Origin: Alphaproteobacteria bacterium
GTDB taxonomy: Bacteria; Pseudomonadota; Alphaproteobacteria; JAJTHO01; CANGXP01
Assembly (NCBI GenBank): GCA_947457935.1
Contig: CANGXP010000006.1
Location: forward strand, 1-61,309
DNA: 61,309 nucleotides
Reading direction: 5' to 3'
Positions 1-61,309 of the stretch are shown here, one piece after another. Position 1 is the first letter of the stretch; every line of letters starts with the position of its first letter. A program made the position numbers and the translations under genes. The notes beneath the pieces were generated by a model. That model had not been told where the DNA came from. It saw only the letters and a program-made list of their open reading frames with translations, and did no database searches.

Positions 1-28
1 CTTGTGGGAGAGGGCTGGGGTGAGGGGG
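1..28. repeat. Edge fragment of a dispersed G/C-rich repeat
   Basis: This stretch matches, with one mismatch, the last 28 bases of the 36-bp repeat at 11605-11640 (core TGGGGTGAGGGG). It lies downstream of flgH and is cut by the window edge. It shows that the repeat bounding the DUF559 gene is dispersed in this genome and not peculiar to the ruv locus. Confidence 0.75.
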
Positions 29-82
29 CGTTAAGCATCGCGGGGTGCGGAAATCTCCCTTTCAGCAAACGATTTATACCTC

Positions 83-829
83 CTAAAACGGCAGCACCGC
101 ATCCAAAACCTGTTGCCCATAGCGCGGTTGTTGCACGTCAGAGATATGTCCCTTACCGCCATAGGCAATGCGGGCTTCCGCAATTTTTTCGTAAGAAATG
201 GTATTCAGCACGGTAATATCTTGCGGGCGGACAATCCCTGTAATTTGCAGCTCACGCAGTTCATAATTCACGCGAATTTCTTGCCGCCCAAGAATGACTA
301 AATTGCCATTAGGGAGTTTTTGCGTCACGGTTGCGGCAACTTTTAAGTTCACCGCTTCGCTTCTATCTACTTTGCCCGTACCACTGTTGGAGGATTGATT
401 ATTCAGCCCCACAAGCGCATCACTGGTTGTGCCGTCAGGCAGCACAGAATTAATTTGCGATTCTAACCCAAATAAATTGGTAAAGCCGCCACTCTCGCTA
501 TTATCCCGCGCTCTGGTGCTGGTATTAGAAATTTGCGCTTCGTCATCCACCTCAATGAGCACGGTTAAAAGATCGCCCACATCGTTGGCGCGTTGATCCT
601 TAAAGAATGAACGCGAGCCTTTTTGCCACAACGAATTGGGGTTGCGAATGGTGGGTTGCGGCTCGGGCATGGGAAGGGATACAGGTTGGTATCCCGCCAC
701 TTGTGTGGGGTTTTGCACAGGCGACATACTTGGCTCTTTGCCAATATTTTGCAACCGATCAAGCGTGTTGCACCCACTTAAAGCAAGGCTAAGAACAAGA
801 ACGCTAGAGAGAGTTTTTAAACGAAACAT
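83..829 (-). CDS. flgH: Flagellar L-ring protein FlgH
   Basis: Outer-membrane lipoprotein that forms the L ring, the bushing of the flagellar rod in the outer membrane. The chosen start gives a lipoprotein signal peptide with lipobox LSGC and the lipidated cysteine at residue 20. A longer reading from an ATG at 853 would put eight extra residues before it, so 829 is preferred. The body shows the FlgH landmarks: a LLTVLIEVDDEAQ-like segment, then NGNLVILGRQEIRVNYE and a C-terminal DVQQPRYGQQVLDAV-like end. About 248 aa, normal for the family. It is the last gene of the flgF-flgG-flgA-flgH operon, and a dispersed repeat follows it. Confidence 0.96.
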   Translation of the reverse strand: MFRLKTLSSVLVLSLALSGCNTLDRLQNIGKEPSMSPVQNPTQVAGYQPVSLPMPEPQPTIRNPNSLWQKGSRSFFKDQRANDVGDLLTVLIEVDDEAQISNTSTRARDNSESGGFTNLFGLESQINSVLPDGTTSDALVGLNNQSSNSGTGKVDRSEAVNLKVAATVTQKLPNGNLVILGRQEIRVNYELRELQITGIVRPQDITVLNTISYEKIAEARIAYGGKGHISDVQQPRYGQQVLDAVLPF

Positions 830-863
830 ACTTCTATCTACGACCACAAACATTTACATAAGA

Positions 864-1637
864 TTAACGATAGGTCTTTTTTGTATCCTGCAACGCTTGA
901 ACAACAATGCGTCCATTATCTCCTAGCGAGGTTGGCACTTCCACCGTTCCTGCCGACACAACAACACCTTCAATCGTTTTTTTACTGGTGAGATTCAGCG
1001 CACGAATGGAATCGCCCATTGCGCCATCTTCCAAAGCACGTCCCTGCACATTCAGTTGCATATATGCCGTGCTGACTTTCATGGCGATAATCTCCCCCTT
1101 TTTAATAATTTTCGGCGCGGTCACGTCGCTCTCATTTAAAGGGCGTTGCGCGGAAAGACTGCGCTTGGTTTCCATGCCAATCAGTTTATCCTTCTCCATC
1201 ACAACGCGGTTATTCATTTTGTCTTCTGCAAGGGTAAGTGTTGCAATGTCTGCCTCTGTGATGATACTCCGTGCAGCAAGGTTGCTGGTCAACACAGGCA
1301 CAGCCAACATCGGGCTATACCGCCCGCCAATTTCTAAAACTTTTACCGTAACCCCTGTGTCATTTTTAATCGAGAGGGTGGCATTAAAGCGTTTACGCGC
1401 ATCATCCGTGGTGAGATTTTCCAGCGTATAGCTAGGATTTTTCGCCGCAATTTCTGTGTTCAGCACTTCACTATCCAGCGTGAGGCTCACATCATCCGCC
1501 CCCAACTGATTTTTCAGTTCTGTTTTGATAAGAGCCGCTTTTTGTTCGCGCTCAAGCGTTGCCGCAAAAGCCGTATCTGCAAAGAACCCAACAAAGAGTG
1601 CCGCTACTAAAAGGGTTATTTTTTTATTGTATGTCAT
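864..1637 (-). CDS. flgA: Flagellar P-ring assembly chaperone FlgA
   Basis: Periplasmic chaperone needed for assembly of the FlgI P ring. An N-terminal signal peptide (hydrophobic stretch about residues 7-21, AFA cleavage site near 26) is followed by a divergent N-terminal half. The C-terminal half is a SAF-type domain with the features expected of FlgA: a segment of new starts such as ARSIITEADIATL, then RPLNESDVTAP, KGEIIAMKV and a C-terminal GDSIRALNLTSKKTIEGVV. At 257 aa it fits the family. It stands between flgG and flgH, the usual alphaproteobacterial arrangement. The identification rests on domain pattern and context; sequence conservation in FlgA is modest. Confidence 0.92.
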   Translation of the reverse strand: MTYNKKITLLVAALFVGFFADTAFAATLEREQKAALIKTELKNQLGADDVSLTLDSEVLNTEIAAKNPSYTLENLTTDDARKRFNATLSIKNDTGVTVKVLEIGGRYSPMLAVPVLTSNLAARSIITEADIATLTLAEDKMNNRVVMEKDKLIGMETKRSLSAQRPLNESDVTAPKIIKKGEIIAMKVSTAYMQLNVQGRALEDGAMGDSIRALNLTSKKTIEGVVVSAGTVEVPTSLGDNGRIVVQALQDTKKTYR

Positions 1638-1667
1638 TTGGTTACCTCAGAAATAGTGTGTATAGAC

Positions 1668-1696
1668 CTTTTGTAAAAGTCGCTAGGACGCTAGCG
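1668..1696. repeat. Short palindromes in the flgA-flgG gap
   Basis: The 171-bp gap between flgG and flgA (1638-1808) is long for this otherwise tight operon. It contains a perfect hairpin CGCTAG-gacg-CTAGCG at 1681-1696, preceded by a CTTTT-GT-AAAAG palindrome at about 1668-1679. The rest of the gap has no convincing ORF. The hairpin could be an RNA-stability element or part of a dispersed repeat; nothing in the window decides this. Confidence 0.5.
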
Positions 1697-1808
1697 AAAA
1701 TGGGTATTTTCGAGAACCGTAGCGCAGTGTATTCTTCATACATGAGCAACGGAAGCACAGAAAAGGCACATTTGCAGCAAGTCATAGTAGACTTTGACAA
1801 GAGGTTTA

Positions 1809-2597
1809 TTAAGAAGTCATACGATTCGTCGTCGACATCATCTGCTCGCTCGTTGAAATCACTTTAGAATTCATCTCATACGCCCGTTGTGCGGTAATCA
1901 TGTTGGTAATTTCGCTTACCACATTCACGTTTGATTGCTCCAAAAACCCTTGCATAATTGCGCCATAGCCGGGTTCTGCGGGTGCCCCAGGGGTTGCCGC
2001 ACCAGAGGCAGGGGTTTCTAGGAATAAATTGCCGCCCACGGCTTCTAGGCCGCCTTCGTTGGCAAAAGTTGCCAGTTCAAGCTGCCCCAGATTCACGGGC
2101 GTAACCTGTCCGTCAATTTTTGCGAACACTTCGCCACTTTCGTTAATACTTACGTCGCGTGCGTCATTGGGCACGCTGATGCCGGGGTTTACGGTATAGC
2201 CATCTTGGGTCACAATCGTGCCATCGGGGCTAAGCTGGAAAGAGCCAGCGCGGGTATAGGCCGTCTCACCTGTGGGGAGGGTTACTTGAAAATACCCCGA
2301 GCCGTTAATCGCCAGATCAAACTTGTTGGTGGTGGAGGCAAGCGGGCCTTGCTCCATAATCCGATACACAGCAGAAGCCTTAACCCCTAAACCTAACTGC
2401 ACCCCTGCAGGGACAATCGTGCCGCTTGCGCTGGATTGCGACCCAACGCGGCGTTCGTTTTGATACAGCAAATCTTGGAATTCCGCCCGCTGGCGTTTAT
2501 AACCTGTGGTGGTCATGTTGGCGATGTTGTTTGAGATAACATCAACATTGAGCTGTTGGGCTAACATGCCCGTTGCGCCGGTACTGAGAGCTTTCAT
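1809..2597 (-). CDS. flgG: Flagellar distal rod protein FlgG
   Basis: Structural protein of the distal rod that spans the periplasm inside the P and L rings. The N-terminal flagellar rod motif is present (ANMTTTGYKRQRAEFQDL, with the upstream MLAQQLNVDVISNNI heptad). The conserved central NKFDLAINGSGYFQV and TRAGSFQLSPDG motifs follow, as does the C-terminal SNVNVVSEITNMITAQRAYE signature that forms the coiled coil with the N terminus. 262 aa is exactly family length. It follows flgF after 15 bp, so the two are almost certainly co-transcribed. Confidence 0.98.
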   Translation of the reverse strand: MKALSTGATGMLAQQLNVDVISNNIANMTTTGYKRQRAEFQDLLYQNERRVGSQSSASGTIVPAGVQLGLGVKASAVYRIMEQGPLASTTNKFDLAINGSGYFQVTLPTGETAYTRAGSFQLSPDGTIVTQDGYTVNPGISVPNDARDVSINESGEVFAKIDGQVTPVNLGQLELATFANEGGLEAVGGNLFLETPASGAATPGAPAEPGYGAIMQGFLEQSNVNVVSEITNMITAQRAYEMNSKVISTSEQMMSTTNRMTS

Positions 2598-2612
2598 TTG
2601 GGGTATCTCCTA

Positions 2613-3341
2613 TTAATTATTGGTGCCAGAAAGCGTGGTTACGGCTTTTCTTAGGCGTTCGTCTTCGGTATCAAGAAACTTTTGCGCTTGTTCATAACTG
2701 CGGGAAACGTTAATCATTTCCGCCATTTCCAAGATGGGCTGGACGTTAGAGCCTTCAATCATGCCTTGACGGAGTTCAAATCGCGGGACAGCTTGCGGTT
2801 GTTGATCTGTTTCATAAAGACCATTTTCCATCTTTTTCAGATTGCGCTCATCCTCAAACCGCACCACTGCTAACGTGCCAATTTGCACGTTGTCGGCATT
2901 AATTTCCCCTGTTGCGCTGATGGTAATATCTTTTGTGCCTTGGGGAATGGTAATCGGCTTTTTGTTTTGCAGGTTATCAAGCACGGCGTTGCCGTCACGG
3001 GTGGTAATTTTTCCTTCATTATCAAGGCTGAAATTGCCCGCGCGGGTATAGCGAATGCCGTCTGCTGTTTGAATTTGAAAATAGCCTTCGCCGTTAATGG
3101 CAATATCAAGCGGGCTGCCTGTGGGCGTAATCGTGCCGTTTTTCAGGTCACGTACCACCCCGAAATCTTGTACATAATTAATTTTCGCGCCATTTTCAGC
3201 TTTATTAACAAAGCTACTGAACAGCGGTTTTTCACCTTTATATGCGGTGGTTGACATGTTCGCGATGTTGTTCGCAACCATGTCCATCTGCCGCCGCAGC
3301 GCGGTTAAATGCGAGAGATTGATGTATTGCGTATTGTCCAT
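2613..3341 (-). CDS. flgF: Flagellar proximal rod protein FlgF
   Basis: Proximal rod component of the flagellar basal body. It shows the same architecture as FlgG: N-terminal MVANNIANMSTTAYKGEK, central SPLDIAINGEGYFQIQT and YTRAGNFSLDNEGK, and C-terminal SNVQPILEMAEMINVSRSYE. It is shorter than FlgG (242 aa) and lacks the distal-rod insertion, which supports FlgF over FlgG. It is the first gene of the operon. A sigma-54 promoter match lies about 80-95 bp upstream of the ATG. Confidence 0.96.
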   Translation of the reverse strand: MDNTQYINLSHLTALRRQMDMVANNIANMSTTAYKGEKPLFSSFVNKAENGAKINYVQDFGVVRDLKNGTITPTGSPLDIAINGEGYFQIQTADGIRYTRAGNFSLDNEGKITTRDGNAVLDNLQNKKPITIPQGTKDITISATGEINADNVQIGTLAVVRFEDERNLKKMENGLYETDQQPQAVPRFELRQGMIEGSNVQPILEMAEMINVSRSYEQAQKFLDTEDERLRKAVTTLSGTNN

Positions 3342-3420
3342 AGCCGTAACTTACCTGCACAACTCGGTTGAGTGTTTTGTGTCTCACGTTGTCTCGCGAA
3401 ACTATTGTGCAGAGAAGGTA

Positions 3421-3436
3421 TGCAGGAAGTGTGCCA
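3421..3436 (-). promoter_or_regulatory. Sigma-54 (RpoN) promoter for flgFGAH
   Basis: Read on the minus strand the bases are TGGCACACTTCCTGCA. The GG of the -24 element and the GC of the -12 element have the required spacing, and 8 of the 9 most conserved consensus positions (TGGCAC, T-G-C-A) agree. The element points toward flgF, whose start codon is 80 bp downstream, leaving a leader of roughly 65-70 nt. Sigma-54 control of rod/ring operons is established in several alphaproteobacteria, which makes the match credible. No activator site was identified. Confidence 0.75.
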
Positions 3437-3547
3437 AGGGGGGATGGTGTAGGGTTTACCGTCTCGTGCTGATTTAAATAAAATTCTTGCAAAAAATGTG
3501 CATATATATTATTTCTAATGCAATTCTTAACGTATCTTTTGATGCGT

Positions 3548-3583
3548 GCACCCTCAGGTGCCAAATCCTCATTTGGGTTTTTT
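3548..3583 (+). terminator. Tandem hairpins with U-tract ahead of the 3619 gene (terminator or attenuator)
   Basis: Two adjacent hairpins are visible: GCACC-CTCA-GGTGC (3548-3561), then CCAAAT-CCTC-ATTTGG (3561-3576) followed directly by GTTTTTT (3577-3583). The second has the form of an intrinsic terminator. No plus-strand gene precedes it, since the flagellar operon upstream runs the other way. It must therefore end a short transcript begun in the AT-rich stretch about 3480-3515, or act as an attenuator in the leader of the gene starting at 3619. Confidence 0.6.
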
Positions 3584-3618
3584 AAGATGCTTATGATTTT
3601 TTTAGGAGTTTAGTTTGT

Positions 3619-3972
3619 ATGTCAGATTATAGCGACCTTTTCAAAAACGATACTCAGACAAAAACAATATTTACTGCGGCAGCTGCAGTTACGGATGAAG
3701 CGCAGGCTCTGGCCTTCACGAACGCTAACATTGCCTACCAACAAGGTATTATGAGAATACCAATGCCAGACGACGCTGCTCGAAAAGGTGTGTTGAAAAA
3801 CATTTATAATTTCGCTTGGAAGTATCTGGCAACAGAAGGGACTGACATAGAAAAATGTCAGAAAGTAATTGACCTCTACTCCAAGGCTAATGAGGCGTTC
3901 CCGAACGATCTGCCCGCTATTACAGCTGAGCAAGCTGTAGAAATGAGAAATAACAGTGCTCGTTCACTATAA
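3619..3972 (+). CDS. Hypothetical protein, 117 aa
   Basis: I do not recognise this protein. It is soluble, has no signal peptide or membrane segment, and is predicted mostly helical, with alanine-rich helices around residues 18-45 and a possible TPR-like helical pair at about 75-110 (segments KVIDLYSKANEAFP and AEQAVEMRNNSA). A Shine-Dalgarno AGGAG lies 10 bases before the ATG, which supports real translation. It stands alone between two minus-strand operons (flgFGAH and ftsH), behind the hairpin leader at 3548-3583. A short G/C hairpin follows its stop codon. The isolated position and own leader suggest an accessory gene. Confidence 0.65.
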   Translation: MSDYSDLFKNDTQTKTIFTAAAAVTDEAQALAFTNANIAYQQGIMRIPMPDDAARKGVLKNIYNFAWKYLATEGTDIEKCQKVIDLYSKANEAFPNDLPAITAEQAVEMRNNSARSL

Positions 3973-3975
3973 TTT

Positions 3976-3990
3976 CCCCCTTCTTGGGGG
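3976..3990. terminator. G/C hairpin between the 117-aa gene and ftsH
   Basis: CCCCC-TTCTT-GGGGG forms a strong five-pair stem just after the stop of the plus-strand gene, in the gap before the end of the minus-strand ftsH. It lacks a proper U-tract on either strand, so it is at best a weak bidirectional terminator between convergent genes. Confidence 0.35.
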
Positions 3991-4091
3991 GGCTACTTTG
4001 TTAGATAGCGTCCGTATCATTATCAAAATTCTCAAGTCAAATATGCATCGCACAAAATCCGAAACCCTAACCCCGAACAACTAAACCCTCC

Positions 4092-6020
4092 CTAAACCCC
4101 CAAAGGCTCTAACCCCCCAGCGCCCAACGTCGGCACAGAAGACTTTGCCTTGGTTTTGCCCTTTTTCGGCGACTTGGTTTTAATACCATCACGGTTCAGC
4201 GGTACGTCATTGAGCACATCTCTAATTTCATCACCTGAAAGCGTTTCATACTCGAGCATCGCCTGCGCGAGTTTTTCCAAATCAGCCGCTTTTTCAATCA
4301 GAATCGCTTTTGCACGGGCATATGCTTCTTCCACAATGCGGCGGATTTCGCTGTCCACAAGGTTAGCTGTCGCATCAGACATGTTTTTACTTTGCGTGTA
4401 GGAATGCCCTAAAAACACTTCTTGACTGTCCGAACCATAATGTAGGGGGCCCAATTTCGCACTCATGCCCCATTCTGTCACCATACGCCGTGCCATATCG
4501 GTTGCCATGCGAATATCGCTGGAGGCTCCCGTTGTCACTTTTTCCGCCCCAAAAATCAATTCTTCGGCAATCCGTCCGCCCATCGCAACGGCTAAATCAT
4601 CATGGAGTTTTGCTTTCGGCATCGAGTATCTGTCGCCTTCAGGCAGGCGCATCACCATGCCCAACGCTCGACCCCGCGGAATGATGGTTGCCTTATGAAT
4701 CGGGTCAGACTCAGGGCAGTTGAGTGACACAATCGCGTGTCCTGCTTCGTGGTAGGCGGTCAGTTTTTTCTCGTCATCACTCATGGCAAGCGAGCGACGC
4801 TCTGCCCCCATCATCACCTTGTCTTTGGCTTGCTCTAATTCCTGCATGGAAACAGTGCGGCGATTCTTCCGCGCTGCAAGCAACGCCGCTTCATTCACCA
4901 AGTTGGCAAGGTCTGCCCCTGAAAATCCGGGTGTACCCCGTGCAATAGTCCGCGCATCCACATCTTCCGCCATCGGTACTTTTTTCAAGTGCACCCGCAA
5001 GATTTTCTCCCGTCCTGAAACATCAGGATTCGGCACAACCACTTGTCTGTCAAAACGGCCGGGGCGCAACAAAGCAGGGTCAAGCACATCAGGGCGGTTG
5101 GTTGCCGCAATCAAGATGACGCCTTCATTCGCCTCAAAACCATCCATTTCAACCAGTAATTGGTTCAGGGTTTGCTCGCGCTCATCGTTGCCGCCGCCAA
5201 GTCCTGCCCCACGGTGTCTACCCACCGCGTCAATCTCATCAATGAAAATAATGCAGGGGGCGTTTTTCTTGCCTTGCTCGAACATATCCCGCACGCGGCT
5301 TGCACCAACCCCGACAAACATTTCCACAAAGTCAGAGCCAGAAATCGTGAAGAACGGTACATTTGCTTCCCCTGCAATGGCACGCGCCAGCAAGGTTTTC
5401 CCTGTTCCGGGAGGACCCACCAACAAAACACCTTTAGGGATTTTGCCGCCCAAGCGTTGGAATTTCTGGGGGTCTTTCAAGAAATCCACTACTTCTTCGA
5501 GTTCATTTTTGGCTTCATCAATGCCCGCCACATCATCAAACATGATGCGGCCCGATTTTTCCGTCAGCATTCGGGCTTTAGACTTACCAAAACTCATCGC
5601 TTTGCCGCTGCCCGATTGCATTTGCCGCATGAAGAAAATCCACACGCCAATGAACAGCAACATCGGCACCCACGAGAGAATCACACTGCCCAACGAGCCA
5701 GTCTCTTCTGTTGCACTGCCACCACTTGCAGGGCGCGCATGAATCCGCACTTTTGCCTCTTGTAATTTTTTCACAAGGTCAGGATCATTGGGGCTATAGG
5801 TGACATAGCGCGTGGCGGGATTATCCCGCAAAATCACGTTAATTTTATCGCCCTGCATCAACACTTCTGAAACATTATTCGCGGCAAGCTGCGAAGAAAA
5901 CTCTGTGTAATCCATCGTTTGTGCGGTGTCTTTGGTGGTGTCTTGCATGACGCTAAACAGCCCCATCAACAACACGACCACAACCACCCACACCATAATA
6001 TTTTTGCCTAAAGGATTCAC
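4092..6020 (-). CDS. ftsH: ATP-dependent zinc metalloprotease FtsH
   Basis: Membrane-anchored AAA+ protease that degrades misfolded membrane proteins and short-lived regulators such as RpoH and LpxC. There are two N-terminal membrane segments (about residues 8-24 and 113-131) around a periplasmic domain. The AAA module carries Walker A GPPGTGKT (202-209), Walker B IIFIDEID (about 257-264) and the [19 protein letters not shown] second-region-of-homology. The zinc site HEAGH is at 424-428, with the third ligand Asp near 502 in TTGASSDI. 642 aa is normal. It lies 126 bp downstream of tilS, and the tilS-ftsH linkage is widespread. FtsH degrades sigma-32 in other proteobacteria, which links it to the rpoH gene at the far end of the window. 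Confidence 0.99.
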
Positions 6021-6146
6021 GCGTTGCGCCTTTCAAGAAGAGAATTATTTAGTGTAGTCTATCACATTTTTTTATAAAAAGCGATAACCCAACACGAAAT
6101 AATATGGGGTTACGTTGCCCATTTCGCAAGGTTTTTCAAAAGAATA

Positions 6147-7391
6147 TTATGAGAATTTTGAGTGTGCTAACCAGTTACGCGCTAAGGCATCTTGTGTTAC
6201 CCACACCCCTGATGCCATACTAACCACCGTGTCATTGTCCCACACACAAGGCATTGTAAGGCGCACGGGATAGGGCAGGGGGCGGAGTGCCTTGCCCATC
6301 TCCGTTTTGTTGATGCGTTGCCAGCCGAGGGTGCCGAGTGGTTTAATGTTCTCAACTGTGCCATTTAGTAAAAATCGCCCGTCCCAAAGCGTTTCTGCGC
6401 CTTTGAGGGTGTTTTTCATGCAAGATGCAGGTTCACGACAAAGGGTGAGGGTATCCCCTGTTAGATACAGCAGACAGCCATGCAAAGTGCGCTTTACAAA
6501 GGATTTTTGCAGCGTTTTTTCTAGTTCGAGCAGATTTTCCAAGCGTGGTGGTTTTGTATTCCCACTCACCGCCATAAGCAGGCTACGCAAGCATCTCAGG
6601 GTTATTTCTTGGGGAGATTTTAGAAAATCAGGTAGAAAAATATGCACATATCCTTGTGCATATGCATGGGCGGTGGCTTGAAGATGGCTTAATGCATAGT
6701 GTTCAAGGGCATTGTCGCTGCGGGAAAGATTGTCCATCGCGTGGCTAATTCGCTCAAAAGCAACGCCTGAGTCCCGCAGAATCCCTGCGAGTTGGCGCAT
6801 TTTGGTGCGGGTATATTTTAAATTATGATTGCTAGGATCGTCAATCCACGATTTTTTGCGGGCTGTAAGCGTTGCTTTGAGCCGCTCTGGAGGCACTTTT
6901 AACAGCGGGCGACACAACAAAATGCCATTGTGTTCGCGGATTGCTGCCATCCCTTTTAGTCCCTGCACGCCGCTGCCCCGAGCGAGGCGGATTAGAAAGG
7001 TTTCAGCCTGATCCTGCAGATGATGCCCTAAGAAAAGTTGGCTAATATTTTGTGATTTACAATAGGCTGTCATCAAGGAATATCGGGCCTCTCGAGCCAA
7101 CTCGTGTATGTTTGAGGTGGGTTTTTCACCCTCCCACACCAATATTTCATGAAAAATGCCCTCTACGGTGCACCATTCCTTGACCTTAGCCGATTCTGCT
7201 GCAGAGTCTTCCCGCAAGCCATGATCCACCGTGAGGGCGACAAGGGATGCTCTTCCCCATTCTTTCAGGAGCAACAGCAACGCCATGCTGTCTGCCCCGC
7301 CAGAAACCGCCACAGCGATGCGGTCGGCTGCTGGGAAATCCGCCATTAACGCGGAAAACTCAAGAACTGTTACGTTTTTTTTTACTGGCAC
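6147..7391 (-). CDS. tilS: tRNA(Ile)-lysidine synthetase TilS
   Basis: Adds lysine to C34 of tRNA-Ile(CAU) so that it reads AUA codons; essential in most bacteria. The N-terminal PP-loop ATP-pyrophosphatase motif SGGADS is at residues 30-35. It is followed by the TVDHGLR and LGHHLQDQAET motifs typical of TilS. The C-terminal third is diverged, as usual. The start is GTG at 7391, overlapping the 3' end of cpoB by 10 bp, which suggests translational coupling. 414 aa fits the single-C-domain forms. The stop is 126 bp upstream of ftsH, in the same direction. Confidence 0.95.
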   Translation of the reverse strand: MPVKKNVTVLEFSALMADFPAADRIAVAVSGGADSMALLLLLKEWGRASLVALTVDHGLREDSAAESAKVKEWCTVEGIFHEILVWEGEKPTSNIHELAREARYSLMTAYCKSQNISQLFLGHHLQDQAETFLIRLARGSGVQGLKGMAAIREHNGILLCRPLLKVPPERLKATLTARKKSWIDDPSNHNLKYTRTKMRQLAGILRDSGVAFERISHAMDNLSRSDNALEHYALSHLQATAHAYAQGYVHIFLPDFLKSPQEITLRCLRSLLMAVSGNTKPPRLENLLELEKTLQKSFVKRTLHGCLLYLTGDTLTLCREPASCMKNTLKGAETLWDGRFLLNGTVENIKPLGTLGWQRINKTEMGKALRPLPYPVRLTMPCVWDNDTVVSMASGVWVTQDALARNWLAHSKFS

Positions 7392-8104
7392 GCCAACTTG
7401 GTTTTCTCTTGCTCTGCACGGGTTTTAAGGACAGTGGCAGCGGTCGGATAATCGCTCGGCAGGCGAGAAAACGCTTTGCAGGCTTGCTCTTTATTGCCCA
7501 AAGCGTTGAGGGACATGCCTAGTTTTAGTAAGGTATCAGGCGCTTTGGTGTTTTTGGGGAATTTTTTATAGCCCTTTAAAAATTCTGCTGCCGCATTGTT
7601 GAAGTCTTTACGCACATAATATGTCTCGCCTAACCAATACTGCGCGTTTCCCGCCAGTGTATTGTCAGGGTATTTTTTCAAAAACGCCGTAAAATCTGTC
7701 GCCGCCCCTTTGTAATCAGCGCGTTTCAGTTTAGCAAAGGCTGCATTATACGCGTCTTCTGCTGTGCCGCTGGCTAAATCCCCTGTTTGCGCGGGGGGCG
7801 TGTCGCTGGGCAGGGGGGTAAGCGTGTCTGTTGCTGCTGGTTGCGCGTCAACAGGCGCGGGAGTGGGTTGTGGTGCAACGGCAGATAACTTTTGTTTTTC
7901 AAGAGACTCTACTTTTTTATTAAGTTGTTGCATGAGAAATTTTTGTTGCTCAAAATCGCCTGTTAATTGTTCTAAGGCACTTTCCAGCGCGTTGAGTCTT
8001 TCTTCGGTGGGATTGCTACTTTGCACAAAGGCATCTTGAGCAACGGCAGATGTTGCTAAAAATAAGGCACTGATGGCGGTTAAACTGATGAACGTGCGGC
8101 GCAT
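7382..8104 (-). CDS. cpoB: Tol-Pal associated periplasmic protein CpoB (YbgF)
   Basis: Periplasmic coordinator of outer-membrane constriction and peptidoglycan synthesis that binds TolA. A signal peptide ends near AVA-QD (about residue 22). Next come a coiled-coil trimerisation segment (about 35-72, LESALEQLTGDFEQQKF and QLNKKVESLEKQ), a Pro/Thr-rich linker (about 75-108), and three TPR repeats (about 115-235) beginning DAYNAAFAKLKRADYKGA. 240 aa and this order of parts match CpoB. In many proteobacteria cpoB follows pal and precedes tilS; pal and tol genes are not in this window, so only the downstream half of that arrangement is seen. It overlaps tilS by 10 bp. Confidence 0.9.
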   Translation of the reverse strand: MRRTFISLTAISALFLATSAVAQDAFVQSSNPTEERLNALESALEQLTGDFEQQKFLMQQLNKKVESLEKQKLSAVAPQPTPAPVDAQPAATDTLTPLPSDTPPAQTGDLASGTAEDAYNAAFAKLKRADYKGAATDFTAFLKKYPDNTLAGNAQYWLGETYYVRKDFNNAAAEFLKGYKKFPKNTKAPDTLLKLGMSLNALGNKEQACKAFSRLPSDYPTAATVLKTRAEQEKTKLACQ

Positions 8105-8200
8105 TGAATGGCTCTCCTCTTTTGTTCTATCTTCAACAATAAATTATTTTATGCAAGAGGGTTTGCGTGTGGTATCATTAAAATCAAATAAGGGGTTCTT

Positions 8201-8614
8201 ATGCGTCTGCTGTTATCAATATGCGTGTTGTTTTTGATGAATGTGCAAAGTTTTGCCCAGCAAGAGGGATACACCTATCAAGCACCTCTACCGAGTATTG
8301 GCGGCACGATTCGGCAAGGCGGCGGTGTTCCTGCCACTGGCGGTGGGAATGAACAGGCTTATTTCATGGAAGACTGCCAAAAGCAGTTTCAAAGCCAGCC
8401 GTTTTTAAAGTTGATGGGCGCATTGTTGCCCCCTGAAAAAATCCGTGCTTATTGTGCTTGTAACTATAATGGTTTCACGCAACGGGGGTTGATGGCGCAA
8501 TATTGGCAATATAATAGCTTAACGGCATCAGGGCAGGTGCAAGCGGCGTATGGTCACCCTGCAAGACCTGCTATTGAAGCAGTTACACAGGCGTGTGGTC
8601 CTGCGTTACAATAG
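8201..8614 (+). CDS. Hypothetical secreted four-cysteine protein
   Basis: Unrecognised small exported protein. A clear signal peptide (hydrophobic residues 2-16, SFA-Q cleavage near 19) leads to a mature region of about 118 aa with a Gly-rich segment (33-50) and four cysteines at positions 59, 85, 87 and 132, including a CAC motif. The even number of cysteines suggests disulfides or metal binding in the periplasm. A GGGG-containing ribosome site precedes the ATG. It ends 54 bp before ctaA on the same strand and may share its transcript, so a role near cytochrome oxidase biogenesis is possible, but nothing in the sequence proves it. Confidence 0.75.
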   Translation: MRLLLSICVLFLMNVQSFAQQEGYTYQAPLPSIGGTIRQGGGVPATGGGNEQAYFMEDCQKQFQSQPFLKLMGALLPPEKIRAYCACNYNGFTQRGLMAQYWQYNSLTASGQVQAAYGHPARPAIEAVTQACGPALQ

Positions 8615-8668
8615 ATCTCTTGTCTCCCGCAAATTTTCAACTATCTTGCCGACAAGAGAGGTAAGCTA

Positions 8669-9682
8669 ATGTCACACTATTTTTCCCGCTGGATGTTCAC
8701 CTGTTGCGTGTTGATTTTTATCATGGTGGTGATTGGTGGGGCAACGCGGCTGACGAATTCGGGTTTGTCGATTGTGGAATGGAAGCCGATTCATGGCACA
8801 ATTCCCCCGCTGAATGCCGCTGAATGGCAGGAAGAATTCGCAAAATATAAGCAATACCCTGAATACCAGAAAATCAACAAAGGCATGTCTTTAGAAGAGT
8901 TTAAGGGCATTTTTTGGTGGGAATATATCCACCGTGTGTGGGGCAGGGTAATCGGGATGGTGTTTTTGTTGCCGCTGTTGTGGTTTGCAGTGGTGAAAAA
9001 AGTTCCCGTACGCACGTTGCTCCCCTTTGTGGGGCTGTTTGGTTTGGTCTGTTTGCAAGGTTTTATGGGCTGGTTTATGGTGCAAAGCGGGTTGAAGGAT
9101 AATCCCGCTGTAAGCCATTATCGCCTCACCGTGCATTTATTGCTCGCCCTTATCCTTTTTTCTTTGTGCTATGGGATGGGTTTAAAGCACGCGTTCAACA
9201 TAAATACGGCGCGGGTTAGCAATTTCCTGACACGCTACACAAGCGGGTTTTGCGTGTTGTTATTTGTAACGATTGCCACGGGCGGCATGGTGGCAGGCAG
9301 TGATGCAGGATTGATTTATAATACATTTCCGTTAATGGAAGGGCATATTATGCCGCCAGAGGCGTTTCAAATGCAGCCGTGGTGGGTTAATTTAGGGGAG
9401 AATCCCGCAACTAAACAGTTTGTCCATCGAATGCTTGCGTATGCAACATTTTTTGCAGGTTTGGGATTGGTGTATGCCGTGTGGGTGCGTGCGCCGAAAG
9501 TGGATGCTGCAAGGCGGGAGAGTTTGGTATTATTCGTGTTGCTGTGTTGCCAAGTGGGGCTGGGTATTGCAACGTTGCTGTATCATGTGCCTGTGGTTTT
9601 AGGCGTGTTGCATCAGGCTAATGCGGTGTTGGTGTTAGCGGCGGCATTGCGTTTATGTTTTTTGCAGCGGTATTTGATGTAG
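8669..9682 (+). CDS. ctaA: Heme A synthase CtaA
   Basis: Integral membrane enzyme that oxidises the C8 methyl group of heme O to the formyl group of heme A, the cofactor of aa3-type cytochrome oxidase. Eight membrane helices in two repeats are visible. The N-terminal GGATRLTNSGLSIVEWKP motif is typical of the alphaproteobacterial class. Heme-ligand histidines fit in EYIHRVWGR, HYRLTVHLLLA, QFVHRMLAY and LGVLHQANA. No extracellular cysteine pair of the Bacillus type is seen, as expected for this class. 337 aa is normal. Its last 65 bp overlap, tail to tail, the 3' end of the minus-strand response-regulator gene. Confidence 0.96.
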   Translation: MSHYFSRWMFTCCVLIFIMVVIGGATRLTNSGLSIVEWKPIHGTIPPLNAAEWQEEFAKYKQYPEYQKINKGMSLEEFKGIFWWEYIHRVWGRVIGMVFLLPLLWFAVVKKVPVRTLLPFVGLFGLVCLQGFMGWFMVQSGLKDNPAVSHYRLTVHLLLALILFSLCYGMGLKHAFNINTARVSNFLTRYTSGFCVLLFVTIATGGMVAGSDAGLIYNTFPLMEGHIMPPEAFQMQPWWVNLGENPATKQFVHRMLAYATFFAGLGLVYAVWVRAPKVDAARRESLVLFVLLCCQVGLGIATLLYHVPVVLGVLHQANAVLVLAAALRLCFLQRYLM

Positions 9683-10166
9683 CATAGCAACGCCTGTCCT
9701 TGCCCTCTATAGGACGTTCCTGTCTGCGTCTGTCTGGTCCTACATAACTTGCTTGCTTGATAAAGGAGCGAGGATTGTTGAGCGCGGATTCTATTTTTTG
9801 CTGCAGCGTGTCTAACGTCACTGGTTTTACCATAAATTCATTCATGCCCAAATCACGTGCCTTTTTTACATAAATTGCCTCTCCGTGCCCTGATAGAAAA
9901 ATAAAAGGGATATAAGGATTGCGGCTTTTTATATCTGTACGGATTTTTTCTAAAAGGCTGAAGCCATCGGCGGGTTCCATGCGAATATCACAGAGCACAA
10001 TATCAAACGCATGTTCTTGAAAAACCTTGAAGCCTTTATCTCCATCGCTTGCATCTATAATATTTTTAACGCCTATTACGCCAAGCAATGAGCGCAAAAG
10101 TATGCGCATATTTTGATTGTCATCAACAATCAAGACTTTTAACTTGGATAAAGACGCTGTACTCAT
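9618..10166 (-). CDS. Single-domain response regulator with PDRRR tail
   Basis: CheY-like receiver domain (residues about 9-130). The acidic pocket is DD at 15-16, the phosphoacceptor D60 sits in VLCDIRMEPADG, the switch Ser92 in FLSGHGE, and K114 in FMVKP. A tail of about 50 residues contains GPDRRRQ and KDRR, a motif common in alphaproteobacterial stand-alone regulators. No DNA-binding or enzymatic output domain is present. It is the only gene of its strand here, with no histidine kinase beside it. The last 22 or so residues are encoded antisense to the end of ctaA. Its input could be a kinase elsewhere, or CheA of the operon at 39 kb. Confidence 0.88.
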   Translation of the reverse strand: MSTASLSKLKVLIVDDNQNMRILLRSLLGVIGVKNIIDASDGDKGFKVFQEHAFDIVLCDIRMEPADGFSLLEKIRTDIKSRNPYIPFIFLSGHGEAIYVKKARDLGMNEFMVKPVTLDTLQQKIESALNNPRSFIKQASYVGPDRRRQERPIEGKDRRCYATSNTAAKNINAMPPLTPTPH

Positions 10167-10213
10167 AGTTAAAAGAGTATAAAGAAATAGTTAATAAAGA
10201 GCAAATACAATTT

Positions 10214-10963
10214 ATGGCAGGACATTCCAAATTTAAAAACATCATGCACCGCAAGGGCGCACAGGATGCAAAACGCGCCAAGCGGTTTACGAAAATCATC
10301 AAAGAAATTACTGTTGCAGCAAGGGCAGGCAATCCTGACCCCAGCATGAATCCACGGCTGCGCACGGCACTTGCGGAAGCGCGGGTAGAAAACGTCTCAA
10401 AAGACACTATCGAACGCGCCATTAAAAAAGCCACTGAAGGCAATACAGGCGAGAATTTTGAAGAAATCCGCTATGAGGGCTATGGCGTGAAAGGCGTTGC
10501 CGTGATTGTGGAGGCGTTGACGGATAATCGCAACCGCACCGCCTCCGATGTGCGCTCAACCTTTAGTAAATATGGCGGCAGTTTGGGAGAAACCAACAGC
10601 GTTTCTTTTATGTTCAATCGCGTGGGGCAGATTATTTACCCTTTAAGCGTTGGGTCGGCAGACAAAGTGTTTGAAGCTGCCATTGAGGCAGGGGCAGAGA
10701 ATGTGGAAAGCGGTGATGATGCGCACGAAATCACCTGTGCGGTGGAAGATTTTTATACGGTGCGTGATGCCTTAGAAAAAACGTTGGGTTCTCCTCAAGA
10801 AGCCGCTTTAGTCTGGATTCCACAAACAACGGTGGCGTTGGATGAAGAGGCGGCCGTGAGTGTGTTAAAATTGATGGACGTGCTGGAAGACAACGATGAT
10901 GTGCGGAGCGTGAGTGCGAATTTTGATATTGCGCCAGAGGTGTTGGTGAAGCTAGCAGGTTAG
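10214..10963 (+). CDS. YebC/PmpR family protein
   Basis: Member of the YebC/TACO1 family, known as transcriptional regulators (PmpR-like) and more recently linked to ribosome function at proline-rich stretches. The N-terminal signature [25 protein letters not shown] is diagnostic, and three domains follow over 249 aa, the standard length. An upstream gap of 47 bp separates it from the divergent response-regulator gene. yebC next to ruvC is the classic arrangement; ruvC begins 25 bp downstream, so they form one operon with ruvA and ruvB. Confidence 0.95.
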
Positions 10964-10988
10964 GTAAGGCAGCAGGGGAATAACTATA

Positions 10989-11480
10989 ATGATTATTATT
11001 GGACTTGACCCCGGCTTGAACAACACAGGATGGGGCATCGTTGATTTTCAGAGTGGGAGGCTGTCGTTTGTGGCGGCGGGGGTGATCAAGCCCAGCAGCG
11101 ATTTACCAATGGCAGACCGCCTTAAAGGGTTATTTGCAGGAATTTTACGTGTGTTAGAGGAGTATCAACCACACACGGCGGCTGTGGAAGAAACCTTTGT
11201 GAATACCAACCCGCGCTCTGCCTTGATTTTGGGGCAGGCGCGCGGCATTGCGTTGATGACCCCCGCCTTTTATGGTATCCCTGTTGCGGAATATGCGGCA
11301 AACACGGTTAAAAAAGCGGTGGTGGGCGCGGGACATGCCGATAAAACACAAGTGCAGGCGATGATACGTTTGTTGTTGCCAACAAGCGGCACGCAAGGCG
11401 CGGATGCGGCAGATGCACTGGCGGTGGCGATTTGTCATAGTCATTTTGCAAAGACGGCGAACAGGTGGAAGGCGGGGTGA
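10989..11480 (+). CDS. ruvC: Holliday-junction resolvase RuvC
   Basis: Endonuclease that resolves Holliday junctions after RuvAB branch migration. The four acidic active-site residues are visible at the family positions: D7 in GLDPGLNNTGWG, E67/E68 in AVEETF, D139 and D142 in GADAADALAVA. 163 aa is normal for alphaproteobacteria. An AGGGG ribosome site stands before the ATG. It is followed not directly by ruvA but by a 500-bp insertion of paired repeats and a DUF559 gene. Confidence 0.97.
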   Translation: MIIIGLDPGLNNTGWGIVDFQSGRLSFVAAGVIKPSSDLPMADRLKGLFAGILRVLEEYQPHTAAVEETFVNTNPRSALILGQARGIALMTPAFYGIPVAEYAANTVKKAVVGAGHADKTQVQAMIRLLLPTSGTQGADAADALAVAICHSHFAKTANRWKAG

Positions 11481-11501
11481 GCTTTTGTGTGTTTTTTGAT
11501 A

Positions 11502-11537
11502 CCCCTCACCCCAACCCTCTCCCACAAGGGGAGAGGG
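11502..11537 (+). repeat. 36-bp repeat, copy A
   Basis: Begins CCCCTCACCCCAACC and ends ACAAGGGGAGAGGG. It is the exact reverse complement of copy B at 11605-11640. It carries its own short internal palindrome (CCCTCTCCC ... GGGGAGAGGG), so each copy can fold alone, and A with B can form a 36-bp stem around a 67-bp loop just downstream of ruvC. Confidence 0.9.
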
Positions 11538-11604
11538 AGTACCCCCGTATCGCTTGCTAAGACTTTTACAAGAACGCCCTGCACTAGAGGGCATAAAGAA
11601 AGCC

Positions 11605-11640
11605 CCCTCTCCCCTTGTGGGAGAGGGTTGGGGTGAGGGG
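11605..11640 (-). repeat. 36-bp repeat, copy B
   Basis: Perfect inverted copy of 11502-11537, ending five bases before the DUF559 start codon. Its G-rich end (TGAGGGGG) lies where a ribosome-binding site for DUF559 would be, so the repeat seems to supply the translation signal. Confidence 0.9.
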
Positions 11641-11645
11641 GAATA

Positions 11646-12023
11646 ATGAACTCTTTGCAGGATAAAGCGCGGAAATTACGCCGTAATCAAACAGATGCCG
11701 AGAGATGGTTGTGGCAACAGTTGCGTGCAAAACAACTTGGCGCAAAATTTCGCAGGCAGCAGTCTATACCACCGTATATTGTTGATTTTGTATGTTTTGA
11801 GCATAAGTTGATTATTGAAGTGGACGGCGGACAGCATGACGCGCAACAACAGTATGATGCACGAAGAACAAAATTTTTGGAACAACAAGGGTATCATGTC
11901 GTGCGGTTTTGGAATAATGATGTATTTGAGAATAAAGAGGGTGTTTTGCAGCATATTTTGACGTGTATTAGGGAGAAAATCCCTCACTCCAATTCTCTCT
12001 CACAAGGGGAGATGGAAGCATGA
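11646..12023 (+). CDS. DUF559 (Vsr-like, PD-(D/E)xK fold) nuclease-like protein
   Basis: Small DUF559 protein, a family related to very-short-patch repair endonucleases. Typical landmarks are present: RRNQTDAERWLWQQLR, then a core with D47 in YIVDFVC, E58 and D60 in LIIEVDGGQH, and VVRFWNNDVF. The acidic residues and the QH pair fit a PD-(D/E)xK-type active site. No function has been firmly assigned to the family. It breaks the usual ruvC-ruvA adjacency. It starts directly after repeat B, and its last residues are translated from a decayed copy of the same repeat (11981-12015). Its TGA overlaps the ATG of ruvA (ATGA), so ruvA translation may depend on it. This looks like a repeat-associated mobile unit. 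Confidence 0.85.
   Translation: MNSLQDKARKLRRNQTDAERWLWQQLRAKQLGAKFRRQQSIPPYIVDFVCFEHKLIIEVDGGQHDAQQQYDARRTKFLEQQGYHVVRFWNNDVFENKEGVLQHILTCIREKIPHSNSLSQGEMEA
11981..12015 (+). repeat. Degenerate repeat copy C inside the DUF559 3' end
   Basis: Matches copy A at 30 of 35 positions in the same orientation, so it is inverted relative to copy B. Together B and C bracket the DUF559 gene as imperfect inverted repeats. The copy is translated as the C-terminal residues of the protein, and its AAGGGGAGA segment (about 12004-12012) sits at ribosome-binding distance from the ruvA ATG at 12020. Confidence 0.85.
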
Positions 12024-12634
12024 TAGCACAACTGAAAGGACTGGTGGACGCAATTTTAAGCGATGCGGTGATTCTAGATGTACACGGCGTGGGCTATAAA
12101 GTGTTTTGCTCGCAAAAAACCTTGAGCAACCTCCCTGCGTTGGGGGAAGGCGTGGTGTTGCTGATAGAAACACACGTGCGGGAAGACCATATTCACCTTT
12201 ATGGCTTTGCCAGCGAAGAAGAGCAAGCATGGTTCTTAAAACTCTCCAGCGTACAGGGGGTGGGCAACAGAACGGCGTTGTCTATTTTGTCGGTGTTGTC
12301 GCCGTTTGACCTGCAGCAAGCCATTGCCGCGCAAGATAAAACCAGCATCACCCGTGCAGATGGGGTGGGGGCAAAAATTGCGCTCAGGATTGTAACAGAA
12401 TTGAAAGATAAGGTGGTGGCGATGCCAGCAGGGGTGGCGGCGTTGCGGCGCGGGAATGCGCCAGTGTCGAATCAACCACAAGGCGTGTTTGAGGATGCGG
12501 TGTCGGCGTTGGTGCATTTGGGGTATCAACGGAGTGCAGCGGTGAATGCAGTTGGTGTTGCGTTAGCAAAAGTAAATAATACCAGTGATATGCAAGAAAT
12601 TATTAAAGTATCCTTACAAGAATTGAGTGCATAG
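12020..12634 (+). CDS. ruvA: Holliday-junction branch migration subunit RuvA
   Basis: DNA-binding subunit that forms tetramers on the four-way junction and loads RuvB. The N-terminal OB fold ([15 protein letters not shown]) is followed by two helix-hairpin-helix motifs ([16 protein letters not shown] and [19 protein letters not shown]) and a flexible link to the C-terminal three-helix RuvB-contact domain (about 155-204). 204 aa is normal. The ATG overlaps the stop of the inserted DUF559 gene, and the ribosome site lies in repeat copy C. Confidence 0.97.
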
Positions 12635-12638
12635 GATT

Positions 12639-13670
12639 ATGGAAGCCATCACCACCCCGAAAAAACTTGAAGAAGATAAGGCAGAAAATAGCCTGCGCCC
12701 GTTGTCGTTGGCGGATTTTATCGGGCAACCCGCCCTCAAAGCCAATCTTGCGGTGTTTGTGGAGGCGGCAAAAAAACGCACTCAAGCGCTTGACCACGTT
12801 TTGTTTTATGGCCCTCCCGGATTGGGTAAAACGACGTTGGCGCAAATTGTGGCGAAAGAACTGGGCGTGAATTTTCGGGCAACAAGTGGCCCCATGATTA
12901 CTAAGGGCGGGGATTTAGCCGCGTTGCTGACGAACCTACAGCCGCATGATGTGTTGTTTATTGATGAAATTCACAGGCTGCCTGCGGCGGTGGAGGAGGT
13001 GCTCTACCCTGCCATGGAGGATTTTCAGCTTGATTTGATTATCGGTGAAGGCCCGTCTGCCCGTTCGTTGCGTATTGACTTGCCGCCGTTCACCTTGGTT
13101 GCGGCAACCACCCGTTCGGGGATGCTCACGAATCCATTAAGAGACAGATTCGGTATTCCCCTGCGGCTGGATTTCTATACGCCTGAAGAATTAAAACTGA
13201 TTGTGCAACGGGGCGCGGGCAAATTGCAGATGGATTTAACTGAGACGGGTGCGTTAGAGATTGCCACACGGGCACGGGGTACGCCACGCATTGCAGGGAG
13301 ATTATTACGCCGTATTCGCGATTTTGCCGCCGTTGCGAATGTTAGCCCGATTGACCGTGTGCATGCGGATACCGCGCTGAATCGCTTGCAGGTGGATAGC
13401 CTTGGCTTAGATGATATGGACAGACGCTATTTGCGTTGTATGGCGGAAAATTATGGCGGGGGGCCTGTGGGGGTGGATACCCTCGCTGCTGCTTTATCAG
13501 AGCAACGCGATACGCTAGAAGAAGTGATTGAGCCATATTTATTGCAGCAAGGGTTTGTGGCGCGTACACCACGCGGGCGGATGTTGGCGCATAAGGGCTA
13601 TAGTCATTTAGGGCTAACGCCGCCTGCTGTGATGCAAACGGGGTTGTTTGGGGAGGAAGCTATATCATAG
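12639..13670 (+). CDS. ruvB: Holliday-junction helicase motor RuvB
   Basis: AAA+ ATPase that drives branch migration with RuvA. Walker A GPPGLGKT is at 58-65 and Walker B LFIDEIH near 106-112. The sensor motif AATTRSG, the arginine finger segment LRDRFG and a C-terminal winged-helix domain ending in [17 protein letters not shown] are all present. The ATG at 12639 is preceded by AGGA and lies 4 bp after the ruvA stop; a GTG at 12627 would overlap ruvA and is less likely. 343 aa, full length. Confidence 0.98.
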
Positions 13671-13749
13671 ATATTTTTTCTGCTGCAGCCATGTTCGTTA
13701 GAAATCATTAGTGTTTTATCAATTTATGGTGTATATATAGTAATACATG

Positions 13750-13760
13750 TATACTATAAT
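13750..13760 (+). promoter_or_regulatory. Possible -10 region before the beta-helix gene
   Basis: TATACT (13750-13755) overlaps a perfect TATAAT (13755-13760), both inside an imperfect palindrome around ATAGTAATACATGTATACTAT. No good -35 is visible. The start codon at 13772 is so close that a transcript from here would be nearly leaderless. Confidence 0.35.
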
Positions 13761-13771
13761 AGTGAGGTTGT

Positions 13772-15550
13772 ATGAGTGATTCAACGTCTTCTGAACTAGA
13801 ACCTAACAATACCCCCTCTACGACTCCACAAGCTGCCGAACCAGATACACAAGCGACAGAACGGCTTGCCGAAATGCTCCGCCAAGCCGTCAAAATGATG
13901 CAAATGTGGCTATCATTTGTCACACAAAGCGTTGAAGCCGATAAAAAATCCGCTTCTCAAGAACCGCCTGTTAAAATCACCACCATTCCGGGGTCAACAA
14001 GCGCCTCAATCGCCTATAAAAACGAAACAGGCGATTCTCAAAATATGGTTGTGAATTTTCCGAACGGCATTGACAACGAGTGGGTAGGCAAGTCTTTTCA
14101 GAGAATGCAGGCAGCATGGCGCGAAGCGGCTTCTCAAGAGAAGACTCGTCAACAAGAAGGCGCAAACACCTTTATTAAGGAAACAATTGCCCTAGAAGGA
14201 ATTTTAAGACAAAGCGGCGCAACACGCGACCAAATAAATGATGTTGTAGCCTGTACGGTGATGCAAGAAACACGACAAATTTTGGAAACAGAGCGAGCGA
14301 AAGGACTGTATGAGGAGCAAAATCCTCCTACACCTATACCGACGCAAGCACCATCCAGTAATGTAGCTGAACCATCCCAAGAAGCACAAAAAAATACAGG
14401 ACAAGAAAATCAAGGACAACAAAACAACTCATTTCGTTACGCCCCTAAAAACCCTGCGAATGACACGGGACAACCAGACCAAGAACCTCTTGTTTTAGAA
14501 AATGTTGCCGCAGGGGCGCGGTTAAATTATCCAGGTCGCCAAGTGATTGTGACTGGCGATATTGGTGAAGGCGCTGACCTTAAGGCAGCGCATATTGAGG
14601 TGCGTGGCAACGTGTCGGATAACGTCCGCTTAGTTGCCGATGCGCCGAATAACTCAACGCTGTCTATTGCGGGAACAGTGGGAAGTAACGTGGTGCTTAC
14701 GGGCGGGGCGGTCACCGCCGAAACAACTATTGGCAATGGCGTTTCAGTGAATGCGGGTAAATTAACTGCTAAGGATATTGGGGATAATGCAAATATCAAT
14801 GCAGGGAAATTAACCGCTGAATCAGTTGGAAATAATGCCGATATTAATGCGGGGAAGGCAGAAATTAGCAAGAGCATTGGCAATAATGCTGAAATTAACG
14901 CAGGCAAATATGAATTGGGAACAAATGTCAGCCCTGCCACTATGGGAACAAAAAATACAATCAATGCTGGAAATGCCGTTCTTAATACAACAGGTATTGA
15001 AGATGCTACTGTAAACGCAGGGATGTTAGAAGTTCCAAACGGAAATATAAACGGCAGTACAATAGATGTTGGTAGCGTTCAAACCACAGCAAAAATATCA
15101 AACTCCACAGTTTATTTCCGCCAAAATGCCCAAATTGGCACGGTGAACAACTCCACGGTTGAACAAGCCCCGAACGGCAATGTGTCAGGCGGGAACATCT
15201 CCTCAAGTGGCGATGTCAGCATTGGCAACGTCGTGGTGAACGGGAATGTAACCAGCGTTTCAGGAGGTGTGCGCAGCAGCAATGCCCCCGCAGGTATGGT
15301 GCGCATTGATACCGCTATCAATTCACAAATTTCTGTACAGCAAGACAACACGCCTGTGGCTGTCCATAGCCTTCATAATTCCAGTATTGTTGCGAATGGA
15401 AATATTGGGGTTCAGCAAACAGAGGGGGATTGCGTGCTTACCTCAAATTATGGGACGGCAACTTGCAAAAATCCTAGCGAAAGCACACAATCTTATAGCA
15501 ACGCCGTTCAAACAGCCCAGCAATATCGTGCAGGAGGCATGGGGATGTAA
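13772..15550 (+). CDS. Large repeat protein with predicted beta-helix domain (unknown)
   Basis: I cannot name this 592-aa protein. It has no signal peptide or membrane segment. Residues 1-30 are low-complexity (Ser/Thr/Pro/Glu), 30-190 are helical, and 190-235 are a Pro/Gln/Asn-rich linker. From about 235 to 560 comes a long array of short beta-type repeats with valine/isoleucine and asparagine/glycine alternation. Its most regular part (about 320-375) repeats an IGNNA-x-INAGK-type unit four times. This resembles parallel beta-helices of the FapA (DUF342), bactofilin or MinC-C type, and the opening segment GRQVIVTGDIGEGADLKAA is particularly FapA-like. Two cysteines lie near the C terminus in TEGDCVLTSNYGTATCKN. 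A cytoskeletal or scaffold role is possible but unproven. It follows ruvB after 101 bp with its own upstream AT-rich region. Confidence 0.7.
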   Translation: MSDSTSSELEPNNTPSTTPQAAEPDTQATERLAEMLRQAVKMMQMWLSFVTQSVEADKKSASQEPPVKITTIPGSTSASIAYKNETGDSQNMVVNFPNGIDNEWVGKSFQRMQAAWREAASQEKTRQQEGANTFIKETIALEGILRQSGATRDQINDVVACTVMQETRQILETERAKGLYEEQNPPTPIPTQAPSSNVAEPSQEAQKNTGQENQGQQNNSFRYAPKNPANDTGQPDQEPLVLENVAAGARLNYPGRQVIVTGDIGEGADLKAAHIEVRGNVSDNVRLVADAPNNSTLSIAGTVGSNVVLTGGAVTAETTIGNGVSVNAGKLTAKDIGDNANINAGKLTAESVGNNADINAGKAEISKSIGNNAEINAGKYELGTNVSPATMGTKNTINAGNAVLNTTGIEDATVNAGMLEVPNGNINGSTIDVGSVQTTAKISNSTVYFRQNAQIGTVNNSTVEQAPNGNVSGGNISSSGDVSIGNVVVNGNVTSVSGGVRSSNAPAGMVRIDTAINSQISVQQDNTPVAVHSLHNSSIVANGNIGVQQTEGDCVLTSNYGTATCKNPSESTQSYSNAVQTAQQYRAGGMGM

Positions 15551-15573
15551 TGTGTAATATCCTTAAATAACCC

Positions 15574-16908
15574 TCACCCCACCAATCCCTGCAACCTTTT
15601 AACCAGTTGCGTAGAAACATCGTCCCACTTTTCTAAAGATTGTTGGCGGAATAGGCGCATGGTGGGATATAGCTTTGTTAAGTCTCCTTCAAAACCCCAT
15701 CGCCAGTCTCCCACAGGGGGGACAATTAGCCAGACTGTAATGCCCATGCTGGCTGCAAGGTGGGCTATGGTGCTGTCTACCGTGACGATGACATCGAGCT
15801 GATCAATAAGCGTGGCGAGCGCCATTGTGTCGCGCACAAACGGGCTGCTATCGGTGATGATGCCTTGTACGCCATGGTGTTGCAGGGACAGTGTTGCATC
15901 TTGCTGCACACTATAAAAATAGGTGTTGGGCACGGTTAAGAGCGGCAAAAACGGCGCAAGTGTTGTTGTCTCATCCCAAAAAACCCCCACTTTTACAGCG
16001 TCTACGGGGGCGTGCAAAAATTCAAGCGGGGTTTCAGTGTTGGTGGCGTAAATATAAGGGGCGTATACTGCCATTTCTTCCTCTGTCACACCCAGCAAGA
16101 ACGGCAGACTGAGTAGCGAGGCGTGATAGTCGTATTGAAGCGAGGTATCTTCAAGGGAATGCACGCTGTCTGCTAGCGAAGAGTTTTGCAACAGGGGCAC
16201 GAGTTCTGCTTGGCAATGAAGCGTAATGTTTGCGCCGCGTTCTTTGAGGAGCGGCAAAAAACGTGCAAAAAATAGCGTATCGCTGGGGCTGTGTTCTGCA
16301 TACACGAGAATGGTTTTGTCTTGCGGGCTGCTGCCCGTCCATTGTGGTTTTGAGAACGTATTTTTTTGCGCAAAAGGCAGTTTCCAACGGCTTTCAAAAC
16401 TGCTGAAGCCTTCTCTAAAACTACCCATAGTAAGCAAGGTGAGGGCTTTGTTCCACTCTGCCAGCGCAAATGAGGGTTCAATGGAGAGGGCGCGTTCAAA
16501 GCTAAAAATGGCTTCGGGAAAACGATGCAGCGCGTGCAAAACCAATCCTCGATTATAGTATACATCAGCGGATTTAATATTCGCGGCAATAAGCGACTCA
16601 AAGCATTCCAGCGCGGCGGAATAATTCCCCTTCAGCATCAAGGTGTTGCCGATGTTCATGGCGACGCGATGGTCGTTGGGGGTAAGTGTTTGGGCGCGTT
16701 TATACAGGCTTAGGGCTGCATCAAAGCGGCCGTTTTCTTTCAGGATAACGCCAAGGTTTACAAGGGCTTGGACGTGGTCGGGATTGCCGCGTAGCACGCC
16801 GCGATAGAGATCTTCTGCGCGTGTAAAATCTCCCTTGCGCTGTGCTTCAAGGGCGTGCGCACAGGTGCGTTCGGCGTTGGTATCGCGGGGGGTGTGGGCG
16901 AAGGTCAT
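15574..16908 (-). CDS. TPR-repeat protein with C-terminal glycosyltransferase-like domain
   Basis: Residues about 8-175 are tandem TPRs, with recognisable units such as KGDFTRAEDLYRGVLRGNPDH, ENGRFDAALSLYKRAQTL and HRFPEAIFSFERALSIEP. The C-terminal half (about 185-444) resembles the glycosyltransferase-9/ADP-heptose-like fold found in many TPR proteins: KTILVYAEHSPSDTLFFARFLP, then ATLIDQLDVIVTVDSTIAHLAASMGITVWLIVPPVGDWRW. It may modify a surface polysaccharide or flagellar protein, but this is inference. The ATG at 16908 is preferred because an extension to 17040 would run into the dispersed repeat at 16975-17093. The stop lies 23 bp from that of the convergent beta-helix gene. Confidence 0.8.
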   Translation of the reverse strand: MTFAHTPRDTNAERTCAHALEAQRKGDFTRAEDLYRGVLRGNPDHVQALVNLGVILKENGRFDAALSLYKRAQTLTPNDHRVAMNIGNTLMLKGNYSAALECFESLIAANIKSADVYYNRGLVLHALHRFPEAIFSFERALSIEPSFALAEWNKALTLLTMGSFREGFSSFESRWKLPFAQKNTFSKPQWTGSSPQDKTILVYAEHSPSDTLFFARFLPLLKERGANITLHCQAELVPLLQNSSLADSVHSLEDTSLQYDYHASLLSLPFLLGVTEEEMAVYAPYIYATNTETPLEFLHAPVDAVKVGVFWDETTTLAPFLPLLTVPNTYFYSVQQDATLSLQHHGVQGIITDSSPFVRDTMALATLIDQLDVIVTVDSTIAHLAASMGITVWLIVPPVGDWRWGFEGDLTKLYPTMRLFRQQSLEKWDDVSTQLVKRLQGLVG

Positions 16909-16974
16909 GGAGTCTCTAAAAGTTGTAAAGATACTTTTACGATTTACGCGAAACGTCAGAGTCTTGCCATGTAT

Positions 16975-17093
16975 GTCATTCCCGCCCCCACTTCCCGCTG
17001 CGCAAGCGCCTGCGCGGCGAGTCGTGAGGATAAATTCCAACGGGAATCCACTCTTTCAAAAGATTTGTGGATTCCCTCTTTCGAGGGAATGAC
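16975..17093. repeat. Palindromic intergenic repeat, GTCATTCCC family
   Basis: The 119-bp element is bounded by perfect 9-bp inverted ends GTCATTCCC (16975-16983) and GGGAATGAC (17085-17093). Inside it are a perfect 10-bp inverted pair GGGAATCCAC/GTGGATTCCC (17042-17051/17067-17076) and a CCCTC-TTTC-GAGGG hairpin (17074-17087). The same GTCATTCCCG and CGGGAATCCA modules recur at 19851. It is a dispersed repeat without coding capacity. Confidence 0.75.
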
Positions 17094-17163
17094 AGGCAGA
17101 GTAGTCGTTGAGCGTAAGTTCTACTTTTAGAGGATACGTTGATTAAGGTTAATTTCTGGTTAA

Positions 17164-18021
17164 CTAATCGCGCAATAGTTCATTAATACTGGTTTTACTG
17201 CGGGTTTTTTCATCCACGCGTTTGACAATCACCGCGCAATAAAGATGCGGCGCGGCTGAGCCATCGGGCAGGGTGTTCTTATTGGGCTGGCTGCCCGCCA
17301 CCACCACCGAATAGGCGGGCACGCGACCATAGAAAATCTCGCCCGTTGCCCTGTCAATAATTTTGGTGGAGGCGCCTAAATAGACACCCATGGAGATAAC
17401 CGCGCCTTCCTCCACAATCACGCCTTCTGCCACCTCTGACCGTGCGCCAATAAAGCAATTATCCTCAATAATCACAGGGTTTGCTTGGAGTGGCTCTAAC
17501 ACGCCACCAATCCCCACACCGCCTGAAATGTGGCAGTTTTTGCCAATTTGCGCGCAACTACCCACCGTTGACCATGTATCAATCATCGTGCCGCTATCCA
17601 CAAACGCACCCACATTCACAAAGCTGGGCATGAGAATAACGTTTGGAGCAATATAGGCAGAATGACGCACCACCGCGTTAGGCACAGCGCGAAAGCCTGC
17701 TGCTGCAAATTTTGTCTCGCTCCAGCCTGCAAATTTTGAGGGTACTTTGTCATACCATGCTGCTTCTTGCCCACTATAATTTCCGCCGCCTTCAATCCGA
17801 TCATTCGTATTGAGGCGAAATGACAAGAGCACTGCTTTCTTAAGCCATTGATGCGTATGCCAGCCATCGGGGGTTTTTTCGCAAATGCGGCGTTTTCCCT
17901 CATCGAGTTCTTTTAAGATGTGCTTTACGGCAACAGCAACGTGATTATTGGTGTGCGGTGTGATGTTGGCACGGTCTTCCCATGCAACATTAATAACACC
18001 TTCTATTTCATTGATATTCAT
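17164..18021 (-). CDS. dapD: Tetrahydrodipicolinate N-succinyltransferase DapD
   Basis: Transfers succinyl from succinyl-CoA to tetrahydrodipicolinate in the succinylase branch of lysine/diaminopimelate synthesis. An N-terminal helical domain precedes the left-handed beta-helix of hexapeptide repeats (about residues 110-235), with typical segments [35 protein letters not shown] and [14 protein letters not shown]. The family tail GSLPSK-like segment reads here [14 protein letters not shown]. 285 aa is normal. The ATG overlaps the stop of the upstream HAD gene (ATGA), so the two are co-translated. dapE of the same pathway is at 29305-30432. Confidence 0.97.
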
Positions 18022-18710
18022 ACAAACTCCCTTTGCTCGTTGCGTGTATCAAGATACTCATGCAGCCATAAAGCCAAGTCATCCGTTTGATGGTGGATAT
18101 AGTCTTCAGGCGGCGTGCCGTGTTCACTTTGCAACAGGGCGTATTCAGGGTCGCCCGTAATCCACACGGTTGTTATGCCAAGATTTGCCGCGGGTTCAAG
18201 GTTGCGCGGAATGTCATCAAACATAATCGCCGTTTTCGGGTTAATGTTTTGCTCACGCAGCAATTTTTCAAACGGTTGCAGGGCGGGTTTGGGGGCATAA
18301 TCCGCCGCCACAATATCGTAAATCACCTCAAAATGATGGTCAATTTTCAAGTGGTTCAGAATATTTTGCGCGTGGGGCAGGGAGCCATTGGTGTAAATTA
18401 TTTTGCGCCCTGAAAATCTATCCAGCGCGTCTAACAGCGATTGATTATGCGGAATAACCGAATGGTCAATGTCATGCACAAAGTGCAAAAAATCTTCCGC
18501 AGGAATATTGTGATGCTTCATCAGCCCTGTAAGTGTTGTGCCATAGCGATGAAAATAGTCTTTTTGCACACGATGCGCCTCTGCTTCGTCAACCCCGAGT
18601 AATTGCGCCACATAGCCCGTCATTTTCTTATCCACTTGGTCAAACAAGCGGCAAGACGCAGGATAGAGCGTATTATCTAAGTCAAAAATCAGCGTTTCAG
18701 CCACAGACAC
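18018..18710 (-). CDS. HAD-family pyrimidine 5'-nucleotidase-like phosphatase
   Basis: HAD hydrolase of the Ssm1/pyrimidine 5'-nucleotidase group. The catalytic motif is FDLDNTLYP near the N terminus, motif II is IIYTNGS, the lysine lies in [12 protein letters not shown], and motif IV is [13 protein letters not shown]. The cap is the small helical type ([33 protein letters not shown]), which is characteristic of the SDT1/YjjG-like group found next to dapD in many alphaproteobacteria. The start is a GTG at 18710 or 18704. Its TGA overlaps the dapD ATG. Confidence 0.88.
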
Positions 18711-18776
18711 CTAACGATAGTAAAATGTTAATAATTGATGGTGTAGTATCAATCTTTGCAAAATAAGTAAAGCCGC

Positions 18777-19820
18777 ATGACACTCCCATACAATCAGCAA
18801 AAAGAGTATGCTGCAGCAGCGGATGCAGCAAAGCGGTTGCTTGTTGCCCAGAATCATGGCACCATTCCTGAATTGTTATATTACCTTGCTAAAGATAGCG
18901 ATAGCACCGTGCGGATGGCGGTGTTGCAGAATCCCATGATGCCGCAACACGCGTATTTAGTGTTGGCAAAAGATAAAAATCCCGCTATACGCGAGGCTGT
19001 GGCGCAAAAGCTGAGTAGTTTCATTCTGGCTGAAGAGGCCGCCAAGGCAAAGAGTCTTGGGGGAGGGGTGCTGGCTGCCCTTGATGTACTGGTACTTGAT
19101 CCGCTCGATGACATTCGGATTAAACTGGCAGAAGCCTTCAAGTTTTCGTTGTTAGTGCCAAAAAAAGTGCTGCAAGCGTTGGCGCGGGATGCGGTGGCGG
19201 CGGTGTCGCGCCCCGTGTTGGAAAATTCACCACAGTTTGTGGAGGCAGATTTTGTTGAATTATTGAGCGATAGCCCGCCGACGCATATCACCCAAGCGAT
19301 TGCACGACGCAAAGATTTAAGCGCGAAAATTATTGATGCCGTGTTGGTGCAAGACGATGCAGAAGCAGCCGATGTGTTGTTACTTAATAATGCCATCGAC
19401 TTATCATCTTACGCGCGGGAGCGGGCAACAGCCTTGACAACGGGGCGCAATGCGGCAATGGATGCGGTGTTGTTGTTGCATCAAGCAGGGGGATTAGATG
19501 ACGCGGCGGTGTATAGCAAGGTGATGCAGCAAGACAGGCCGTGGGTGTTGGCAGCTATTGCCATTTTAAGCGGTATGCGTATCGAAACAGTGAAGAAAGT
19601 GGCGCAATCGCGCAGTGCACATGCGTTGACAGCTTTATGTTGGAAGGCGGGGCTTACGGCGGTGACTGCTTACCAAGTACAGCTAAAAATCGCGCATATT
19701 GTGCCGATGAATGCCGTGCCGCCGCAAAAAGGCGGCTATAGTTTAAGCGATAAACAACTGCAGTGGCATGTTGATATTGTTGCGGGGTTGGATGGCGGCG
19801 TGATGCGGGTGGCGGTGTAA
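18777..19820 (+). CDS. DUF2336 domain protein (HEAT-like)
   Basis: 347-aa soluble protein of the alphaproteobacterial DUF2336 type. It consists of HEAT-like helical repeats: DSDSTVRMAVLQNPMMPQHAYLVLAKDKNPAIREAVAQKLS in the N-terminal third, then LDPLDDIRIKLAEAFKFS and TALTTGRNAAMDAVLLLH segments later. No catalytic motif is seen. The family's biochemical role is not established; repeats of this type usually bind other proteins. It is transcribed divergently from the HAD-dapD pair, with a 66-bp gap. Confidence 0.8.
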   Translation: MTLPYNQQKEYAAAADAAKRLLVAQNHGTIPELLYYLAKDSDSTVRMAVLQNPMMPQHAYLVLAKDKNPAIREAVAQKLSSFILAEEAAKAKSLGGGVLAALDVLVLDPLDDIRIKLAEAFKFSLLVPKKVLQALARDAVAAVSRPVLENSPQFVEADFVELLSDSPPTHITQAIARRKDLSAKIIDAVLVQDDAEAADVLLLNNAIDLSSYARERATALTTGRNAAMDAVLLLHQAGGLDDAAVYSKVMQQDRPWVLAAIAILSGMRIETVKKVAQSRSAHALTALCWKAGLTAVTAYQVQLKIAHIVPMNAVPPQKGGYSLSDKQLQWHVDIVAGLDGGVMRVAV

Positions 19821-19850
19821 TTATCTTGCCCCCCATCCGTTTGCGTGGGT

Positions 19851-19945
19851 GTCATTCCCGAAACTAGGCGAGTCCAAGGTATTCCTTGGGAACGATCCTG
19901 TTGTCGGGAATCCAGACAAGATTTAAGATCTGGATACCCGATATC
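19851..19945. repeat. Decayed GTCATTCCCG-type intergenic repeat
   Basis: The 283-bp gap between the DUF2336 gene and tRNA-Gly starts with GTCATTCCCG (19851) and contains CGGGAATCCAGA near 19915, followed by the imperfect palindrome CCAGA ... TCTGG (about 19912-19933). These modules match the element at 16975-17093, but the inner part differs, so it is a diverged or composite copy. No ORF lies here. Confidence 0.6.
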
Positions 19946-20056
19946 AAGATTTTGCAAGGAAAATCCAAAAAACAGAGGGATTTGACAAAATATGATTCAG
20001 GCGTGACACAAACTGATGGGTGGTAAGGTGTAAGTATAAATTTTTCGTATTGCCGC

Positions 20057-20084
20057 TTGCATTGTTGCGAGAGTTCGCTATAAA
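20057..20084 (+). promoter_or_regulatory. Promoter of tRNA-Gly
   Basis: TTGCAT at 20057-20062 and TATAAA at 20079-20084 are separated by 16 bp, a sigma-70-type arrangement ending 19 bp before the first base of tRNA-Gly. The position and quality fit a stable-RNA promoter. Confidence 0.55.
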
Positions 20085-20103
20085 TGCTCTTCTTTCAAAG
20101 GAT

Positions 20104-20178
<75 letters not shown>

Positions 20179-20220
20179 TGAGAGTTGAAAAAATTGTTGC
20201 AGGGGGTGAGAACCCGAGAA

Positions 20221-20329
20221 GAGGGTTCGACAAAGAGCTTAGAGAATCAAGCCGAAGGCGCAGATGAACTTAGCGTTTGCAACGCAGCAAGCCTGAAAGG
20301 CGAAGCGAGCCAACCCCTTCACCCGCTCC
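20221..20329 (+). repeat. Interrupted partial copy of the tRNA-Gly 3' half
   Basis: GAGGGTTCGA (20221-20230) and ACCCCTTCACCCGCTCC (20313-20329) reproduce exactly tRNA bases 20151-20177, but 82 bp are inserted between them, at the point inside the T loop. The insert contains small hairpins (GCGTTTGCAACGC near 20273-20285 and GCCTGAAAGGC at 20291-20301). It is too incomplete to be a tRNA. It may be an attachment-site relic, a tRNA pseudogene hit by a small palindromic element, or an RNA element processed with the tRNA. Confidence 0.7.
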
Positions 20330-20338
20330 CAAAACAGA

Positions 20339-20683
20339 CTACGATGCTACTTCTCCTTGCTGCTGTGCCAGCAGATACAACACGTACTGATTAAGGCTAA
20401 CCCCTTGGCGTTTAGCGGTTATTGCGAGCGTTGCGTGCAATTTCTTGGGAACACGCAAGAGGAATTTTCCGCTAAAACTTTCTGGAATGAGCGTACTGGG
20501 GGTAGGCATAGCGTTGCCCGCTGCCTTTTGCGCGGCAAGCCAAGCCTCCTGAGCACTTCTCGCCTCTGTCAATGCTTCTTCTTCTGTTTCGCCAAAAGCA
20601 GAACACCCCCATAAATCAGGAAAGGTAGCAATATACCCTGCATCCTCAGGACTATAAAAAATTTCAACGGGATAATGTGTCAT
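20339..20683 (-). CDS. hicB: HicB-family antitoxin
   Basis: 114-aa antitoxin. The N-terminal half is the HicB partial-RNase-H fold (MTHYPVEIFYSPEDAGYIATFPDLWGCSAFGETEEEALTEA, shown here only as the recognisable PDLWGCSA-x-GETEEEAL core). The C-terminal half is a ribbon-helix-helix DNA-binding segment (LLRVPKKLHATLAITAKRQ then SLNQYVLYLLAQQ). It would neutralise HicA and repress the operon. Its ATG overlaps the hicA stop (ATGA). The pair lies just after the tRNA-Gly, a frequent site for acquired modules. Confidence 0.9.
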   Translation of the reverse strand: MTHYPVEIFYSPEDAGYIATFPDLWGCSAFGETEEEALTEARSAQEAWLAAQKAAGNAMPTPSTLIPESFSGKFLLRVPKKLHATLAITAKRQGVSLNQYVLYLLAQQQGEVAS

Positions 20684-20928
20684 GTCTTCGTATTCCCATA
20701 TTTTTCAATCATTACAATAAGCTGTCTTGCTTGATAGGGCGGAATAATGCCCTGCCGATTTTGAAAATTTAGACCTTGCGCTTCTCCTGTTTTTGCATAA
20801 GAAGTGTGCGACCCTTTGCCACCTTTATGCTCAAAACCAAGCCATTCCGCTACTTTACAGGCATCTTCAAACCGCACTGCCTTAGGATTATTCAAGATGT
20901 TTGCAATAGTCTTATCTCGCTGAGACAC
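20680..20928 (-). CDS. hicA: HicA-family mRNA interferase toxin
   Basis: 82-aa toxin with the double-stranded RNA-binding-like fold of HicA. The landmarks are a FEDACKVAEWLGFEHKGGKGSH core, in which the catalytic histidine sits in GKGSHTSY, and a C-terminal PYQARQLIVMIEKYG. It cleaves mRNA when free of HicB (family knowledge). The start is GTG at 20928. The toxin comes first and the antitoxin second, the usual hicAB order. Confidence 0.9.
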   Translation of the reverse strand: MSQRDKTIANILNNPKAVRFEDACKVAEWLGFEHKGGKGSHTSYAKTGEAQGLNFQNRQGIIPPYQARQLIVMIEKYGNTKT

Positions 20929-20977
20929 AATTCTTATACCACATATAGTATCAAATTACAAGGAAAATAGAGAGTGT

Positions 20978-23575
20978 TTACCCCAAAACCGCCTGCACCG
21001 CCGCCTCAACGGCTGTAAAATCCGCATTTTTAAACCCTGCACGGGCGAATGTTGGTTTGCCACCGCCGCCACTGCCAAGTTTTTTGCCGATTTCTTTTGC
21101 CAAATTCCCCGCATGACCACCTTGCTGAATCGCCCCATCTCCTGCGCCTGTCAGCACCGTGCCTATGCCGTCTTCATCAACCCGCACCAGCACAACGAGG
21201 GCATCAGGCTGCTGTACGCGCAACGTATCCACTAACCCTGTTAATTGTTCTTCAGGGGTCTGCTGCATGTCAGCAAGAATGACTTTTTTACCGCCCAAGA
21301 TTTGCGCGGATTTCACCAATTCTTCCACACCAATTTTAGGCGACGATGCCTTCAATGCCTTTTGCAGAGCGGTTTTTGCGTCTTTTACATCTTGCGTCAA
21401 TTTCTCAACCTTGGCAGGGATTTGCGCCACAGGGCACGAGAGTTGCTGTGCAAGGATTTTGGTCATAGCACGGGTATTGCGGAACAATTCCACGGCCGCC
21501 ATGCCCACAGCGGCTTCCAAGCGACGCACCCCGCTGCCCAACGCTTCATCAGATAATAACGCAATACTGCCAATGTCGCCTGTGCGCTCCACGTGATTCC
21601 CGCCGCAGAGTTCAACACTCACCTCAGGAATTTGAATGACGCGGACTTTTTCGCCATATTTATCGCCAAAGAAAGCCAATGCGCCCATTTGAAGGGCATT
21701 TTCCATCGCCACATCTATGTGATGCTGCACAGGGTGATTCTCCAAAACCCAAGTATTCACAAGGGTTTCCACCTGTTCAAGCTCTGCAATGGTCAATGCT
21801 CTCGGGAAAGAAATGTCGAAACGGAGGCGATCATTGTCCACCATTGATCCCATTTGTTTTACCGATTCGCCCAAAGCCTTACGAAGTGCGGCATGTAGCA
21901 GATGCGTTGCTGTGTGGTGTTTTGCTTTTTCATGCCTGCGAGCAAGGTTTACAGCGGCTTTCAGCGTTTTGCATTTTTTGAAGGTTTCGACGTCTTTTTG
22001 CGGTAAAATCGCGGTGTGGATGATCCCCAGTGGGGTTTTTTGCACATTTTTGACCTTTAACACAAGGTTTTCTGCGGTTAACGTGCCGTGGTCGGCTAAC
22101 TCCCCGCCGCCTTCAACATAAAACGGGCTTTGCTCTAAGATCAGCTCTAAGATCAGCTCTGGGCTTTGCTCTTCGGCGTTCAGGCGATATTGCAGAATTT
22201 TTGTGTCCAAAGTGGTAAGGGTGTGGGTGGGTTGGATGAGGGTGTTTCCTGCCTGAACCTCAACCCAGCCGCCCTTGTCGTGGAATTGCGCTGCTGATTG
22301 GGAACGCTGGCGTTGTTCTTCTAATGCTGTCTCAAACCCTTCTAAATCAACGGTTACGCCGCGTTCTTCACACAAGATTTGTGTGAGATCAATCGGGAAG
22401 CCAAACGTATCATGCAACTGAAACGCCGCAGCGCCGCTGATTTGCTTGTGTTGAGAGGCTTTTTCAAAAAACTGCAACCCTCTATCCAATGTTTCAAAAA
22501 ACCGCTCTTCCTCGCGCTTTATCTCGGTTTCAATGCGTTTTTGCTCTGCGGGTGTCACAGGATAGACAGGCAGATTTTTCAAATTTTCTGCCACCAATTT
22601 ATACAAAAAAGGCTCCTGAAAGCCAAGCTTTGTGCCGTGTAGCACCGCACGACGCAAAATCCGCCGCAACACATAGCCGCGCCCTGCCTTGTCAAACTGC
22701 CCATGATCCCGCAAGGCAAATGTTAATCCCCTACTGTGATCCGCCAAAACCCGCATGGCAACAAGGCTTTCGCCCGTCTGCGGATGATTGGTGAGAGTGC
22801 TGATGTGGTCAATAATCGGCTGAAACAGGCTCGTTTCAAAGACATTGCTTTTGCCCTCCAGCAACGCCGCCATCCGCTCCATCCCCATCCCTGTATCAAC
22901 GCCAAGCTGGGCGAGCGGGTTAAATGCGCCCGTTTCATCGCGGTTAAATTCCATGAACACGACGTTCCAAAACTCAAGGAATCTGTCTGTTGCGCCGCCC
23001 ACCACGTCATGCCCGAACAGCTCCTCGCCTTGGTCATAATACAGCTCGGTGCAGCGTCCACAAGGCCCTGTAGGCCCCATCGACCAGAAATTTTCCTCGT
23101 CGCCTTCTTCAATGTTGCCAAGGCGGACAAGGCGATTTTCAGGCACGCCAAGTCCCCGCCAAATGTTATAGGACTCATCATCGGTTTTGTAGACGGAAAT
23201 ATAAATTTTCGACACATCCAGCGGAAAATGCTTAGTAACAAGATCCCACGCAAAACGAATTGCCTCTTCTTTGCCATAGTCGCCAAACGACCAATTCCCC
23301 AACATCTCAAACCATGTTAAGTGCCTGCCGTCGCGACCCACTTCGTCTAAATCGTTGTGCTTGCCGCCAACGCGCATACAGGGCTGCACCGAAATGGCAC
23401 GGGTGTAGCTGCGCTTTTCCTTACCCAACAGTACGTCTTTAAACTGGTTCATCCCTGCATTGGTGAACAGCAAGGTGGGGTCATCCTGTGGGATGATGTT
23501 GCTGGGCGCAACCAGTGTGTGCCCGTGGTTTTCAAAGAATTTGATAAAGGTGTTGCGGATGTCGAGGTGGTTCAT
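20978..23575 (-). CDS. alaS: Alanyl-tRNA synthetase AlaS
   Basis: Class II synthetase that charges tRNA-Ala. It has the N-terminal catalytic domain (IRNTFIKFFENHGH at the start, motif 2 around FEMLGNWSFGDY, motif 3 GMGMERMA), the editing domain with zinc ligands in HTATHLLHAALR and ELCGGNHVERTGDIG, and the C-terminal Gly-rich domain ending in GKKLGSGGGGKPTFARAG. 865 aa is normal. A 12-bp tandem duplication near 22133-22156 gives the sequence ELILELILEQ just before the editing domain; it is in frame and outside known active residues. It runs opposite to the Kef gene upstream (113-bp divergent gap). Confidence 0.99.
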   Translation of the reverse strand: MNHLDIRNTFIKFFENHGHTLVAPSNIIPQDDPTLLFTNAGMNQFKDVLLGKEKRSYTRAISVQPCMRVGGKHNDLDEVGRDGRHLTWFEMLGNWSFGDYGKEEAIRFAWDLVTKHFPLDVSKIYISVYKTDDESYNIWRGLGVPENRLVRLGNIEEGDEENFWSMGPTGPCGRCTELYYDQGEELFGHDVVGGATDRFLEFWNVVFMEFNRDETGAFNPLAQLGVDTGMGMERMAALLEGKSNVFETSLFQPIIDHISTLTNHPQTGESLVAMRVLADHSRGLTFALRDHGQFDKAGRGYVLRRILRRAVLHGTKLGFQEPFLYKLVAENLKNLPVYPVTPAEQKRIETEIKREEERFFETLDRGLQFFEKASQHKQISGAAAFQLHDTFGFPIDLTQILCEERGVTVDLEGFETALEEQRQRSQSAAQFHDKGGWVEVQAGNTLIQPTHTLTTLDTKILQYRLNAEEQSPELILELILEQSPFYVEGGGELADHGTLTAENLVLKVKNVQKTPLGIIHTAILPQKDVETFKKCKTLKAAVNLARRHEKAKHHTATHLLHAALRKALGESVKQMGSMVDNDRLRFDISFPRALTIAELEQVETLVNTWVLENHPVQHHIDVAMENALQMGALAFFGDKYGEKVRVIQIPEVSVELCGGNHVERTGDIGSIALLSDEALGSGVRRLEAAVGMAAVELFRNTRAMTKILAQQLSCPVAQIPAKVEKLTQDVKDAKTALQKALKASSPKIGVEELVKSAQILGGKKVILADMQQTPEEQLTGLVDTLRVQQPDALVVLVRVDEDGIGTVLTGAGDGAIQQGGHAGNLAKEIGKKLGSGGGGKPTFARAGFKNADFTAVEAAVQAVLG

Positions 23576-23688
23576 GGGGTTAAAAAACTATATATTCATT
23601 AAGGATAGATTAACCTGCTTACCGAATTCGCCCTGACAAGAAAAGAAAAATTACTATTTATTTACAAAGATACGCTATATCCTTTGGT

Positions 23689-25383
23689 ATGGATAAAATT
23701 CACGTTCCGTATTTGATTGAAATGCTGATTCTGTTATCGGCGGCGGTAACGATTGCGCCGCTGTTTAAGCGATTTAAGCTCAGCCCTGTGCTGGCGTATT
23801 TATTGGCAGGATCCTTGATTGGCCCCTATGCACTGGGCTATGTGAATGACATTGAAGCGGTGCAGAATGTTTCAGAGCTGGGGGTTATTTTCCTGTTGTT
23901 TTTAGTGGGGCTGGAACTGCCGCTGGAACGTCTTAAAGTGATGAAAAAATTTGTGTTTGGCTTGGGGGCGGCACAAGTTTTATGCACAAGTTTTGTGATT
24001 GCCTCCATTTGTATTATGTTTGGTTTGCCCACGTCAACCTCTGTTGTGTTGGGCGGCGCGTTAGCATTGTCTTCTACTGCGTTGGTTATTCAATTATTGT
24101 CCGAACGTCACGAATTAAACAGCCGTTATGGACGCAAAACTTTTGCGATTTTGTTATTTCAAGATTTGGCGGTTGTGCCCCTGCTTGCCATGACCATGAT
24201 TTTGGGCAGCGACAACGAAGGAGCAAGCATATTGTGGACATTGGTTACAGCATTTGGTAAAGCAATTGCCGCGATTATTCTTATTATTTTATTCGGGCGA
24301 TATGCGTTGCGTCCGCTGTATAAATATTTTGCCTCCGCCAAGAACAATGAAATTTTTACTGCCGCCAGTTTACTTATTGTTCTCGGTATTAGTACCGTTA
24401 CGGGATACATGGGGCTTTCCATGGCGTTGGGCGCGTTCCTTGCGGGCATGATGCTGGCAGAAACGGAATACCGCCACCAAGTAGAAATTAATATTTTGCC
24501 GTTTTCGGGCTTATTGCTCGGGCTGTTTTTCATGTCCATCGGCATGACGATTGATTATGGTCTGATTGCGGACAACGTCGCACAAATTGTCCTCATGGTG
24601 CTAGGGTTGATGGTGCTGAAAGCTCTGATTATTATTGCACTTACATATGCTTTTGGGTTGGATATTCCCCTTGCATTACGCACAGGCGTGATGTTGTCAC
24701 AAGGGGGAGAATTTGCGTTTGTGGTGACAAAAGTTGCCATGACAGGCGGTGTTTTTTCCGAAGAGTTAGGGCAAACGGTATTGATTGTGGTTGCGCTCAG
24801 TATGGCGGTAACGCCGTTATTTATTGCGATTGTGGCAAAACTTACCTCTCATGCGGTGGCACAATCAAATAATTCTGTGGTGCTAGACACCATTGCGAGC
24901 GACACCCACGGCATGAAAAATCACGTTATTATTGCAGGGTTTGGGCGTGTGGGCAAAACAGTTGCCGCGTTATTAGAAAAGCAAAATATTCCCTATTTGG
25001 CGGTGGATGCCGACACCAAACAGGTGAGTGAGGCGAGCGAGCAGGGGTTGCCCGTTTATTATGGCAACGCGTGCAACGTGGCATTGCTGGAGGCGATTGG
25101 GGCAGATAGAGCCGTTCTCGCGGTTATCACGCTTGATTCAGCAGCACTGAGCCGCAAAACGCTGGACGTTTTAAGGACGCATTTCCCACACATTCAAGTG
25201 TTCATGCGCGGTAAAAATGCTGCAGATTGTGCGGATCTTGAAGCGCTGGGTGCGGCATTTGCTGTGGCAGAATCTGCCAATGCCAGCACGGCATTAGGAC
25301 AACAAGTGGTGAAAGTGTTGCAGGGGGGTGGTGTTATGGGAGCGGTTGATGACCCAAGGGACCCTGCCCCTGCCCTAAGTTAG
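23689..25383 (+). CDS. KefB/KefC-type monovalent cation:proton antiporter
   Basis: CPA2-family membrane protein of 564 aa. Some 12-13 hydrophobic helices fill residues 8-385, with typical motifs SPVLAYLLAGSLIGPYALG, LFLVGLELPLERL, LSSTALVIQLL, LFQDLAVVPLL and LSMALGAFLAGMMLAETEYRHQVE. A cytosolic TrkA-N/RCK nucleotide-binding domain follows (about 402-525, HVIIAGFGRVGKTVAALL). The family exports K+ during electrophile stress, and the RCK domain gates it. No ancillary KefF/KefG gene is adjacent, so glutathione control is not shown. Its 3' end overlaps that of thiD by 50 bp on the other strand. Confidence 0.92.
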   Translation: MDKIHVPYLIEMLILLSAAVTIAPLFKRFKLSPVLAYLLAGSLIGPYALGYVNDIEAVQNVSELGVIFLLFLVGLELPLERLKVMKKFVFGLGAAQVLCTSFVIASICIMFGLPTSTSVVLGGALALSSTALVIQLLSERHELNSRYGRKTFAILLFQDLAVVPLLAMTMILGSDNEGASILWTLVTAFGKAIAAIILIILFGRYALRPLYKYFASAKNNEIFTAASLLIVLGISTVTGYMGLSMALGAFLAGMMLAETEYRHQVEINILPFSGLLLGLFFMSIGMTIDYGLIADNVAQIVLMVLGLMVLKALIIIALTYAFGLDIPLALRTGVMLSQGGEFAFVVTKVAMTGGVFSEELGQTVLIVVALSMAVTPLFIAIVAKLTSHAVAQSNNSVVLDTIASDTHGMKNHVIIAGFGRVGKTVAALLEKQNIPYLAVDADTKQVSEASEQGLPVYYGNACNVALLEAIGADRAVLAVITLDSAALSRKTLDVLRTHFPHIQVFMRGKNAADCADLEALGAAFAVAESANASTALGQQVVKVLQGGGVMGAVDDPRDPAPALS

Positions 25384-26227
25384 GGGCGTTTTTAATCGCA
25401 TTTTGCACAAACGCATGAGCGCGTGTGACGGCTTGTGTGAGCGTCAGATTTTGCGCCAGCCCTGCGGCGATGGCGGCAGCATATGTACAGCCTGTGCCGT
25501 GGGTGTGGCGGGTGTGATGCTTTTGTGCGGTGAAGGGGTGGGTTTCAAGCGGGGTGATGAGGTAATCAACCAGCGTTTCACTTTCTAAATGCCCGCCTTT
25601 CATCAGCACCGCTTGACAGCCTAACGCTAAGATTTTTGCGCCAGCCGTTTGCATGTCTTGAGGGGTAGAAATTTTCATGCCGCTCAGTATTTCCGCCTCA
25701 GGAATGTTAGGCGTGACAAGCGTTGCACGCGGCAGGAGCAGATTCTTCAAGGTATCAATTGCATCGGGTTGCAATAACGGTGCGCCGCCTTTGGCGACCA
25801 TTACAGGATCAACCACAAGTACTAATTCCATTAAATTCCTGCTATTTGGCTGCGCCACATCTTCGGCTGCAGTCATTGGCGGAGAGCCAACTCCGTTTAG
25901 CCTAGACTCGCTCGCCGAAATATCAGAAATTTTCTGGGATTGGTAGGCATCAAGGGCAGATACAACCGTTTCAATGACTGCCGCGCCATGCAACATGCCT
26001 GTTTTAATGGCATCTGTGCCAATGTCCGTGAGGACAGACTGTATTTGCTGGGCGATAAAGGCAGGCGGCACGTCAAAAATGCCCTGCACACCGAGGGTAT
26101 TTTGGGCGGTAAGCGCGGTGATAGCAGTTGTCGCAAACACGCCGAAGCAAGTTGCGGTTTTGATGTCTGCTTGAATGCCTGCACCCCCGCCAGAGTCAGA
26201 CCCTGCAATGATGAGAAGGCGTTTCAT
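25334..26227 (-). CDS. thiD: Hydroxymethylpyrimidine (phosphate) kinase ThiD, with in-frame palindromic insertion
   Basis: Phosphorylates HMP and HMP-phosphate in thiamine synthesis. The ribokinase-fold motifs are clear: MKRLLIIAGSDSGGGAGIQAD at the start, ITALTAQNT, VVDPVMVAKGG, LVTPNIPEAE and HGTGCTYAAAIAAGLA near the C terminus with the catalytic Asp/Cys-type anion hole. The ATG at 26227 overlaps the stop of the GNAT gene (ATGA). Residues about 97-135 (25823-25939) are an extra low-complexity segment not expected in ThiD, placed between the helix ending ALDAY and the strand LVLVVDP. Its DNA is palindromic, as in Rickettsia-type palindromic elements. The reading frame is intact on both sides, so the enzyme may still work if the loop is tolerated. 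Confidence 0.93.
   Translation of the reverse strand: MKRLLIIAGSDSGGGAGIQADIKTATCFGVFATTAITALTAQNTLGVQGIFDVPPAFIAQQIQSVLTDIGTDAIKTGMLHGAAVIETVVSALDAYQSQKISDISASESRLNGVGSPPMTAAEDVAQPNSRNLMELVLVVDPVMVAKGGAPLLQPDAIDTLKNLLLPRATLVTPNIPEAEILSGMKISTPQDMQTAGAKILALGCQAVLMKGGHLESETLVDYLITPLETHPFTAQKHHTRHTHGTGCTYAAAIAAGLAQNLTLTQAVTRAHAFVQNAIKNAPNLGQGQGPLGHQPLP
25834..25931. repeat. Palindromic element inserted in frame in thiD
   Basis: The outer arms 25834-25850 (AATTCCTGCTATTTGGC) and 25915-25931 match as inverted repeats at 13 of 17 positions. An inner hairpin TTGGC-GGA-GAGCCAA lies in the middle. The segment corresponds to the surplus residues of ThiD and is open in the thiD frame. Size, palindromy and in-frame location recall the protein-coding palindromic elements of Rickettsia and Wolbachia; a family assignment cannot be made from one copy. 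Confidence 0.65.
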
Positions 26228-27204
26228 TGGGGTTGCCATCTGTAGGACTCTTTTAAAAGCCCCAGAAAAAAATCAGCATGATATGTAAATCCAATATTGC
26301 TGTATGCTTTCACCGCTGCAGGATTAGACGCAAATAAAACTGTTTTTTCTAACGTCGATTTTGTTTGTTTTGTCAAGGATATTGCCCCTTTAACCACATC
26401 GCGTGCGTATCCTTGATTACGATAGTGCGGCGGCGTATAGACAGAACCAACTATGACGGCTTCAGGGACAAAACCATGGATACTACAAAAGCTCCGTATC
26501 GTGCCCTCTGTCTCTAACACAACAAACTCTTTTTGTTTGAGTCGTTCTTCCGTCTCTCTTTCAACTTTTTTGGTTAATTCAGGAGAAGCAATAGCGTTCA
26601 ATATTTCTATATTAAACGCAACACGCCATGCAACCAACGTTGTTTTATCTTCATCTGTTGCATAGCGGATGGTATGAGCATCCGACACGGCAGTAGATTG
26701 GGTGACATCAAAAATATATAGCCATTCTGGTTCACAAACGCGCATATCATGCGGTTGAATGCCTAATGCTTCGCACAGAGCGTTCCCTTGTGTTTTCAAA
26801 CCCAAAACGCCCTCTATTTTCCCATCACGTTGCAGCAGGTAAGGTTCTAAGGCAGTTGAGAGAAAGGGTATACACTCCTCTTCTACTGCAAAAATCAACA
26901 GGGTATTCAGCCATTGATAGCTTATAATACCAACGAGTTGTTCATGATAAAATGCGCCTATATACTCGCCTTCAAAAAAATTTCCTTTGTAGGTAAATCC
27001 TGCTTTTGCCGCATTAGAACGTAAATAAAATGCCTCTACTGTGTAGGGTTTTAAGAACGCATCAACCTCATGGGCATCATCGTCTGTGAGCTGACGAATA
27101 GTATAGTTTTTTTGCTTGAATTTTTCAGGATGCGGCAAAAAAGAGTCTGGAATAATCTCGCCCACTTCCATCGGTTCATCTGTATACATCACGGGCTTTT
27201 TCAT
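26224..27204 (-). CDS. GNAT-family N-acetyltransferase
   Basis: 326-aa protein. The C-terminal half (about 170-310) is a GNAT domain with the acetyl-CoA motif in VIVGSVYTPPHYRNQGYARDVVKGAIS and a following LFASNPAAVKAYSNIGFTYHADF, typical of the FR47-like subgroup. The N-terminal half (about 30-150) looks like a degenerate second GNAT fold (YTIRQLTDDDAHEVDAFL, FFEGEYIGAFYHEQLVGIISY). The substrate is unknown. It lies 3 bp after glmM and overlaps thiD by ATGA, so it belongs to the same transcript. Confidence 0.85.
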   Translation of the reverse strand: MKKPVMYTDEPMEVGEIIPDSFLPHPEKFKQKNYTIRQLTDDDAHEVDAFLKPYTVEAFYLRSNAAKAGFTYKGNFFEGEYIGAFYHEQLVGIISYQWLNTLLIFAVEEECIPFLSTALEPYLLQRDGKIEGVLGLKTQGNALCEALGIQPHDMRVCEPEWLYIFDVTQSTAVSDAHTIRYATDEDKTTLVAWRVAFNIEILNAIASPELTKKVERETEERLKQKEFVVLETEGTIRSFCSIHGFVPEAVIVGSVYTPPHYRNQGYARDVVKGAISLTKQTKSTLEKTVLFASNPAAVKAYSNIGFTYHADFFLGLLKESYRWQPQ

Positions 27205-27207
27205 TGC

Positions 27208-28551
27208 TTATGCCTCCCGCCTTACTGCCTGTTCTAATTCCCCCATCACCTGCTCTAGCACCGCGTTATCAATGCACTCTACCATGATGCGAATGAGGGG
27301 TTCTGTGCCAGAGGGGCGCACGAGCACGCGCCCGATGCCGTTAAGGCGTTGTTCTGCATCAGTAATCGCGGCTTTTACGGCGGGGGTTTGCAGCACGCTT
27401 TTATCAATGCCGCGAATGTTCTTGAGTTTTTGCGGCACCGCTGAGAACACTTGGCACACATCGCTCGCTTTTTTGTTCGTGCTCACCAATACGGCGAGGA
27501 CTTGGAGCGCGGCTGTAAGCCCATCGCCTGTGGTGGTGTGATCGCCTAACACAATATGCCCCGATTGCTCGCCGCCGACATTAAAGCCCTCACGCCGCAT
27601 TTTCTCGACAACATGGCGATCGCCCACAGGGGTGCGGTGCAGCGTGATACCAAGGTTTTTGAGATAGAGTTCCAAGCCTAAATTAGACATCACCGTGCTG
27701 ACAATACCATCATGCTTTAAGTTCCCCTGTTGCTGCCAATGGCGGGCGATGAGTCCTAAAATCTGATCGCCATCAACAATCTGCCCTTTTTCATCGCAGA
27801 TAATCACGCGGTCGGCATCGCCATCAAGGGCAATGCCAATATCTGCTTCGTGTTCCACGACAGCCATGCACATCATTTCAGGGTCGGTTGCGCCACAGCC
27901 TTCGTTGATGTTCATCCCGTTCGGATTAACACCCAACGGAATCACCTCTGCTCCCAATTCCCACAGCACAATGGGAGCGACTTTATACGCCGCACCATTT
28001 GCGCAATCGACCACGATTTTCAGACCATCGAGTCTGAGTCCTCTTGGAAACGTGGCTTTAACGGTTTCGATATACCGCCCGAAGCCATCATCCAGACGAC
28101 GCGCTTTACCGAGGTTTTGGGGCGCAGCATAGTGGGTTGAAAAATCACTGTTGATGAGGTGTTCAATGGATTTTTCTTGGTCATCCGAGAGTTTAAAGCC
28201 GTCTTTGTTAAACAGTTTAATGCCGTTATCCTCAAACGGGTTGTGGGAGGCGGAAATCATCACGCCTAAATCCGCCCGCATGGAGCGCACAAGCCGTGCA
28301 ATAGCAGGCGTGGGAAGTGGGCCTGTCATCACCACATCCATCCCCATGGCGGTGAACCCTGCGGCTAATGCGGGTTCCAGCATATAGCCAGAAAGGCGGG
28401 TATCTTTACCAATTACGACAAGGTGACGGTGCGTACCGCCGTTCAGATGCACGGCAGTTGCCATGGCAACCTTCATCGCCACCTCTGCTGTCATGGGGTA
28501 GGTATTCGCTTGACCGCGAATGCCGTCAGTACCGAAGAGGGAGGGGGTCAT
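27208..28551 (-). CDS. glmM: Phosphoglucosamine mutase GlmM
   Basis: Interconverts glucosamine-6-phosphate and glucosamine-1-phosphate for UDP-GlcNAc, hence peptidoglycan and LPS. It starts with [12 protein letters not shown]. The phospho-serine is Ser102 in [17 protein letters not shown], the metal loop is [10 protein letters not shown], the sugar-binding loop GGEQSGHIV, and the phosphate loop [14 protein letters not shown]. 447 aa is normal. Its ATG overlaps the stop of the upstream PIN-toxin gene (ATGA), so an essential gene is translationally coupled to a toxin-antitoxin module. Confidence 0.98.
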
Positions 28552-28964
28552 TTTTTAAGAATCTCCACGCCTTGTCGCATTGCGGCGTTCATCAAGGCAG
28601 TATCAAATGTTGCTAAGGGCAGCGCGCGTTTTTTGGCGCATTGTAAATAACAGGCATCATACATCGTGAGATTTTCCATCGTTGCAAGGGAAAAAATTTG
28701 TTGCAGCATGGTGTTATCTGGCAAAGGCTCAATAATGATGGGCAATTCATTGAGAAGGTTGAAGGCAAGCGTGAGGTGCATTTCTTCTAAACGCTTGCGC
28801 CGTTTTGCCATCAACAACGCGTTTCTAATTTCTACTCCCCACAGTATCGGCGCAATCGCCCCCTCTGTGATGACGCACTCTAAAATTCTTTGCGATTCTT
28901 TTGTTATTTCATCAGGCGATAACCAAGACATCGTCACGGAGGCATCGAGAACACAGGCACTCAT
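28548..28964 (-). CDS. PIN-domain ribonuclease toxin (VapC-like)
   Basis: 138-aa PIN protein. Acidic residues of the active site are D7 in [11 protein letters not shown], a glutamate in [13 protein letters not shown], and aspartates in [14 protein letters not shown] and [10 protein letters not shown]. These match the type II VapC layout. The upstream gene encodes a Phd-type antitoxin and ends exactly where this one starts (the TGA of the antitoxin overlaps the ATG). The toxin would cut RNA when the antitoxin is lost. glmM follows with a 4-bp overlap. Confidence 0.9.
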
Positions 28965-29236
28965 TATTGAGGATTCCCCTCTCTGTCACGTCCTTCGTCG
29001 CGATAGCTTTTCCATTCCTCCCAATTAAACGGACGCTGGGGGGATTGTTCTTTCATATCCATAATTGCCGCAAAGGCAGCGCGTGCTTTTGTTGTATCAG
29101 GTTTTTGCTCAAACGGCACAATACGCGCAACAGGCTTGCCACGGCGCGTGACAATAACAGGAAAGCCCTGCTCTGCCTGAGAGAGAAGATCAGAAAAATG
29201 TGTTTTTGCTTCAAAAGCACCAATGGTGTCGTACAT
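28964..29236 (-). CDS. Phd/YefM-family antitoxin
   Basis: 90-aa antitoxin with the Phd/YefM N-terminal DNA-binding fold (GAFEAKTHFSDLLSQAEQGFPVIVTRRGKPVARIVP; the diagnostic part is FEAKTHFSDLL) and a charged, probably unstructured C terminus that would cover the PIN toxin. A strong GGGAGGAG ribosome site precedes the ATG. The candidate operator at 29259-29282 fits negative autoregulation. Confidence 0.9.
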   Translation of the reverse strand: MYDTIGAFEAKTHFSDLLSQAEQGFPVIVTRRGKPVARIVPFEQKPDTTKARAAFAAIMDMKEQSPQRPFNWEEWKSYRDEGRDREGNPQ

Positions 29237-29258
29237 ACAACTCCTCCCTTAATAAATC

Positions 29259-29282
29259 AATAAACTAGATTACTGGTTTATT
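29259..29282. promoter_or_regulatory. Candidate Phd operator
   Basis: AATAAAC (29259-29265) and GTTTATT (29276-29282) form a perfect 7-bp inverted repeat with a 10-bp spacer, 23 bp upstream of the antitoxin start. Type II antitoxins bind such palindromes in their own promoter. The rest of the gap to dapE (29237-29304) holds nothing else obvious. Confidence 0.5.
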
Positions 29283-29304
29283 GAGAAAAAGTCGAGCGCA
29301 ATCT

Positions 29305-30432
29305 TTATTTAAAGTATTGCTCTAAAATTTCTTTGTAAATATCTGTTAAGTAATAAATATCTTCCACATATACCGCCTCATTCACTTGGTGCATGGTTGC
29401 GCCCACAATACCGAATTCGACAACAGGGCAATAATTTTTGATGAACCGCGCATCTGACGTGCCGCCTGTGGTGCTTAAAGCAGGGCGTTTGCCCGTAACC
29501 TTTTCGGTTGCATCCTGAATAAGGGCAATTTCGGGGCAAGGCGGCGTGAGAAACGCATCGCCTGAAACCTGAATCTCCAGCGTATACTCAGTGGTGACTT
29601 TCTGCACCTGTTCATGCAACCATGCCATGAGGCTTTCGCTGGTGTGTTCCGTATTAAAGCGAATGTTAAATTGTGCTTTTGCCGTGGCAGGGATGATGTT
29701 GGTGACTTTATTGCCCACATCCACGCTGGTGATTTCCAGATTAGACGGTTGGAAAAATTCGTTGCCGCTATCAAGTGGCTGTGCAAGGAAGTTTTGCAAT
29801 GCTTGCAGCAACAACGGAATGGGGTTTTTGGCGCGTTCGGGATAGGCGGCGTGCCCCTGTTTGCCGTGGATGGTGAGATAGCCATTCAGACTGCCGCGCC
29901 GTCCGTTTTTAATCATTTCGCCTAAGAAACTCGGGTTGGTGGGTTCGCCCACAAGGCAAAAATCGAGTTTTTCGCCTTTTTCTGCGAGCCATTCCAACAC
30001 TTTTTTCGTGCCGTTTATGGCGATGCCTTCTTCGTCTCCTGTAATGAGGAAACTAATTGAGCCGTTAAAAGTTTTTTTGCTTTCAAGAAAATTTGCCGTT
30101 GCACTGATAAAGGCGGCAATGGCGGCTTTCATGTCGGCAGCACCGCGACCATAAAGAACATTGCCGTGTATTTCTGCTGCAAACGGGTTGCTTTGCCATG
30201 CTGTTGCATCGCCCACAGGCACCACATCCGTATGCCCCGCAAAGCAAAAATTGGGTTGCGCTGTGCCAAAACGCGCATAGAGGTTATCCACATCCTCAAA
30301 CTTCAAGCGGTGGCAGGTAAAGCCAAGTTGTTCGAGGGATTGCTCAACAATATCCAACGCGCCTGCATCAACGGGGGTGACGCTGGGGCAGCGGATGAGG
30401 TCTTGCGTGAGGGTGAGGGGGTTGAATAGCAT
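29305..30432 (-). CDS. dapE: Succinyl-diaminopimelate desuccinylase DapE
   Basis: M20 metallopeptidase-fold hydrolase that releases succinate from N-succinyl-LL-diaminopimelate. It has the metal/active motifs FAGHTDVVPVGD, YGRGAADMKAAIAAFI, ITGDEEG with the catalytic glutamate, and a C-terminal GGTSDARFI and EFGIVGATMHQVNE. 375 aa is normal. It completes, with dapD at 17 kb, the succinylase pathway. It is divergent from brnTA with a gap of 77 bp. Confidence 0.97.
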   Translation of the reverse strand: MLFNPLTLTQDLIRCPSVTPVDAGALDIVEQSLEQLGFTCHRLKFEDVDNLYARFGTAQPNFCFAGHTDVVPVGDATAWQSNPFAAEIHGNVLYGRGAADMKAAIAAFISATANFLESKKTFNGSISFLITGDEEGIAINGTKKVLEWLAEKGEKLDFCLVGEPTNPSFLGEMIKNGRRGSLNGYLTIHGKQGHAAYPERAKNPIPLLLQALQNFLAQPLDSGNEFFQPSNLEITSVDVGNKVTNIIPATAKAQFNIRFNTEHTSESLMAWLHEQVQKVTTEYTLEIQVSGDAFLTPPCPEIALIQDATEKVTGKRPALSTTGGTSDARFIKNYCPVVEFGIVGATMHQVNEAVYVEDIYYLTDIYKEILEQYFK

Positions 30433-30485
30433 TCTTTTTTCCTGTTAAAAGAAGTGAAGTATTGTACTCTATTCTCCCTTTGTTT

Positions 30486-30498
30486 TCGCTTCAAGCGA
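30486..30498. promoter_or_regulatory. Candidate BrnA operator
   Basis: TCGCTT-C-AAGCGA is a perfect palindrome located 12 bp before the brnT start codon and inside the dapE/brnT divergent promoter region. BrnA autorepression through palindromes is established for the family, so this is a plausible site, possibly affecting dapE as well. Confidence 0.45.
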
Positions 30499-30509
30499 GA
30501 AGTTGCATT

Positions 30510-30806
30510 ATGGATAGAAATGGTATAGTATTTGAATATGATTACGCGAAGAGTACCAGCAATAAAAGCAAGCATGCCATTAATTTTGAAGAGGTACAGG
30601 TATTGTGGGAAGATCCACAGGCACGATCGTTTGAGGCAATGGCGGTGTTAGGCGAACAACGAGAAGCAATGATTGGCAAAATATACGATAAGCTGTGGAC
30701 GGTAATTTACACCAAACGGGGAAACCGCATTCGCCTTATTTCTGCGCGACGCGCACGGGAGAAAGAAAGAGAATTGTATGAAAAAACAAACACCACAGCC
30801 AATTAG
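30510..30806 (+). CDS. brnT: BrnT-family ribonuclease toxin
   Basis: 98-aa DUF497 protein. Family motifs are visible: FEYDYAKSTSNKSKHAINFEEVQVLWEDP (core SNKSKHAINFEE), then EQREAMIGKIYDKLWTVIYTKRGNRIRLISARRARE (core LISARRARE). BrnT is a RelE-like RNase that is inhibited by BrnA. The ATG at 30510 is preferred over an upstream TTG-type extension because it fits the family N terminus. brnA starts 29 bp before its stop. Confidence 0.92.
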   Translation: MDRNGIVFEYDYAKSTSNKSKHAINFEEVQVLWEDPQARSFEAMAVLGEQREAMIGKIYDKLWTVIYTKRGNRIRLISARRAREKERELYEKTNTTAN

Positions 30807-31029
30807 CACAGCAGAATTTGATGCGCGTTTTGACGCAGGAGAGGACATCGGCGACTACCTGAATCCAGCCTCTGCAAAAAGCCCAACCCATTTGCCGCAA
30901 CGGGTGAATGTTGACATGCCCCGCTGGGTTGTTGCGGCGTTAGACACAGAAGCCTCAAGGCGCGGTGTGTCGCGGCAAGCACTCATAAAATTCTGGTTGG
31001 TGGAAAAGTTAGAGCCATTTTCTAGCTAG
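30778..31029 (+). CDS. brnA: BrnA-family antitoxin
   Basis: 83-aa ribbon-helix-helix antitoxin. It has an N-terminal toxin-binding part with the DAGEDIGDYLN segment, then the DNA-binding part QRVNVDMPRWVVAALDTEASRRG and VSRQALIKFWLVEKL. It overlaps brnT by 29 bp, which indicates coupled translation. The 3' end overlaps by 8 bp the end of the minus-strand glycosyltransferase gene. Confidence 0.92.
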   Translation: MKKQTPQPISTAEFDARFDAGEDIGDYLNPASAKSPTHLPQRVNVDMPRWVVAALDTEASRRGVSRQALIKFWLVEKLEPFSS

Positions 31030-32206
31030 AAAATAGTTTCTCATACGCGCCTAACAACTTTGGCACTTCATATTGCCACTCGAACAACTCCACCACGCGT
31101 TTGCGTCCAATTTCGCCCATTTCCGCACGTTTTTCAGGATTATCCAACAGCGCAACGATATGATTTGCCATGTCAACCGCATCATTGGGTTTGGCGTACA
31201 CAGAGGCATCAGCAGCAGAGAACTTACCCTCTGCTAAGTCAAACTGCACAATCGGTTTGCCGAGTGCCATATATTCCATGATTTTATTCATGGTGGATTT
31301 GTCGTTCATCGGGTTGAATTCGTCGGGGTTGACGCATACATCCGCTGTGTTCAATATTTCCAGTAAGAGTTGGTCTGGTGCGCGCCCTGTGAAGGTGACA
31401 ATATCCGCAATGCCTAGAGTTTCTGCCCGTTTTTTAAGAATATCGAGTTCAGGCCCGCCGCCGACTAGCCCATAGTGAATATCATCCCGCTTCAGTGTGT
31501 TGCGGATATAGTGTGCGGCTTCCAACAGGTACTCAATACCTTCTTGTTGCCCCATCACGCCCACATAGCCAACCAAAAATGCTTTGCCTTTTTTAAGGTC
31601 AGGATTAGGGGGGAGGATTTTTAGGCGTTCAAGGGAAGGCCCGCTGCGGACAACAATTACTTTATCGGGGTCCATGCCGCCGCGTTCAATCGCGATTTTC
31701 TTGTAGGATTCATTGGTGGCGATGGAAATATCCGCTGTTTTAAAGGTGAGGCGTTCAAACCAGCATAAGAGCTTGTAGAAAAAATCCCGCCGCTTGAATT
31801 TAGCTTCATAAAGTTCGGGGTTGATATCGTGGTGATCAAACAGGAATTTTTTACGGAAAAAGAGTTTGAAAAATCCGCCCACAAGGAAAATCAAATCAGG
31901 CGGATTGCAGGCATGAATAGCATCAAAGCCATGCCTACGGAGCACTTTAAAGCTCAAGTAAAATTCCCAAAATAACGCCGCGCCATATTCCAGCAAATAG
32001 CCTTTTGCGCCGTGGGCTTCCAGCGGTAACGCGTGGCGGTAAATATGAATGCCGTCAATTTCTTCATAGCGTTTTTCATAGCCCTTGCCGATGGGGCAGA
32101 TGATGGAGACACCATAACCGTTGGCTTTGAGCGTGGTTGCTTCTTGCCACACGCGCCTGTCAAACGGTACGGGGAGATTTTCAACAATGATGAGGATTTT
32201 TTTCAT
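31022..32206 (-). CDS. Glycosyltransferase family 4
   Basis: GT-B fold transferase, 394 aa from the chosen start. N-terminal MKKILIIVENLPVPFDRRVWQEA, a central GYVGVMGQQEGIEYLLEAAHYI, and the C-terminal nucleotide-sugar site ADVCVNPDEFNPMNDKSTMNKIMEYMALGKPIVQF (core NKIMEYMALGKPIV) are all typical of GT4. An ATG at 32230 inside the end of the upstream gene is the alternative start. It follows the AlgD-like gene by 4 bp, so it probably transfers a sugar, perhaps a uronic acid, to a lipid-linked exopolysaccharide unit. Confidence 0.9.
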   Translation of the reverse strand: MKKILIIVENLPVPFDRRVWQEATTLKANGYGVSIICPIGKGYEKRYEEIDGIHIYRHALPLEAHGAKGYLLEYGAALFWEFYLSFKVLRRHGFDAIHACNPPDLIFLVGGFFKLFFRKKFLFDHHDINPELYEAKFKRRDFFYKLLCWFERLTFKTADISIATNESYKKIAIERGGMDPDKVIVVRSGPSLERLKILPPNPDLKKGKAFLVGYVGVMGQQEGIEYLLEAAHYIRNTLKRDDIHYGLVGGGPELDILKKRAETLGIADIVTFTGRAPDQLLLEILNTADVCVNPDEFNPMNDKSTMNKIMEYMALGKPIVQFDLAEGKFSAADASVYAKPNDAVDMANHIVALLDNPEKRAEMGEIGRKRVVELFEWQYEVPKLLGAYEKLFSS

Positions 32207-32210
32207 GGAG

Positions 32211-33524
32211 TTACCAACAAATCCCCTCATACCGTCCTTTTTCAGACTTCTGTCCTGTGATACGCACTAAATCAATCACTTGCTGTCCTGCCTTGAGGCG
32301 CGGCATGATCTCTTTAAAGGCGGGGTCGCCGTTACCAATAACAATAACATCAGCGTGTTCTAACACAGCATCAATGGAGTCAACCATCAGGCGGGAGATA
32401 TGCGGAATGCGGTGCATAATATAGTCTTTATTCGCACCAATCAACTTGGCGAGATTGACGTTTTTATCGTACAGTTTCAAATCTTTCCCTTTACCAAGGA
32501 GTGTTTCAATAAGATGCACGAGCGGGCTTTCCCGCAAATCATCGGTGCCTGCCTTAAAGCTGAAACCTAGTATGCCAATTTTTGTCTTATCCTTTTCAAG
32601 AATAAGCTCAATGCCGCGCTCAATATGCACCACGTTACTTGGCAAGACGGATGCGAGCAGCGGCAACTCTAAATCTTTTGTTTTGGCAGCATAGTTGAGT
32701 GCGCGCACATCTTTTGGCAAGCATGACCCGCCGAAACCATACCCTGGTTTCATATAATAGCTCGAAAGATTGAGTTTTGTATCTTGGCAGAAAATATCCA
32801 TCACGGCGTGTCCATCCACGCCAAATGCCTTAGCAACAACGCCAATCTCGTTCGCGAATGCCACTTTCACCGCGTGCCATGCGTTATCGGCATATTTCGC
32901 GAGTTCTGCCACTTCAATGTCGGTGATAATCAAGGGGGCTGTTAAGTCTTTATAAATAGAGGCAACAAGTTCCGCACTTTTCGGGTCGCTCGCCCCAATA
33001 ACGGTTTTGGGCGGGTTGTAATAGTCGTAAATTGCGGTGCCTTCCCTTAAGAATTCAGGGTTATTGCAAACACCGAAATCAACACCTGCTTTTTTGCCGC
33101 TTGCGGCTTCTAGGGTTGGGATGACAAGGCTGCGCAATGTTCCGGGTAACATGGTAGAGCGCACAACGATTGTGTGAAATTCTTTTTTATCTTTGATACT
33201 TGCGCCAATTTCTTCACAAGTTTGTTGAAGATAGGCGACCCCTAAATTGCCATTCGGGCGGCTGGGTGTCCCCACGCAAACAAGGGATAATTCAGAATTC
33301 AGCACCGCCTCTTTGGCATCTGTTGTAGCGCGTAGGCGTTTGTTTTTCAAGCCCTCTGCCATGTAGACATCGAGGTCTTTTTCGACAATCGGTGACAATC
33401 CTGCATTAATCGCATCCACTTTCGCGGTGGCAATATCTACCCCAATAACTTCATGTCCATCTTTGGCAAAGCAAGCAGCAGTTACCGCGCCAACATAGCC
33501 AAGCCCAAAAATACTGATACGCAT
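32211..33524 (-). CDS. GDP-mannose/UDP-glucose 6-dehydrogenase (AlgD-like)
   Basis: NAD-dependent four-electron sugar-nucleotide dehydrogenase that makes a uronic acid. The Rossmann motif FGLGYVGAVTAACFA is at 6-20, the dinucleotide part VCVGTPSRPNG near 82-92, NPEFLREGTA at 155-163, and the thioester cysteine is C268 in GYGFGGSCLPKD, the same number as in Pseudomonas AlgD. MKPGYGFGGSCLPKDVRALN and the length of 437 aa favour GDP-mannose dehydrogenase over UDP-glucose dehydrogenase, but the substrate cannot be settled by eye. It lies between the lyase gene and the glycosyltransferase. Confidence 0.9.
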   Translation of the reverse strand: MRISIFGLGYVGAVTAACFAKDGHEVIGVDIATAKVDAINAGLSPIVEKDLDVYMAEGLKNKRLRATTDAKEAVLNSELSLVCVGTPSRPNGNLGVAYLQQTCEEIGASIKDKKEFHTIVVRSTMLPGTLRSLVIPTLEAASGKKAGVDFGVCNNPEFLREGTAIYDYYNPPKTVIGASDPKSAELVASIYKDLTAPLIITDIEVAELAKYADNAWHAVKVAFANEIGVVAKAFGVDGHAVMDIFCQDTKLNLSSYYMKPGYGFGGSCLPKDVRALNYAAKTKDLELPLLASVLPSNVVHIERGIELILEKDKTKIGILGFSFKAGTDDLRESPLVHLIETLLGKGKDLKLYDKNVNLAKLIGANKDYIMHRIPHISRLMVDSIDAVLEHADVIVIGNGDPAFKEIMPRLKAGQQVIDLVRITGQKSEKGRYEGICW

Positions 33525-33580
33525 AAATATTCCTTTTATTAAGGGGATAGCTTTTACAGAAAAAGCACATTATTTGCAAC

Positions 33581-35530
33581 TTAAAACACCGTAAACACAA
33601 ATTCTTGTGGCTGACGGGCAGGAATATTGCCCTTAAACACAAGCCGCGTTGTGGGGTGACGCACACCAAACATGGGCGAATACCATCCTCGCAACGGGTT
33701 TTGTTGACCATTTTCAACGTGGGCTTCTAAAGTGCCTGTGTATTGGACTTTAAGAAGTGGTTTTTCCTCAAAGATAAAAGTAAACGAGGTGTTTTCTTGG
33801 GTGCATTTCACCTCAGGATGAAGTAAGAAGCCGATTTCAGCTGCTAACGGTTTTTTAATGCCCAACAACACATCGTGGAGTTGAAAGCTGTTTTTTCCAA
33901 GACGTTTGAGGGTGCGTTGATGGGTTGCGCCAAAGCGTCGCTGATACCCACTATGTTGGGCGGTTATGCCCCATAAATCTGGGCTTTTATTAACGCTTTT
34001 GAGGACAGATTTTGCCTTTTGTGACCAATTAAACGCACCAGAAATGGTGCTAGAATCGGTGTTATTGATACACAGAGTATTGTGTGCAGGGGTGGAACGG
34101 AAATGCGATCGCCATTCTTTTCCTGCATGATACAGATAAGTCCCTGCATCCACTAACACAGGGATACCATTGCGATGCAGCCAGATGCTGAGCGCGTCTG
34201 CATGGCCGTGGGCTGCAATGCTGAGATAGCCTAAGGGGGCGTGGTCAAACACTAATAAGATTTCGGTCTCTTCTGTGTCTTTTTCACGAATGACAGTGTA
34301 GCCGCCCTTTTCAAAAACACTAATGCTGGCAGGAGCCGCAAAGGATTCCACAATCCCAAACATAAACGAGCGCAAAGAGGGCACAGCGCGTGGCGGGGCA
34401 ATTTCGGGGGTGTTGGTGGCGGCTGCAAGCACCTCTAAAATGGAAAGAACATAATCTTCTTCATGAAAATCAATGAATAAAACGCGTCCTTCATCATCAT
34501 CGCCAATGCGCGGCAGGTTGCCGTTCATATCCACAAAGCAACGTAAGGCAAGCCCTGCTTTTTTAAGACGTTCAGCATAGATCGGCGCAAAACTAATGTC
34601 CTGTTGTTGTGCCACCCACAAGGCAAGACTGAAGAACTCTAAACTAAAGGCGGTGTAGGTGGGGGATTGTTCTGCGCCAATGCCATCCTCATGAATTTGT
34701 TTGAGAATTTCTACCTCGAGTGTTTTCTTCCCATAGCGTTGCCATTGTTGCGTAAGAAGAGAGGCGGGCAGCACACTGCCGATAATGAAGAGGGCGGCGG
34801 CTTCCGCGATTAAATGATTATTGGCAGAGGAAAATTTAGAGGGGTAGCGTTTCAACCAATACCCATGTTCATAAAGGCTTTGGGCGATTTTTTGATGCTG
34901 TTCGGGGGTGAAAGTTTCGCTTAAAAGCGAGGCAAGAAACACAAGGCTAATAGCGCGTAGCGCGAGTTCAATGCCTGAATTCCAATTCACGCCTTTGTAG
35001 GGTGGATTGTTGGCAATCCAATCCATAACATGCGATACGCATAAACTTTTAAGTGCGGGGTCGTCGTCTAAAAATGCTTTTACGGCAACAGGATGCAGGT
35101 ATTGCAAGCGATTGATTTCCCAAACATATTTTACATCGCCATAATTTTCAACGTGACGATAAGGAACACTAAAGCAGTAGGCCGTTGCACCCCATAAATT
35201 ACCGCTGACAGGGTCTAAATGCCAGTGTGGTGGTTGCGAAGCTGTTGCGGAGTCTGTAGGCCAATCAACGCCCAAAAAATGATAGTTGCCCTTTTGCACT
35301 GCCGCTGTGTGTTGTGCGAGAGAAAGCGCGATAGCGGCGTTATCTTCAAGGGCAGAGAAGGCATGTTTGAGGGTATTTGTGAGGTAGGGCAGGGGGGACT
35401 GTGGGGCGAGAGCAGAAAAATCAGGCATAAAATATTTTGCGGTGATTTTGCGTTGCTTTTCTAACACACGATGCAGCACTTCAGGTGCAGACATGCTTTT
35501 GAGGCGATTAATATACCAGTTTAAATTCAT
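33581..35530 (-). CDS. Heparinase II/III-family polysaccharide lyase-like protein
   Basis: 649 aa in two parts. The helical (alpha/alpha toroid) N-terminal domain covers about 40-360, with WEINRLQYLHPVAVKAFLDD and NNPPYKGVNWNSGIELALRAISL, and candidate catalytic residues in SSANNHLIAEAAALF and GIGAEQSPTYTAFSLEF. The beta-sandwich part covers about 380-640, with the family motif GHADALSIWLHRNGIPVLVDAGTYLYH (core AAHGHADALSI). No signal peptide is evident. Such proteins are regularly found in exopolysaccharide clusters with uronic acids; trimming of the polymer is the likely role. It leads the group lyase, dehydrogenase, glycosyltransferase. Confidence 0.88.
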   Translation of the reverse strand: MNLNWYINRLKSMSAPEVLHRVLEKQRKITAKYFMPDFSALAPQSPLPYLTNTLKHAFSALEDNAAIALSLAQHTAAVQKGNYHFLGVDWPTDSATASQPPHWHLDPVSGNLWGATAYCFSVPYRHVENYGDVKYVWEINRLQYLHPVAVKAFLDDDPALKSLCVSHVMDWIANNPPYKGVNWNSGIELALRAISLVFLASLLSETFTPEQHQKIAQSLYEHGYWLKRYPSKFSSANNHLIAEAAALFIIGSVLPASLLTQQWQRYGKKTLEVEILKQIHEDGIGAEQSPTYTAFSLEFFSLALWVAQQQDISFAPIYAERLKKAGLALRCFVDMNGNLPRIGDDDEGRVLFIDFHEEDYVLSILEVLAAATNTPEIAPPRAVPSLRSFMFGIVESFAAPASISVFEKGGYTVIREKDTEETEILLVFDHAPLGYLSIAAHGHADALSIWLHRNGIPVLVDAGTYLYHAGKEWRSHFRSTPAHNTLCINNTDSSTISGAFNWSQKAKSVLKSVNKSPDLWGITAQHSGYQRRFGATHQRTLKRLGKNSFQLHDVLLGIKKPLAAEIGFLLHPEVKCTQENTSFTFIFEEKPLLKVQYTGTLEAHVENGQQNPLRGWYSPMFGVRHPTTRLVFKGNIPARQPQEFVFTVF

Positions 35531-35568
35531 CTTCTGCGTACGTCCTGTATTTAATTAATCACTGATTT

Positions 35569-36243
35569 TTATTCTGACGAAGCAGGAGAAAGCTTGGTAA
35601 ATTGCACCATCAAGCCATTTGCCAATTCATTTTGAATTGTTTGCACGGTGTTGAAAGTTTTGCTTTCCCCCGGGCTTAATGTTGTGCCCTTTGTTTCAGA
35701 AAGCCATTGTAACAACGGGCGTTTTGCTGTGTCTTGCACTGTTAGTAAAACATTCGGCACGGCGCGTTGTTGTGCTGTGTTATTAAGAATATTTCCTGAA
35801 ACAAGCAGGGACGTGCCGCTGGGTTGTTTATAAATTTTCACGTCAACATTAACGAACGTCAAGCCTTCTCCTACAGGGGGGACGGGCAGTCCAAGGCTAG
35901 AGAATAGGCGCGCAGACGGAGTCCATGCATCAACAACTTTTTCGCGTAAACCAATAAGAGTAAGGAGGAGCAGAAGAGCGATGACGACGGAACTTATTGC
36001 CGCGATTGCTAAATACGGACGCTGTTTTTTCTGCACTTTAAATGCAGGAACATTCGAGAAAGCAGGAATGTCAGGAATAACTTGGGGGCGGGGCGTTATT
36101 TCAATATCTTGCTCTTCTGCACTGGCGGGTTCTTGATGCCATGTATGCCCGCACCGCGCACACTTAACCTTCCGTCCCGAAGCGGGAATGGAGGCGGCCT
36201 GCACAACGTAGCGCGTTGAACATTGAGAGCACTGTAAAATCAT
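35569..36243 (-). CDS. MJ0042-type zinc ribbon/DUF3426 membrane protein
   Basis: 224-aa protein. The N-terminal zinc finger has the four cysteines C5, C8, C28 and C31 in the MJ0042 pattern (LQCSQCSTRYVV and KVKCARCGHTWHQ). One membrane helix lies at about 77-98 and a DUF3426-like extracytoplasmic domain at 130-220. The cytosolic metal-binding head with a periplasmic tail is conserved in alphaproteobacteria, often next to division genes; its function is not known. It lies 38 bp upstream of the lyase gene in the same direction. Confidence 0.85.
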   Translation of the reverse strand: MILQCSQCSTRYVVQAASIPASGRKVKCARCGHTWHQEPASAEEQDIEITPRPQVIPDIPAFSNVPAFKVQKKQRPYLAIAAISSVVIALLLLLTLIGLREKVVDAWTPSARLFSSLGLPVPPVGEGLTFVNVDVKIYKQPSGTSLLVSGNILNNTAQQRAVPNVLLTVQDTAKRPLLQWLSETKGTTLSPGESKTFNTVQTIQNELANGLMVQFTKLSPASSE

Positions 36244-36328
36244 TTGGGTTGTATACGGGTTTTAGGTTAGTCTGGCAAGGATTAGGCTATGGTTTACTAA
36301 GAGAATTATGTACGATGATACAAAAAGA

Positions 36329-36359
36329 CCCTGTTTCTTATGAAGGAAACAGGGGCTTT
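36329..36359 (-). terminator. Intrinsic terminator after the DUF465 gene
   Basis: The perfect stem CCCTGTTTC/GAAACAGGG (36329-36337 and 36346-36354) has an 8-nt loop. On the minus strand it is followed by TCTTTTTG, so it ends the transcript of the DUF465 gene before the DUF3426 gene. A TTTT run on the plus side makes it weakly bidirectional. Confidence 0.75.
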
Positions 36360-36391
36360 TCACAAACAAACAACAAACAAAAAAGGAATTT

Positions 36392-36565
36392 TTATGCAGC
36401 TTCTAACGTGTCGTATTCCATGATTTCATCGCGTAGCAGTAATTTTTGCTTCTTCAGCATACGTATGAGAACTTCATTGCGATAGGGGCGATTCTCTTCG
36501 ATTTCAATCTGCGTATCGATAGAGGTGTGCTTCTCTTGAAGGCTTTTGAGTCTTGCAGTGTACAT
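36392..36565 (-). CDS. DUF465 (YdcH-like) small protein
   Basis: 57-aa protein, MYTARLKSLQEKHTSID at the start and ending MEYDTLEAA. The pattern of a coiled-coil hairpin with LQEKHTSIDTQI, the RPYRNEVLIRMLKKQKLLLRDEI turn (core MLKKQKLLLRDEI) and the conserved arginine-proline in the loop is that of DUF465, a family of small cytosolic proteins common in alphaproteobacteria with no established function. The start is the only in-frame ATG, and the terminator at 36329-36359 follows. Confidence 0.82.
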   Translation of the reverse strand: MYTARLKSLQEKHTSIDTQIEIEENRPYRNEVLIRMLKKQKLLLRDEIMEYDTLEAA

Positions 36566-36891
36566 AATCAATGTCCTTAAACAAAGGTGATTAAAACAAC
36601 CCCATAAAACAGACTGCTTGTCTCATTCAGTAGGGTACTCATATCTGCGCAAATACTTTATCAACATAAACCATCAAAAAGTAAAAAGCAAGCTCTTTTT
36701 CATAAAAAAGTAATAATCGTTATAAAACAGTTAATTGCGTGTGAAATTGTGACTTTTGTGCCACAAACGTGTTATTGCCACGATTCACAACTAATAGGTG
36801 TATTTCGTTTACGATTTTTTAAGGGGATACCATCTATGGTTGCATTGCTTGTAATTCTAGTTTTTAGAAATTCATCAGCAGAGAAAACAGT
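36566..36891. other. 326-bp gap with divergent promoters, no gene seen
   Basis: The AT-rich region lies between the DUF465 gene (minus) and the first MCP gene (plus). It holds an AAAAAG-caag-CTCTTTTT imperfect hairpin near 36679-36696 and several TATAAT-like hexamers, none with a convincing -35. A 22-codon ORF from the ATG at 36836 overlaps the MCP start out of frame and has no support beyond being open. I see no RNA gene or riboswitch. Confidence 0.5.
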
Positions 36892-38385
36892 ATGCCACAC
36901 ATAACCGTTCGTAAAAAATTATTTCTCATCAATGTATTGGCCGCTTTGGGCTTGAGCAGCTTATTTGGTATTCAATACCATAATTCTCAAGATACGTTGG
37001 TGCGTATCGCACAAGTGGAAACGCTACAAAATAATGTAGAAATATTAAATTTGCTGAAGAGCACGGTGAAAGAGCTGAATCTTGACGGCATGGATATTAT
37101 TGTCGATAGAGCAGACGGCGTTGTGATGCCAGAGAGAACACAAGCAATTACGGATAAAATAGACGTATTGTTTGCAAAGAAAAAGGAATTAGAGGCGGTT
37201 GCAAACGGCGCGGAACAAGCGGCGGCTATAACGCTTTTCAACATACAAGCGGCGGTTCTGCAAAAACTTTTGCAAGAAGATCTGCCCAACGCTGTTGTGG
37301 CGCAGGGCAAAGAACAAGGGGCACAAATATTTGCCGTGCTTGATGATAAAATTGATAACACTGTTACAGCGATGGCGGATGTTCTCGCGCCCCTCATTGT
37401 GAGTGCACAAAATGATATACACACCTATTTTACAGCAACGAGAAACAAGGCAAATGCCGTGTTGTTATGGTCAACAGGTGTGTTTTGTTTGATGCTGGTG
37501 GGGAAATTTTTGCTGTTGCATTTTATTGGTGTCAGTATTGTTAAGGGTATCAACAGATTGATACATCGGTTTGAACAACAGGCGGTGAACGTCTTTGGCG
37601 AATTATCAAATACGTCTGAAAAAATGAGTACCACCGCACAGATACTTAACCAGAGTGCAAGCCAAACATCGCTGCAATCCGCAACATTGTTTTCAACCGC
37701 CGAGGTAACCCACAATAATATGCATAACGTGGCGGCTGCCTCTGAAGAATTATATAGCACAACGGATGAAATTAAGCGCGTGATTGTTGAATCTGTAAGC
37801 ATTGCACGTGAAGCGATGGTGCAAGCGGAGACAACCACAGAGACAATGCACAAAATGTCGGTTTCCGCCAATGAAGTGAAAGAGGTGCTCGCGCTGATTT
37901 CTGCGATTGCAGAGAAAACAAATCTTCTTGCATTAAATGCCAGCATTGAAGCGATGCGTGCGGGGGATTTGGGTAAGGGCTTTTCCGTTGTTGCTAGTGA
38001 AGTAAAAAGTCTAGCAACGCAAACAGCGAATGCAACGCGTACTATTACAGATAAAGTTTATGACATTCAGTCGATTAGTAGCACGGCAGTAACCGCCATT
38101 AACGACATTCAAGCAACCATTAATAAAATAAACGATATTGCTTCGGTTATTTCTGCCGCCGTAGAAGAGCAGGGCGCTTCAACGCAAGAGATTGCGCGAA
38201 ATTGTAATGAAGTGGCAGCGGGATCGAAAGTTATTACGGAAAATATCAATGCATTGCAGGGCGTTGCGGGAGAGTCAAACGCCGCATCTGAGGGTGTATT
38301 GAGTGCTGTGTCAATACTGGAAGAGCAAACAAATCGTATGAAAATGAGTATTGATGCGTTTGTGAAAGGGTTGCGGGCAGCATAA
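36892..38385 (+). CDS. Methyl-accepting chemotaxis protein (transmembrane)
   Basis: 497-aa receptor. The first membrane helix is at about 10-26, followed by a helical periplasmic sensor of about 160 residues and a second membrane helix at about 187-212. The cytoplasmic signalling domain has the hairpin tip [24 protein letters not shown], the segment that binds CheW and CheA. A HAMP linker is not obvious. The sensor resembles simple four-helix bundles and its ligand is unknown. There is no C-terminal WxxF-type tether. It sits 79 bp upstream of the chemotaxis operon and may be transcribed separately. Confidence 0.93.
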   Translation: MPHITVRKKLFLINVLAALGLSSLFGIQYHNSQDTLVRIAQVETLQNNVEILNLLKSTVKELNLDGMDIIVDRADGVVMPERTQAITDKIDVLFAKKKELEAVANGAEQAAAITLFNIQAAVLQKLLQEDLPNAVVAQGKEQGAQIFAVLDDKIDNTVTAMADVLAPLIVSAQNDIHTYFTATRNKANAVLLWSTGVFCLMLVGKFLLLHFIGVSIVKGINRLIHRFEQQAVNVFGELSNTSEKMSTTAQILNQSASQTSLQSATLFSTAEVTHNNMHNVAAASEELYSTTDEIKRVIVESVSIAREAMVQAETTTETMHKMSVSANEVKEVLALISAIAEKTNLLALNASIEAMRAGDLGKGFSVVASEVKSLATQTANATRTITDKVYDIQSISSTAVTAINDIQATINKINDIASVISAAVEEQGASTQEIARNCNEVAAGSKVITENINALQGVAGESNAASEGVLSAVSILEEQTNRMKMSIDAFVKGLRAA

Positions 38386-38402
38386 AATGTATTTTTTTTC
38401 AT

Positions 38403-38414
38403 GGTGTTAACACC
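38403..38414. promoter_or_regulatory. Palindrome before the chemotaxis operon
   Basis: GGTGTTAACACC is a perfect 12-bp palindrome between the MCP stop and the first operon gene, about 50 bp before its ATG. TATAAAT follows at about 38435-38441. It could be an operator or a small terminator stem; it has no U-tract. Confidence 0.4.
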
Positions 38415-38464
38415 TCCTTAAAAAAATTTCGGTATAAATAACACCCATAAGTTGCAGCGAGATT

Positions 38465-38725
38465 ATGACCATACATTCAACCATAACACTACCCTCAACA
38501 TTAACGATTGAAAACGTCATGACGTTAACAGCGTTACTGCGGGATGCAAACGTACACGGAGACCCCTCTGTATCATGCGACGCAAGCAGCGTTGAGCTAA
38601 TGACGACGCCTGCAGCACAAGCATTGCTGGCGTGTCATAAAAATACCCCGCTTCAATTTGATAACCCTAGTCCCGCTTTCACCGCAACCTTGGCTGCGTT
38701 GGGCATGACCACCGCTTTTGCATAA
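38465..38725 (+). CDS. STAS-like small protein of the chemotaxis operon
   Basis: 86-aa soluble protein. The pattern of a beta strand (ITLPSTLTIENVMTLTALLRD), a second strand (SVSCDASSVELMTTPAAQALLACHK) and a terminal helix fits a small STAS fold of the kind that opens many alphaproteobacterial che operons. The usual DSSGL motif is replaced by ELMTTPAAQ, and Thr or Ser there could still be a phosphorylation site. It ends 13 bp before cheY. Confidence 0.7.
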   Translation: MTIHSTITLPSTLTIENVMTLTALLRDANVHGDPSVSCDASSVELMTTPAAQALLACHKNTPLQFDNPSPAFTATLAALGMTTAFA

Positions 38726-38738
38726 CGGAGAATACACC

Positions 38739-39107
38739 ATGGCAAAAAAAGCACTCACCGTTGACGATTCACGCACCATGCGCGAGATGGTTTCCTTCAC
38801 CCTAAAAGGGGCGGGCTATGAGGTCGTAGAGGCCGAAGATGGCAAAGATGCCCTTGTTAAAATCGCCGCCAATAAAGTGGATGTGGTGATCACCGATTTG
38901 AACATGCCCAACATGAATGGGTTTGAGCTGATTCGTGCATTGCGGGCTGATAGTAATTATAAATTTACGCCCATTTTGATGCTGACCACCGAAGGCGATG
39001 GCAGCAAAAAAGAAGAAGGCAAAGCGGCGGGTGCAACAGGCTGGATTGTCAAGCCATTTAACCCAGAAAAATTGGTTGAAGTGGTTAAAAAGGTTTGCCC
39101 ATGCTAA
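38739..39107 (+). CDS. cheY: Chemotaxis response regulator CheY
   Basis: 122-aa receiver domain with no output domain: TVDDSRTMREMVSFTLKGAG at the start, the phosphoacceptor aspartate in VVITDLNMPNMNG, the switch threonine in MLTTEGDG, and the lysine in GWIVKPFNPEKL. This is the diffusible signal to the flagellar switch. The ATG at 38739 has GGAG eight bases upstream; an upstream reading would overlap the STAS gene. Confidence 0.97.
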   Translation: MAKKALTVDDSRTMREMVSFTLKGAGYEVVEAEDGKDALVKIAANKVDVVITDLNMPNMNGFELIRALRADSNYKFTPILMLTTEGDGSKKEEGKAAGATGWIVKPFNPEKLVEVVKKVCPC

Positions 39108-39271
39108 GTGCAACATCCCTCAACCCCACCACAAAAAATATCCCCATTTTAGGATGGATTGGTCAGTTGTGGGCAGATGACACGCTGGAAACGCTTGCGG
39201 AAATTACGCAACCGCTTTCGTTGCCGTTGCCAAGATTCTTGAGGGAGGTGTTCCATGACAACGAACACTGA
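39101..39271 (+). CDS. Small 56-aa ORF between cheY and cheA
   Basis: The ATG overlaps the end of cheY by 7 bp, and the stop lies 14 bp inside cheA, so the ORF exactly fills the cheY-cheA gap. The product begins MLSATSLNPTTKNI, has the central segment WIGQLWADDTLETLAEI, and ends VFHDNEH. It has no family I recognise. The double overlap favours translation; otherwise the gap of 147 bp would be unusually long for this operon. Confidence 0.5.
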   Translation: MLSATSLNPTTKNIPILGWIGQLWADDTLETLAEITQPLSLPLPRFLREVFHDNEH

Positions 39272-41264
39272 TCTTGAACGCTTCAAACAAAGCTACATCA
39301 ACGAAAGCCTTGAATTGCTGGCGGAGATGGAAGAGCGGTTGTTGGATCTAGATCCTGAAACAGCCGATAACGAACAACTGAATGCGATTTTTCGCTGTGC
39401 CCATTCCATTAAAGGCGGGTCGGGCGCGTTTGGCTTAACCTATATCACCAATTTCACCCACGTGCTGGAAGCGTTATTAGATGCGATGCGCGAAGGCAAA
39501 GTTTTGCCAACACGGGATGCTGTCGATATTTTGCTCAAAGCAACAGACATTGTGCATCAGATGGTGCGTGCCGCGCAAGAGGGCACAACGCCCGCTACAA
39601 ACTTAGGCAAGGATATTTTAGAAAAACTGCAACAGTATGCCAGTCATACCCCCACCACAGAAACGGCTGCTTACGGTCTTTTTGACGACACCCCTGTTAC
39701 GGGAAACGCTGACCATACAACGTATTCTATTGTTTTTGCACCACACCTCAACCTGTTTGCTACAGGCAATGAACCGCTGTTGTTGCTGCAAGAGCTCGCA
39801 AAATTGGGTGATGCCACCATTGTTGCAGACACAACAAAAGTACCGAACTTAGACGCCCTTGATCCTGAGCAATGTTACTTGTCATGGAACATCACCCTTG
39901 TGACAGACAAATCCGTTGCCGCTATTAAAGAGGTGTTTGAGTTTGTTGAAGATGCGTGTGATCTGAGCGTTACAGCACAAGAAAAAGAAATACGTGTCGC
40001 TCGTGCGCCTACTGTAGACACGCAGAGCACAACAGAAACAGTCGTTAAAAAAGACGCGCAAAATGAGGCTAAAACCCCCGCCAGCGGCACCATTCGCGTT
40101 GACTTAGAAAAAGTTGATAAGCTCGTCAACATGGTGGGCGAATTGGTGATCACCGAGGCGATGGTGCGGATGCAAACGCGCACGCTGCCACAAGAACAAT
40201 TCTCTGATTTATTGCGCGGCGTTGATGCCCTTGCGCACCACATGCGGGAACTGCAAGAGGTGGTGATGTCCGTGCGGATGCAGCCTGTCAAATCTATTTT
40301 CTCCCGCTTGCCGCGTATTGTGCGCGATATTTCTACACAGCTTGGCAAAGACATTCGCCTTGTGGTTTCAGGCGAAAGCACCGAGGTGGACAAAACAGTG
40401 ATCGAACAGTTGGGCGATCCCCTTACCCATATGATTCGTAACTCGGCAGATCATGGGATTGAAACCCCCGAAAAACGTCTTGCTGCAGGCAAACCTGCAC
40501 AAGGCACGATTCATCTTTCGGCGGAACATCGCGGCGGACGGATTGTCATTGAAATTAGCGATGATGGCGCAGGCATTAACCGCGAGAAAGTGCTAAAAAA
40601 AGCCTTGGAAAAGGGCTTGGTTGCGGGCGATGGCAGTAGTCTCTCCCCCCAAGAAATTGACAACTTAATTTTCCATGCAGGATTTTCAACCGCTGATGTT
40701 GTCTCCAACATTTCAGGGCGTGGCGTGGGCATGGATGTGGTACGCCGCAACATTGAAGGCATGGGCGGGTTGGTGCAGGTGGTCAATCGCCCGTCACAAG
40801 GCTCAACTTTTACGGTCTCCCTGCCTTTAACGCTCGCTATTCTTGATGGCATGATTGTGCGGGTGGGCAATGAAAATTATATCATCCCGATTACGAGTAT
40901 TATTGAGACGCTCCGCCCGAAACAGGGCGAAGTGCGGCACGTTGAGGGGCACAAGGATGTGCTGAACGTGCGGGGGGAATTTATCCCCGTTATTTATCTC
41001 TATCAACTTTTCGGCATTCAAAATGCGGAGGCTGAACCCAGCCGTGCGCTGATTGTATTGGTGGAAAGCCGCAAAGGCAAAATGGGCATCGTGGTTGATG
41101 AATTGGTGGGACAACAACAAGTTGTCATCAAAAGTTTATCCGCGAACGCTGACCCTGTGGAGGGCATTTCAGGCGCAACCATTTTGGGTGATGGGAAAGT
41201 GTCCCTCATCTTGGAAGTGAATGATTTGCAGGGATTGGTGGGAAGAGAACAGAAGGCAGCATAA
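39255..41264 (+). CDS. cheA: Chemotaxis histidine kinase CheA
   Basis: 669 aa with the full set of CheA domains. P1 has the phosphorylated H50 in FRCAHSIKGGSGAFG. A middle region of about 160-260 is P2-like. P3 dimerisation covers about 280-345 (IRVDLEKVDKLVNMVGELVITEA). The P4 ATPase has its N box in HMIRNSADHGIETP, ISDDGAGINREKV, and GRGVGMDVVRRNIEGMGG. P5 at the C terminus (about 525-660) is CheW-like. It donates phosphate to CheY and CheB, and possibly to the REC-containing protein at 49499. Confidence 0.98.
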   Translation: MTTNTDLERFKQSYINESLELLAEMEERLLDLDPETADNEQLNAIFRCAHSIKGGSGAFGLTYITNFTHVLEALLDAMREGKVLPTRDAVDILLKATDIVHQMVRAAQEGTTPATNLGKDILEKLQQYASHTPTTETAAYGLFDDTPVTGNADHTTYSIVFAPHLNLFATGNEPLLLLQELAKLGDATIVADTTKVPNLDALDPEQCYLSWNITLVTDKSVAAIKEVFEFVEDACDLSVTAQEKEIRVARAPTVDTQSTTETVVKKDAQNEAKTPASGTIRVDLEKVDKLVNMVGELVITEAMVRMQTRTLPQEQFSDLLRGVDALAHHMRELQEVVMSVRMQPVKSIFSRLPRIVRDISTQLGKDIRLVVSGESTEVDKTVIEQLGDPLTHMIRNSADHGIETPEKRLAAGKPAQGTIHLSAEHRGGRIVIEISDDGAGINREKVLKKALEKGLVAGDGSSLSPQEIDNLIFHAGFSTADVVSNISGRGVGMDVVRRNIEGMGGLVQVVNRPSQGSTFTVSLPLTLAILDGMIVRVGNENYIIPITSIIETLRPKQGEVRHVEGHKDVLNVRGEFIPVIYLYQLFGIQNAEAEPSRALIVLVESRKGKMGIVVDELVGQQQVVIKSLSANADPVEGISGATILGDGKVSLILEVNDLQGLVGREQKAA

Positions 41265-41282
41265 CAGGTACGGGTTTTGGGT

Positions 41283-41336
41283 GTTGGGTATCGGCAAGAA
41301 TGTCCGTATCCCCACACCCGAACCCCGATACCCAAC
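41283..41336. repeat. Inverted repeat between cheA and cheW
   Basis: GTTGGGTATCGG (41283-41294) and CCGATACCCAAC (41325-41336) are perfect inverted arms that fill most of the 89-bp gap. The loop carries CGGCAAGAATGTCCG, and the general pattern resembles the stem at 44269-44304, so both seem to be members of one dispersed hairpin family. The operon evidently tolerates it, and it could reduce or protect the downstream message. Confidence 0.7.
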
Positions 41337-41353
41337 TATAAGGAGTACGAACA

Positions 41354-41866
41354 ATGACCGATACTTACGACAAAAACCGTGCTGATGGCACGCAAACCAT
41401 CGAGAACGCAGGGATTCCCCAAGAATTCTTGAGCTTCACGGTGGGCGACGCAGAATATGGCGTGGATATTATGATTGTCCGCGAGATTAAAGGCTGGACG
41501 GAGGTAACGCGCCTACCAAACTCGGTGGAGTATATGCGCGGCGTGATGAACCTGCGCGGGCTGATTATCCCCATTTTTGACTTAAGAGCGCGCTTTAACC
41601 AAGGCATGACAGAAGCACACGCAAAAAACGTGGTGATTATCATGGCCGTGGGCGAACGCAATATCGGGCTGTTGGTTGACACGGTTTCCGACATTCTGAC
41701 CGTCAACAACGATGACATCAAGCCCGCTCCCGAGACAGAAACAGCAAACGATGCCGACTATATCAACGGGTTAATCTCGCTGGAAAATCGCATGGTGGTG
41801 CTGCTCAATATCGAGAATTTGTTTGAAACGAAAATCATCGAAAGAAGTATCGCTGAAGCCGCCTAA
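41354..41866 (+). CDS. cheW: Chemotaxis coupling protein CheW
   Basis: 170-aa adaptor that links receptors to CheA. Motifs include FTVGDAEYGVDIMIVREIKGW, LPNSVEYMRGVMNLRGLIIPIFDLRARF (core YMRGVMNLRG) and a C-terminal YINGLISLENRMVVLLNIENLF. AAGGAG stands before the ATG. It is separated from cheA by the hairpin repeat and followed 40 bp later by a receptor gene. Confidence 0.97.
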   Translation: MTDTYDKNRADGTQTIENAGIPQEFLSFTVGDAEYGVDIMIVREIKGWTEVTRLPNSVEYMRGVMNLRGLIIPIFDLRARFNQGMTEAHAKNVVIIMAVGERNIGLLVDTVSDILTVNNDDIKPAPETETANDADYINGLISLENRMVVLLNIENLFETKIIERSIAEAA

Positions 41867-41906
41867 CCCTCTCTCATACATAAATTAAAACTTAAGGAGT
41901 TCTATC

Positions 41907-44249
41907 ATGTCTAAACTACCTATTCGCGTCAAATTGACCGCACTTTTTCTCGCCTTTGGCATGTTGCCATTGATAGCGTTTATGCCAGTTCTTTTTGGCA
42001 AATTGAATCACATTAAGGAAACCATCACGATTGAAAAACAGGAAGTCACAGCGCGTGAAGCAATCGTGTTACAGGATTTAAAGGAATTAAAAGAAATGCT
42101 TTGGCAAGACGTTGCAATTTCTGCCCTTGTAATTACAGGTTTGGGGATTATCATCGGTGGTTTTGCCGCAAGACCGTTACGTAAAGCAACGCTTGCCGCA
42201 CAAAAACTTGCTACGGGTGATTACTTAGTAGATGTTGGAAATCCTAAACGGGGAGATGAATTTGGAGACGTTTCGCGTGCTCTTAAAGATCTCTCGTTAG
42301 CTGTTGAAAAGAGTGTGCGTCTTGAAACAATGATTACCAGCTTATCTACGCCTGTGATGATGTGTGACAAAGATTTTAACATCACCTACGCGAACGATAT
42401 TTCTATTGCAACGCTTCGTACGCTAGAAAAACTGTTGCCTGTGAAAGCCGATAACATTGTTGGTGCTAATATTGATATTTTCCACAAAACACCTAGTCAC
42501 CAACGCGGTATGCTGCAAAGTATGAAATTGCCCCACAAGGCAGAATTTATGATTGGGGATGAGTGGTTATCGCTTACTGCTAACCCATTGCCAAGCCGTG
42601 ATGGCAGTTTCCAAGGGTCGTACGTGGATTGGAATGTGGTAACAGAACGCAAACGTGCGGATGAACAAAACACCGATTACGCAGGAAAAATGGCGGCAAT
42701 CAGCAAAACCCAAGCCGTGATTGAATTCAACATGGATGGCAGCATCATCACCGCTAACGAGAATTTCTTGCAAGCGATGATGTACAACTCTTTGGATGAA
42801 ATCAAAGGCAAACACCACAGCATGTTCGCAGATGCAGCCTACCGTGCAAGCCCCGACTATAAAGCATTCTGGGAATCCTTAAACCGTGGTGAAGCCAACA
42901 ACGGCGAATTCAAACGCATCAAGAAAAACGGGGAGGTCATCTGGTTACAAGCCATTTATAACCCGATTGCGGATGCGAACGGTAAGTTTGTGAAAGTCGT
43001 GAAATACGCAAGCGACATTAGCAAGCAAAAACTCGCCATCGAAGAAATCAACAACCTGATTGCCGGTGTGATCAAAGGCGATCTCTCTAACCGCATTAAC
43101 ACAGCGCCTTTCGAAGGTTTCTATCGCGATATGACAGACAGCATGAACAAGCTGATGGAAAGTGTTGATGCGCCTGTAAGTGCAGCCGTGGATGTTTTAA
43201 ATAGCCTGTCAGAAGGGGATTTAACACGCAGCATGGCGGGTGAGTATCAAGGTGCCTTCAATGAAATGCAAACCGCTCTGAACGGTACTATTGAGAAACT
43301 GTTTGGGATGGTGAAGCAGATTATCAAAGCGGCGCAAGCCGTGAATTCTGCCGCTACAGAAATTTCTTCTGGCAGCACAGACTTATCACAACGCACAGAA
43401 GAGCAAGCCTCTTCTTTGGAAGAAACAGCGGCATCGATGGAAGAAATCACGGGTACGGTGAAGCAAAACTCACAAAATGCCTCAACAGCAAACGAGTTGT
43501 CTGGTAAAGCCAGCGCCGTTGCCGCAGAAGGCGGACGTGTGGTGGATGAAGCGGTGAGTGCGATGGGCAGCATTGAACGCTCATCACAAAAAATCTCTGA
43601 CATCATCGGCGTGATTGATGAAATCGCGTTCCAAACCAACCTTCTTGCACTGAACGCGGCTGTTGAAGCAGCGCGTGCAGGCGAAGTGGGCAAAGGTTTT
43701 GCGGTGGTAGCTTCAGAAGTACGCTCTCTTGCAGGTCGTTCGGCTTCCGCTTCTAAAGAGATTAAAGCCCTCATCAGTGAAAGTGCGCAACAAGTAAAAA
43801 CAGGGGCGCAACTGGTTAACCAATCGGGTGAAAGCCTGAAAGGGATTGTCGATTCCGTGAAGCAAGTCACCAACATTGTTGCGGAAATTGCGTCAGCCAG
43901 CGCAGAACAGGCAACGGGAATTGATGAAATCAACACCGCCATTACGCAAATGGATGAAGTAACCCAGCAAAACGCAGCTTTGGTGGAAGAAAACACCGCC
44001 GCTGCACAATCCATGGTGGAACAAGCACAAGAGCTAGAACGCCTCATGAGCTTCTTCACCATTGAGGAAGGCAATGAGCGCAACAGCGCGTTCACGCCAA
44101 AAGCTGTGGTGAAAAGCAAGCCAGCACTCGTGCAAAAGGCGGCGAATACATCCAGCAATCGCCCTGTTAAGGCACCTGCCAAACCTGCGAAAAAGGTTGC
44201 AAGCGGTGGTGGCCGTGGTGGGTATGATGCAGGGTGGGAGGAGTTCTAA
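41907..44249 (+). CDS. PAS-containing methyl-accepting chemotaxis protein
   Basis: 780-aa receptor. Two N-terminal membrane helices (about 8-30 and 65-88) have a loop too short for a periplasmic sensor. HAMP-like and two PAS domains follow (about 130-250 and 262-375; NADIA-type segments such as [21 protein letters not shown] and [17 protein letters not shown]). A long MCP domain has the tip [24 protein letters not shown]. The C terminus ends GWEEF, close to the NWETF tether for CheR/CheB docking. The sensor is therefore probably internal (redox or light via PAS cofactors); the first PAS lacks obvious heme or flavin markers. It is the principal receptor encoded inside the operon. Confidence 0.95.
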
Positions 44250-44268
44250 GAACGGGTAACGAGGATGG

Positions 44269-44304
44269 GGTTTCAGGTGTCGGCAGCAATGCATACCTGA
44301 AACC
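44269..44304. repeat. Hairpin after the PAS-MCP gene
   Basis: GGTTTCAGGT (44269-44278) and ACCTGAAACC (44295-44304) are perfect inverted arms. The loop GTCGGCAGCAATGCAT shares CGGCA-x-x-AATG with the hairpin at 41283-41336. No U-tract follows, so it is a dispersed hairpin and not a clear terminator. Confidence 0.65.
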
Positions 44305-44369
44305 TCACCTGTCCCCATACCCTAGCCCCGTCAGGGCTGTTAATTTCTGATGGAACTGCCGAAATTAAG

Positions 44370-44454
44370 TCTGGATACCAGCTTTCGCTGGTAATACCCA
44401 CCACAGGCAGTCGCCACGAGAGTAGCGAATTACCAGCGAAAGCTGGTATCCAGA
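44370..44454. repeat. Perfect 26-bp inverted repeat between the PAS-MCP gene and cheR
   Basis: The arms 44370-44395 (TCTGGATACCAGC... start) and 44429-44454 are perfect reverse complements of 26 bases with a 33-base spacer, in the 282-bp gap between the receptor and cheR. Each arm itself contains the smaller palindrome ACCAGC-TTTC-GCTGGT. It belongs to the GGTATCCAG/CTGGATACC type of dispersed repeat. The gap has no gene. Confidence 0.85.
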
Positions 44455-44531
44455 ACAGGGAATATCACAGGTGAGATATTATCTTTTTGAGAAATTAACC
44501 GCCCTACTAAACCCGTAACCTGAAAAATTGT

Positions 44532-45380
44532 ATGTCAAACTCCGCCCTTTCCGCTGACCGTGAATTCGCTTTTAGCGAGGATAACTTCCGTTTTCTTACT
44601 CAATGGGTGGGTAAAAACACAGGGATTGTACTTGCGGATCACAAACGCGATATGGTCTATTCGCGTCTTGCAAGACGGCTGCGTGCGTTGCAGCTTGATA
44701 GCTTTGCCGCGTATTGCGCCCTCATTCAAAGCCCAGAAGGCGAGGCAGAGTTGGGAAATTTGGTGAATGCCATCACCACGAATTTGACGCATTTCTTCCG
44801 TGAGGGGCATCACTTTGAGCATTTGCTACAAGTGCTGCAAGGCATTGCGGCAAAACCGAACAGCCTTAAGAAATTACGCTTATGGTCAGCAGGGTGTTCA
44901 ACAGGCATGGAAGCCTATTCCATCGCGATGACACTGCAAGAAGCCCTCCCCAATATCAATCAATGGGATGTCAAAATTCTGGCAACCGATATTGATACCA
45001 ACGTCTTGGAAACAGGACAACGGGGCGAATATGCTCTTTCGGCATTGGAAGATGTGCCCGCGGCCTATCAGAAAAAATATCTTGAGCCAGTAAAGGCAGG
45101 TGCCAGTAAGGGACAAGTGAACGAGGCAACCCGCGCATTGGTTTCTTTTAAGCGCCTAAACCTGTTAGAATCGTGGCCGATGCAAGGCAAGTTTGATGTG
45201 ATTTTTTGCCGCAATGTGGTGATTTATTTTGACAAACCGACACAACGCAAAATGTTTGGGCGCATGGCGGAGTTGATGCAACCCAAGGGCTGGCTTTATA
45301 TTGGTCATTCGGAAAATCTGTTTAATATTTGCGATGCGTTTACCTTAGAGGGGCGGACGATTTACCGTAAAAACACATGA
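44532..45380 (+). CDS. cheR: Chemotaxis protein methyltransferase CheR
   Basis: Methylates glutamates of MCPs with S-adenosylmethionine. The N-terminal helical domain (NFRFLTQWVGKNTGIVLAD) is followed by the SAM fold with LRLWSAGCSTGMEAYSIAM, a DIDTNVLETGQRGEY segment, and FDVIFCRNVVIYFDKPTQRKM. 282 aa is normal. The last codons overlap the start of cheD (ATGA). Confidence 0.97.
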   Translation: MSNSALSADREFAFSEDNFRFLTQWVGKNTGIVLADHKRDMVYSRLARRLRALQLDSFAAYCALIQSPEGEAELGNLVNAITTNLTHFFREGHHFEHLLQVLQGIAAKPNSLKKLRLWSAGCSTGMEAYSIAMTLQEALPNINQWDVKILATDIDTNVLETGQRGEYALSALEDVPAAYQKKYLEPVKAGASKGQVNEATRALVSFKRLNLLESWPMQGKFDVIFCRNVVIYFDKPTQRKMFGRMAELMQPKGWLYIGHSENLFNICDAFTLEGRTIYRKNT

Positions 45381-46030
45381 GTGTAAAGCTTGCCCCACCC
45401 GCCAATGAATCGGATCGCCGTCGCACGCCACCCGCAAAAATGCCCTTTGCGGCGAAGGACAACAAGCGCTATTTCGACGAGAAAGAGGGCGTGACGGTTG
45501 TCAAATTGTTCTCTGGCGATTGGCATGTATCAGGCACAGAACCTGAAATGCTCATGACAATTCTTGGCTCTTGTGTTGCGGCCTGCATTCGCGACCCCCT
45601 ATTGGGCATTGGCGGCATGAACCATTTCCTCCTTCCAGGGGATGAAAGTAGCTGCATGAACAGCGATGCCGCACGCTATGGTGTGTTTGCCATGGAAAGC
45701 CTTATCAACGGGTTATTGAAAGCAGGGGCACGCAAAGAACGTCTGGAAATCAAAGTGTTTGGCGGCGGCAATGTGATTAATAATTCTGCCTGCATTGGCT
45801 CGAAAAATGCCGCATTTATCAGGGAATTTCTCCGTAAAGAAGGATTGCGCATCGCCAGCGAAGATCTAGAAGGGGATCTCCCCCGCAAGCTGCATTATTA
45901 CACGCAAACAGGCAAAGTGATGATGCGAAAATTGAATCGTCAAGCGGATACGAAAGTTATCATGGAAGAACAACGTTTCAAAGAAAGCTTAACGATCAAA
46001 CCGCCTGTTGGCGATATTGAGTTATTTTAA
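45377..46030 (+). CDS. cheD: Chemoreceptor glutamine deamidase CheD
   Basis: Deamidates receptor glutamines. Core motifs of CheD are present: the catalytic cysteine in TILGSCVAACIRDPLLGIGGMNHFLLP with the following histidine, DAARYGVFAMESLINGLLKAGA, and the KVFGGGNVI segment. An N-terminal extension of about 40 residues and a C-terminal tail that contains GKVMMRKL make it 217 aa. It overlaps cheR by 4 bp and is 9 bp from cheB. CheD can also help CheC-type phosphatases, but no cheC is present here. Confidence 0.95.
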   Translation: MSVKLAPPANESDRRRTPPAKMPFAAKDNKRYFDEKEGVTVVKLFSGDWHVSGTEPEMLMTILGSCVAACIRDPLLGIGGMNHFLLPGDESSCMNSDAARYGVFAMESLINGLLKAGARKERLEIKVFGGGNVINNSACIGSKNAAFIREFLRKEGLRIASEDLEGDLPRKLHYYTQTGKVMMRKLNRQADTKVIMEEQRFKESLTIKPPVGDIELF

Positions 46031-46039
46031 GGGGGCATT

Positions 46040-47095
46040 ATGAAAAAAATCACTGTCCTTGTTGTTGATGATTCAGCGTTTATTCGCCAGATGTTCAGGG
46101 ATATTCTGAATAGCCAACCTGATATTGAGGTGCTTGACACAGCGCACGATCCGCTCGATGCGCGGGAAAAAATTAAACAGCTTAACCCTGATGTGGTGAC
46201 GCTGGATATTGAAATGCCGAAAATGGACGGTCTGTCCTTTTTAGAGAAAATCATGACGCTGCGCCCGATGCCTGTCATTATGGCCTCATCGCTCACCCAA
46301 AAAGGGGCAGAGGCAACGCTTCGTGCGTTAGAATTAGGCGCGGTGGATTATGTCAGTAAACCCACAACGGGGCAAAATCGCCAAACGATTGGGGCGTTAG
46401 CTGAAGAACTTGCTGAAAAGGTGCGTATGGCAGCCAAAGCTAAGGTGCATCATCATAAAGCCCGTTTAGTGCCCGCTACGCCGCAACTTGTGTCCTATAA
46501 TCCTGCGGGCGTGCCTGCAAAACGGATTATTGCCATCGGCGCCTCCACAGGCGGGGTGGAAGCATTGCGCGAAATTTTTGTGCGCTTGCCCGCCAATGTG
46601 CCCCCCATCATCATGACACAACATATGCCCGAACATTTCACCGCCTCCTTTGCAGCGCGCCTGAATAGTCTTTCCGCCGTCACTGTGATGGAAGCCAAAA
46701 ATCACCAACGCCTTGAAAAAGGGCATGCCTATTTAGCGGCAGGGAATGTGCATTTAAAGCTTGCCCGTGTGGGGGGAGAGTATGTTTGTAAAGTAGAAGA
46801 TGGTGCGCCTGTGAGCGGGCATCGTCCCTCTGTCGATGTGTTATTTCATTCTGTTGTGGAAGCAGCAGGAAAAGAGGCGGTTGGTGTTATTCTCACAGGC
46901 ATGGGCAAGGATGGTGCCTTGGGTTTAAAAGCCATGCGGGATATTGGATGCCATACGTTAGGACAAAATGAAGCAACCTGTGTGGTTTATGGGATGCCGC
47001 AAGCAGCCTTTAAAGTAGGAGCGGTGGAAAAAGAATTGCCCCTTACAGAGATACCAGCGGCAATGTTGAAATTGTGCGAGCTGGGAGGGGCATGA
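46040..47095 (+). CDS. cheB: Chemotaxis methylesterase CheB
   Basis: Receiver domain with phosphoacceptor D56 in VVTLDIEMPKMDG and lysine in YVSKPTTG, a linker, and the C-terminal methylesterase with the catalytic serine in IAIGASTGGVEAL, histidine in MTQHMPEHFT and aspartate in TGMGKDGALGLKAM. It removes methyl groups from receptors. 351 aa is normal. The next gene begins one base after its stop. Confidence 0.97.
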   Translation: MKKITVLVVDDSAFIRQMFRDILNSQPDIEVLDTAHDPLDAREKIKQLNPDVVTLDIEMPKMDGLSFLEKIMTLRPMPVIMASSLTQKGAEATLRALELGAVDYVSKPTTGQNRQTIGALAEELAEKVRMAAKAKVHHHKARLVPATPQLVSYNPAGVPAKRIIAIGASTGGVEALREIFVRLPANVPPIIMTQHMPEHFTASFAARLNSLSAVTVMEAKNHQRLEKGHAYLAAGNVHLKLARVGGEYVCKVEDGAPVSGHRPSVDVLFHSVVEAAGKEAVGVILTGMGKDGALGLKAMRDIGCHTLGQNEATCVVYGMPQAAFKVGAVEKELPLTEIPAAMLKLCELGGA

Positions 47096-47096
47096 A

Positions 47097-49187
47097 ATGA
47101 GTATTGCTTCTAAACAGCATAATGCGACAGAAAAAGAAATCACGACTATTCTGCAAGAACTTGCCACCCATAGCGCGAAAAGTATTTCTCGGCTTGAAGA
47201 ACTGCAACAAGAGCTTCCTGCTGCCGCTTGTGTTGTGGAGCAAGCGGCGTTGAAATTAAGCGAGCAATTTAAAACGCTCACCACAGCAGCACAGGAACAG
47301 CGTGATATTTTACAAGACATGACGGCAGTAAAAAAATCTTTTACAATTGATGATGAAAAATTGGTTTTGAAAGACTTTGTTAGCTTGCTGAGCAAAACGC
47401 TCAATGAAGCAATCGAGCAAATATTATTCATCTCCAAGAAGTCTATGCTCATGGTGTATAGCATGATTGATGCGATTAAGAATTTGGATAAAATTGACAG
47501 GTTCGCAAAAAATATTCAACGCATCACCATGCAAACAAATACGCTTGCAGTGAATGCGAAAATTGAAGCATCAAAAGTTGGCGAAATAGGTGGTGGGTTT
47601 CTTGTTGTTGCTGGAGAAGTTTATGGCATTTCTACAGAAATAGCGGAGCTTTCAGAAAGAATTCACAACCGTATTCATCATATCAAAGGAACTACACAGA
47701 CAAGTTATAAAATATTACAAGAGGTGGCAACGATTGATATTAGCGATAATATTGTTGTGAAGCAGCGTCTCAATAATTTTATGGAAAACCTCTTAGAGCA
47801 GAGTGATAGCTTCCAAGAAATGATACAATCTGCCGCCATGACAGCAGGCGCACTCTCTGAAACAATTTCTTCCATGGTTATGGAGCTGCAATTTCAAGAT
47901 CGTAATTCCCAGATATGTGAGAATTCTGTGGGGATTATATCGCAGCATGGTGCTTCTTTAAAAACGTGGCTCTTGCATTTACAGGGCTATAGTGCGCAAA
48001 AATCAACGGGTTCATTACAAAAATATTTAGTGCAGCAAGGGGGGATACCACAACCCCCAAAAACATGGTTTGGGCGGCGAAAATCAACGCCTTCGGCGGT
48101 AATATCAGAAATTCATACACCGCCAGAAACAGACAATAAAGAAATGAATGCAGCAGCGTTGCTGCAAGATTTTCAAGCCTTAAAGCAATCAGAAGGCATA
48201 GCACTGCAGTTGTTAACAGAGTTGTTGCCTGAATCTGCGAGCACTGTAAAAGCCAGCACAATTAAACTAAACCAAAATTTCCAAGAATTATTAGCAGGGG
48301 CAGTGCAGCAGGGAAAAATTATTCAGCAAATGGCGGATACGGCGGGAATGTTGAAATCGGGGAATCGGGAAGTTACCCTGCAAGACTTCACCAACATGCT
48401 CTATGAAATGATTGATTATTCGGTAGAGAAAATTTTATTCGTCGCAAAAAAAATCATGTCCATGCTGATGAGTATGGATGCCTCGATAGAGGCGTTAAAA
48501 GAGATACAGCAGTTTACAGGTGGCATTCAAAAAATTACCGCCAAAACAAACATTTTGGCAATGAACGCAACCATTGAAGCAATGCGTGCGGGACAAAATG
48601 GCTTAAGTTTTGCTGTTGTTGCAAAAGAGGTGCGTAATATCTCTCTCGCAATATCCTCTCTTTCTTTAGATATTGATCAGACGATTGTTGCCATTTCTAC
48701 AGATATTCAGGCAAGCCATGATATTTTAAAAGAAATTTCGAGCGCAGACATGACAGAAAATATTCTTGTTAAGGAAAAAATTGATGGATGTATGCACGAA
48801 TTATTGCAACAAAATATACGTTTTAAAGACGCTATGTGTGAGGCGGCAATAACCTCCAATAATATTGTGGATAGTATAAAAGATATGTCTGTGGGCATGG
48901 ATTTTTATCGCGGCAACACAGAAAAAGTAGAGTCTATTGTGCATGTTCTGCGGGAGCAATCGAGGCTTCTCACGCGTTTAGATAATGCTATTTTGATGAT
49001 TGTTCCGCAAAGTACCCCTTCTGTAGAAGCTTTAGAGCAACACGCACAAACAATCGCACAGGGCATTAAATTAGGCGACATAAAACAGCGCTATGCAGAA
49101 AAACTGAGTCAGCACGGCATCACCGTCCTTGCCTCTCAGGATGCCAGCACCGCAAGCGCTGCAGAAGATGACATAGAGCTTTTCTAA
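47097..49187 (+). CDS. Soluble tandem MCP-like protein (two signalling halves)
   Basis: 696-aa protein without membrane helices or sensor domain, formed by two homologous halves of about 300 residues (1-300 and 350-650) with 340-residue periodicity. Each half has a membrane-free helical lead-in (LPAAACVVEQAALKLSEQF and LPESASTVKASTIKLNQNF), then an MCP-like hairpin tip (TMQTNTLAVNAKIEASKVG at about 144-162, and TAKTNILAMNATIEAMRAG at 481-499), then a tail (IDISDNIVVKQRLNNFM and ADMTENILVKEKIDGCM). The first half ends LQFQDRNSQ (264-272), reminiscent of the CheZ phosphatase motif FQD-x-TGQ. The second half keeps only a decayed form. It may act as a soluble receptor array, an adaptor, or a phosphatase. 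Confidence 0.85.
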   Translation: MSIASKQHNATEKEITTILQELATHSAKSISRLEELQQELPAAACVVEQAALKLSEQFKTLTTAAQEQRDILQDMTAVKKSFTIDDEKLVLKDFVSLLSKTLNEAIEQILFISKKSMLMVYSMIDAIKNLDKIDRFAKNIQRITMQTNTLAVNAKIEASKVGEIGGGFLVVAGEVYGISTEIAELSERIHNRIHHIKGTTQTSYKILQEVATIDISDNIVVKQRLNNFMENLLEQSDSFQEMIQSAAMTAGALSETISSMVMELQFQDRNSQICENSVGIISQHGASLKTWLLHLQGYSAQKSTGSLQKYLVQQGGIPQPPKTWFGRRKSTPSAVISEIHTPPETDNKEMNAAALLQDFQALKQSEGIALQLLTELLPESASTVKASTIKLNQNFQELLAGAVQQGKIIQQMADTAGMLKSGNREVTLQDFTNMLYEMIDYSVEKILFVAKKIMSMLMSMDASIEALKEIQQFTGGIQKITAKTNILAMNATIEAMRAGQNGLSFAVVAKEVRNISLAISSLSLDIDQTIVAISTDIQASHDILKEISSADMTENILVKEKIDGCMHELLQQNIRFKDAMCEAAITSNNIVDSIKDMSVGMDFYRGNTEKVESIVHVLREQSRLLTRLDNAILMIVPQSTPSVEALEQHAQTIAQGIKLGDIKQRYAEKLSQHGITVLASQDASTASAAEDDIELF

Positions 49188-49199
49188 GGGAATTTTACC

Positions 49200-49502
49200 A
49201 TGCAACTGGAAAAACGAATTGAGGATAATCAATCAACAATTACGATGTCAGGGGGATTTACTTTTTCTGATAACGCGGTGTTTCGAGATGTTATTACGCT
49301 GATTACGAGTAAGGCTTCAAGAGCCGTGAATATTGATGTGCGGGGCTTAAATTTCATTGATTCTTCAGGGTTGGGCATGCTGCTGTTAGCGCGTGACGAA
49401 GCAAAAAATCATAACGTCATTTTGACGCTTTCTAGAGCAGTAGGGCAGGTGCAAGATATGTTCGAGGTGGCACAATTTGAGATTTTATTTGCGATTAAGT
49501 GA
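49200..49502 (+). CDS. STAS-domain anti-sigma-factor-antagonist-like protein
   Basis: 100-aa SpoIIAA/RsbV-type protein. The phospho-acceptor motif FIDSSGLGMLLLARDEA places the modifiable serine at 55 or 56, and the DVRGL strand before it is characteristic. It overlaps the next gene by 4 bp (ATGA), whose first domain is an RsbW-like kinase and whose last is an RsbU-like phosphatase. The two products are thus very likely partners: phosphorylation and dephosphorylation of the STAS serine would switch binding. Confidence 0.92.
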   Translation: MQLEKRIEDNQSTITMSGGFTFSDNAVFRDVITLITSKASRAVNIDVRGLNFIDSSGLGMLLLARDEAKNHNVILTLSRAVGQVQDMFEVAQFEILFAIK

Positions 49503-51445
49503 TGCATGCTTTTCAGCGATATTGCGAGGATAAAGAAGGCGGCAAAACATTGCTGCGTTGTGTGTATGAGGAACAGGCAGACGGATTGCGCGCTGCGCGA
49601 ACATTCACAGAGGATAAAGAAATAGTGCGGTTGTTGGCTTTTAGAACGCCTCCAACACAACAGCAATATAATTTTTTGTTGCCGCATTATGATGTTTTCT
49701 GGGAGCTTGCTATTGGCGAAGATTTGCCCGAAGTATTGCCGCCTTTTAGTCACAAGCCACATCGAGATAAAAGTTTTGTTTTATCCTTAAGGACAGACAC
49801 CTGTCATCGCCTGCCGATTGCGGCAATGGTAACGAAGCATTTGGCACAAAAACTATTGCTCGGGGCTATTGCAAAAAGCCAATTACAAACCGTTCTTCAA
49901 GAAGGTTTAACGAATGCAGTTATCCACGGGAATCTAGAAATTCACCAGCGTTTCCACGCACAAAAAGATTTTTTTGCTTATTGCGAGCATGTAGCATCGT
50001 GTTTGAATGATCCTATGCTTGCAGCAAGGCGAATTGATGTATTTGTCTGTTGGCAAGGGGATGCACTGGAGATTTGTCTCAGTCATGTGGGCGAGCCGTT
50101 TAAGCACTCTATACAACAAGAAAACTCAATATATCAAGGACGTGGTATGGCAGTGATGCAGACGTGTGGTGCCACCGTGCAAATGGAAGACGGGCAAAAA
50201 GACCTTTGCCTGCAACTCAATTTAGGGACTATGGGCGCGACATCAGTTCCGAACAAAAACGAGGCTCTCTATCGTAAAGCTTTTAAAAAGGCGTTATTAG
50301 GGGCGAAAATCTTGTTGGTTGATGATCAAGAGTTTAACATTTTTATTCTACAAGAGATTCTGGATTTACACGATTTACATAACGTGATTATTGCCAAAAA
50401 TGGGCAAGAAGCGTTGGAAAAAACCATTCAGGAACAACCTGATCTTGTGATTATTGATATGTCTATGCCCGTGATGGATGGATATGCCTACTGCACGCAA
50501 GTGCGGCAACTCCCTATATTTACAGCATTGCCCATACTTGCTTTAACGGCACAAACAGATTCTGAACAGCGACGGCTTGCGTTGCAGGTAGGCGCAACGG
50601 ATTTGCTGAGTAAGCCTCTTTACCCAATAGAATTATTCGAGCGCGTGTCAATTCATTTAGAGAAAACCGTGTTGCTCAATAGTTTGGAAGAATACCGAAA
50701 AAATGTTGAGGCTGATTTTGAGGCAGCGCGGGATATGCAAGCGGTATTGATGCCATCAGAAACTTATATTGCCACTATCACAACAGCGTATAATATTGAG
50801 ATAGGCGCGCATTTTGAGCCAAGCTACAACATCGGCGGGGATTTTTGGCATGTATATTCCCTTGATCAACATCGCGTTGCCTGCATAATGATAGACTTTT
50901 CAGGGCATGGCGTGAGTGCCGCCTTGAATGTTTTTCGGCTGCACGCGCTGTTACAAAATCTTCCCCTCAAAGAGTATACAGCAGGAGAGTTACTAACGGT
51001 ATTAAACGCGCAGCTTCATTCTTTGTTATCAGCAGGGCAATTTGCCACAGCCTTTTATAGCATTATTGATACGCGTGCGGATATATTAAGCTATGCCGTG
51101 GCAGCAACGCCCGCGCCGCTTTTATTCACACCCGCGCAACAACGCTATACACATATTCGTGGTTCAGGCGTGCCGTTGGGTGTTGATAAGGATACCGTTT
51201 ATCCAACACAGCAAATGCCGTTTTACAAAGGGGATAGCTTGCTGCTGTATAGTGATGCTCTTATAGAAACGCCTAATCAACATGGCGTGATGATAACGCC
51301 CCAAGATGTTGAAGCGGCTTTTCGCAAGATTTCCTATAACAGTATACCACAAGATTATTTTGCAACGCTCTTAGCGTTGTTTCGCGCCCATGCTGCTGGT
51401 GATATCACCGACGATTTAACCCTTACTTTGTACTCGAGAGTGTAG
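49499..51445 (+). CDS. RsbW-like ATPase / receiver / SpoIIE-type PP2C triple-domain protein
   Basis: 648 aa in three modules. First comes a GHKL kinase of the RsbW type: N box QEGLTNAVIHGN at 134-145 with E135 and N139, and a G-box-like YQGRGMAVM at 212-220; the usual DNG motif is weak at 180-195 (CWQGDALEICLSH). Then a receiver domain (268-390): DD at 275-276, phospho-D320 in VIIDMSMPVMDG, K372 in LLSKPLYP. Last, a PP2C/SpoIIE phosphatase (about 420-648): D448 in IGGDFWHV, D466 in IDFSGHGVSAAL, and D-rich TDDLTLTLYS at the C terminus. It could both phosphorylate and dephosphorylate STAS proteins, with the receiver as the control point. It overlaps the STAS gene (ATGA). Confidence 0.9.
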   Translation: MMHAFQRYCEDKEGGKTLLRCVYEEQADGLRAARTFTEDKEIVRLLAFRTPPTQQQYNFLLPHYDVFWELAIGEDLPEVLPPFSHKPHRDKSFVLSLRTDTCHRLPIAAMVTKHLAQKLLLGAIAKSQLQTVLQEGLTNAVIHGNLEIHQRFHAQKDFFAYCEHVASCLNDPMLAARRIDVFVCWQGDALEICLSHVGEPFKHSIQQENSIYQGRGMAVMQTCGATVQMEDGQKDLCLQLNLGTMGATSVPNKNEALYRKAFKKALLGAKILLVDDQEFNIFILQEILDLHDLHNVIIAKNGQEALEKTIQEQPDLVIIDMSMPVMDGYAYCTQVRQLPIFTALPILALTAQTDSEQRRLALQVGATDLLSKPLYPIELFERVSIHLEKTVLLNSLEEYRKNVEADFEAARDMQAVLMPSETYIATITTAYNIEIGAHFEPSYNIGGDFWHVYSLDQHRVACIMIDFSGHGVSAALNVFRLHALLQNLPLKEYTAGELLTVLNAQLHSLLSAGQFATAFYSIIDTRADILSYAVAATPAPLLFTPAQQRYTHIRGSGVPLGVDKDTVYPTQQMPFYKGDSLLLYSDALIETPNQHGVMITPQDVEAAFRKISYNSIPQDYFATLLALFRAHAAGDITDDLTLTLYSRV

Positions 51446-51447
51446 TT

Positions 51448-52083
51448 ATGTTTATTCAATCTCTTGATCCTGTTGTTCTTGAGCAAATTCTTAACGCCGC
51501 AAATGGTGGTATTGCAATTTCAGACGCGGAACAGCCTGACAACCCTCTAGTTTATGTGAACAGTGGTTTTGAACGGCTAACAGGCTATTTAACTAGTGAA
51601 ATTGAGGGAAGAAATTGCCGTTTTCTGCAAGGTGCAGAAACAGATCCCGCAACGGTACAAAAATTACGGCAATCAATTGAGAAAAAGCAAACAGTGTCTG
51701 TTGATATTGTGAATTACAAAAAAAGTGGAGAGAAATTCTGGAATCATCTTTCCATGGCACCATTATTCGATCGCAATGGGAATGTGCGATATTTTATTGG
51801 TGTGCAATATGACATTACACCGCTGAAAGAAAAGCAGATCGCTCTTGAAGAACAAACGGTATTTTTAGAAGCCGCCCATTTAAAACGAGAAAAAGCGATT
51901 GAAGGGTTAACGAATCACTTGCGTGATTCTATCGCTGCCTGTGATAGCCTATCAACATTGATGTTACTAAAAAAAGACTCAGGGCAAGACAAGATGAATA
52001 TCTATCTTGAGCAGATCAATCACACAGTGCGGCAAATGACCCATGTATTAGATGGTATTTTACTGGACTTGCGCCAAAATTAA
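51448..52083 (+). CDS. LOV-domain blue-light photoreceptor protein
   Basis: 211-aa short LOV protein. Residues 13-125 are a PAS/LOV core in which the flavin-adduct cysteine is C57 in EGRNCRFLQG. The other FMN ligands are also present: N89 (IVNYKKSG), N99 (FWNHLSM) and Q120 (GVQYDIT). This is a complete set for a photoactive LOV domain. The C-terminal 80 residues are helical (coiled coil at about 128-155, then a bundle to 211) and lack a histidine-kinase ATPase, so output must be by contact with another protein. It is the last gene of the chemotaxis operon, 2 bp after the PP2C gene, and convergent with the gcv operon. Confidence 0.93.
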   Translation: MFIQSLDPVVLEQILNAANGGIAISDAEQPDNPLVYVNSGFERLTGYLTSEIEGRNCRFLQGAETDPATVQKLRQSIEKKQTVSVDIVNYKKSGEKFWNHLSMAPLFDRNGNVRYFIGVQYDITPLKEKQIALEEQTVFLEAAHLKREKAIEGLTNHLRDSIAACDSLSTLMLLKKDSGQDKMNIYLEQINHTVRQMTHVLDGILLDLRQN

Positions 52084-52087
52084 ACGT

Positions 52088-53602
52088 CTATTTCTGCCAC
52101 CTGAGCACAGGCTTCCTTGCCGCTGCTGTCTCATCAGAACGGGTGCGCGGTGCGGTTTGCGGCGCATTTTTGAATAGTGCCACATTACCTGCTTTGGCTT
52201 CCGCCACCAATTCTTTCATCGCAATAATGAACGCATCTAATGTTTGTTTGCTTTCGGTTTCGGTGGGTTCAATGAGCATTGCGCCTTGCACGACCAGCGG
52301 GAAATACATAGTCATTGGGTGAAAACCCTTGTCAATCATGGCTTTGGCGAAATCTAACGTGGTTATGCCCTTATTTTTTAAGAAGCGTTCATCGGCGAGC
52401 ACTTCATGCATACAAATGCCGTCAAATGAGAGGGTGAGGTCATTTGCAAGGTTTTTTCGGATATAATTTGCATTGAGCACGGCATCCGTAGAAGCTTGTT
52501 TTAAGCCATCACTGCCCATGGTCATCATATAGGCAAGGGCACGAACGAACGTGCCGAATTGTCCTTGAAAGGCTTTAATGCGACCTAATGGGGCATCGGT
52601 TTCTTTTAAAGTATACTGCCCATTTTCCTGCACAATATGGGGAAGGGGGGCAAACGGCGCAAGTGCTGCTGATAGAGCAACGGGCCCACTGCCCGGCCCG
52701 CCGCCGCCATGCGGCGTGGAATACGTTTTATGTAGGTTAATATGCATGGCATCAATGCCCAAATCAGCAGGGCGCACTTGCCCTGAAATGGCGTTAAAGT
52801 TCGCGCCATCACAATAAAGATATGCACCGATTGCATGGAGTTTATCAGCAATTTCTTTGAGGGCAGGCTCGAACAACCCACAGGTGTTGGGGTTGGTAAT
52901 CATGGCGGCGGCAACATCGTTTGAGAGGGCTTCTGTAAAAGCTGCCACATCCACTGTGCCATCGGCGCGGGCGGGAATGGCTTTGACGGTAAAGCCGCAA
53001 GCAGCGGCCGTTGCGGGATTGGTGCCGTGAGCCGATTCAGGCACAAGCACGATAGAGCGATGTTCCCCCCGTGCTTCCAACGCTGCTTTGATTGCCATCA
53101 TGCCGCATAGTTCCCCATGCGCCCCTGCCGCAGGGGAAAACGCAATGGCAGGCATCCCTGTAATTGTTTTTAGCCAATGACAGAGTGTGTCCATCACCTC
53201 TAACGCCCCTTGGACGGTTGAAAGCGGTTGTAGCGGGTGAATGTTGGCAAAACCGCTCAGACGCGCCACCTTTTCATTAAGGCGCGGATTATGCTTCATG
53301 GTACACGAGCCAAGCGGATAAAACCCACTATCAATACTATAATTCTTTTGGCTTAAACGGGTATAGTGGCGAACTACTTGGGGTTCGGATATATTGGGTA
53401 AGGGTAGGGGGCTGGTTCGCGTCATGCTACCAAGGCGTTGTTTTACAGGCGGCACATTGGGAAAATCTACGCCCACTGCGCCGTCATTATTCAATTCAAA
53501 TATTAAGGGTTCATCTCGCCACTCTTCTGTTGCTTGCTGGGCGGTTAGAGGAAGTGTTACAAGGTGTGAGCTATCAGACACAGCATTGGCAAAGGTACTC
53601 AT
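52088..53602 (-). CDS. gcvPB: Glycine dehydrogenase (decarboxylating) subunit 2, GcvPB
   Basis: C-terminal half of the P protein of glycine cleavage. The PLP-lysine is in [21 protein letters not shown], with other markers [24 protein letters not shown]-like (core [13 protein letters not shown]), [15 protein letters not shown] and [13 protein letters not shown]. 504 aa and the split from GcvPA are typical of bacteria with the two-subunit form. The gene is last in the gcv operon; its stop lies 4 bp from that of the LOV gene. Confidence 0.97.
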   Translation of the reverse strand: [504 protein letters not shown]

Positions 53603-53605
53603 AAC

Positions 53606-54922
53606 CTAGCATCCCTCTTGTTGTAACGTGGCACAGAGTGTTTTTATGTGCGCTTCTGTGGTTAGCTCTGTTGCGGTGAGCAGCAAATCATGGGGGCGAT
53701 CTTGATAAAAACGACTTAGCGGAATGCCCGCAAGAATGCCTTGTTTTGCAAGGGCTTCCACCACTGCTGCTGCGGGTTTTTTAAGCTGCACCGTAAACTC
53801 ATTGAAGAACGAGGTATTGAGGATTGCTATCCCGATGTTCTCGAGGCTTTCTGCAAGCTGCACTGCTTTGGCGTGGTTTAAGGCTGCTAGTTTTTGCAAG
53901 CCGTCTGCCCCCAACAAGCTCAAGTGAATACTAAAAGCAAGCGCGCACAATCCAGAATTGGTGCAAATGTTGCTGGTGGCTTTGTCGCGTCTGATGTGTT
54001 GCTCACGGGTTGAGAGCGTCAGCACCCAACTGCGCCGCCCCAACGTGTCTACCGTTTGACCGCACAACCTGCCCGGGATTTGCCGCAATAACTCTTGTTT
54101 GCAAGCGAACAGCCCGACATGGGGTCCCCCGAAACTCATCGGCACGCCAAGCGATTGTCCTTCTGCAACCACAATATCCGCGCCCCATGCCGCAGGCGGC
54201 TCTAACGCGCCTAGGGCAACAATCTCCGTGCACACGGCAATCAGCAAAATCCCTTTGGCTTTGCATTGCGTACTGAGGGCGCGATAATCAGGAATATTTC
54301 CAAAAAAATCAGGGTATTGTACCACCACACAAGAAATATCAGGGGCATTGAGGGCAATCGCTGAGAGAGACTGCTTTGCAACGTTAAACCCTGTCATCGC
54401 CGCGTAGGTTTCCGCTACTTCCGCATAGTGCGGGTGCACGCCATCCACAAGAATTGCGGTATTTTTCTTGGTGACACGATTTGCCATCATGATTGCTTCA
54501 ACACAGGCGGTTGAGCCATCATAGAGCGATGCATTGGCAATATCCATGCCCGTGAGCATGGCGACTTGTGTTTGAAATTCAAACAGATATTGCAGCGTGC
54601 CTTGCGAGATTTCAGGTTGGTAGGGGGTGTAGGAGGTAAGAAACTCGCCGCGCTGGATGAGGGCATCAACTGCTGCAGGAATATGATGCCGATAGACACC
54701 CCCGCCGATAAAAAATGGCGCATCGTTGGCGTTAAGATTTTTAGCAGCAGTTGCTTGAAAGTACTGCTCTACAACATATTCTGGTTGATGCAATGGCAGC
54801 GGCAACAAGCCTTGAATACGGGCTTGTTCGGGGATGCCTGCAAATAAATCTTCAGGTGTTTTAACACCAATACTATCGCACATTTCAGCGCGATTTGTTG
54901 CGGTGAGGGGGAGATAACGCAT
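53606..54922 (-). CDS. gcvPA: Glycine dehydrogenase subunit 1, GcvPA
   Basis: N-terminal half of the P protein. It begins MRYLPLTATNRAEMCDSIG, with the family motif SYTPYQPEISQGTLQYLFEFQTQVAMLTGMDIANASLYDG (core TPYQPEISQGTLQ), then SLGVPMSFGGPHVGLFA and TREQHIRRDKATSNICTN. 438 aa is normal. The ATG overlaps the gcvH stop by 1 bp, and the end is 3 bp before gcvPB; the three genes are clearly one transcript. Confidence 0.97.
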   Translation of the reverse strand: MRYLPLTATNRAEMCDSIGVKTPEDLFAGIPEQARIQGLLPLPLHQPEYVVEQYFQATAAKNLNANDAPFFIGGGVYRHHIPAAVDALIQRGEFLTSYTPYQPEISQGTLQYLFEFQTQVAMLTGMDIANASLYDGSTACVEAIMMANRVTKKNTAILVDGVHPHYAEVAETYAAMTGFNVAKQSLSAIALNAPDISCVVVQYPDFFGNIPDYRALSTQCKAKGILLIAVCTEIVALGALEPPAAWGADIVVAEGQSLGVPMSFGGPHVGLFACKQELLRQIPGRLCGQTVDTLGRRSWVLTLSTREQHIRRDKATSNICTNSGLCALAFSIHLSLLGADGLQKLAALNHAKAVQLAESLENIGIAILNTSFFNEFTVQLKKPAAAVVEALAKQGILAGIPLSRFYQDRPHDLLLTATELTTEAHIKTLCATLQQEGC

Positions 54923-55305
54923 TAGTGCTGAATCCCCTCTAGGTGTGCCTCATAGCCTGCTTTATCGAACAAGCCTTCTAATTGAGCAGGATTAGTGAGG
55001 GTAAGCTTTACAAACCAACCGTCATTTTCCGCATGGCTGTTAATAAGCGCGGGGTTGTCCACTAATGCGGCGTTGACTTCTGCCACTGTGCCATCAAGCG
55101 GCGCATACACTTCGCTTGCGGCTTTAACGGATTCTACCACCGCCATTTCTTGTTGTTGTTTGACAACTTTCCCAATGGTGGGCAATTCCACAAACACCAC
55201 GTCACCGAGTTGTTCTTGGGCGTATTGTGTGATGCCCACAATGGCGGTGTTGTCTGCTTGCAGCTCTAGCCACTCATGGTCTTTGGTGTAGTATTTCTTG
55301 GTCAT
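54922..55305 (-). CDS. gcvH: Glycine cleavage H protein
   Basis: Lipoyl-carrier protein that shuttles the aminomethyl group between P, T and L proteins. The lipoylated lysine is K61 in AVVESVKAASEVYAPL. The N-terminal KKYYTKDHEWLEL and the C-terminal NDGWFVKLTLTNPAQLEGL are diagnostic. 127 aa is normal. Confidence 0.98.
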   Translation of the reverse strand: MTKKYYTKDHEWLELQADNTAIVGITQYAQEQLGDVVFVELPTIGKVVKQQQEMAVVESVKAASEVYAPLDGTVAEVNAALVDNPALINSHAENDGWFVKLTLTNPAQLEGLFDKAGYEAHLEGIQH

Positions 55306-55337
55306 AGTAATGCGTGCCTTTAATTAATCAGTGATTT

Positions 55338-56426
55338 TTATTTTTTGTAGGTGTTGGCAACAAACGGCATTTTAGTGCGTGTGAGGGTGAAATGTCGATC
55401 GCGCTGTTTGGCATGAAAAGTGGTCTCCTTGGCGAAGGCTTTTTGTACATAGCCCATCGCGATGGGATAGCCTAGTGTTGGGCTGTGTGTTCCACTGGTG
55501 ATCATGCCTATTTCTGTGCCGTCTGCAGCATGAATTTTCGCCCCTTCTCGCAACGGTGCTTTGCCACTGACAACAAAGCCAAGTCGCACTGTTGCAGCAC
55601 CGCCAGCCAATTCAGCAAGAATTTTTTCAGCAGCAGGAAAGCGGGGGGATTGGCGTTGTTGCTTACCAATGACCCACGAAAGGCTGGCAGCAACAGGGGA
55701 CGTTGCCTCATCTAAATCGTGTCCATAGAGGCATAGTCCTGCTTCTAAACGTAGTGTATCCCGTGCGCCTAATCCTGCGGGTTTAAGAAGCGGATTTTTC
55801 AATAGTTCCGTGGCAATTTCTGTTGCAAATTTACCTTCAACCGAAATCTCAAAGCCATCTTCCCCTGTGTAGCCCGAACGGGTGAGGTAGCACGGAATGC
55901 CTAGAACTTCGGTAAAGCCCCCCGTCATAAAATTGAGCGTTTTTGCAAGGGGTGTATACGCCGCAAGAATACTCTCGGCGGCGAGACCCTGAATGGCAAT
56001 GAGCGCATAGTGGGGAAGTTCAGTAAGCGTGATAGTGGCGGGTAAATGTGCTTTGAAGTGTTCAAAATCAACAGCTTTTCGGGCGGCATTCACCACTACT
56101 AGAAAATCATCCTCGCGACGGGTAATCATCACATCATCAATAATGCCGCCATTCTTGTTGAGTAGCACGCTATAGCGCATTTGGTGAGGCGCAAGCGTTG
56201 TAATATCGCTGGGTACAAGCGTTTCAAGAAATTCTGCAACATCTGCGCCTTTAAGAACACACTGCCCCATATGCGAGACATCAAATAAACTAGCGTGTTC
56301 GCGTGTGTGCAAGTGTTCTGCCATAATGCCTGCATACTGCAACGGCATCTGATACCCTGCAAAAGGCACGATTTTCGCGCTCAAAGCAGTGTGAAGCAGA
56401 TGAAGGGGCGTGTGCTGTAAAAACAT
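55338..56426 (-). CDS. gcvT: Aminomethyltransferase GcvT
   Basis: T protein, which passes the methylene group to tetrahydrofolate and releases ammonia. N-terminal TPLHLLHTALSAKIVPFAGYQMPLQY, SLFDVSHMGQC, NKNGGIIDDVMITR, YTGEDGFEISV and GLGARDTLRLEAGLCLYGHD are present. The ATG at 56426 is chosen; one at 56432 would add two residues. 362 aa is normal. It is first in the gcv operon; the upstream region is short and shows no glycine riboswitch. Confidence 0.97.
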   Translation of the reverse strand: MFLQHTPLHLLHTALSAKIVPFAGYQMPLQYAGIMAEHLHTREHASLFDVSHMGQCVLKGADVAEFLETLVPSDITTLAPHQMRYSVLLNKNGGIIDDVMITRREDDFLVVVNAARKAVDFEHFKAHLPATITLTELPHYALIAIQGLAAESILAAYTPLAKTLNFMTGGFTEVLGIPCYLTRSGYTGEDGFEISVEGKFATEIATELLKNPLLKPAGLGARDTLRLEAGLCLYGHDLDEATSPVAASLSWVIGKQQRQSPRFPAAEKILAELAGGAATVRLGFVVSGKAPLREGAKIHAADGTEIGMITSGTHSPTLGYPIAMGYVQKAFAKETTFHAKQRDRHFTLTRTKMPFVANTYKK

Positions 56427-56535
56427 ATTCATGGAAACAGAGGCTAGAACCTTCTGTGTAAAAATTCAACGCTAGAATCGGGAATATTGTAAAAAATAGT
56501 CGTCATTGTGCTCTTTGTTCAGTAGGGTGATGGCT

Positions 56536-57303
56536 ATGAATCTTGTTACCCTCCTGCCGCAAGAAGTGTTCCATTTCGTGTTTTTGTTGGCACGATTGGG
56601 CAGTCTTATTATGGTGCTCCCGGGGTTTAACGAGGGCTATGTGAACCCAAGAGGGCGCGTTGCGTTTGCCGCAATTTTTGCACTGGTGTTATTGCCTGTT
56701 ATTCCTGCCCCCCCGTTCCCAGATCAACCGTTTATGCTTTTCTTTATTATTGTGGGAGAAGTTTTAGTGGGGCTGTTTATGGGCTTCATAGCAAAATTTA
56801 TCATAGCGGCGTTGGATGTTGCAGGCACGATTATGGGGTTGCAGTCAGGCATTGCGAACCTCATTATTTTTAATCCCGCAATGGCACAGCAAACAGGCGT
56901 GTTGAGCGTGTTTTTGATGATGGTGGGCATGGCGGTTATTTTTGTGTCTAATCTACATCATTTGGCGTTAGCGGCTATTGTTGACAGCTATATTTTGATG
57001 CCAAGCGGTGTGGCTGTGCCGATTGGGGATATGAGTGATTTTTTATCGCGGATGCTAAGCAAGTCGTTCTCATTGGGGATGCAAATATCTGCCCCTTTGA
57101 TAGTGATTGGCGTGGTGTTTAACGTAGGCATGGGGCTTTTATCGCGGCTGATGCCACAACTGCAAATTTTCTTTCTTGCCACGCCTGTGCAGTTGCTGTT
57201 GGGCTTTTTTACGATAATGATTTGCCTGCAAGCAGGCATGTATGTTTTTGCAGAGAGTTATCAGCAACAGTTGATGAGTTTTATGACGGTGGGTGTCGAA
57301 TAA
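56536..57303 (+). CDS. fliR: Flagellar export apparatus protein FliR
   Basis: Polytopic component of the type III export gate, about 255 aa with six hydrophobic helices. N-terminal VFHFVFLLARLGSLIMVLPGF, then FIIVGEVLVGLFMGFIAKFIIAALDVAG (core GEVLVGLFMGF), GLQSGIANLIIFNP and GVVFNVGMGLLSRLMPQLQIFFLATPVQ (core LMPQLQIFFLATPVQ) match FliR. The ATG at 56536 has AGTAGGG upstream at proper spacing; upstream ATG/TTG codons are too close to it. It is a single flagellar gene here, away from the flgFGAH operon, and is convergent with the ABC gene (stop codons adjacent). Confidence 0.96.
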   Translation: MNLVTLLPQEVFHFVFLLARLGSLIMVLPGFNEGYVNPRGRVAFAAIFALVLLPVIPAPPFPDQPFMLFFIIVGEVLVGLFMGFIAKFIIAALDVAGTIMGLQSGIANLIIFNPAMAQQTGVLSVFLMMVGMAVIFVSNLHHLALAAIVDSYILMPSGVAVPIGDMSDFLSRMLSKSFSLGMQISAPLIVIGVVFNVGMGLLSRLMPQLQIFFLATPVQLLLGFFTIMICLQAGMYVFAESYQQQLMSFMTVGVE

Positions 57304-59106
57304 TCAGACGATTTGCCCCAACTGCCTAAAGTACGCCGAGTTCTTCAGCAGGTCTGCATAGCTGCCGCGTTCGATAATCTCCCCGCTTTTGAATAGCAGA
57401 ATTTCATCGCATTCATCAAGGGTTGCAAGGCGATGAGCAATCATCACAATGGTAACGCGTTTGTTGCAATAGGCGTGGAGTTTTTGGATGAATTCTTGCT
57501 CTGTAATTGCATCAAGAGCAGAAGTGCCCTCATCAATCACCAATACTTGCGGCTTTTTAAGGAGTCCCCGTGCGAGTCCCAGCCGTTGGCGTTGTCCGCC
57601 TGAAAGCCGCACGCCCCTGTCTCCCACAGGTGTATCTAAGCCTTGCGGCAGACTTTGAATAATATCTTGGAGTTCGCACACCGCCAAAATATCCTCAAAC
57701 TCTTGTTCAGAAACAAGGTCGGTATTTGAAAAGATAAGGTTGTCACGAATGGTGCCGTCAAACAGTGAGATATGCTGCGGAACATAGGCAAGATGCTGGC
57801 GGCAAAACCGTTTATAAGTCACATGCCCCATCTCTTCGCCGTCAATATCAATCGTCCCTTTTGTTTGCTGATGAAGAGCAACGATAAGGTCGATAAAGGT
57901 CGTTTTTCCTGCGCCTGATACCCCTGCAATGCCATAGCAACGACCCCGTTCAAGGCTCACATCAATACCGTTGAGCGCAGGCAATTTCACGTTATCATAA
58001 CTAAAATTGATATTGCGGAAGGTAATAGAACGCCAGTCTTCGTTAAACTCAGGGGGAACCGCAAGCGGCTTCAGGGTAGATGTGGGTGCGCGTTCAATTG
58101 TATCCACGGTTTTGAGCAGCATGCGATAAATCGGCATGGAAAACTTAACGTGGGTAATATTGCCCAGCATACGGTTGAGCGGTGGCATGAGGCGATAGGC
58201 ACCCAGCACAAAGATAGACAGCTCGGTAATATCCCCCGTTGCTGCATAATTGGTGTAGTGCAACAATAGCAAAAACACGGCAATCATAAAGAATACAATA
58301 AATCCCATGAAAATAGTCACGGAATTATTGATGGTGTAATAACGGGCGTTCACATCCGCAAAAGCAAGATGTTGCTCTAAAAATTTCTTTACGAAATTAT
58401 CGATATTACCGTTTATTTTAATATCTTTTGCGCTCGACATAATGTCATTTGCTTGTTTTTGTAACGAGTCGCGCATTTCCATCGCTTGTTTGCCCAGCCC
58501 GCCGATGCGTTGTTGAATCCCCCAATAAAACAACACGGAAATCATCGCGCCAATGCTGCACAAAACCAGCGTTTTTTGCACGTCTACAATAAGCAATAGG
58601 AAGAAAATCGCGAGAAAAATAAAGAAATCGGCGATAATCAGCATGGCGTTGCGAAAAATCGCGTTGGCGTAGGTGCTCACTTCGTGGATAATGTGTTGCG
58701 TAAGAACGCTACTGTTATTTTCTAAGAAAAAGCTGTAACTCTTTTGCAGCAAGCGTTTCATCAGTTGCGCAGAGAGTTCTGCCTGTTTTACGCCCACCAA
58801 TGTGTATGTTTGCTTTTGCATGAAAAAAGCATACGCCGTTTTTGCCATGATAAACGTGGTGAGAAACAGGAAAACAAACAGCGGCAGGTTATCTGTAGGG
58901 ATCTGCAGCGGGTTATAGTCAACGAACGCACCATTATGAAAAAATACCAAATCAATGAAGGCTTTCACGAATAAAATCATGAAACTTTCGCTTAAACCCA
59001 CAATAGCCGAACCCAAGACGATTGCCCAAAAAGACTTGCGTTCTTTTGGCTCGAGGAACGAGAAAAAGTTTTTTAGTTCTTGGGCGAGAGCACTGCGGAG
59101 TCCCAT
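57304..59106 (-). CDS. ABC exporter, permease-ATPase fusion (MsbA/PglK-like)
   Basis: 600-aa half-transporter with six membrane helices in about 20-320 and a C-terminal ATPase. Walker A GVSGAGKTT lies near 400, the signature is LSGGQRQRLGLARGLL and Walker B VLVIDEGTSALD. Homology is to lipid or lipid-linked-oligosaccharide flippases of the MsbA/PglK type, but the substrate cannot be read from sequence. The polysaccharide genes at 31-36 kb could supply one. It is divergent from rpoH with a 170-bp gap. Confidence 0.92.
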   Translation of the reverse strand: MGLRSALAQELKNFFSFLEPKERKSFWAIVLGSAIVGLSESFMILFVKAFIDLVFFHNGAFVDYNPLQIPTDNLPLFVFLFLTTFIMAKTAYAFFMQKQTYTLVGVKQAELSAQLMKRLLQKSYSFFLENNSSVLTQHIIHEVSTYANAIFRNAMLIIADFFIFLAIFFLLLIVDVQKTLVLCSIGAMISVLFYWGIQQRIGGLGKQAMEMRDSLQKQANDIMSSAKDIKINGNIDNFVKKFLEQHLAFADVNARYYTINNSVTIFMGFIVFFMIAVFLLLLHYTNYAATGDITELSIFVLGAYRLMPPLNRMLGNITHVKFSMPIYRMLLKTVDTIERAPTSTLKPLAVPPEFNEDWRSITFRNINFSYDNVKLPALNGIDVSLERGRCYGIAGVSGAGKTTFIDLIVALHQQTKGTIDIDGEEMGHVTYKRFCRQHLAYVPQHISLFDGTIRDNLIFSNTDLVSEQEFEDILAVCELQDIIQSLPQGLDTPVGDRGVRLSGGQRQRLGLARGLLKKPQVLVIDEGTSALDAITEQEFIQKLHAYCNKRVTIVMIAHRLATLDECDEILLFKSGEIIERGSYADLLKNSAYFRQLGQIV

Positions 59107-59193
59107 ATTTAACCTTATATTTTTAGAGGGCTTAAATCGTCTCTACACCATCGCTTTAGCCCCGTCTACAAAAGATGAATAGTGAGGAGGGGC

Positions 59194-59222
59194 TTGACAA
59201 AACCAAGAAAAAAACATACTTT
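59194..59222 (+). promoter_or_regulatory. Promoter of rpoH
   Basis: A perfect -35 TTGACA (59194-59199) is followed by a 15-17 bp spacer and a weak -10 (CATACT at 59215-59220 or TACTTT at 59217-59222). Transcription would begin at about 59226-59230, inside the CIRCE element, as expected for HrcA repression. Confidence 0.6.
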
Positions 59223-59247
59223 AGCACTGTTTGATGTGGAGTGCTAA
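59221..59247. promoter_or_regulatory. CIRCE element (HrcA operator) before rpoH
   Basis: TTAGCACTG (59221-59229), nine bases TTTGATGTG (59230-59238), GAGTGCTAA (59239-59247). This is the CIRCE consensus TTAGCACTC-N9-GAGTGCTAA with a single changed base at the end of the first arm. It sits 30 bp before the rpoH start, right where an HrcA repressor would block the promoter at 59194-59222. hrcA itself is not in the window. Confidence 0.93.
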
Positions 59248-59276
59248 AATACCACAAAACAATGAGGAGTATGACA

Positions 59277-60152
59277 ATGTCTACTGCAACAATGAATCTT
59301 CCCGTACTGGTTGGCGAATCAGGTCTTGCCGCATATTTACAAAAAATCAGAGCATTCCCCGTGTTATCGCATGAGCAAGAGCTAAGCCTTGCGAAACGCT
59401 GGCGAGATACACAAGATCTGAAAGCAGCGCATGTTTTAGTGACGAGTCATTTGCGTCTTGTGGCAAAGATGGCGTTGAAATTCCGTGGCTATGGTTTGCC
59501 GATGGCAGATATGATTGCTGAAGGCAACATGGGGTTGATGCAGGCCGTCAAAAAATTTGATCCTGATAAAGGGTTTCGCCTCTCTACCTACGCGATGTGG
59601 TGGATTAAAGCCTCGATGCAGGAATTTGTGTTGCATAGTTGGTCAATGGTGAAAATTGGCACAACATCCGCGCAAAAAAAGTTATTTTTCAATTTGCGTC
59701 GTTTAAAGGGAAAAATGCTTGCACATGATGGCGAAGAAAACAGCCACGATCTTACCATGGCGCAAGCAGAACAAATTGCAGCCCATTTATCCGTTACGCC
59801 TCGGGAAGTTTATGAAATGAACGGGCGGATGGCGGCGAATGATCACTCGCTTAATGCGCCCATTTCTGGCGATGTTGAGCGGATTGAGTGGCAAGATACG
59901 CTGGTGGATCAAACCAGCAGCCCTGAATATGCACTGGTTGAAGCGGATGAGTATGACAAGCGCAAATCCTCCCTTAATAAGGCAATACGTTTGTTAAATG
60001 AACGGGAAAAAGAAATTTTTACAGCACGCCGTTTGACCGATCCTGCGTTGACGCTGGAAGAATTGAGTGTGATCCATAATATCTCCCGCGAGCGCGTCCG
60101 CCAAATTGAAAATAAGGCGTTTGAGAAAGTGCAAGGGGCGATGGTGGTTTGA
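59277..60152 (+). CDS. rpoH: Heat-shock sigma factor RpoH (sigma-32)
   Basis: 291-aa sigma factor. Region 2 (LAKRWRDTQDLKAAHVLVTSHLRLVAKMALKFRG, GNMGLMQAVKKFDPDKGFRLSTYAMWWIKASMQEFVL with core DPDKGFRLSTYAMWWIKA) and region 4 (ISRERVRQIENKAFEKV) are complete. The RpoH box, AQKKLFFNLRRLKGKM, separates it from RpoD and RpoS. The ATG at 59277 has GAGGAG eight bases upstream; two earlier ATGs are too close. Region 1.1 is absent, as expected. Control by CIRCE upstream joins the HrcA and sigma-32 circuits; FtsH (at 4-6 kb) is the likely protease. Confidence 0.97.
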   Translation: MSTATMNLPVLVGESGLAAYLQKIRAFPVLSHEQELSLAKRWRDTQDLKAAHVLVTSHLRLVAKMALKFRGYGLPMADMIAEGNMGLMQAVKKFDPDKGFRLSTYAMWWIKASMQEFVLHSWSMVKIGTTSAQKKLFFNLRRLKGKMLAHDGEENSHDLTMAQAEQIAAHLSVTPREVYEMNGRMAANDHSLNAPISGDVERIEWQDTLVDQTSSPEYALVEADEYDKRKSSLNKAIRLLNEREKEIFTARRLTDPALTLEELSVIHNISRERVRQIENKAFEKVQGAMVV

Positions 60153-61070
60153 TTATCTTTCCTGTGTGTTCCTCAGGAAATTTTCGACTGTAAAGAAATT
60201 GTTTGAATGCTCTGCACTCTCTTTTTGGCGAGGATTATCTGAAGTTATTAGCTTGTGCTGTTCATTAATGAGGCTTCGCATTTGTGGCAGCATATCAACC
60301 GCATCAACCCACAAAGAAACTTTGTCTTCAACGGTGCCATAGTTAATGCAGTCAATCATATTCATTTCTGCATTACTTGAGAAATCAGCCTGAACTCCTG
60401 TTATCGTGGCGCGGACTGTATCCTCAAAAAGATGGAGTGCTTCAACAACACTCCCGTTGTTGTTGTGTCCGAATTGGTATTTGGGAAAGGATACAGTGTT
60501 CCATTCACGTGTCTTGGTGTTGAAATTTTGCGTCTTCGCAAGAAAAAAACTGTTATTAAGAAGATTTGCAGGGTGATACGAGTGATGATCGCAGGTCGCC
60601 GTTCTGTTGCTTGCATCGGTAAAGCTCAAAGTGTGACCAACTGCTAGAGAATAAGGGGTGATTTGATTAATTGTGGCAATGATGTCTTGCTTAAATTTTT
60701 CTCGAAAAGAATGTAATTCTTGTTGTTCGGGGTATACTGCTTTTGCAGAAGATTGGAGAGTATCTTTGCGATACTGTGCCAACAGCGGCAATAATTCATA
60801 TACCAGTGCCGCCGCAAGATAGGCATGTAAGGGATATTTAAGTTGCTTAATCGGAATGGTATTCTCGACATATCTGACTAAATGAGACGAGAAAATACGA
60901 TGTAAAACATCAAAATCCTGATCTCGTAAATAGACCATTTCACTCAAAGGTAGGTTGAATCCGTGATAATCACGCAAGTGTCGTAGCGTGTTTCGCTCCG
61001 TTACGGGCAAATCGCTTGGTGAGGGTGTGTTGGCGCATTTTTCTATAGTCATTCCTAAAATAACTGTCAT
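60153..61070 (-). CDS. Hypothetical protein, 305 aa
   Basis: Unrecognised. Soluble, without a signal peptide. The N-terminal third is helical (TERNTLRHLRDYHGFNLPL, LRDQDFDVLHRIFSSHLVRYVENTIPIK), the middle part is charged and helical (SFREKFKQDIIATINQIT), then a His/Asn-rich segment (ASNRTATCDHHSYHPANLLNN) is followed by mixed structure. No catalytic motif is evident, though the DHHSYH cluster could bind metal. Codon use looks more AT-rich than the neighbours, which with the IS at the right edge suggests acquisition. The start is uncertain: an 18-bp tandem duplication (61048-61083) puts in-frame ATGs at 61070 and 61052; the second, shorter start gives 299 aa. Stop is adjacent to the rpoH stop. 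Confidence 0.7.
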   Translation of the reverse strand: MTVILGMTIEKCANTPSPSDLPVTERNTLRHLRDYHGFNLPLSEMVYLRDQDFDVLHRIFSSHLVRYVENTIPIKQLKYPLHAYLAAALVYELLPLLAQYRKDTLQSSAKAVYPEQQELHSFREKFKQDIIATINQITPYSLAVGHTLSFTDASNRTATCDHHSYHPANLLNNSFFLAKTQNFNTKTREWNTVSFPKYQFGHNNNGSVVEALHLFEDTVRATITGVQADFSSNAEMNMIDCINYGTVEDKVSLWVDAVDMLPQMRSLINEQHKLITSDNPRQKESAEHSNNFFTVENFLRNTQER

Positions 61071-61083
61071 TCCTAAAATAACT
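61048..61083. repeat. Tandem 18-bp duplication at the start of the 305-aa gene
   Basis: GTCATTCCTAAAATAACT is present twice in immediate succession (61048-61065 and 61066-61083). The ATG codons of the two possible starts lie one in each copy. This is a recent slipped-strand type of duplication. Confidence 0.85.
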
Positions 61084-61126
61084 TGCCCAAACTATAAATT
61101 TTATGATATATTGAGTGATGAGCTAC

Positions 61127-61309
61127 AGCAGGACTTACGCAGCTGAGTGATTCACATCACCAGTCTGAGTGGATTATTCAACGCTGAATATACATAGTCA
61201 TAGAGTAATTTTTCTTTTAGTTGATAGACGGTAGTTTTGAGGGCATATGCGGCGCGTTTAAGGATAACCCAAGCGAGATTTACGCACGCGATATGGTTCC
61301 GCTGCGCAC
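61127..61309 (-). mobile_element. Insertion sequence, 3' end (cut by window edge)
   Basis: CAGCAGGACTTACGCAG, starting at about 61127, resembles the terminal inverted repeat of IS4/IS701-like elements (TAGGACTTACGCA type), and the transposase 3' end follows 25 bp inside. The other end lies beyond the window, so size and target duplication are not seen. Confidence 0.7.
61152..61309 (-). CDS. DDE transposase, C-terminal part
   Basis: The last 51 codons are visible, reading from the edge to a TGA at 61152-61154. The product includes RNHIACVNLAWVILKRAAYA, then VYQLKEKLLYDYVYSALNNP. The RNHI-x-C-x-LAWV-x-LK and YQLK-x-x-LL pattern is that of the C-terminal tail of IS4/IS701-like DDE transposases. 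The start and catalytic part are outside the window. Confidence 0.72.
   Translation of the reverse strand, partial: AQRNHIACVNLAWVILKRAAYALKTTVYQLKEKLLYDYVYSALNNPLRLVM

Follow-up and report, generated by a model that had tools for sequence, protein, structure and literature searches.

Genes of the DUF559 nuclease family are flanked, in many bacterial phyla, by copies of a short palindromic repeat set in a fixed orientation, and the genomes that carry the repeat tend to carry the gene. This linkage is strong, general and orientation-specific. The best reading of it is a selfish pair that resembles REP/REPIN and RAYT but relies on another type of nuclease. The linkage itself is directly observed, and mobilization is what we infer from it. 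In the fuller version of this reading, which we hold to be probable, DUF559 and the repeat form a two-component system in which the repeat hairpins would serve as the cognate ends of the nuclease. Judged by its sequence, the repeat is the known BOX-C element of E. coli, also called the PIT element or intrastrand triplex motif (TM). Catalogues of these repeats go back to the 1990s; in vitro they form triplexes, and in genomes they mark loci that are unstable. To our knowledge, no enzyme mobilizing them was known before.

The starting point was the ruvC-ruvA junction of an alphaproteobacterial contig, analysed as one stretch of 61,309 nucleotides (the window). The features concerned are the following.

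10989..11480, plus strand: ruvC (Pfam PF02075)
11502..11537, plus strand: TM/BOX-C copy A, left arm of a 137-bp unit, an exact inverted match to copy B, folding as a hairpin
11605..11640, minus strand: TM/BOX-C copy B, right arm of the same unit, also bracketing the DUF559 gene on its left
11503..11639, minus strand: complete 137-bp paired-repeat unit (REPIN/MITE-like), recognized by spacer homology and folding
11646..12023, plus strand: DUF559 (YcjD-like) nuclease gene, 125 aa (Pfam PF04480, E 1.3e-43)
11981..12015, plus strand: TM/BOX-C copy C, decayed, encoding the protein tail and containing the ribosome site of ruvA
12020..12634, plus strand: ruvA, whose start overlaps the DUF559 stop (Pfam PF01330/PF14520/PF07499)
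1..26, minus strand: TM copy, truncated, at the edge of the contig

A first-pass annotation had described an exact 36-bp inverted pair (A and B) upstream of the DUF559 gene, a 30/35 copy (C) inside its 3' end and a further copy at window position 1. All of these were found again at the coordinates listed, the pair being exact over 36 bp with its outer C/G and the last copy being cut by the contig edge. Copy B ends 6 bp before the DUF559 ATG. Copy C, 86% identical to A, lies within the DUF559 open reading frame; as had been claimed, it encodes the tail of the protein and supplies the ribosome site of ruvA, since its AAGGGGAGA stands just 5' of the ruvA start, the purine-rich stretch ahead of that start is part of the repeat, and the ruvA ATG overlaps the DUF559 stop (ATGA). 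The notion that the repeats bracket the gene holds for B and C; A and B together make up a separate 137-bp hairpin element instead. The earlier description of the repeat was thus accurate, but its identity as BOX-C/PIT/TM and the dispersed nature of the A/B pair had been missed. The 35-mer occurs twice in the window at up to 3 mismatches, against 0 occurrences in 100 shuffles. As a single strand, copy A folds into a hairpin of -10.8 kcal/mol (z -3.2), and copy C has lost it (-3.6 kcal/mol, z 0.0). Copy C is old and decayed and the A/B pair is fresh, so the insertion of the DUF559 gene looks older than that of the pair beside it.

The motif of the window repeats, CCCTCNCCC-loop-GGGNGAGGG-N3-GGGNGAGGG and its complement, is that of BOX-C/PIT/TM (Hoyne et al.; Holder et al., 2015, PMC4666352), which is likewise dispersed across hundreds of genomes (TM is reported in >260; PMC4666352), often as inverted doublets. 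Scored over the three 9-nt blocks CCCTCNCCC / CCCTCTCCC / GGGAGAGGG, separated by short loops on either strand, copies A and B reach 27/27 and copy C 23/27 (consensus from PMC4666352). Matches in Rfam stayed below threshold and concerned unrelated families. What differs is the company of the repeat: it was known only as an orphan, and the present analysis ties it to DUF559. Full-text literature searches, with subscription papers outside their coverage, returned no mobilizing nuclease linked to DUF559, ycjD or BOX-C, no description of a link between DUF559/YcjD and repeats, and no experiment on DUF559 together with TM.

Three sets of DUF559 loci were surveyed: the 80 best matches in all bacteria, taken from GTDB contigs (set 1), the 29 top alphaproteobacterial matches (set 2), and 40 others, mostly from further down the alphaproteobacterial list (set 3). 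TMs were sought as CCCTCACCC-N1..5-CCCTCTCCC-N1..9-GGGAGAGGG with at least 22/27 matches, a pattern that detects canonical copies only and found nothing in shuffled loci; an earlier version with a fixed 3-nt spacer was dropped because the window genome's own copies escaped it. Absence of repeats near DUF559 genes elsewhere would have spoken against the proposal of a linked unit. A TM was present within 300 bp of the gene in 63/80, 23/29 and 29/40 loci (115/149 in total), sets 1 and 2 being drawn from rankings that used likeness to TM-linked proteins or the family score. With TM-like inverted repeats included, the figure is about 132 of 150. TM density was 2.4-3.1 per kb within 300 bp of the gene versus 0-0.085 per kb beyond 700 bp, a difference of some 30-40 times. 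The loci came from Proteobacteria, Spirochaetes, Chloroflexi, Nitrospirae, Levybacteria and Melainabacteria, among others. Among loci free of canonical TMs, 15/33 have gene-flanking inverted repeats scoring at least 14 (null maximum 13 in 450); the sequences of several resemble diverged TMs.

The arrangement is as regular as the proximity. The nearest copies read TM(-)-gene-TM(+) in 58 of 71 doubly flanked loci, which is also the plan of copies B(-) and C(+) in the window. The upstream TM lies at a median of 32 nt before the start codon, and the open reading frame runs into the downstream TM in 85 of the 102 loci that have one. The 'SPHPNPLPxGERE' tails of DUF559 proteins, a common oddity of annotation, are in this way explained as translated repeat DNA. 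In 21 of 30 cases, versus 2.3 expected, the best match of a flanking TM was a TM from the genome it stands in; the comparison took in 13 hand-picked genomes and part of their TM copies, and by analogy with REPs and RAYTs its result may be taken as a sign of cognate sets. Two loci depart from the usual layout. In Neisseria gonorrhoeae (L241, 1998-2695), the TM pair 3' of the DUF559 gene lies in three tandem repeats with a 281-bp period. In Sinorhizobium (L244, after 1824), a DUF559 gene that lacks a TM has on its 3' side a palindromic repeat (CCCCCTCTGCCCTGCCGGGCATCTCCCCC... type), which may be a rhizobial (RIME-like) counterpart of TM.

Repeats of the same kind are dispersed through the window genome, whose 1.83 Mb were searched in full. 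Pairs of the A/B type, always (+) then (-) and 115-116 bp apart, occur on contigs C2, C6 (that of the window), C30, C32, C53 and C56, and one more lies at the edge of contig C37 with its outermost base cut off. Seven copies of the 137-bp unit (that of the window and those on C2, C30, C32, C37, C53 and C56) can be aligned end to end and share both arms and spacer, with a mean column identity of 89%; the window copy is inverted relative to the other six. The unit folds as one long hairpin (-52.4 kcal/mol, z -11.7) and is a REPIN- or MITE-like element. Since contigs C6, C13 and C37 end in TM copies, the assembly probably hides more of them. A second DUF559 gene (C10:1104-1424, minus strand) repeats the anatomy of the first: a repeat remnant stands just upstream with the same GGGGAATAAT joint as in the window, and the open reading frame terminates inside an oppositely oriented repeat at its 3' end. 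On contigs C30 and C56 (L012, L019), two of the 137-bp units are nested in a larger repeat with inverted ends of about 31 bp (GGTGGTGCTAAACGCGTAATGATT...AATCATTACGTTTTCAGCACCACC).

The resemblance to REP/RAYT that had been noted at the outset extends to architecture, phyletic linkage and the matching of repeat variants. In both, one small nuclease gene is bracketed by two inverted palindromic repeats (here in the window and in the 58/71 loci), the repeats are dispersed as inverted doublets of REPIN/BIME type, mostly extragenic (here the seven doublets), and repeat variants match the enzyme's own genome (the 21/30 cases above) (PMC2817692, PMC3116915). The enzymes differ: RAYTs are HUH Y1 transposases of IS200/IS605 type (Y1_Tnp, PF01797), whereas the window protein belongs to PF04480, a PD-(D/E)xK/Vsr-like nuclease family. 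TM is moreover a G/C-rich, triplex-type hairpin without the GTAG/CGTC head, and the DUF559 gene often reads into its downstream repeat. By this comparison, DUF559 and TM would work like a REP/REPIN-RAYT pair, and because the enzyme class differs they are not a member of that group.

Linkage at the locus is matched by co-occurrence at the level of genomes, where shared descent was partly corrected for. In 288 Alphaproteobacteria, a strong DUF559 match was found in 35/51 TM-positive versus 30/237 TM-negative genomes (OR 15, p 2e-15), and the 35 joint genomes compare with 16.7 +/- 2.7 expected when labels were shuffled within genome-size classes. A reversed control pattern had no match in any of these 288 genomes. 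Among 238 other Pseudomonadota the association was again strong (table 26/14/8/190, OR 44, p 7e-18); permuting DUF559 labels within families gave 8.9 +/- 2.0 expected versus 23 observed, reached in 0 of 20000 permutations. The association has exceptions on both sides. Some genomes carry DUF559 without canonical TMs. Conversely, TMs are numerous in G044 (35 copies) and G410 (130), where a strong DUF559 match is lacking: the nuclease may have been lost there, another enzyme may be at work, or the assembly may be incomplete.

The same genomes bear on the idea that another enzyme, such as a RAYT, mobilizes TMs and that DUF559 genes are passengers. E. coli does carry a RAYT-family protein alongside its BOX-C repeats, and in architecture TMs are like REPs (PMC2817692). 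However, the RAYT family PF01797 was unrelated to TM presence in the 288 genomes (OR 1.3, p 0.56), the window genome has no RAYT (PF01797) match, and the describers of TM never found activities providing mobility near it (PMC4666352). RAYT as the mobilizer is largely refuted, and the passenger hypothesis as a whole is very improbable.

Sites with and without the gene were compared at two junctions. Had the window gene been a vertically inherited part of the ruv operon with repeats beside it by chance, it should be general in relatives. Of 27 other readable ruvC-ruvA junctions in relatives, 23 were empty, 2 held unrelated genes and 2 held DUF559, the last in G016 and G053, which belong to other families and bring the occupied families of Alphaproteobacteria to three. 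In G016 the downstream TM likewise encodes the tail and provides the purine-rich stretch before ruvA. In a FastTree phylogeny, the window protein did not group with the L050/L053 pair; a more careful tree with an AU test did not reject a single clade for the three ruvC-ruvA proteins (p-AU 0.50). The presence of the gene at this junction in three families, together with a possible single origin, is what vertical inheritance has in its favour. Against it stand the 23 empty junctions, the bracketing of DUF559 by repeats at unrelated sites across phyla, and shuffles that yield no such repeats. As a general account it is refuted, and we give it almost no credence; it is possible only for the age of the window insertion. 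The unrelated genes at the two other filled junctions are one in G049 (L051), an HD-type phosphohydrolase by appearance, and another at L048.

At the second junction, the carA-carB gap, a DUF559 gene with a TM pair is present in G263 and G039 and absent from their congener G166, in which 6 nt (TCAATC) separate the carA stop from the carB start; this polymorphism rests on three genomes and is not polarized as gain or loss. A second unit of G263 is absent from G166 and has left a remnant in G039. No target-site duplication was evident at the carA-carB and G263 sites compared, nor was a precise excision recognized. In the two congeners with a filled gap (L150, L263, L265), the flanking genes are nearly identical and the DUF559 genes and TMs strongly different, a pattern in the sequences that points to replacement, or else to rapid co-divergence, at a single site.

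E. coli K-12 offers a familiar example. TM number 9 lies at 1,351,204-1,351,239 (PMC4666352) and the DUF559 gene ycjD at 1,351,407-1,351,760 on the minus strand, which puts the repeat about 170 bp beyond the 3' end of ycjD. That 3' end itself contains a decayed TM, which gives the tail RRSPSP; in strain KE47 this copy is nearly intact (26/27). The gene is missing from its usual place in about 2000 of 5375 E. coli genomes. The three of these inspected (UTI89, O157:H7 and Nissle; L236-L238) were rejected as clean excisions, having an efflux gene cluster there instead and the TMs gone. Candidate empty sites at TM doublets fared no better: for pair 12+13, ST131 has a 75-bp deletion between CCCTCTCCC direct repeats and strain C a wholly different intergenic region, and pair 10+11 is missing along with ygfF. 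Variation at TM sites in E. coli takes the form of deletions between internal direct repeats or of exchange of the entire region, not of clean loss, which is a point against the proposed mobilization.

The protein is by sequence a member of the DUF559/YcjD family (PF04480; 147.8 bits vs a cut-off of 20.6), whose E. coli representative had been predicted to be related to Vsr (PMC1189080) and whose Neisseria member has a structure (3hrl). Its AlphaFold model has a mean pLDDT of 84 with a confident core, and the TM-encoded tail (residues 114-125) is disordered (pLDDT <50). Foldseek matched the model to NGO0050 (3hrl), to the homing endonuclease I-Bth0305I (3r3p) and to Vsr (1vsr), and none of 48 sequences varies at E19, D60, H64 or D71. 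The predicted fold is thus of the Vsr/EDxHD homing-endonuclease type, with E, D, H and D placed on a PD-(D/E)xK-type core, in agreement with the enzyme class first assigned. Pairwise dN/dS was about 0.07-0.22 for the more divergent pairs and 0-0.47 for very close pairs, the latter unreliable from few changes; the low values indicate that the nuclease is kept functional by purifying selection. Anti-phage defence models gave weak matches only, which covered the nuclease portion of large multi-domain models, and the protein does not qualify as a defence gene on that basis.

These structural matches speak for the main rival, a homing-type gene drive. DUF559 would then be a free-standing endonuclease that cuts TM-less alleles and is copied in by repair, with TMs as its boundaries or targets and distant TMs spread by other means. 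Among functional structural matches from outside the family, I-Bth0305I ranks first; it shares the fold and the invariant E, D, H and D positions (E-D-x3-H-D); the recurrence of DUF559 at ruvC-ruvA in three families and the occupation of carA-carB in 2 of 3 congeners also fit. However, DUF559 proteins, at about 110-125 aa, lack the added DNA-binding domain of I-Bth0305I (PMC3943268), are not intron-encoded and are carried with dispersed repeats, and their insertion sites vary widely among genomes. Homing alone leaves unexplained both the dispersed TM pairs with conserved spacer and the genome-wide co-occurrence of TM and DUF559. We consider it unlikely.

Another rival is a host repair function, with DUF559 as a VSP-like mismatch- or structure-specific nuclease, TMs as its hot spots or substrates, and the linkage arising from repeat-rich, rearranging spots. 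The Caulobacter DUF559 protein VsrA acts in the damage response, and this Vsr-like repair role needs no mobility, which counts against our model (PMC12907096). Purifying selection on the nuclease and the instability linked to TMs (PMC4666352) are compatible with repair as well. It would not explain the fixed TM(-)-gene-TM(+) orientation, the 30-40 times higher TM density, or why about two thirds of genomes lack the gene; nor would a repair gene have to bring along cognate copies of the DNA it acts on. We think a purely host function quite unlikely.

The selfish pair could be pictured as follows. The autonomous unit would be TM(-)-DUF559-TM(+), often with one more TM(+) ahead, and the non-autonomous unit two inverted TMs around a short spacer, as in the 137-bp unit and the TM doublets of E. 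coli. The nuclease would recognize the TM hairpin in single-stranded or extruded DNA and nick or cut at it, and repair would copy or move the unit to new, mostly intergenic sites; TM pairs would in this manner be spread in trans and the nuclease's own gene in cis. Substrate, cleavage chemistry on TM and transposition are here what we infer. Since TM strands contain a purine-rich, ribosome-site-like stretch and are translated as an innocuous tail (xTPTPLPxGEx), the unit can be tolerated inside an operon with the next gene still translated.

DUF559 is a strong and testable candidate for the agent that spreads BOX-C/triplex repeats, E. coli included, and a function may thereby be given to a domain still named DUF559. 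Whether these proteins are the long-missing mobilizing enzymes of BOX-C/PIT/triplex repeats in bacteria at large, a REP-like system of the Vsr/EDxHD class with YcjD as its E. coli representative, we regard as an even chance; such a nuclease may recognize a hairpin or a triplex. The link to a single small, widespread nuclease family, one that E. coli K-12 also carries, makes the origin of TM repeats directly testable. If the proposal is true, a new enzyme class would join the short list of those that drive miniature repeat populations in bacteria.

Follow-up and report, generated by a model that had tools for sequence, protein, structure and literature searches.

At evolutionary stage 1, F7 chemosensory clusters have the gene order STAS, cheY, cheA, cheW, aer2-like, cheR, cheD, cheB, mcpA-like, STAS and serine phosphatase, with cluster III of Vibrio cholerae and the cluster of Methylomicrobium alcaliphilum as examples (Ortega et al. 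2020, PMC7184735). In that study, where gene order was analysed in gamma- and betaproteobacteria, the Aer2-like receptor carries a CheR tether and the McpA-like receptor does not. Two cheW-like genes, an F6 system elsewhere in the genome and a tall membrane array in the cell also belong to the stage 1 picture. Two further systems resemble the distal part of the locus described here. In the che1 (F7) locus of Shewanella oneidensis, the CrsR/CrsA partner switch controls RpoS (PMC9855816, PMC6482189), and in Vibrio fischeri, SypE controls the phosphorylation of SypA in biofilm control (PMC10120452). Even for V. cholerae, the literature has yet to settle what F7 clusters bearing a partner switch do.

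The window analysed here is a stretch of 61,309 nucleotides, probably of alphaproteobacterial origin, in which thirteen co-directional open reading frames occupy positions 38465 to 52083 on the plus strand (Table 1). A preliminary description had named these genes and their domains, and this was confirmed, with Pfam backing the identities and giving no hit for the 56-aa ORF. The tight distal junctions claimed there were also borne out by spacings of −4 bp (cheR/cheD), +9 bp (cheD/cheB), +1 bp (cheB/mcpA), +12 bp (mcpA/STAS2), −4 bp (STAS2/fusion) and +2 bp (fusion/LOV). The idea that the 56-aa ORF encodes a conserved small protein was rejected, since no counterpart was found in the cheY-cheA gap of relatives; judged in this way, it is probably not a gene. 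Whether the 497-aa MCP, encoded 79 bp upstream, belongs to the cluster is uncertain. The operon is split by a gap of 282 bp between aer2 and cheR, which contains a palindromic repeat found genome-wide (28 exact matches to its 18-nt core), and thus a single transcript is not certain. Scans for promoters (32 found versus 27 expected) and terminators (30 versus 21) came out near chance and do not decide the operon structure, and no RNA family of Rfam was found within positions 36000 to 54000.

Table 1. Features of the chemosensory locus, with coordinates in the window and the supporting evidence
Feature	Coordinates	Strand	Evidence
Transmembrane MCP, 497 aa	36892..38385	+	Pfam MCPsignal E=1e-27; two hydrophobic segments
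STAS1, anti-sigma-antagonist-like, first gene	38465..38725	+	Pfam STAS_2 E=1e-10; aligned with its counterparts in other F7 clusters
cheY	38739..39107	+	Pfam Response_reg; ATG at 38739, start in ORF list TTG 38718
56-aa ORF overlapping cheY and cheA	39101..39271	+	no Pfam match
cheA, probably F7-type, Hpt domain	39255..41264	+	Pfam Hpt, H-kinase_dim, HATPase_c, CheW; NCBIfam; tree
cheW, one copy	41354..41866	+	Pfam CheW E=7e-37
Aer2-like receptor	41907..44249	+	Pfam HAMP/PAS/HAMP_2/MCPsignal; NCBIfam Aer2; tail; hydrophobicity
Palindromic repeat pair, 26-nt arms, aer2-cheR gap	44370..44454	no strand	
cheR	44532..45380	+	Pfam CheR E=7e-63
cheD	45377..46030	+	Pfam CheD E=2.5e-28; tail DIELF
cheB	46040..47095	+	Pfam CheB_methylest E=1.5e-61
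McpA-like soluble receptor	47097..49187	+	Pfam MCPsignal, two stretches; tail DIELF
STAS2 anti-sigma antagonist	49200..49502	+	Pfam STAS E=9e-11; DSSGLG
RsbW-like + REC + PP2C fusion, 648 aa	49499..51445	+	Pfam HATPase_c_2, Response_reg, SpoIIE; alignment; motif scan; model and PDB fold search
LOV photoreceptor, 211 aa	51448..52083	+	Pfam PAS_9; NCBIfam YtvA_fam; motifs; model

Gene for gene, the order in the window is identical to that of F7 stage 1, except that one cheW is present instead of two, and for this reason we call it a counterpart with stage 1 order and not stage 1 itself. Both STAS genes, the terminal phosphatase, the pattern of receptor tails and the presence of an extra che system elsewhere are alike. 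The Aer2-like receptor (two transmembrane segments, HAMP, PAS, HAMP and MCPsignal) ends in the CheR tether GWEEF, while the tether motif x-[HFYW]-x2-[HFYW] is absent from the McpA-like tail (DIELF), and a second cheA-cheW-cheY-cheB-cheR cluster lies on contig C27 of the same genome. The core of the operon has the published order and is not new. Apart from its probable alphaproteobacterial origin, the locus differs from stage 1 in the fusion of RsbW to REC-PP2C, the terminal LOV gene and the internally duplicated McpA. Specific to the window are the RsbW-REC-PP2C fusion, which has the architecture of SypE, the eroded ATP site of its RsbW domain and the terminal LOV gene; the latter is the only unusual addition, found in no other F7-type operon examined. 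For CheA, the best NCBIfam model was the enteric PRK10547 CheA (E=2e-181, 605 bits, below the model cut-off), and the match of the Aer2-like receptor to NCBIfam Aer2 (E=6.5e-153) was likewise below cut-off. In the CheA tree, which has no F-class reference models, the window CheA groups with relatives from its class that share the gene order, and the CheA of Aerophototrophica crusticola nests among the class genomes. A gammaproteobacterial origin of the window was also weighed; an alphaproteobacterial one suits it better, given this nesting and the fact that its two top named hits come from Alphaproteobacteria.

The same gene order recurs across the class, including A. crusticola, a named alphaproteobacterium. 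Within 13 kb downstream of cheA, the distal STAS and REC-PP2C module was found in 14 of the 35 class loci retrieved with the window CheA as query, and also in locus L117. Nearly all of the 14 have an RsbW-like kinase as well, and an RsbW-type N-box is present in or beside most of the module-bearing clusters. L117 came from a contig scan seeded by one generic receiver motif (with alignment A1), in which 80 loci, mostly unrelated response regulators, were obtained and only L116, L117 and L121 were informative. Chance adjacency of the module and the che genes was rejected given the conserved gene order, and the view that partner-switching genes are conserved members of such chemosensory operons is supported. 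The neighbourhoods of the distal genes gave a divided answer: as separate genes, their domains are regular in F7 clusters, whereas most full-length RsbW-REC-PP2C fusions stand apart from che genes, with 2 of about 18 inside a full che cluster. The two closest CheA relatives, G110 (64% identity) and G115 (60%), have no module beside cheA, and hence the core che genes can function in its absence.

STAS1 has no Asp-Ser phosphorylation motif (TTP stands at the site when it is aligned with the STAS1 proteins from other F7 clusters); STAS2, like single-domain STAS antagonists of the SpoIIAA/RsbV kind, has a motif of the phosphorylatable type, DSSGLG, with DS kept in 17 of 17 aligned rows. The RsbW domain of the fusion matched Pfam HATPase_c_2 below the cut-off of 27.4 bits (21 bits with E=3.5e-4 in one comparison, 24.5 bits in another), and the motif scan found the N box and G2 present, with the G1 box reading HVGEPF instead of DxGxGF, the Asp being lost. 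Going by these motifs, the RsbW half looks unable to bind ATP normally, in which case the fusion may be a phosphatase arm only; with its kinase motif eroded, it would not be a complete switch. In che-linked clusters the G1 box is intact (DxGxGF/Y), except in two same-order genomes, G003 and G002, with erosion of a similar kind (KDFGEKP, KDFGDPQ). The Asp residues of REC, the acceptor among them, its Lys and the metal-ligand Asp residues of PP2C are conserved in the alignment, and the fold search of the model against the PDB matched Pseudomonas RssB (REC-PP2C), Rv1364c (RsbU-RsbW) and SiaA. No relative of the fusion was found on viral contigs. As in CrsR-CrsA, the REC, PP2C and RsbW-like domains reside in one protein, accompanied by a STAS antagonist in an F7 locus, but CrsR has the order REC-PP2C-kinase and the window protein kinase-REC-PP2C; in addition, the kinase ATP box is eroded, a LOV gene is present, and RpoS was not recognised among the five sigma-factor matches in the genome, one of which, on C49, was left without identity. 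SypE-SypA shares the kinase-REC-PP2C order and the separate single-domain STAS protein, and differs in that the window genes lie within a che operon and the kinase box is eroded. Compared with tripartite regulators of the SypE/CrsR type, all three domains are joined in a single chain next to a STAS protein, and a full set of intact GHKL boxes is missing. An intact stand-alone RsbW-like protein (DEGKGF box, 41.1 bits versus HATPase_c_2) is encoded on contig C18, its gene adjoining an McpA-like gene (29% identity, E=1e-22).

That the terminal gene encodes a LOV protein is supported by its motif GRNCRFLQG and a match to NCBIfam YtvA_fam (E=1e-47). With the photoactive Cys and the Asn/Gln residues of the flavin pocket present, the protein is, as far as can be read from its residues, photochemically complete. 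Its C-terminus is a DHp-like helical hairpin in which the H-box SHELRTP reads TNHLRDS, with Asn at the phospho-His position, and the protein ends after this hairpin. A light-driven kinase was thus rejected, given the missing His and the absent ATPase domain. Across about 200 columns, the model aligns with YF1 (4gcz), a LOV-histidine kinase, and the LOV core with photoactive Cys and the dimerising coiled coil are shared with YtvA and the LOV-histidine kinases (YF1, Brucella LOV-HK). It also resembles the kinases in its DHp-like hairpin, and differs from these proteins by its shortness (211 aa) and by the lack of a phospho-His, an ATPase domain and a STAS domain.

What was observed is the order of the genes, their domains, how the module is conserved and which motifs are intact or eroded; we infer the phosphotransfer and binding steps that follow, along with the C18 kinase link, the light input and the downstream target. 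We hold it to be fairly probable that the locus is a counterpart, in Alphaproteobacteria, of the F7 stage 1 cluster and works in this manner. CheY and CheB would receive phosphate from an array made up of CheA, CheW and the Aer2-like PAS/HAMP receptor, and most likely the REC domain of the phosphatase fusion would receive it too. This last transfer is plausible on sequence grounds; no sequence test ties CheA to this REC specifically, and another kinase could feed it. Phosphorylation of REC would gate PP2C, which would remove phosphate from the Ser of DSSGLG in STAS2, and dephosphorylated STAS2 would bind an RsbW-type partner and change the expression of a putative downstream target. As the Asp is gone from the ATP-binding box of the fused RsbW domain, the opposing STAS2 kinase would most likely be the C18 protein, which is linked to STAS2 by motif and neighbourhood only. 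The LOV protein would be a blue-light-sensing dimer whose output, the degenerate hairpin, is unable to carry phosphate and would most likely act by docking. REC domains are the usual partners of DHp hairpins, which makes docking on the neighbouring REC plausible. A broken box in the fused kinase and an intact orphan kinase elsewhere give a sharp prediction on which protein writes and which erases the STAS mark.

The second, non-flagellar output proposed for this array in the preliminary description agrees with the published F7 hypothesis and is not new (PMC7184735, PMC9855816). That F7-type clusters regularly retain the module in a class other than the gammaproteobacteria broadens the argument for a common non-motor output. 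It could also be that the main output is flagellar, via CheY, with the STAS, RsbW and PP2C genes tuning flagellar gene expression or array assembly and not a stress response. Genes of the fliG and fliF type in the genome would fit this, as would the finding that cheA has no module next to it in the closest relatives. In Azospirillum brasilense, Che4 belongs to the F7 class. It is also an alphaproteobacterial motility system (PMC6759762), a further point for a flagellar output; however, the separate cluster on C27 could drive the motor, and we find this reading rather unlikely. Still less probable is that the partner switch is decaying, with a dead RsbW domain and the module a remnant nearing loss, as in G110 and G115. 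The eroded G1 box, the similar erosion in G003 and G002 and those two relatives themselves speak for decay, but the DS motif of STAS2 and the catalytic residues of REC and PP2C are intact, the reading frames are open and an intact RsbW is retained on C18.

A different possibility is that the partner switch of the F7 cluster works but the LOV gene is an unrelated passenger, a photoreceptor gene that came in between the fusion and gcvPB and has its role elsewhere. Among 386 genomes of the class and 387 of the phylum, no LOV match was observed next to an F7 cheA, and the other che loci examined lack the motif; nor was a counterpart of the LOV and F7 combination noticed in the open-access literature, mostly searched at title and abstract level. 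Against a passenger, the LOV start lies 2 bp past the fusion stop on the same strand, favouring co-translation, and the degenerate DHp would need a partner, with REC domains encoded in the same operon. On balance, the passenger appears somewhat doubtful, yet a serious candidate. Since LOV was seen beside no other F7 cluster, what speaks for light as a further input, as suggested earlier, is the single adjacency in the window, and without a conserved LOV-F7 association this suggestion was not supported. The combined proposal, in which CheA phosphorylates the fusion REC and the LOV hairpin docks there in a light-dependent manner, with STAS2 phosphorylation set by light and receptor occupancy together, we regard as unlikely. 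Should LOV indeed act on the switch, light would be a handle on the window variant that is missing in other clusters.

Regarding the soluble receptor, McpA is an internal tandem duplication, with halves 34% identical (E=4e-45). The open-access literature, again searched mostly by title and abstract, held no mention that we noticed of a tail common to CheD and McpA; the C-terminal tail [IV][ED]LF is common to these two proteins only.

All thirteen ORFs were found with the domains listed in the preliminary description (ORF list, Pfam/NCBIfam matches), and so was the tight distal spacing, the successive junctions between cheR and the LOV gene measuring -4, +9, +1, +12, -4 and +2 bp. The proximal half is spaced more widely (cheA-cheW 89 bp, cheW-aer2 40 bp, aer2-cheR 282 bp). 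In the aer2-cheR gap, two arms of 26 nt form a perfect inverted repeat, which is probably an inserted repetitive element, since its 18-nt core has 28 exact copies in the genome, many paired ~54 bp apart. The repeat is of a REP- or MITE-like family. No counterpart of the 56-aa ORF was found in the relatives.

Coordinates of the features discussed
Feature	Sequence	Position
Thirteen-ORF cluster (+)	window	38465-52083
Inverted repeat	window	44370-44454
cheD, [IV][ED]LF tail	window	45377-46030
mcpA-like, [IV][ED]LF tail	window	47097-49187
RsbW-REC-PP2C fusion, 648 aa (+)	window	49499-51445
Second sigma-70-type protein	window	59241-60152
McpA-like short soluble receptor, then directly the RsbW-like protein	C18 (L201), same genome	5583-7385
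Second chemosensory cluster	C27 (L199), same genome	7295-12998
LOV-PP2C fusion	L247, another genome of the phylum	1450-2682
Membrane phosphatase	L121, MAG C1.bin.36	7383-9818

The gene order is that of stage 1 of the F7 systems, but with one cheW (Ortega et al. 2020, PMC7184735). The CheR tether described in that study is present as the C-terminal GWEEF of the Aer2-like receptor and is lacking in the McpA-like receptor. The F7 locus che1 of Shewanella encodes CrsR and CrsA, which form a partner switch controlling RpoS (PMC9855816; PMC6482189). That F7 arrays have a non-flagellar output is therefore a hypothesis already in print. Thus, the core of the cluster is known and the earlier reading, in which CheA could act on the REC domain of the fusion with light as an extra input, was largely anticipated; it is borne out in part, its link to light being a single adjacency. 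What sets this cluster apart as a variant is its LOV gene together with a switch that is fused and half eroded.

The window CheA was searched against 386 genomes of the class, with 41 genomes retained at E <= 1e-110. At this threshold, the distal STAS antagonist (STAS2) and a REC-PP2C phosphatase lie within 13 kb downstream of cheA in 14 of 35 examined class loci, as they do in the named locus L117. The CheA of Aerophototrophica crusticola is placed among those of the class. Most of these clusters have an RsbW-type N-box inside or adjoining, as separate genes or fused. In the CheA tree, the module occurs in several deep branches and is missing beside cheA in the two nearest relatives of the window (G110, G115), which suggests an ancient presence followed by repeated loss or dispersal. 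Conversely, the fused form is mostly not linked to cheA: about 18 full-length RsbW-REC-PP2C fusions were sampled, mostly outside che clusters and often adjoining a STAS gene, and a fusion within a full che cluster was observed only in the window and in G083. The fused form is therefore a general partner-switch protein. The two best named relatives of the window's fusion are alphaproteobacterial; together with the placement of the Aerophototrophica CheA, this makes Alphaproteobacteria the probable class of the window. The window CheA clusters with those of G110 (L082) and G115 (L083), genomes of other orders, and not with those of the same-order G002 and G003; this grouping suggests that the che core has been transferred, with hidden paralogy as the alternative.

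In the alignments, the fusion conserves D275, D276, D320 and K372 of REC and D448, D466, D586, D638 and D639 of PP2C. STAS2 carries DSSGLG, with DS kept in every aligned row, and STAS1, the first gene of the cluster, has TTP at the corresponding site. The motif scan of the RsbW part identified the N box (QEGLTNAVIHGN) and G2 (GRGMAV), with a G1 box reading LSHVGEPF versus DxGxGF/Y in most relatives; G002 and G003 show similar erosion. The stand-alone RsbW-like protein on contig C18 has an intact G1 (KDEGKGF) and passes the Pfam cut-off missed by the fusion. Given these differences, we infer that the fusion would be chiefly the phosphatase arm and the C18 protein the kinase arm, an assignment that leans on the role of the G1 aspartate in the GHKL family. 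Another che and partner-switch combination was observed in a proteobacterial che cluster (L121), where a membrane phosphatase (PP2C, then RsbW-like, then REC) lies near two CheD-like genes.

Beyond the observed gene order, domains, motif states and conservation, a mechanism can be proposed in which CheA would transfer phosphate to the REC domain of the fusion, which would gate the PP2C domain, with STAS2 as putative substrate and the C18 protein as putative kinase; the LOV protein may dock to REC, and the switch would release a presumed downstream target. The genome (draft, 1.83 Mb, 72 contigs) contains flagellar genes and a second chemosensory cluster with CheA carrying a C-terminal REC, CheW, CheY, CheB and CheR. 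RpoS was not recognised among its five sigma-factor matches, of which four read as RpoD, two ECF-like factors and the sigma-70-type protein encoded in the window, with the fifth on contig C49.

The LOV protein carries GRNCRFLQG, and the Asn and Gln positions of the flavin pocket are present. In its AlphaFold model, the LOV core (pLDDT ~95) precedes a long coiled coil and a helical hairpin (pLDDT ~70-80). Among PDB structures, the model is matched best by the engineered LOV-histidine kinase YF1, with an alignment that spans ~200 columns and takes in the hairpin. The H box SHELRTPL of LOV hybrid kinases aligns with TNHLRDSI, placing Asn at the phospho-His position, and the ATPase domain is absent. 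Having motif and hairpin without these kinase features, the protein is predicted to sense light and to dock through its hairpin. The other che loci retrieved contain no LOV motif, and of the LOV matches in 386 class and 387 phylum genomes, none was observed to adjoin an F7 cheA, so light input to the system is a hypothesis drawn from one adjacency. Elsewhere in the phylum, a LOV-PP2C fusion (L247) links light directly to a phosphatase.

A C-terminal tail, [IV][ED]LF, is common to CheD (22/28) and the McpA-like receptor (20/21) in the class (relatives L075, L082-L115 and L117). It occurs in none of Aer2, CheA, CheB, CheR, CheW, STAS2 or PP2C of the class clusters, and a pattern search of the window's genome gave no further ORF of real size with this ending. 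The conserved McpA tail was remarked on and left unexplained by Ortega et al. 2020 (PMC7184735). Since several clusters lacking the partner-switch module retain the CheD tail, the shared ending suggests a common docking partner, which may be one of the core Che proteins.

Follow-up and report, generated by a model that had tools for sequence, protein, structure and literature searches.

The tandem protein and its operon

The window, by which we mean the whole stretch of 61,309 nucleotides analysed here (contig CANGXP010000006.1, Alphaproteobacteria bacterium, GCA_947457935.1), carries a chemotaxis operon in which a soluble protein of two methyl-accepting chemotaxis protein (MCP)-like units is encoded between cheB and the gene for a STAS-domain protein (Table 1). 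The HATPase, receiver and PP2C domains encoded after the STAS gene are fused into one protein in the window. Directly after the operon lies the gene for a LOV-type PAS protein (51448-52083, NCRFLQ, YtvA-family match at E 1e-47), a possible blue-light input; no LOV match was encountered in the 20 alphaproteobacterial stretches compared, an incidental observation and not a systematic search.

Table 1. Coordinates of the chemotaxis operon and of the parts of the tandem protein in the window
Feature	Position	Strand	Remarks or evidence
cheY	38718..39107	+	likely source of the phosphorylated substrate
cheA	39255..41264	+	
cheW	41354..41866	+	
PAS/HAMP MCP of the operon	41907..44249	+	C-terminal pentapeptide GWEEF
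cheR	44532..45380	+	
cheD	45377..46030	+	product ends GDIELF
cheB	46040..47095	+	
Tandem soluble MCP-like protein gene, 696 aa	47097..49187	+	flanked by cheB and the STAS gene
Half 1, residues 1-335	47097..48101	+	AlphaFold2 model, structural match 2ch7
Half-1 hairpin tip, residues 144-162	47526..47582	+	
LQFQDRNSQ, residues 264-272, CheZ-type DxxxQ (D268, Q272)	47886..47912	+	sequence; D/Q invariant in homologues
Half 2, residues 336-696: second MCP-like unit and the family's C-terminal region	48102..49184	+	profile score, BLASTP of halves
Half-2 hairpin tip, residues 481-499	48537..48593	+	
DFYRGNTE, residues 602-609, half-2 DxxxQ position, motif lost	48900..48923	+	BLASTP of halves
LGDIKQR, residues 659-665, conserved family C-terminal helix, half 2 only	49071..49091	+	family alignment; hhalign with CheT LADMKKA
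C-terminal tail DDIELF	49167..49184	+	[IV][ED][LM]F conserved in almost all homologues
STAS-domain protein	49200..49502	+	CheS-like by domain and neighbourhood
HATPase - receiver - SpoIIE (PP2C) protein	49499..51445	+	third member of the recurring neighbourhood

The MCP signalling profile (PF00015) matched the 696-aa protein in two stretches with 114.6 bits against a cut-off of 34.6 (E 5.9e-33), and matches to signalling domains were the only ones above cut-off in Pfam and NCBIfam, leaving both halves with no ligand-binding or sensor domain; such a domain is not present in every MCP. Two MCP-signalling halves without a ligand domain had been predicted originally, and Pfam and a BLASTP comparison of the halves bear this out. 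The halves aligned without gaps over 252 residues (half-1 residues 33-284; 34% identity, 61% positives, E 4e-45), slightly less than the roughly 300 first proposed, and their tip signatures begin at residues 148 and 485, inside the ranges where the hairpin tips had been placed. The LQFQDRNSQ segment at the end of half 1 is lost in half 2 as anticipated, the corresponding DFYRGNTE having neither the Asp nor the Gln.

Against the profile of the family of homologues described below, whose rows included both halves, the halves scored 401 and 435 bits, and independent homologues were matched at 30% and 28-35% identity with the tandem protein alone as query; the likeness of the halves is therefore not due to chance. 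Duplication during assembly was ruled out as their source, since they are merely 34% identical at the protein level. In a phylogenetic tree, both halves fell into a four-row clade with the members from two other genomes (G112 and G117; support 94/88), and their pairing as sisters was recovered with weak support (57/15). An old tandem copying of a single-unit family member gave rise to the two halves; because they share one four-row clade, it likely, though not provably, took place inside this lineage.

Predicted structure of the first half

An AlphaFold2 model of half 1 built on a 30-row alignment (mean pLDDT 82) comprised a helix (4-77), a beta-hairpin (81-90), an MCP hairpin (91-211) and two further helices (216-265 and 267-303); a full-length model built with no alignment (mean pLDDT 46) was used for the helix map only. 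Structural searches with Foldseek and VIA-align returned MCPs at the top, followed by generic coiled coils, and the Thermotoga maritima MCP 2ch7 matched the model with Z 15.0 over 299 residues. CheZ was absent from the PDB matches listed for this model, which proves nothing either way. Of the two hairpins with which the original prediction had suggested comparison, that of MCPs was predicted, and no CheZ-specific match was listed. The DxxxQ motif lies at the start of the last long predicted helix, just after a helix break at 266/267, and in the sequence alignment to 2ch7 it falls slightly after the AIEEQTAA stretch, on the descending helix. By descent and predicted fold, the tandem protein is an MCP, not a CheZ.

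A single-unit family in chemotaxis operons

Homologues elsewhere are single-unit proteins, mostly of 350-430 aa, with one hairpin each and in some cases an N-terminal membrane segment. A member was detected at E < 1e-30 in 25 of the 385 alphaproteobacterial genomes sampled (own genome counted), Azospirillum being among the alphaproteobacteria that carry the family in chemotaxis operons, and the family is also present in other proteobacterial classes. A narrower family alignment used as contig query returned 32 loci, mostly from Azospirillum, and searching plasmids with a non-alphaproteobacterial homologue gave no match. Among the members read, the tandem form occurred in the window copy only: two long frames (L145 and G386:C13) gave a single family match each and no second match, and L145, when read, had an N-terminal extension and no second hairpin. 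The window's own genome encodes a second paralogue, a single-unit protein of 328 aa outside any che cluster (G000:C18:5583-6569), which has neither DxxxQ nor the tail. The family is widespread and apparently unnamed.

Of 20 alphaproteobacterial stretches, 19 have the family gene within a che operon, usually in the order cheY-cheA-cheW-mcp-cheR-cheD-cheB-[family gene]-STAS-REC/SpoIIE; in the exception (L099), its neighbours were a STAS gene and a short RR/SpoIIE-like match only. Che clusters also made up all 10 stretches from other classes, and in most of these the gene has STAS and SpoIIE-type neighbours. Genes for STAS and receiver-SpoIIE (PP2C) proteins 3' of the family gene (window 49200-51445; L084-L102, L200-L209) form a recurring chemotaxis/partner-switch neighbourhood in several proteobacterial classes. 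Three clusters from outside the alphaproteobacteria (L205, L206 and L209), in which CheA reaches about 940-1100 aa, CheY occurs twice and no CheD was found, likewise have the family gene, with FED-x-x-x-Q and the tail, adjoining STAS and SpoIIE-type genes. In two loci (L091 and L101) the family gene is directly 5' of cheY, and no STAS or SpoIIE gene was found in the stretches read of these two and of L103. In Azospirillum brasilense the family gene, which codes for a single-unit protein of 388 aa, follows cheR-cheD-cheB and precedes a STAS gene, an arrangement matching the operon Che4 (F7), which PMC8429497 describes as the one that has cheD.

An invariant DxxxQ motif in fixed register with the hairpin tip

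The original prediction had named variability of the FQD motif in close homologues as evidence against it; we found the opposite. Asp and Gln were kept in all 51 single-unit homologues read, and the motif Asp followed the tip Glu by 110-112 residues in each of the 49 rows measured, window half 1 among them (111 residues in 45 rows). By comparison, one of 20 ordinary MCPs had any D...Q near this position, and none had xQDxxxQ after the hairpin tip. We found no mention of an MCP with DxxxQ in the literature searched, which consisted mostly of freely available papers.

The match to CheZ (FQDxTGQR) covers precisely D and Q together with F, often also T and R, between variable flanks. In hhalign, the CheZ profile scored 42.7 against the family (P 76%, E 2.4e-5 for a single comparison), aligned on the motif, compared with 21.7 for a reversed control, at most 20.7 for 40 shuffles and 20.8 for ordinary MCPs; with the motif replaced by Ala, the score dropped to 16.4 and the match was gone. 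The motif is therefore significantly CheZ-like. However, the family profile scored 233 against MCPs, PF04344 (the Pfam CheZ profile) did not match the tandem protein at E up to 1, and the likeness to CheZ is limited to the motif, some 11 columns, and might be of convergent or structural origin. The family may best be described as MCP-like, perhaps CheZ- or CheT-like in action, but not as a member of CheZ. For the originally proposed CheZ-like phosphatase, the signature thus held up in both the invariant motif and the profile match above controls, whereas the fold predicted for half 1 is an MCP hairpin, with no CheZ-specific match among those listed.

A true CheZ (NFQDVTGQ...SQDDIDALFDSL) is encoded elsewhere in the same genome, in a flagellar locus where a second cheY is directly followed by cheZ near fliM (G000:C13, L199 6252-7264). 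Each of the two CheY systems in this genome thus has a candidate phosphatase of its own. We ruled out an organism lacking CheZ on the basis of this gene next to the second cheY, contrary to the original statement that no CheZ was visible; the accompanying premise that alphaproteobacteria usually lack CheZ did not hold either, as CheZ was above the Pfam cut-off in 36 of the 45 alphaproteobacterial genomes chosen.

A C-terminal tail shared with CheD, and likeness to CheT

Almost all family members end in [IV][ED][LM]F, L059 and L141 being among the exceptions, the latter ending in TELF. Within the window's operon, the tail of CheD (GDIELF) closely parallels that of the tandem protein (DDIELF), and a recognisable form of the tail was present within a few residues of the end in 16 or 17 of 19 other CheDs of these operons. 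The [IV][ED]LF tail is shared by the window CheD and the CheDs of L084-L103 and L200-L208; the corresponding ends in S. meliloti are PIEFF (CheD) and DFEAF (CheT). Since CheD and the MCP-like protein have this tail in common, their sequences suggest that both use one docking partner. The MCPs of the operons mostly end in WxxF pentapeptides; the family tail has Ile or Val where the established pentapeptides NWETF and GWEEF (PMC7698151) have an aromatic residue. DDIELF, whose DIELF end CheD shares, further resembles the ends of the genome's own CheZ (DDIDALF) and FliM (DEIDSLL).

PMC12654446, citing Agbekudzi et al. 2024 (doi 10.1111/mmi.15303), reports that CheT of Sinorhizobium meliloti has a DxxxQ motif, binds CheR and dephosphorylates one of two CheYs. 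We took the S. meliloti CheT sequence from the public record, identifying it by its position after cheD and its size. A profile of four CheT sequences aligned weakly but collinearly with the family, starting at DxxxQ and running to the final residue, at an hhalign score of 28.4, modestly above ordinary MCPs (21.5), reversed (17.1) and shuffled (at most 16.8) controls; against the C-terminal part of the family alone, the same four sequences scored 30.3 (E 9.7e-5). CheT against CheZ gave 22.6.

A candidate phosphatase in a receptor scaffold

In textbook chemotaxis, receptors control the kinase, and the signal is ended by a separate phosphatase. In CheZ, an Asp and a Gln enter the active site of the receiver, where the Gln places the attacking water. 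In our view, the chances are somewhat better than even that the tandem protein joins a CheY-P phosphatase to a receptor scaffold and docks in the array, with an Asp and Gln acting in the manner of CheZ and a tail directed to an adaptation enzyme. Phosphatase activity, substrate, array docking, the partner of the tail and an intramolecular pseudo-dimer are what we infer for it. The MCP tip would dock the protein into the chemoreceptor array, where it would dephosphorylate a phosphorylated receiver, in the first place its own operon's CheY. The Asp and the Gln would reach into the receiver's active site, and the Gln would position the attacking water, as in CheZ. The tail (-[IV]ELF) resembles the CheR/CheB pentapeptides (DWEEF) as well as the CheT end (DFEAF), and would most likely tie the protein to an adaptation enzyme such as CheR. 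The CheZ-like motif, the CheT likeness and the operon context together make a phosphatase for the operon's CheY-P the most likely function, and because the genome's other CheY has a CheZ adjacent to it, the operon's CheY would be left to the tandem protein. Since the tandem duplication, DxxxQ has been kept in half 1 and the C-terminal helix and tail in half 2. Since each chain holds one complete set of these elements, a single chain would replace a homodimer, probably forming by itself the four-helix bundle made elsewhere by two chains. The originally suggested two-headed bridge between arrays found no direct support: among the members read, the tandem occurs in the window alone, and a single-chain pseudo-dimer accounts at least equally well for the way in which DxxxQ and tail are divided.

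The protein could alternatively be an array scaffold or receptor mimic with no enzyme activity, tuning CheA, in which QFQDRxxQ serves as a structural cap or just as a binding site for a receiver domain. Its sequence and fold are indeed closest to ordinary MCPs (233 compared with 42.7 for CheZ; Z 15.0 to 2ch7), CheZ is already found in most of the genomes, and capping is conceivable for a motif just past the helix break; however, D, Q, F and often T and R match CheZ despite the variable flanks, and ordinary MCPs lack the motif at this place, and we regard this reading as unlikely. As most genomes with the family also have CheZ, phosphatase activity in the family would be redundant or specialised. 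Another reading is a receiver phosphatase whose main substrate is the receiver of the REC-SpoIIE neighbour (or CheB), controlling the STAS/PP2C branch. The family gene adjoins STAS and SpoIIE-type genes in most operons, a neighbourhood also seen in other classes and where the CheA is very different, but in the two loci in which it directly precedes cheY, as in L103, no STAS or SpoIIE gene was found in the stretch read, and we consider this principal substrate quite improbable.

A role as adaptation helper would be compatible with phosphatase activity: the protein would be a soluble tether bringing CheR or CheB (and CheD) to the array, with DxxxQ secondary. The tail common to CheD in almost all these operons and its resemblance to the WxEF ends of the operon MCPs and to the DFEAF of CheR-binding CheT speak for such a role, but the change from an aromatic residue to Ile or Val, the retention of the tail in the three clusters where no CheD was found and its alternative reading as a CheY-binding peptide, like the ends of the genome's own CheZ and FliM, leave it rather unlikely.

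If the phosphatase reading is right, receptor and phosphatase seem to be joined in a single chain whose phosphatase motif keeps a fixed register with the tip. The broader result is the family itself, which combines a conserved receptor hairpin with a phosphatase signature and with the tail that CheD also has, and which is common in chemotaxis operons, including the A. brasilense one matching the much-studied Che4 system; if active, it would show how such pathways terminate their signal. More speculatively, and with considerable doubt, these may be widespread proteobacterial receptor-phosphatases in which the descending MCP helix is a phosphatase in register with the tip, the state of the array could gate termination and STAS and REC-PP2C proteins are partners, CheT being a remnant that has lost the hairpin and the window copy a natural single-chain dimer with active site and tail split between its halves. 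The tandem copy offers a natural experiment on the needs of a single receptor dimer, namely one active site and one tail.

Comparison with known systems

With the MCP signalling domain (PF00015, 2ch7), the tandem protein shares the predicted hairpin across a whole half, the tip sequence and a Pfam match far above cut-off. Unlike MCPs, it has QFQDRxxQ on the descending helix and no ligand domain in either half, its half-1 model differs from 2ch7 in a predicted beta-hairpin (~80-90) and a helix break (212-215), and it ends in IELF instead of a WxxF pentapeptide. CheZ (PF04344) has the same FQDxxxQ, with Asp and Gln equally far apart and likewise placed on the descending limb of a hairpin of helices, whereas the tandem protein is an MCP by descent, with its motif 111 residues from the tip and a DIELF tail in place of a QDDIDALF-type end. 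In CheT, as in the family, DxxxQ is followed by an L-x-[ED]-M-[RK] helix and a short tail ending in F, and the operon is of the same kind, also with CheS (STAS); however, the sequence likeness is weak, and CheT has 124 aa and no MCP hairpin compared with 696 aa and two hairpins. The IcpA-like globin-coupled MCP of S. meliloti (L191) is likewise a soluble MCP adjoining a STAS gene (cheS) in a che operon, but it has a globin sensor domain and neither FQDxxxQ nor an IELF tail in the sequence read. Two receptor signalling units per chain are also found in engineered single-chain chemoreceptors (PMC4692393); those are laboratory-made, whereas the tandem protein is natural and soluble, with diverged halves.
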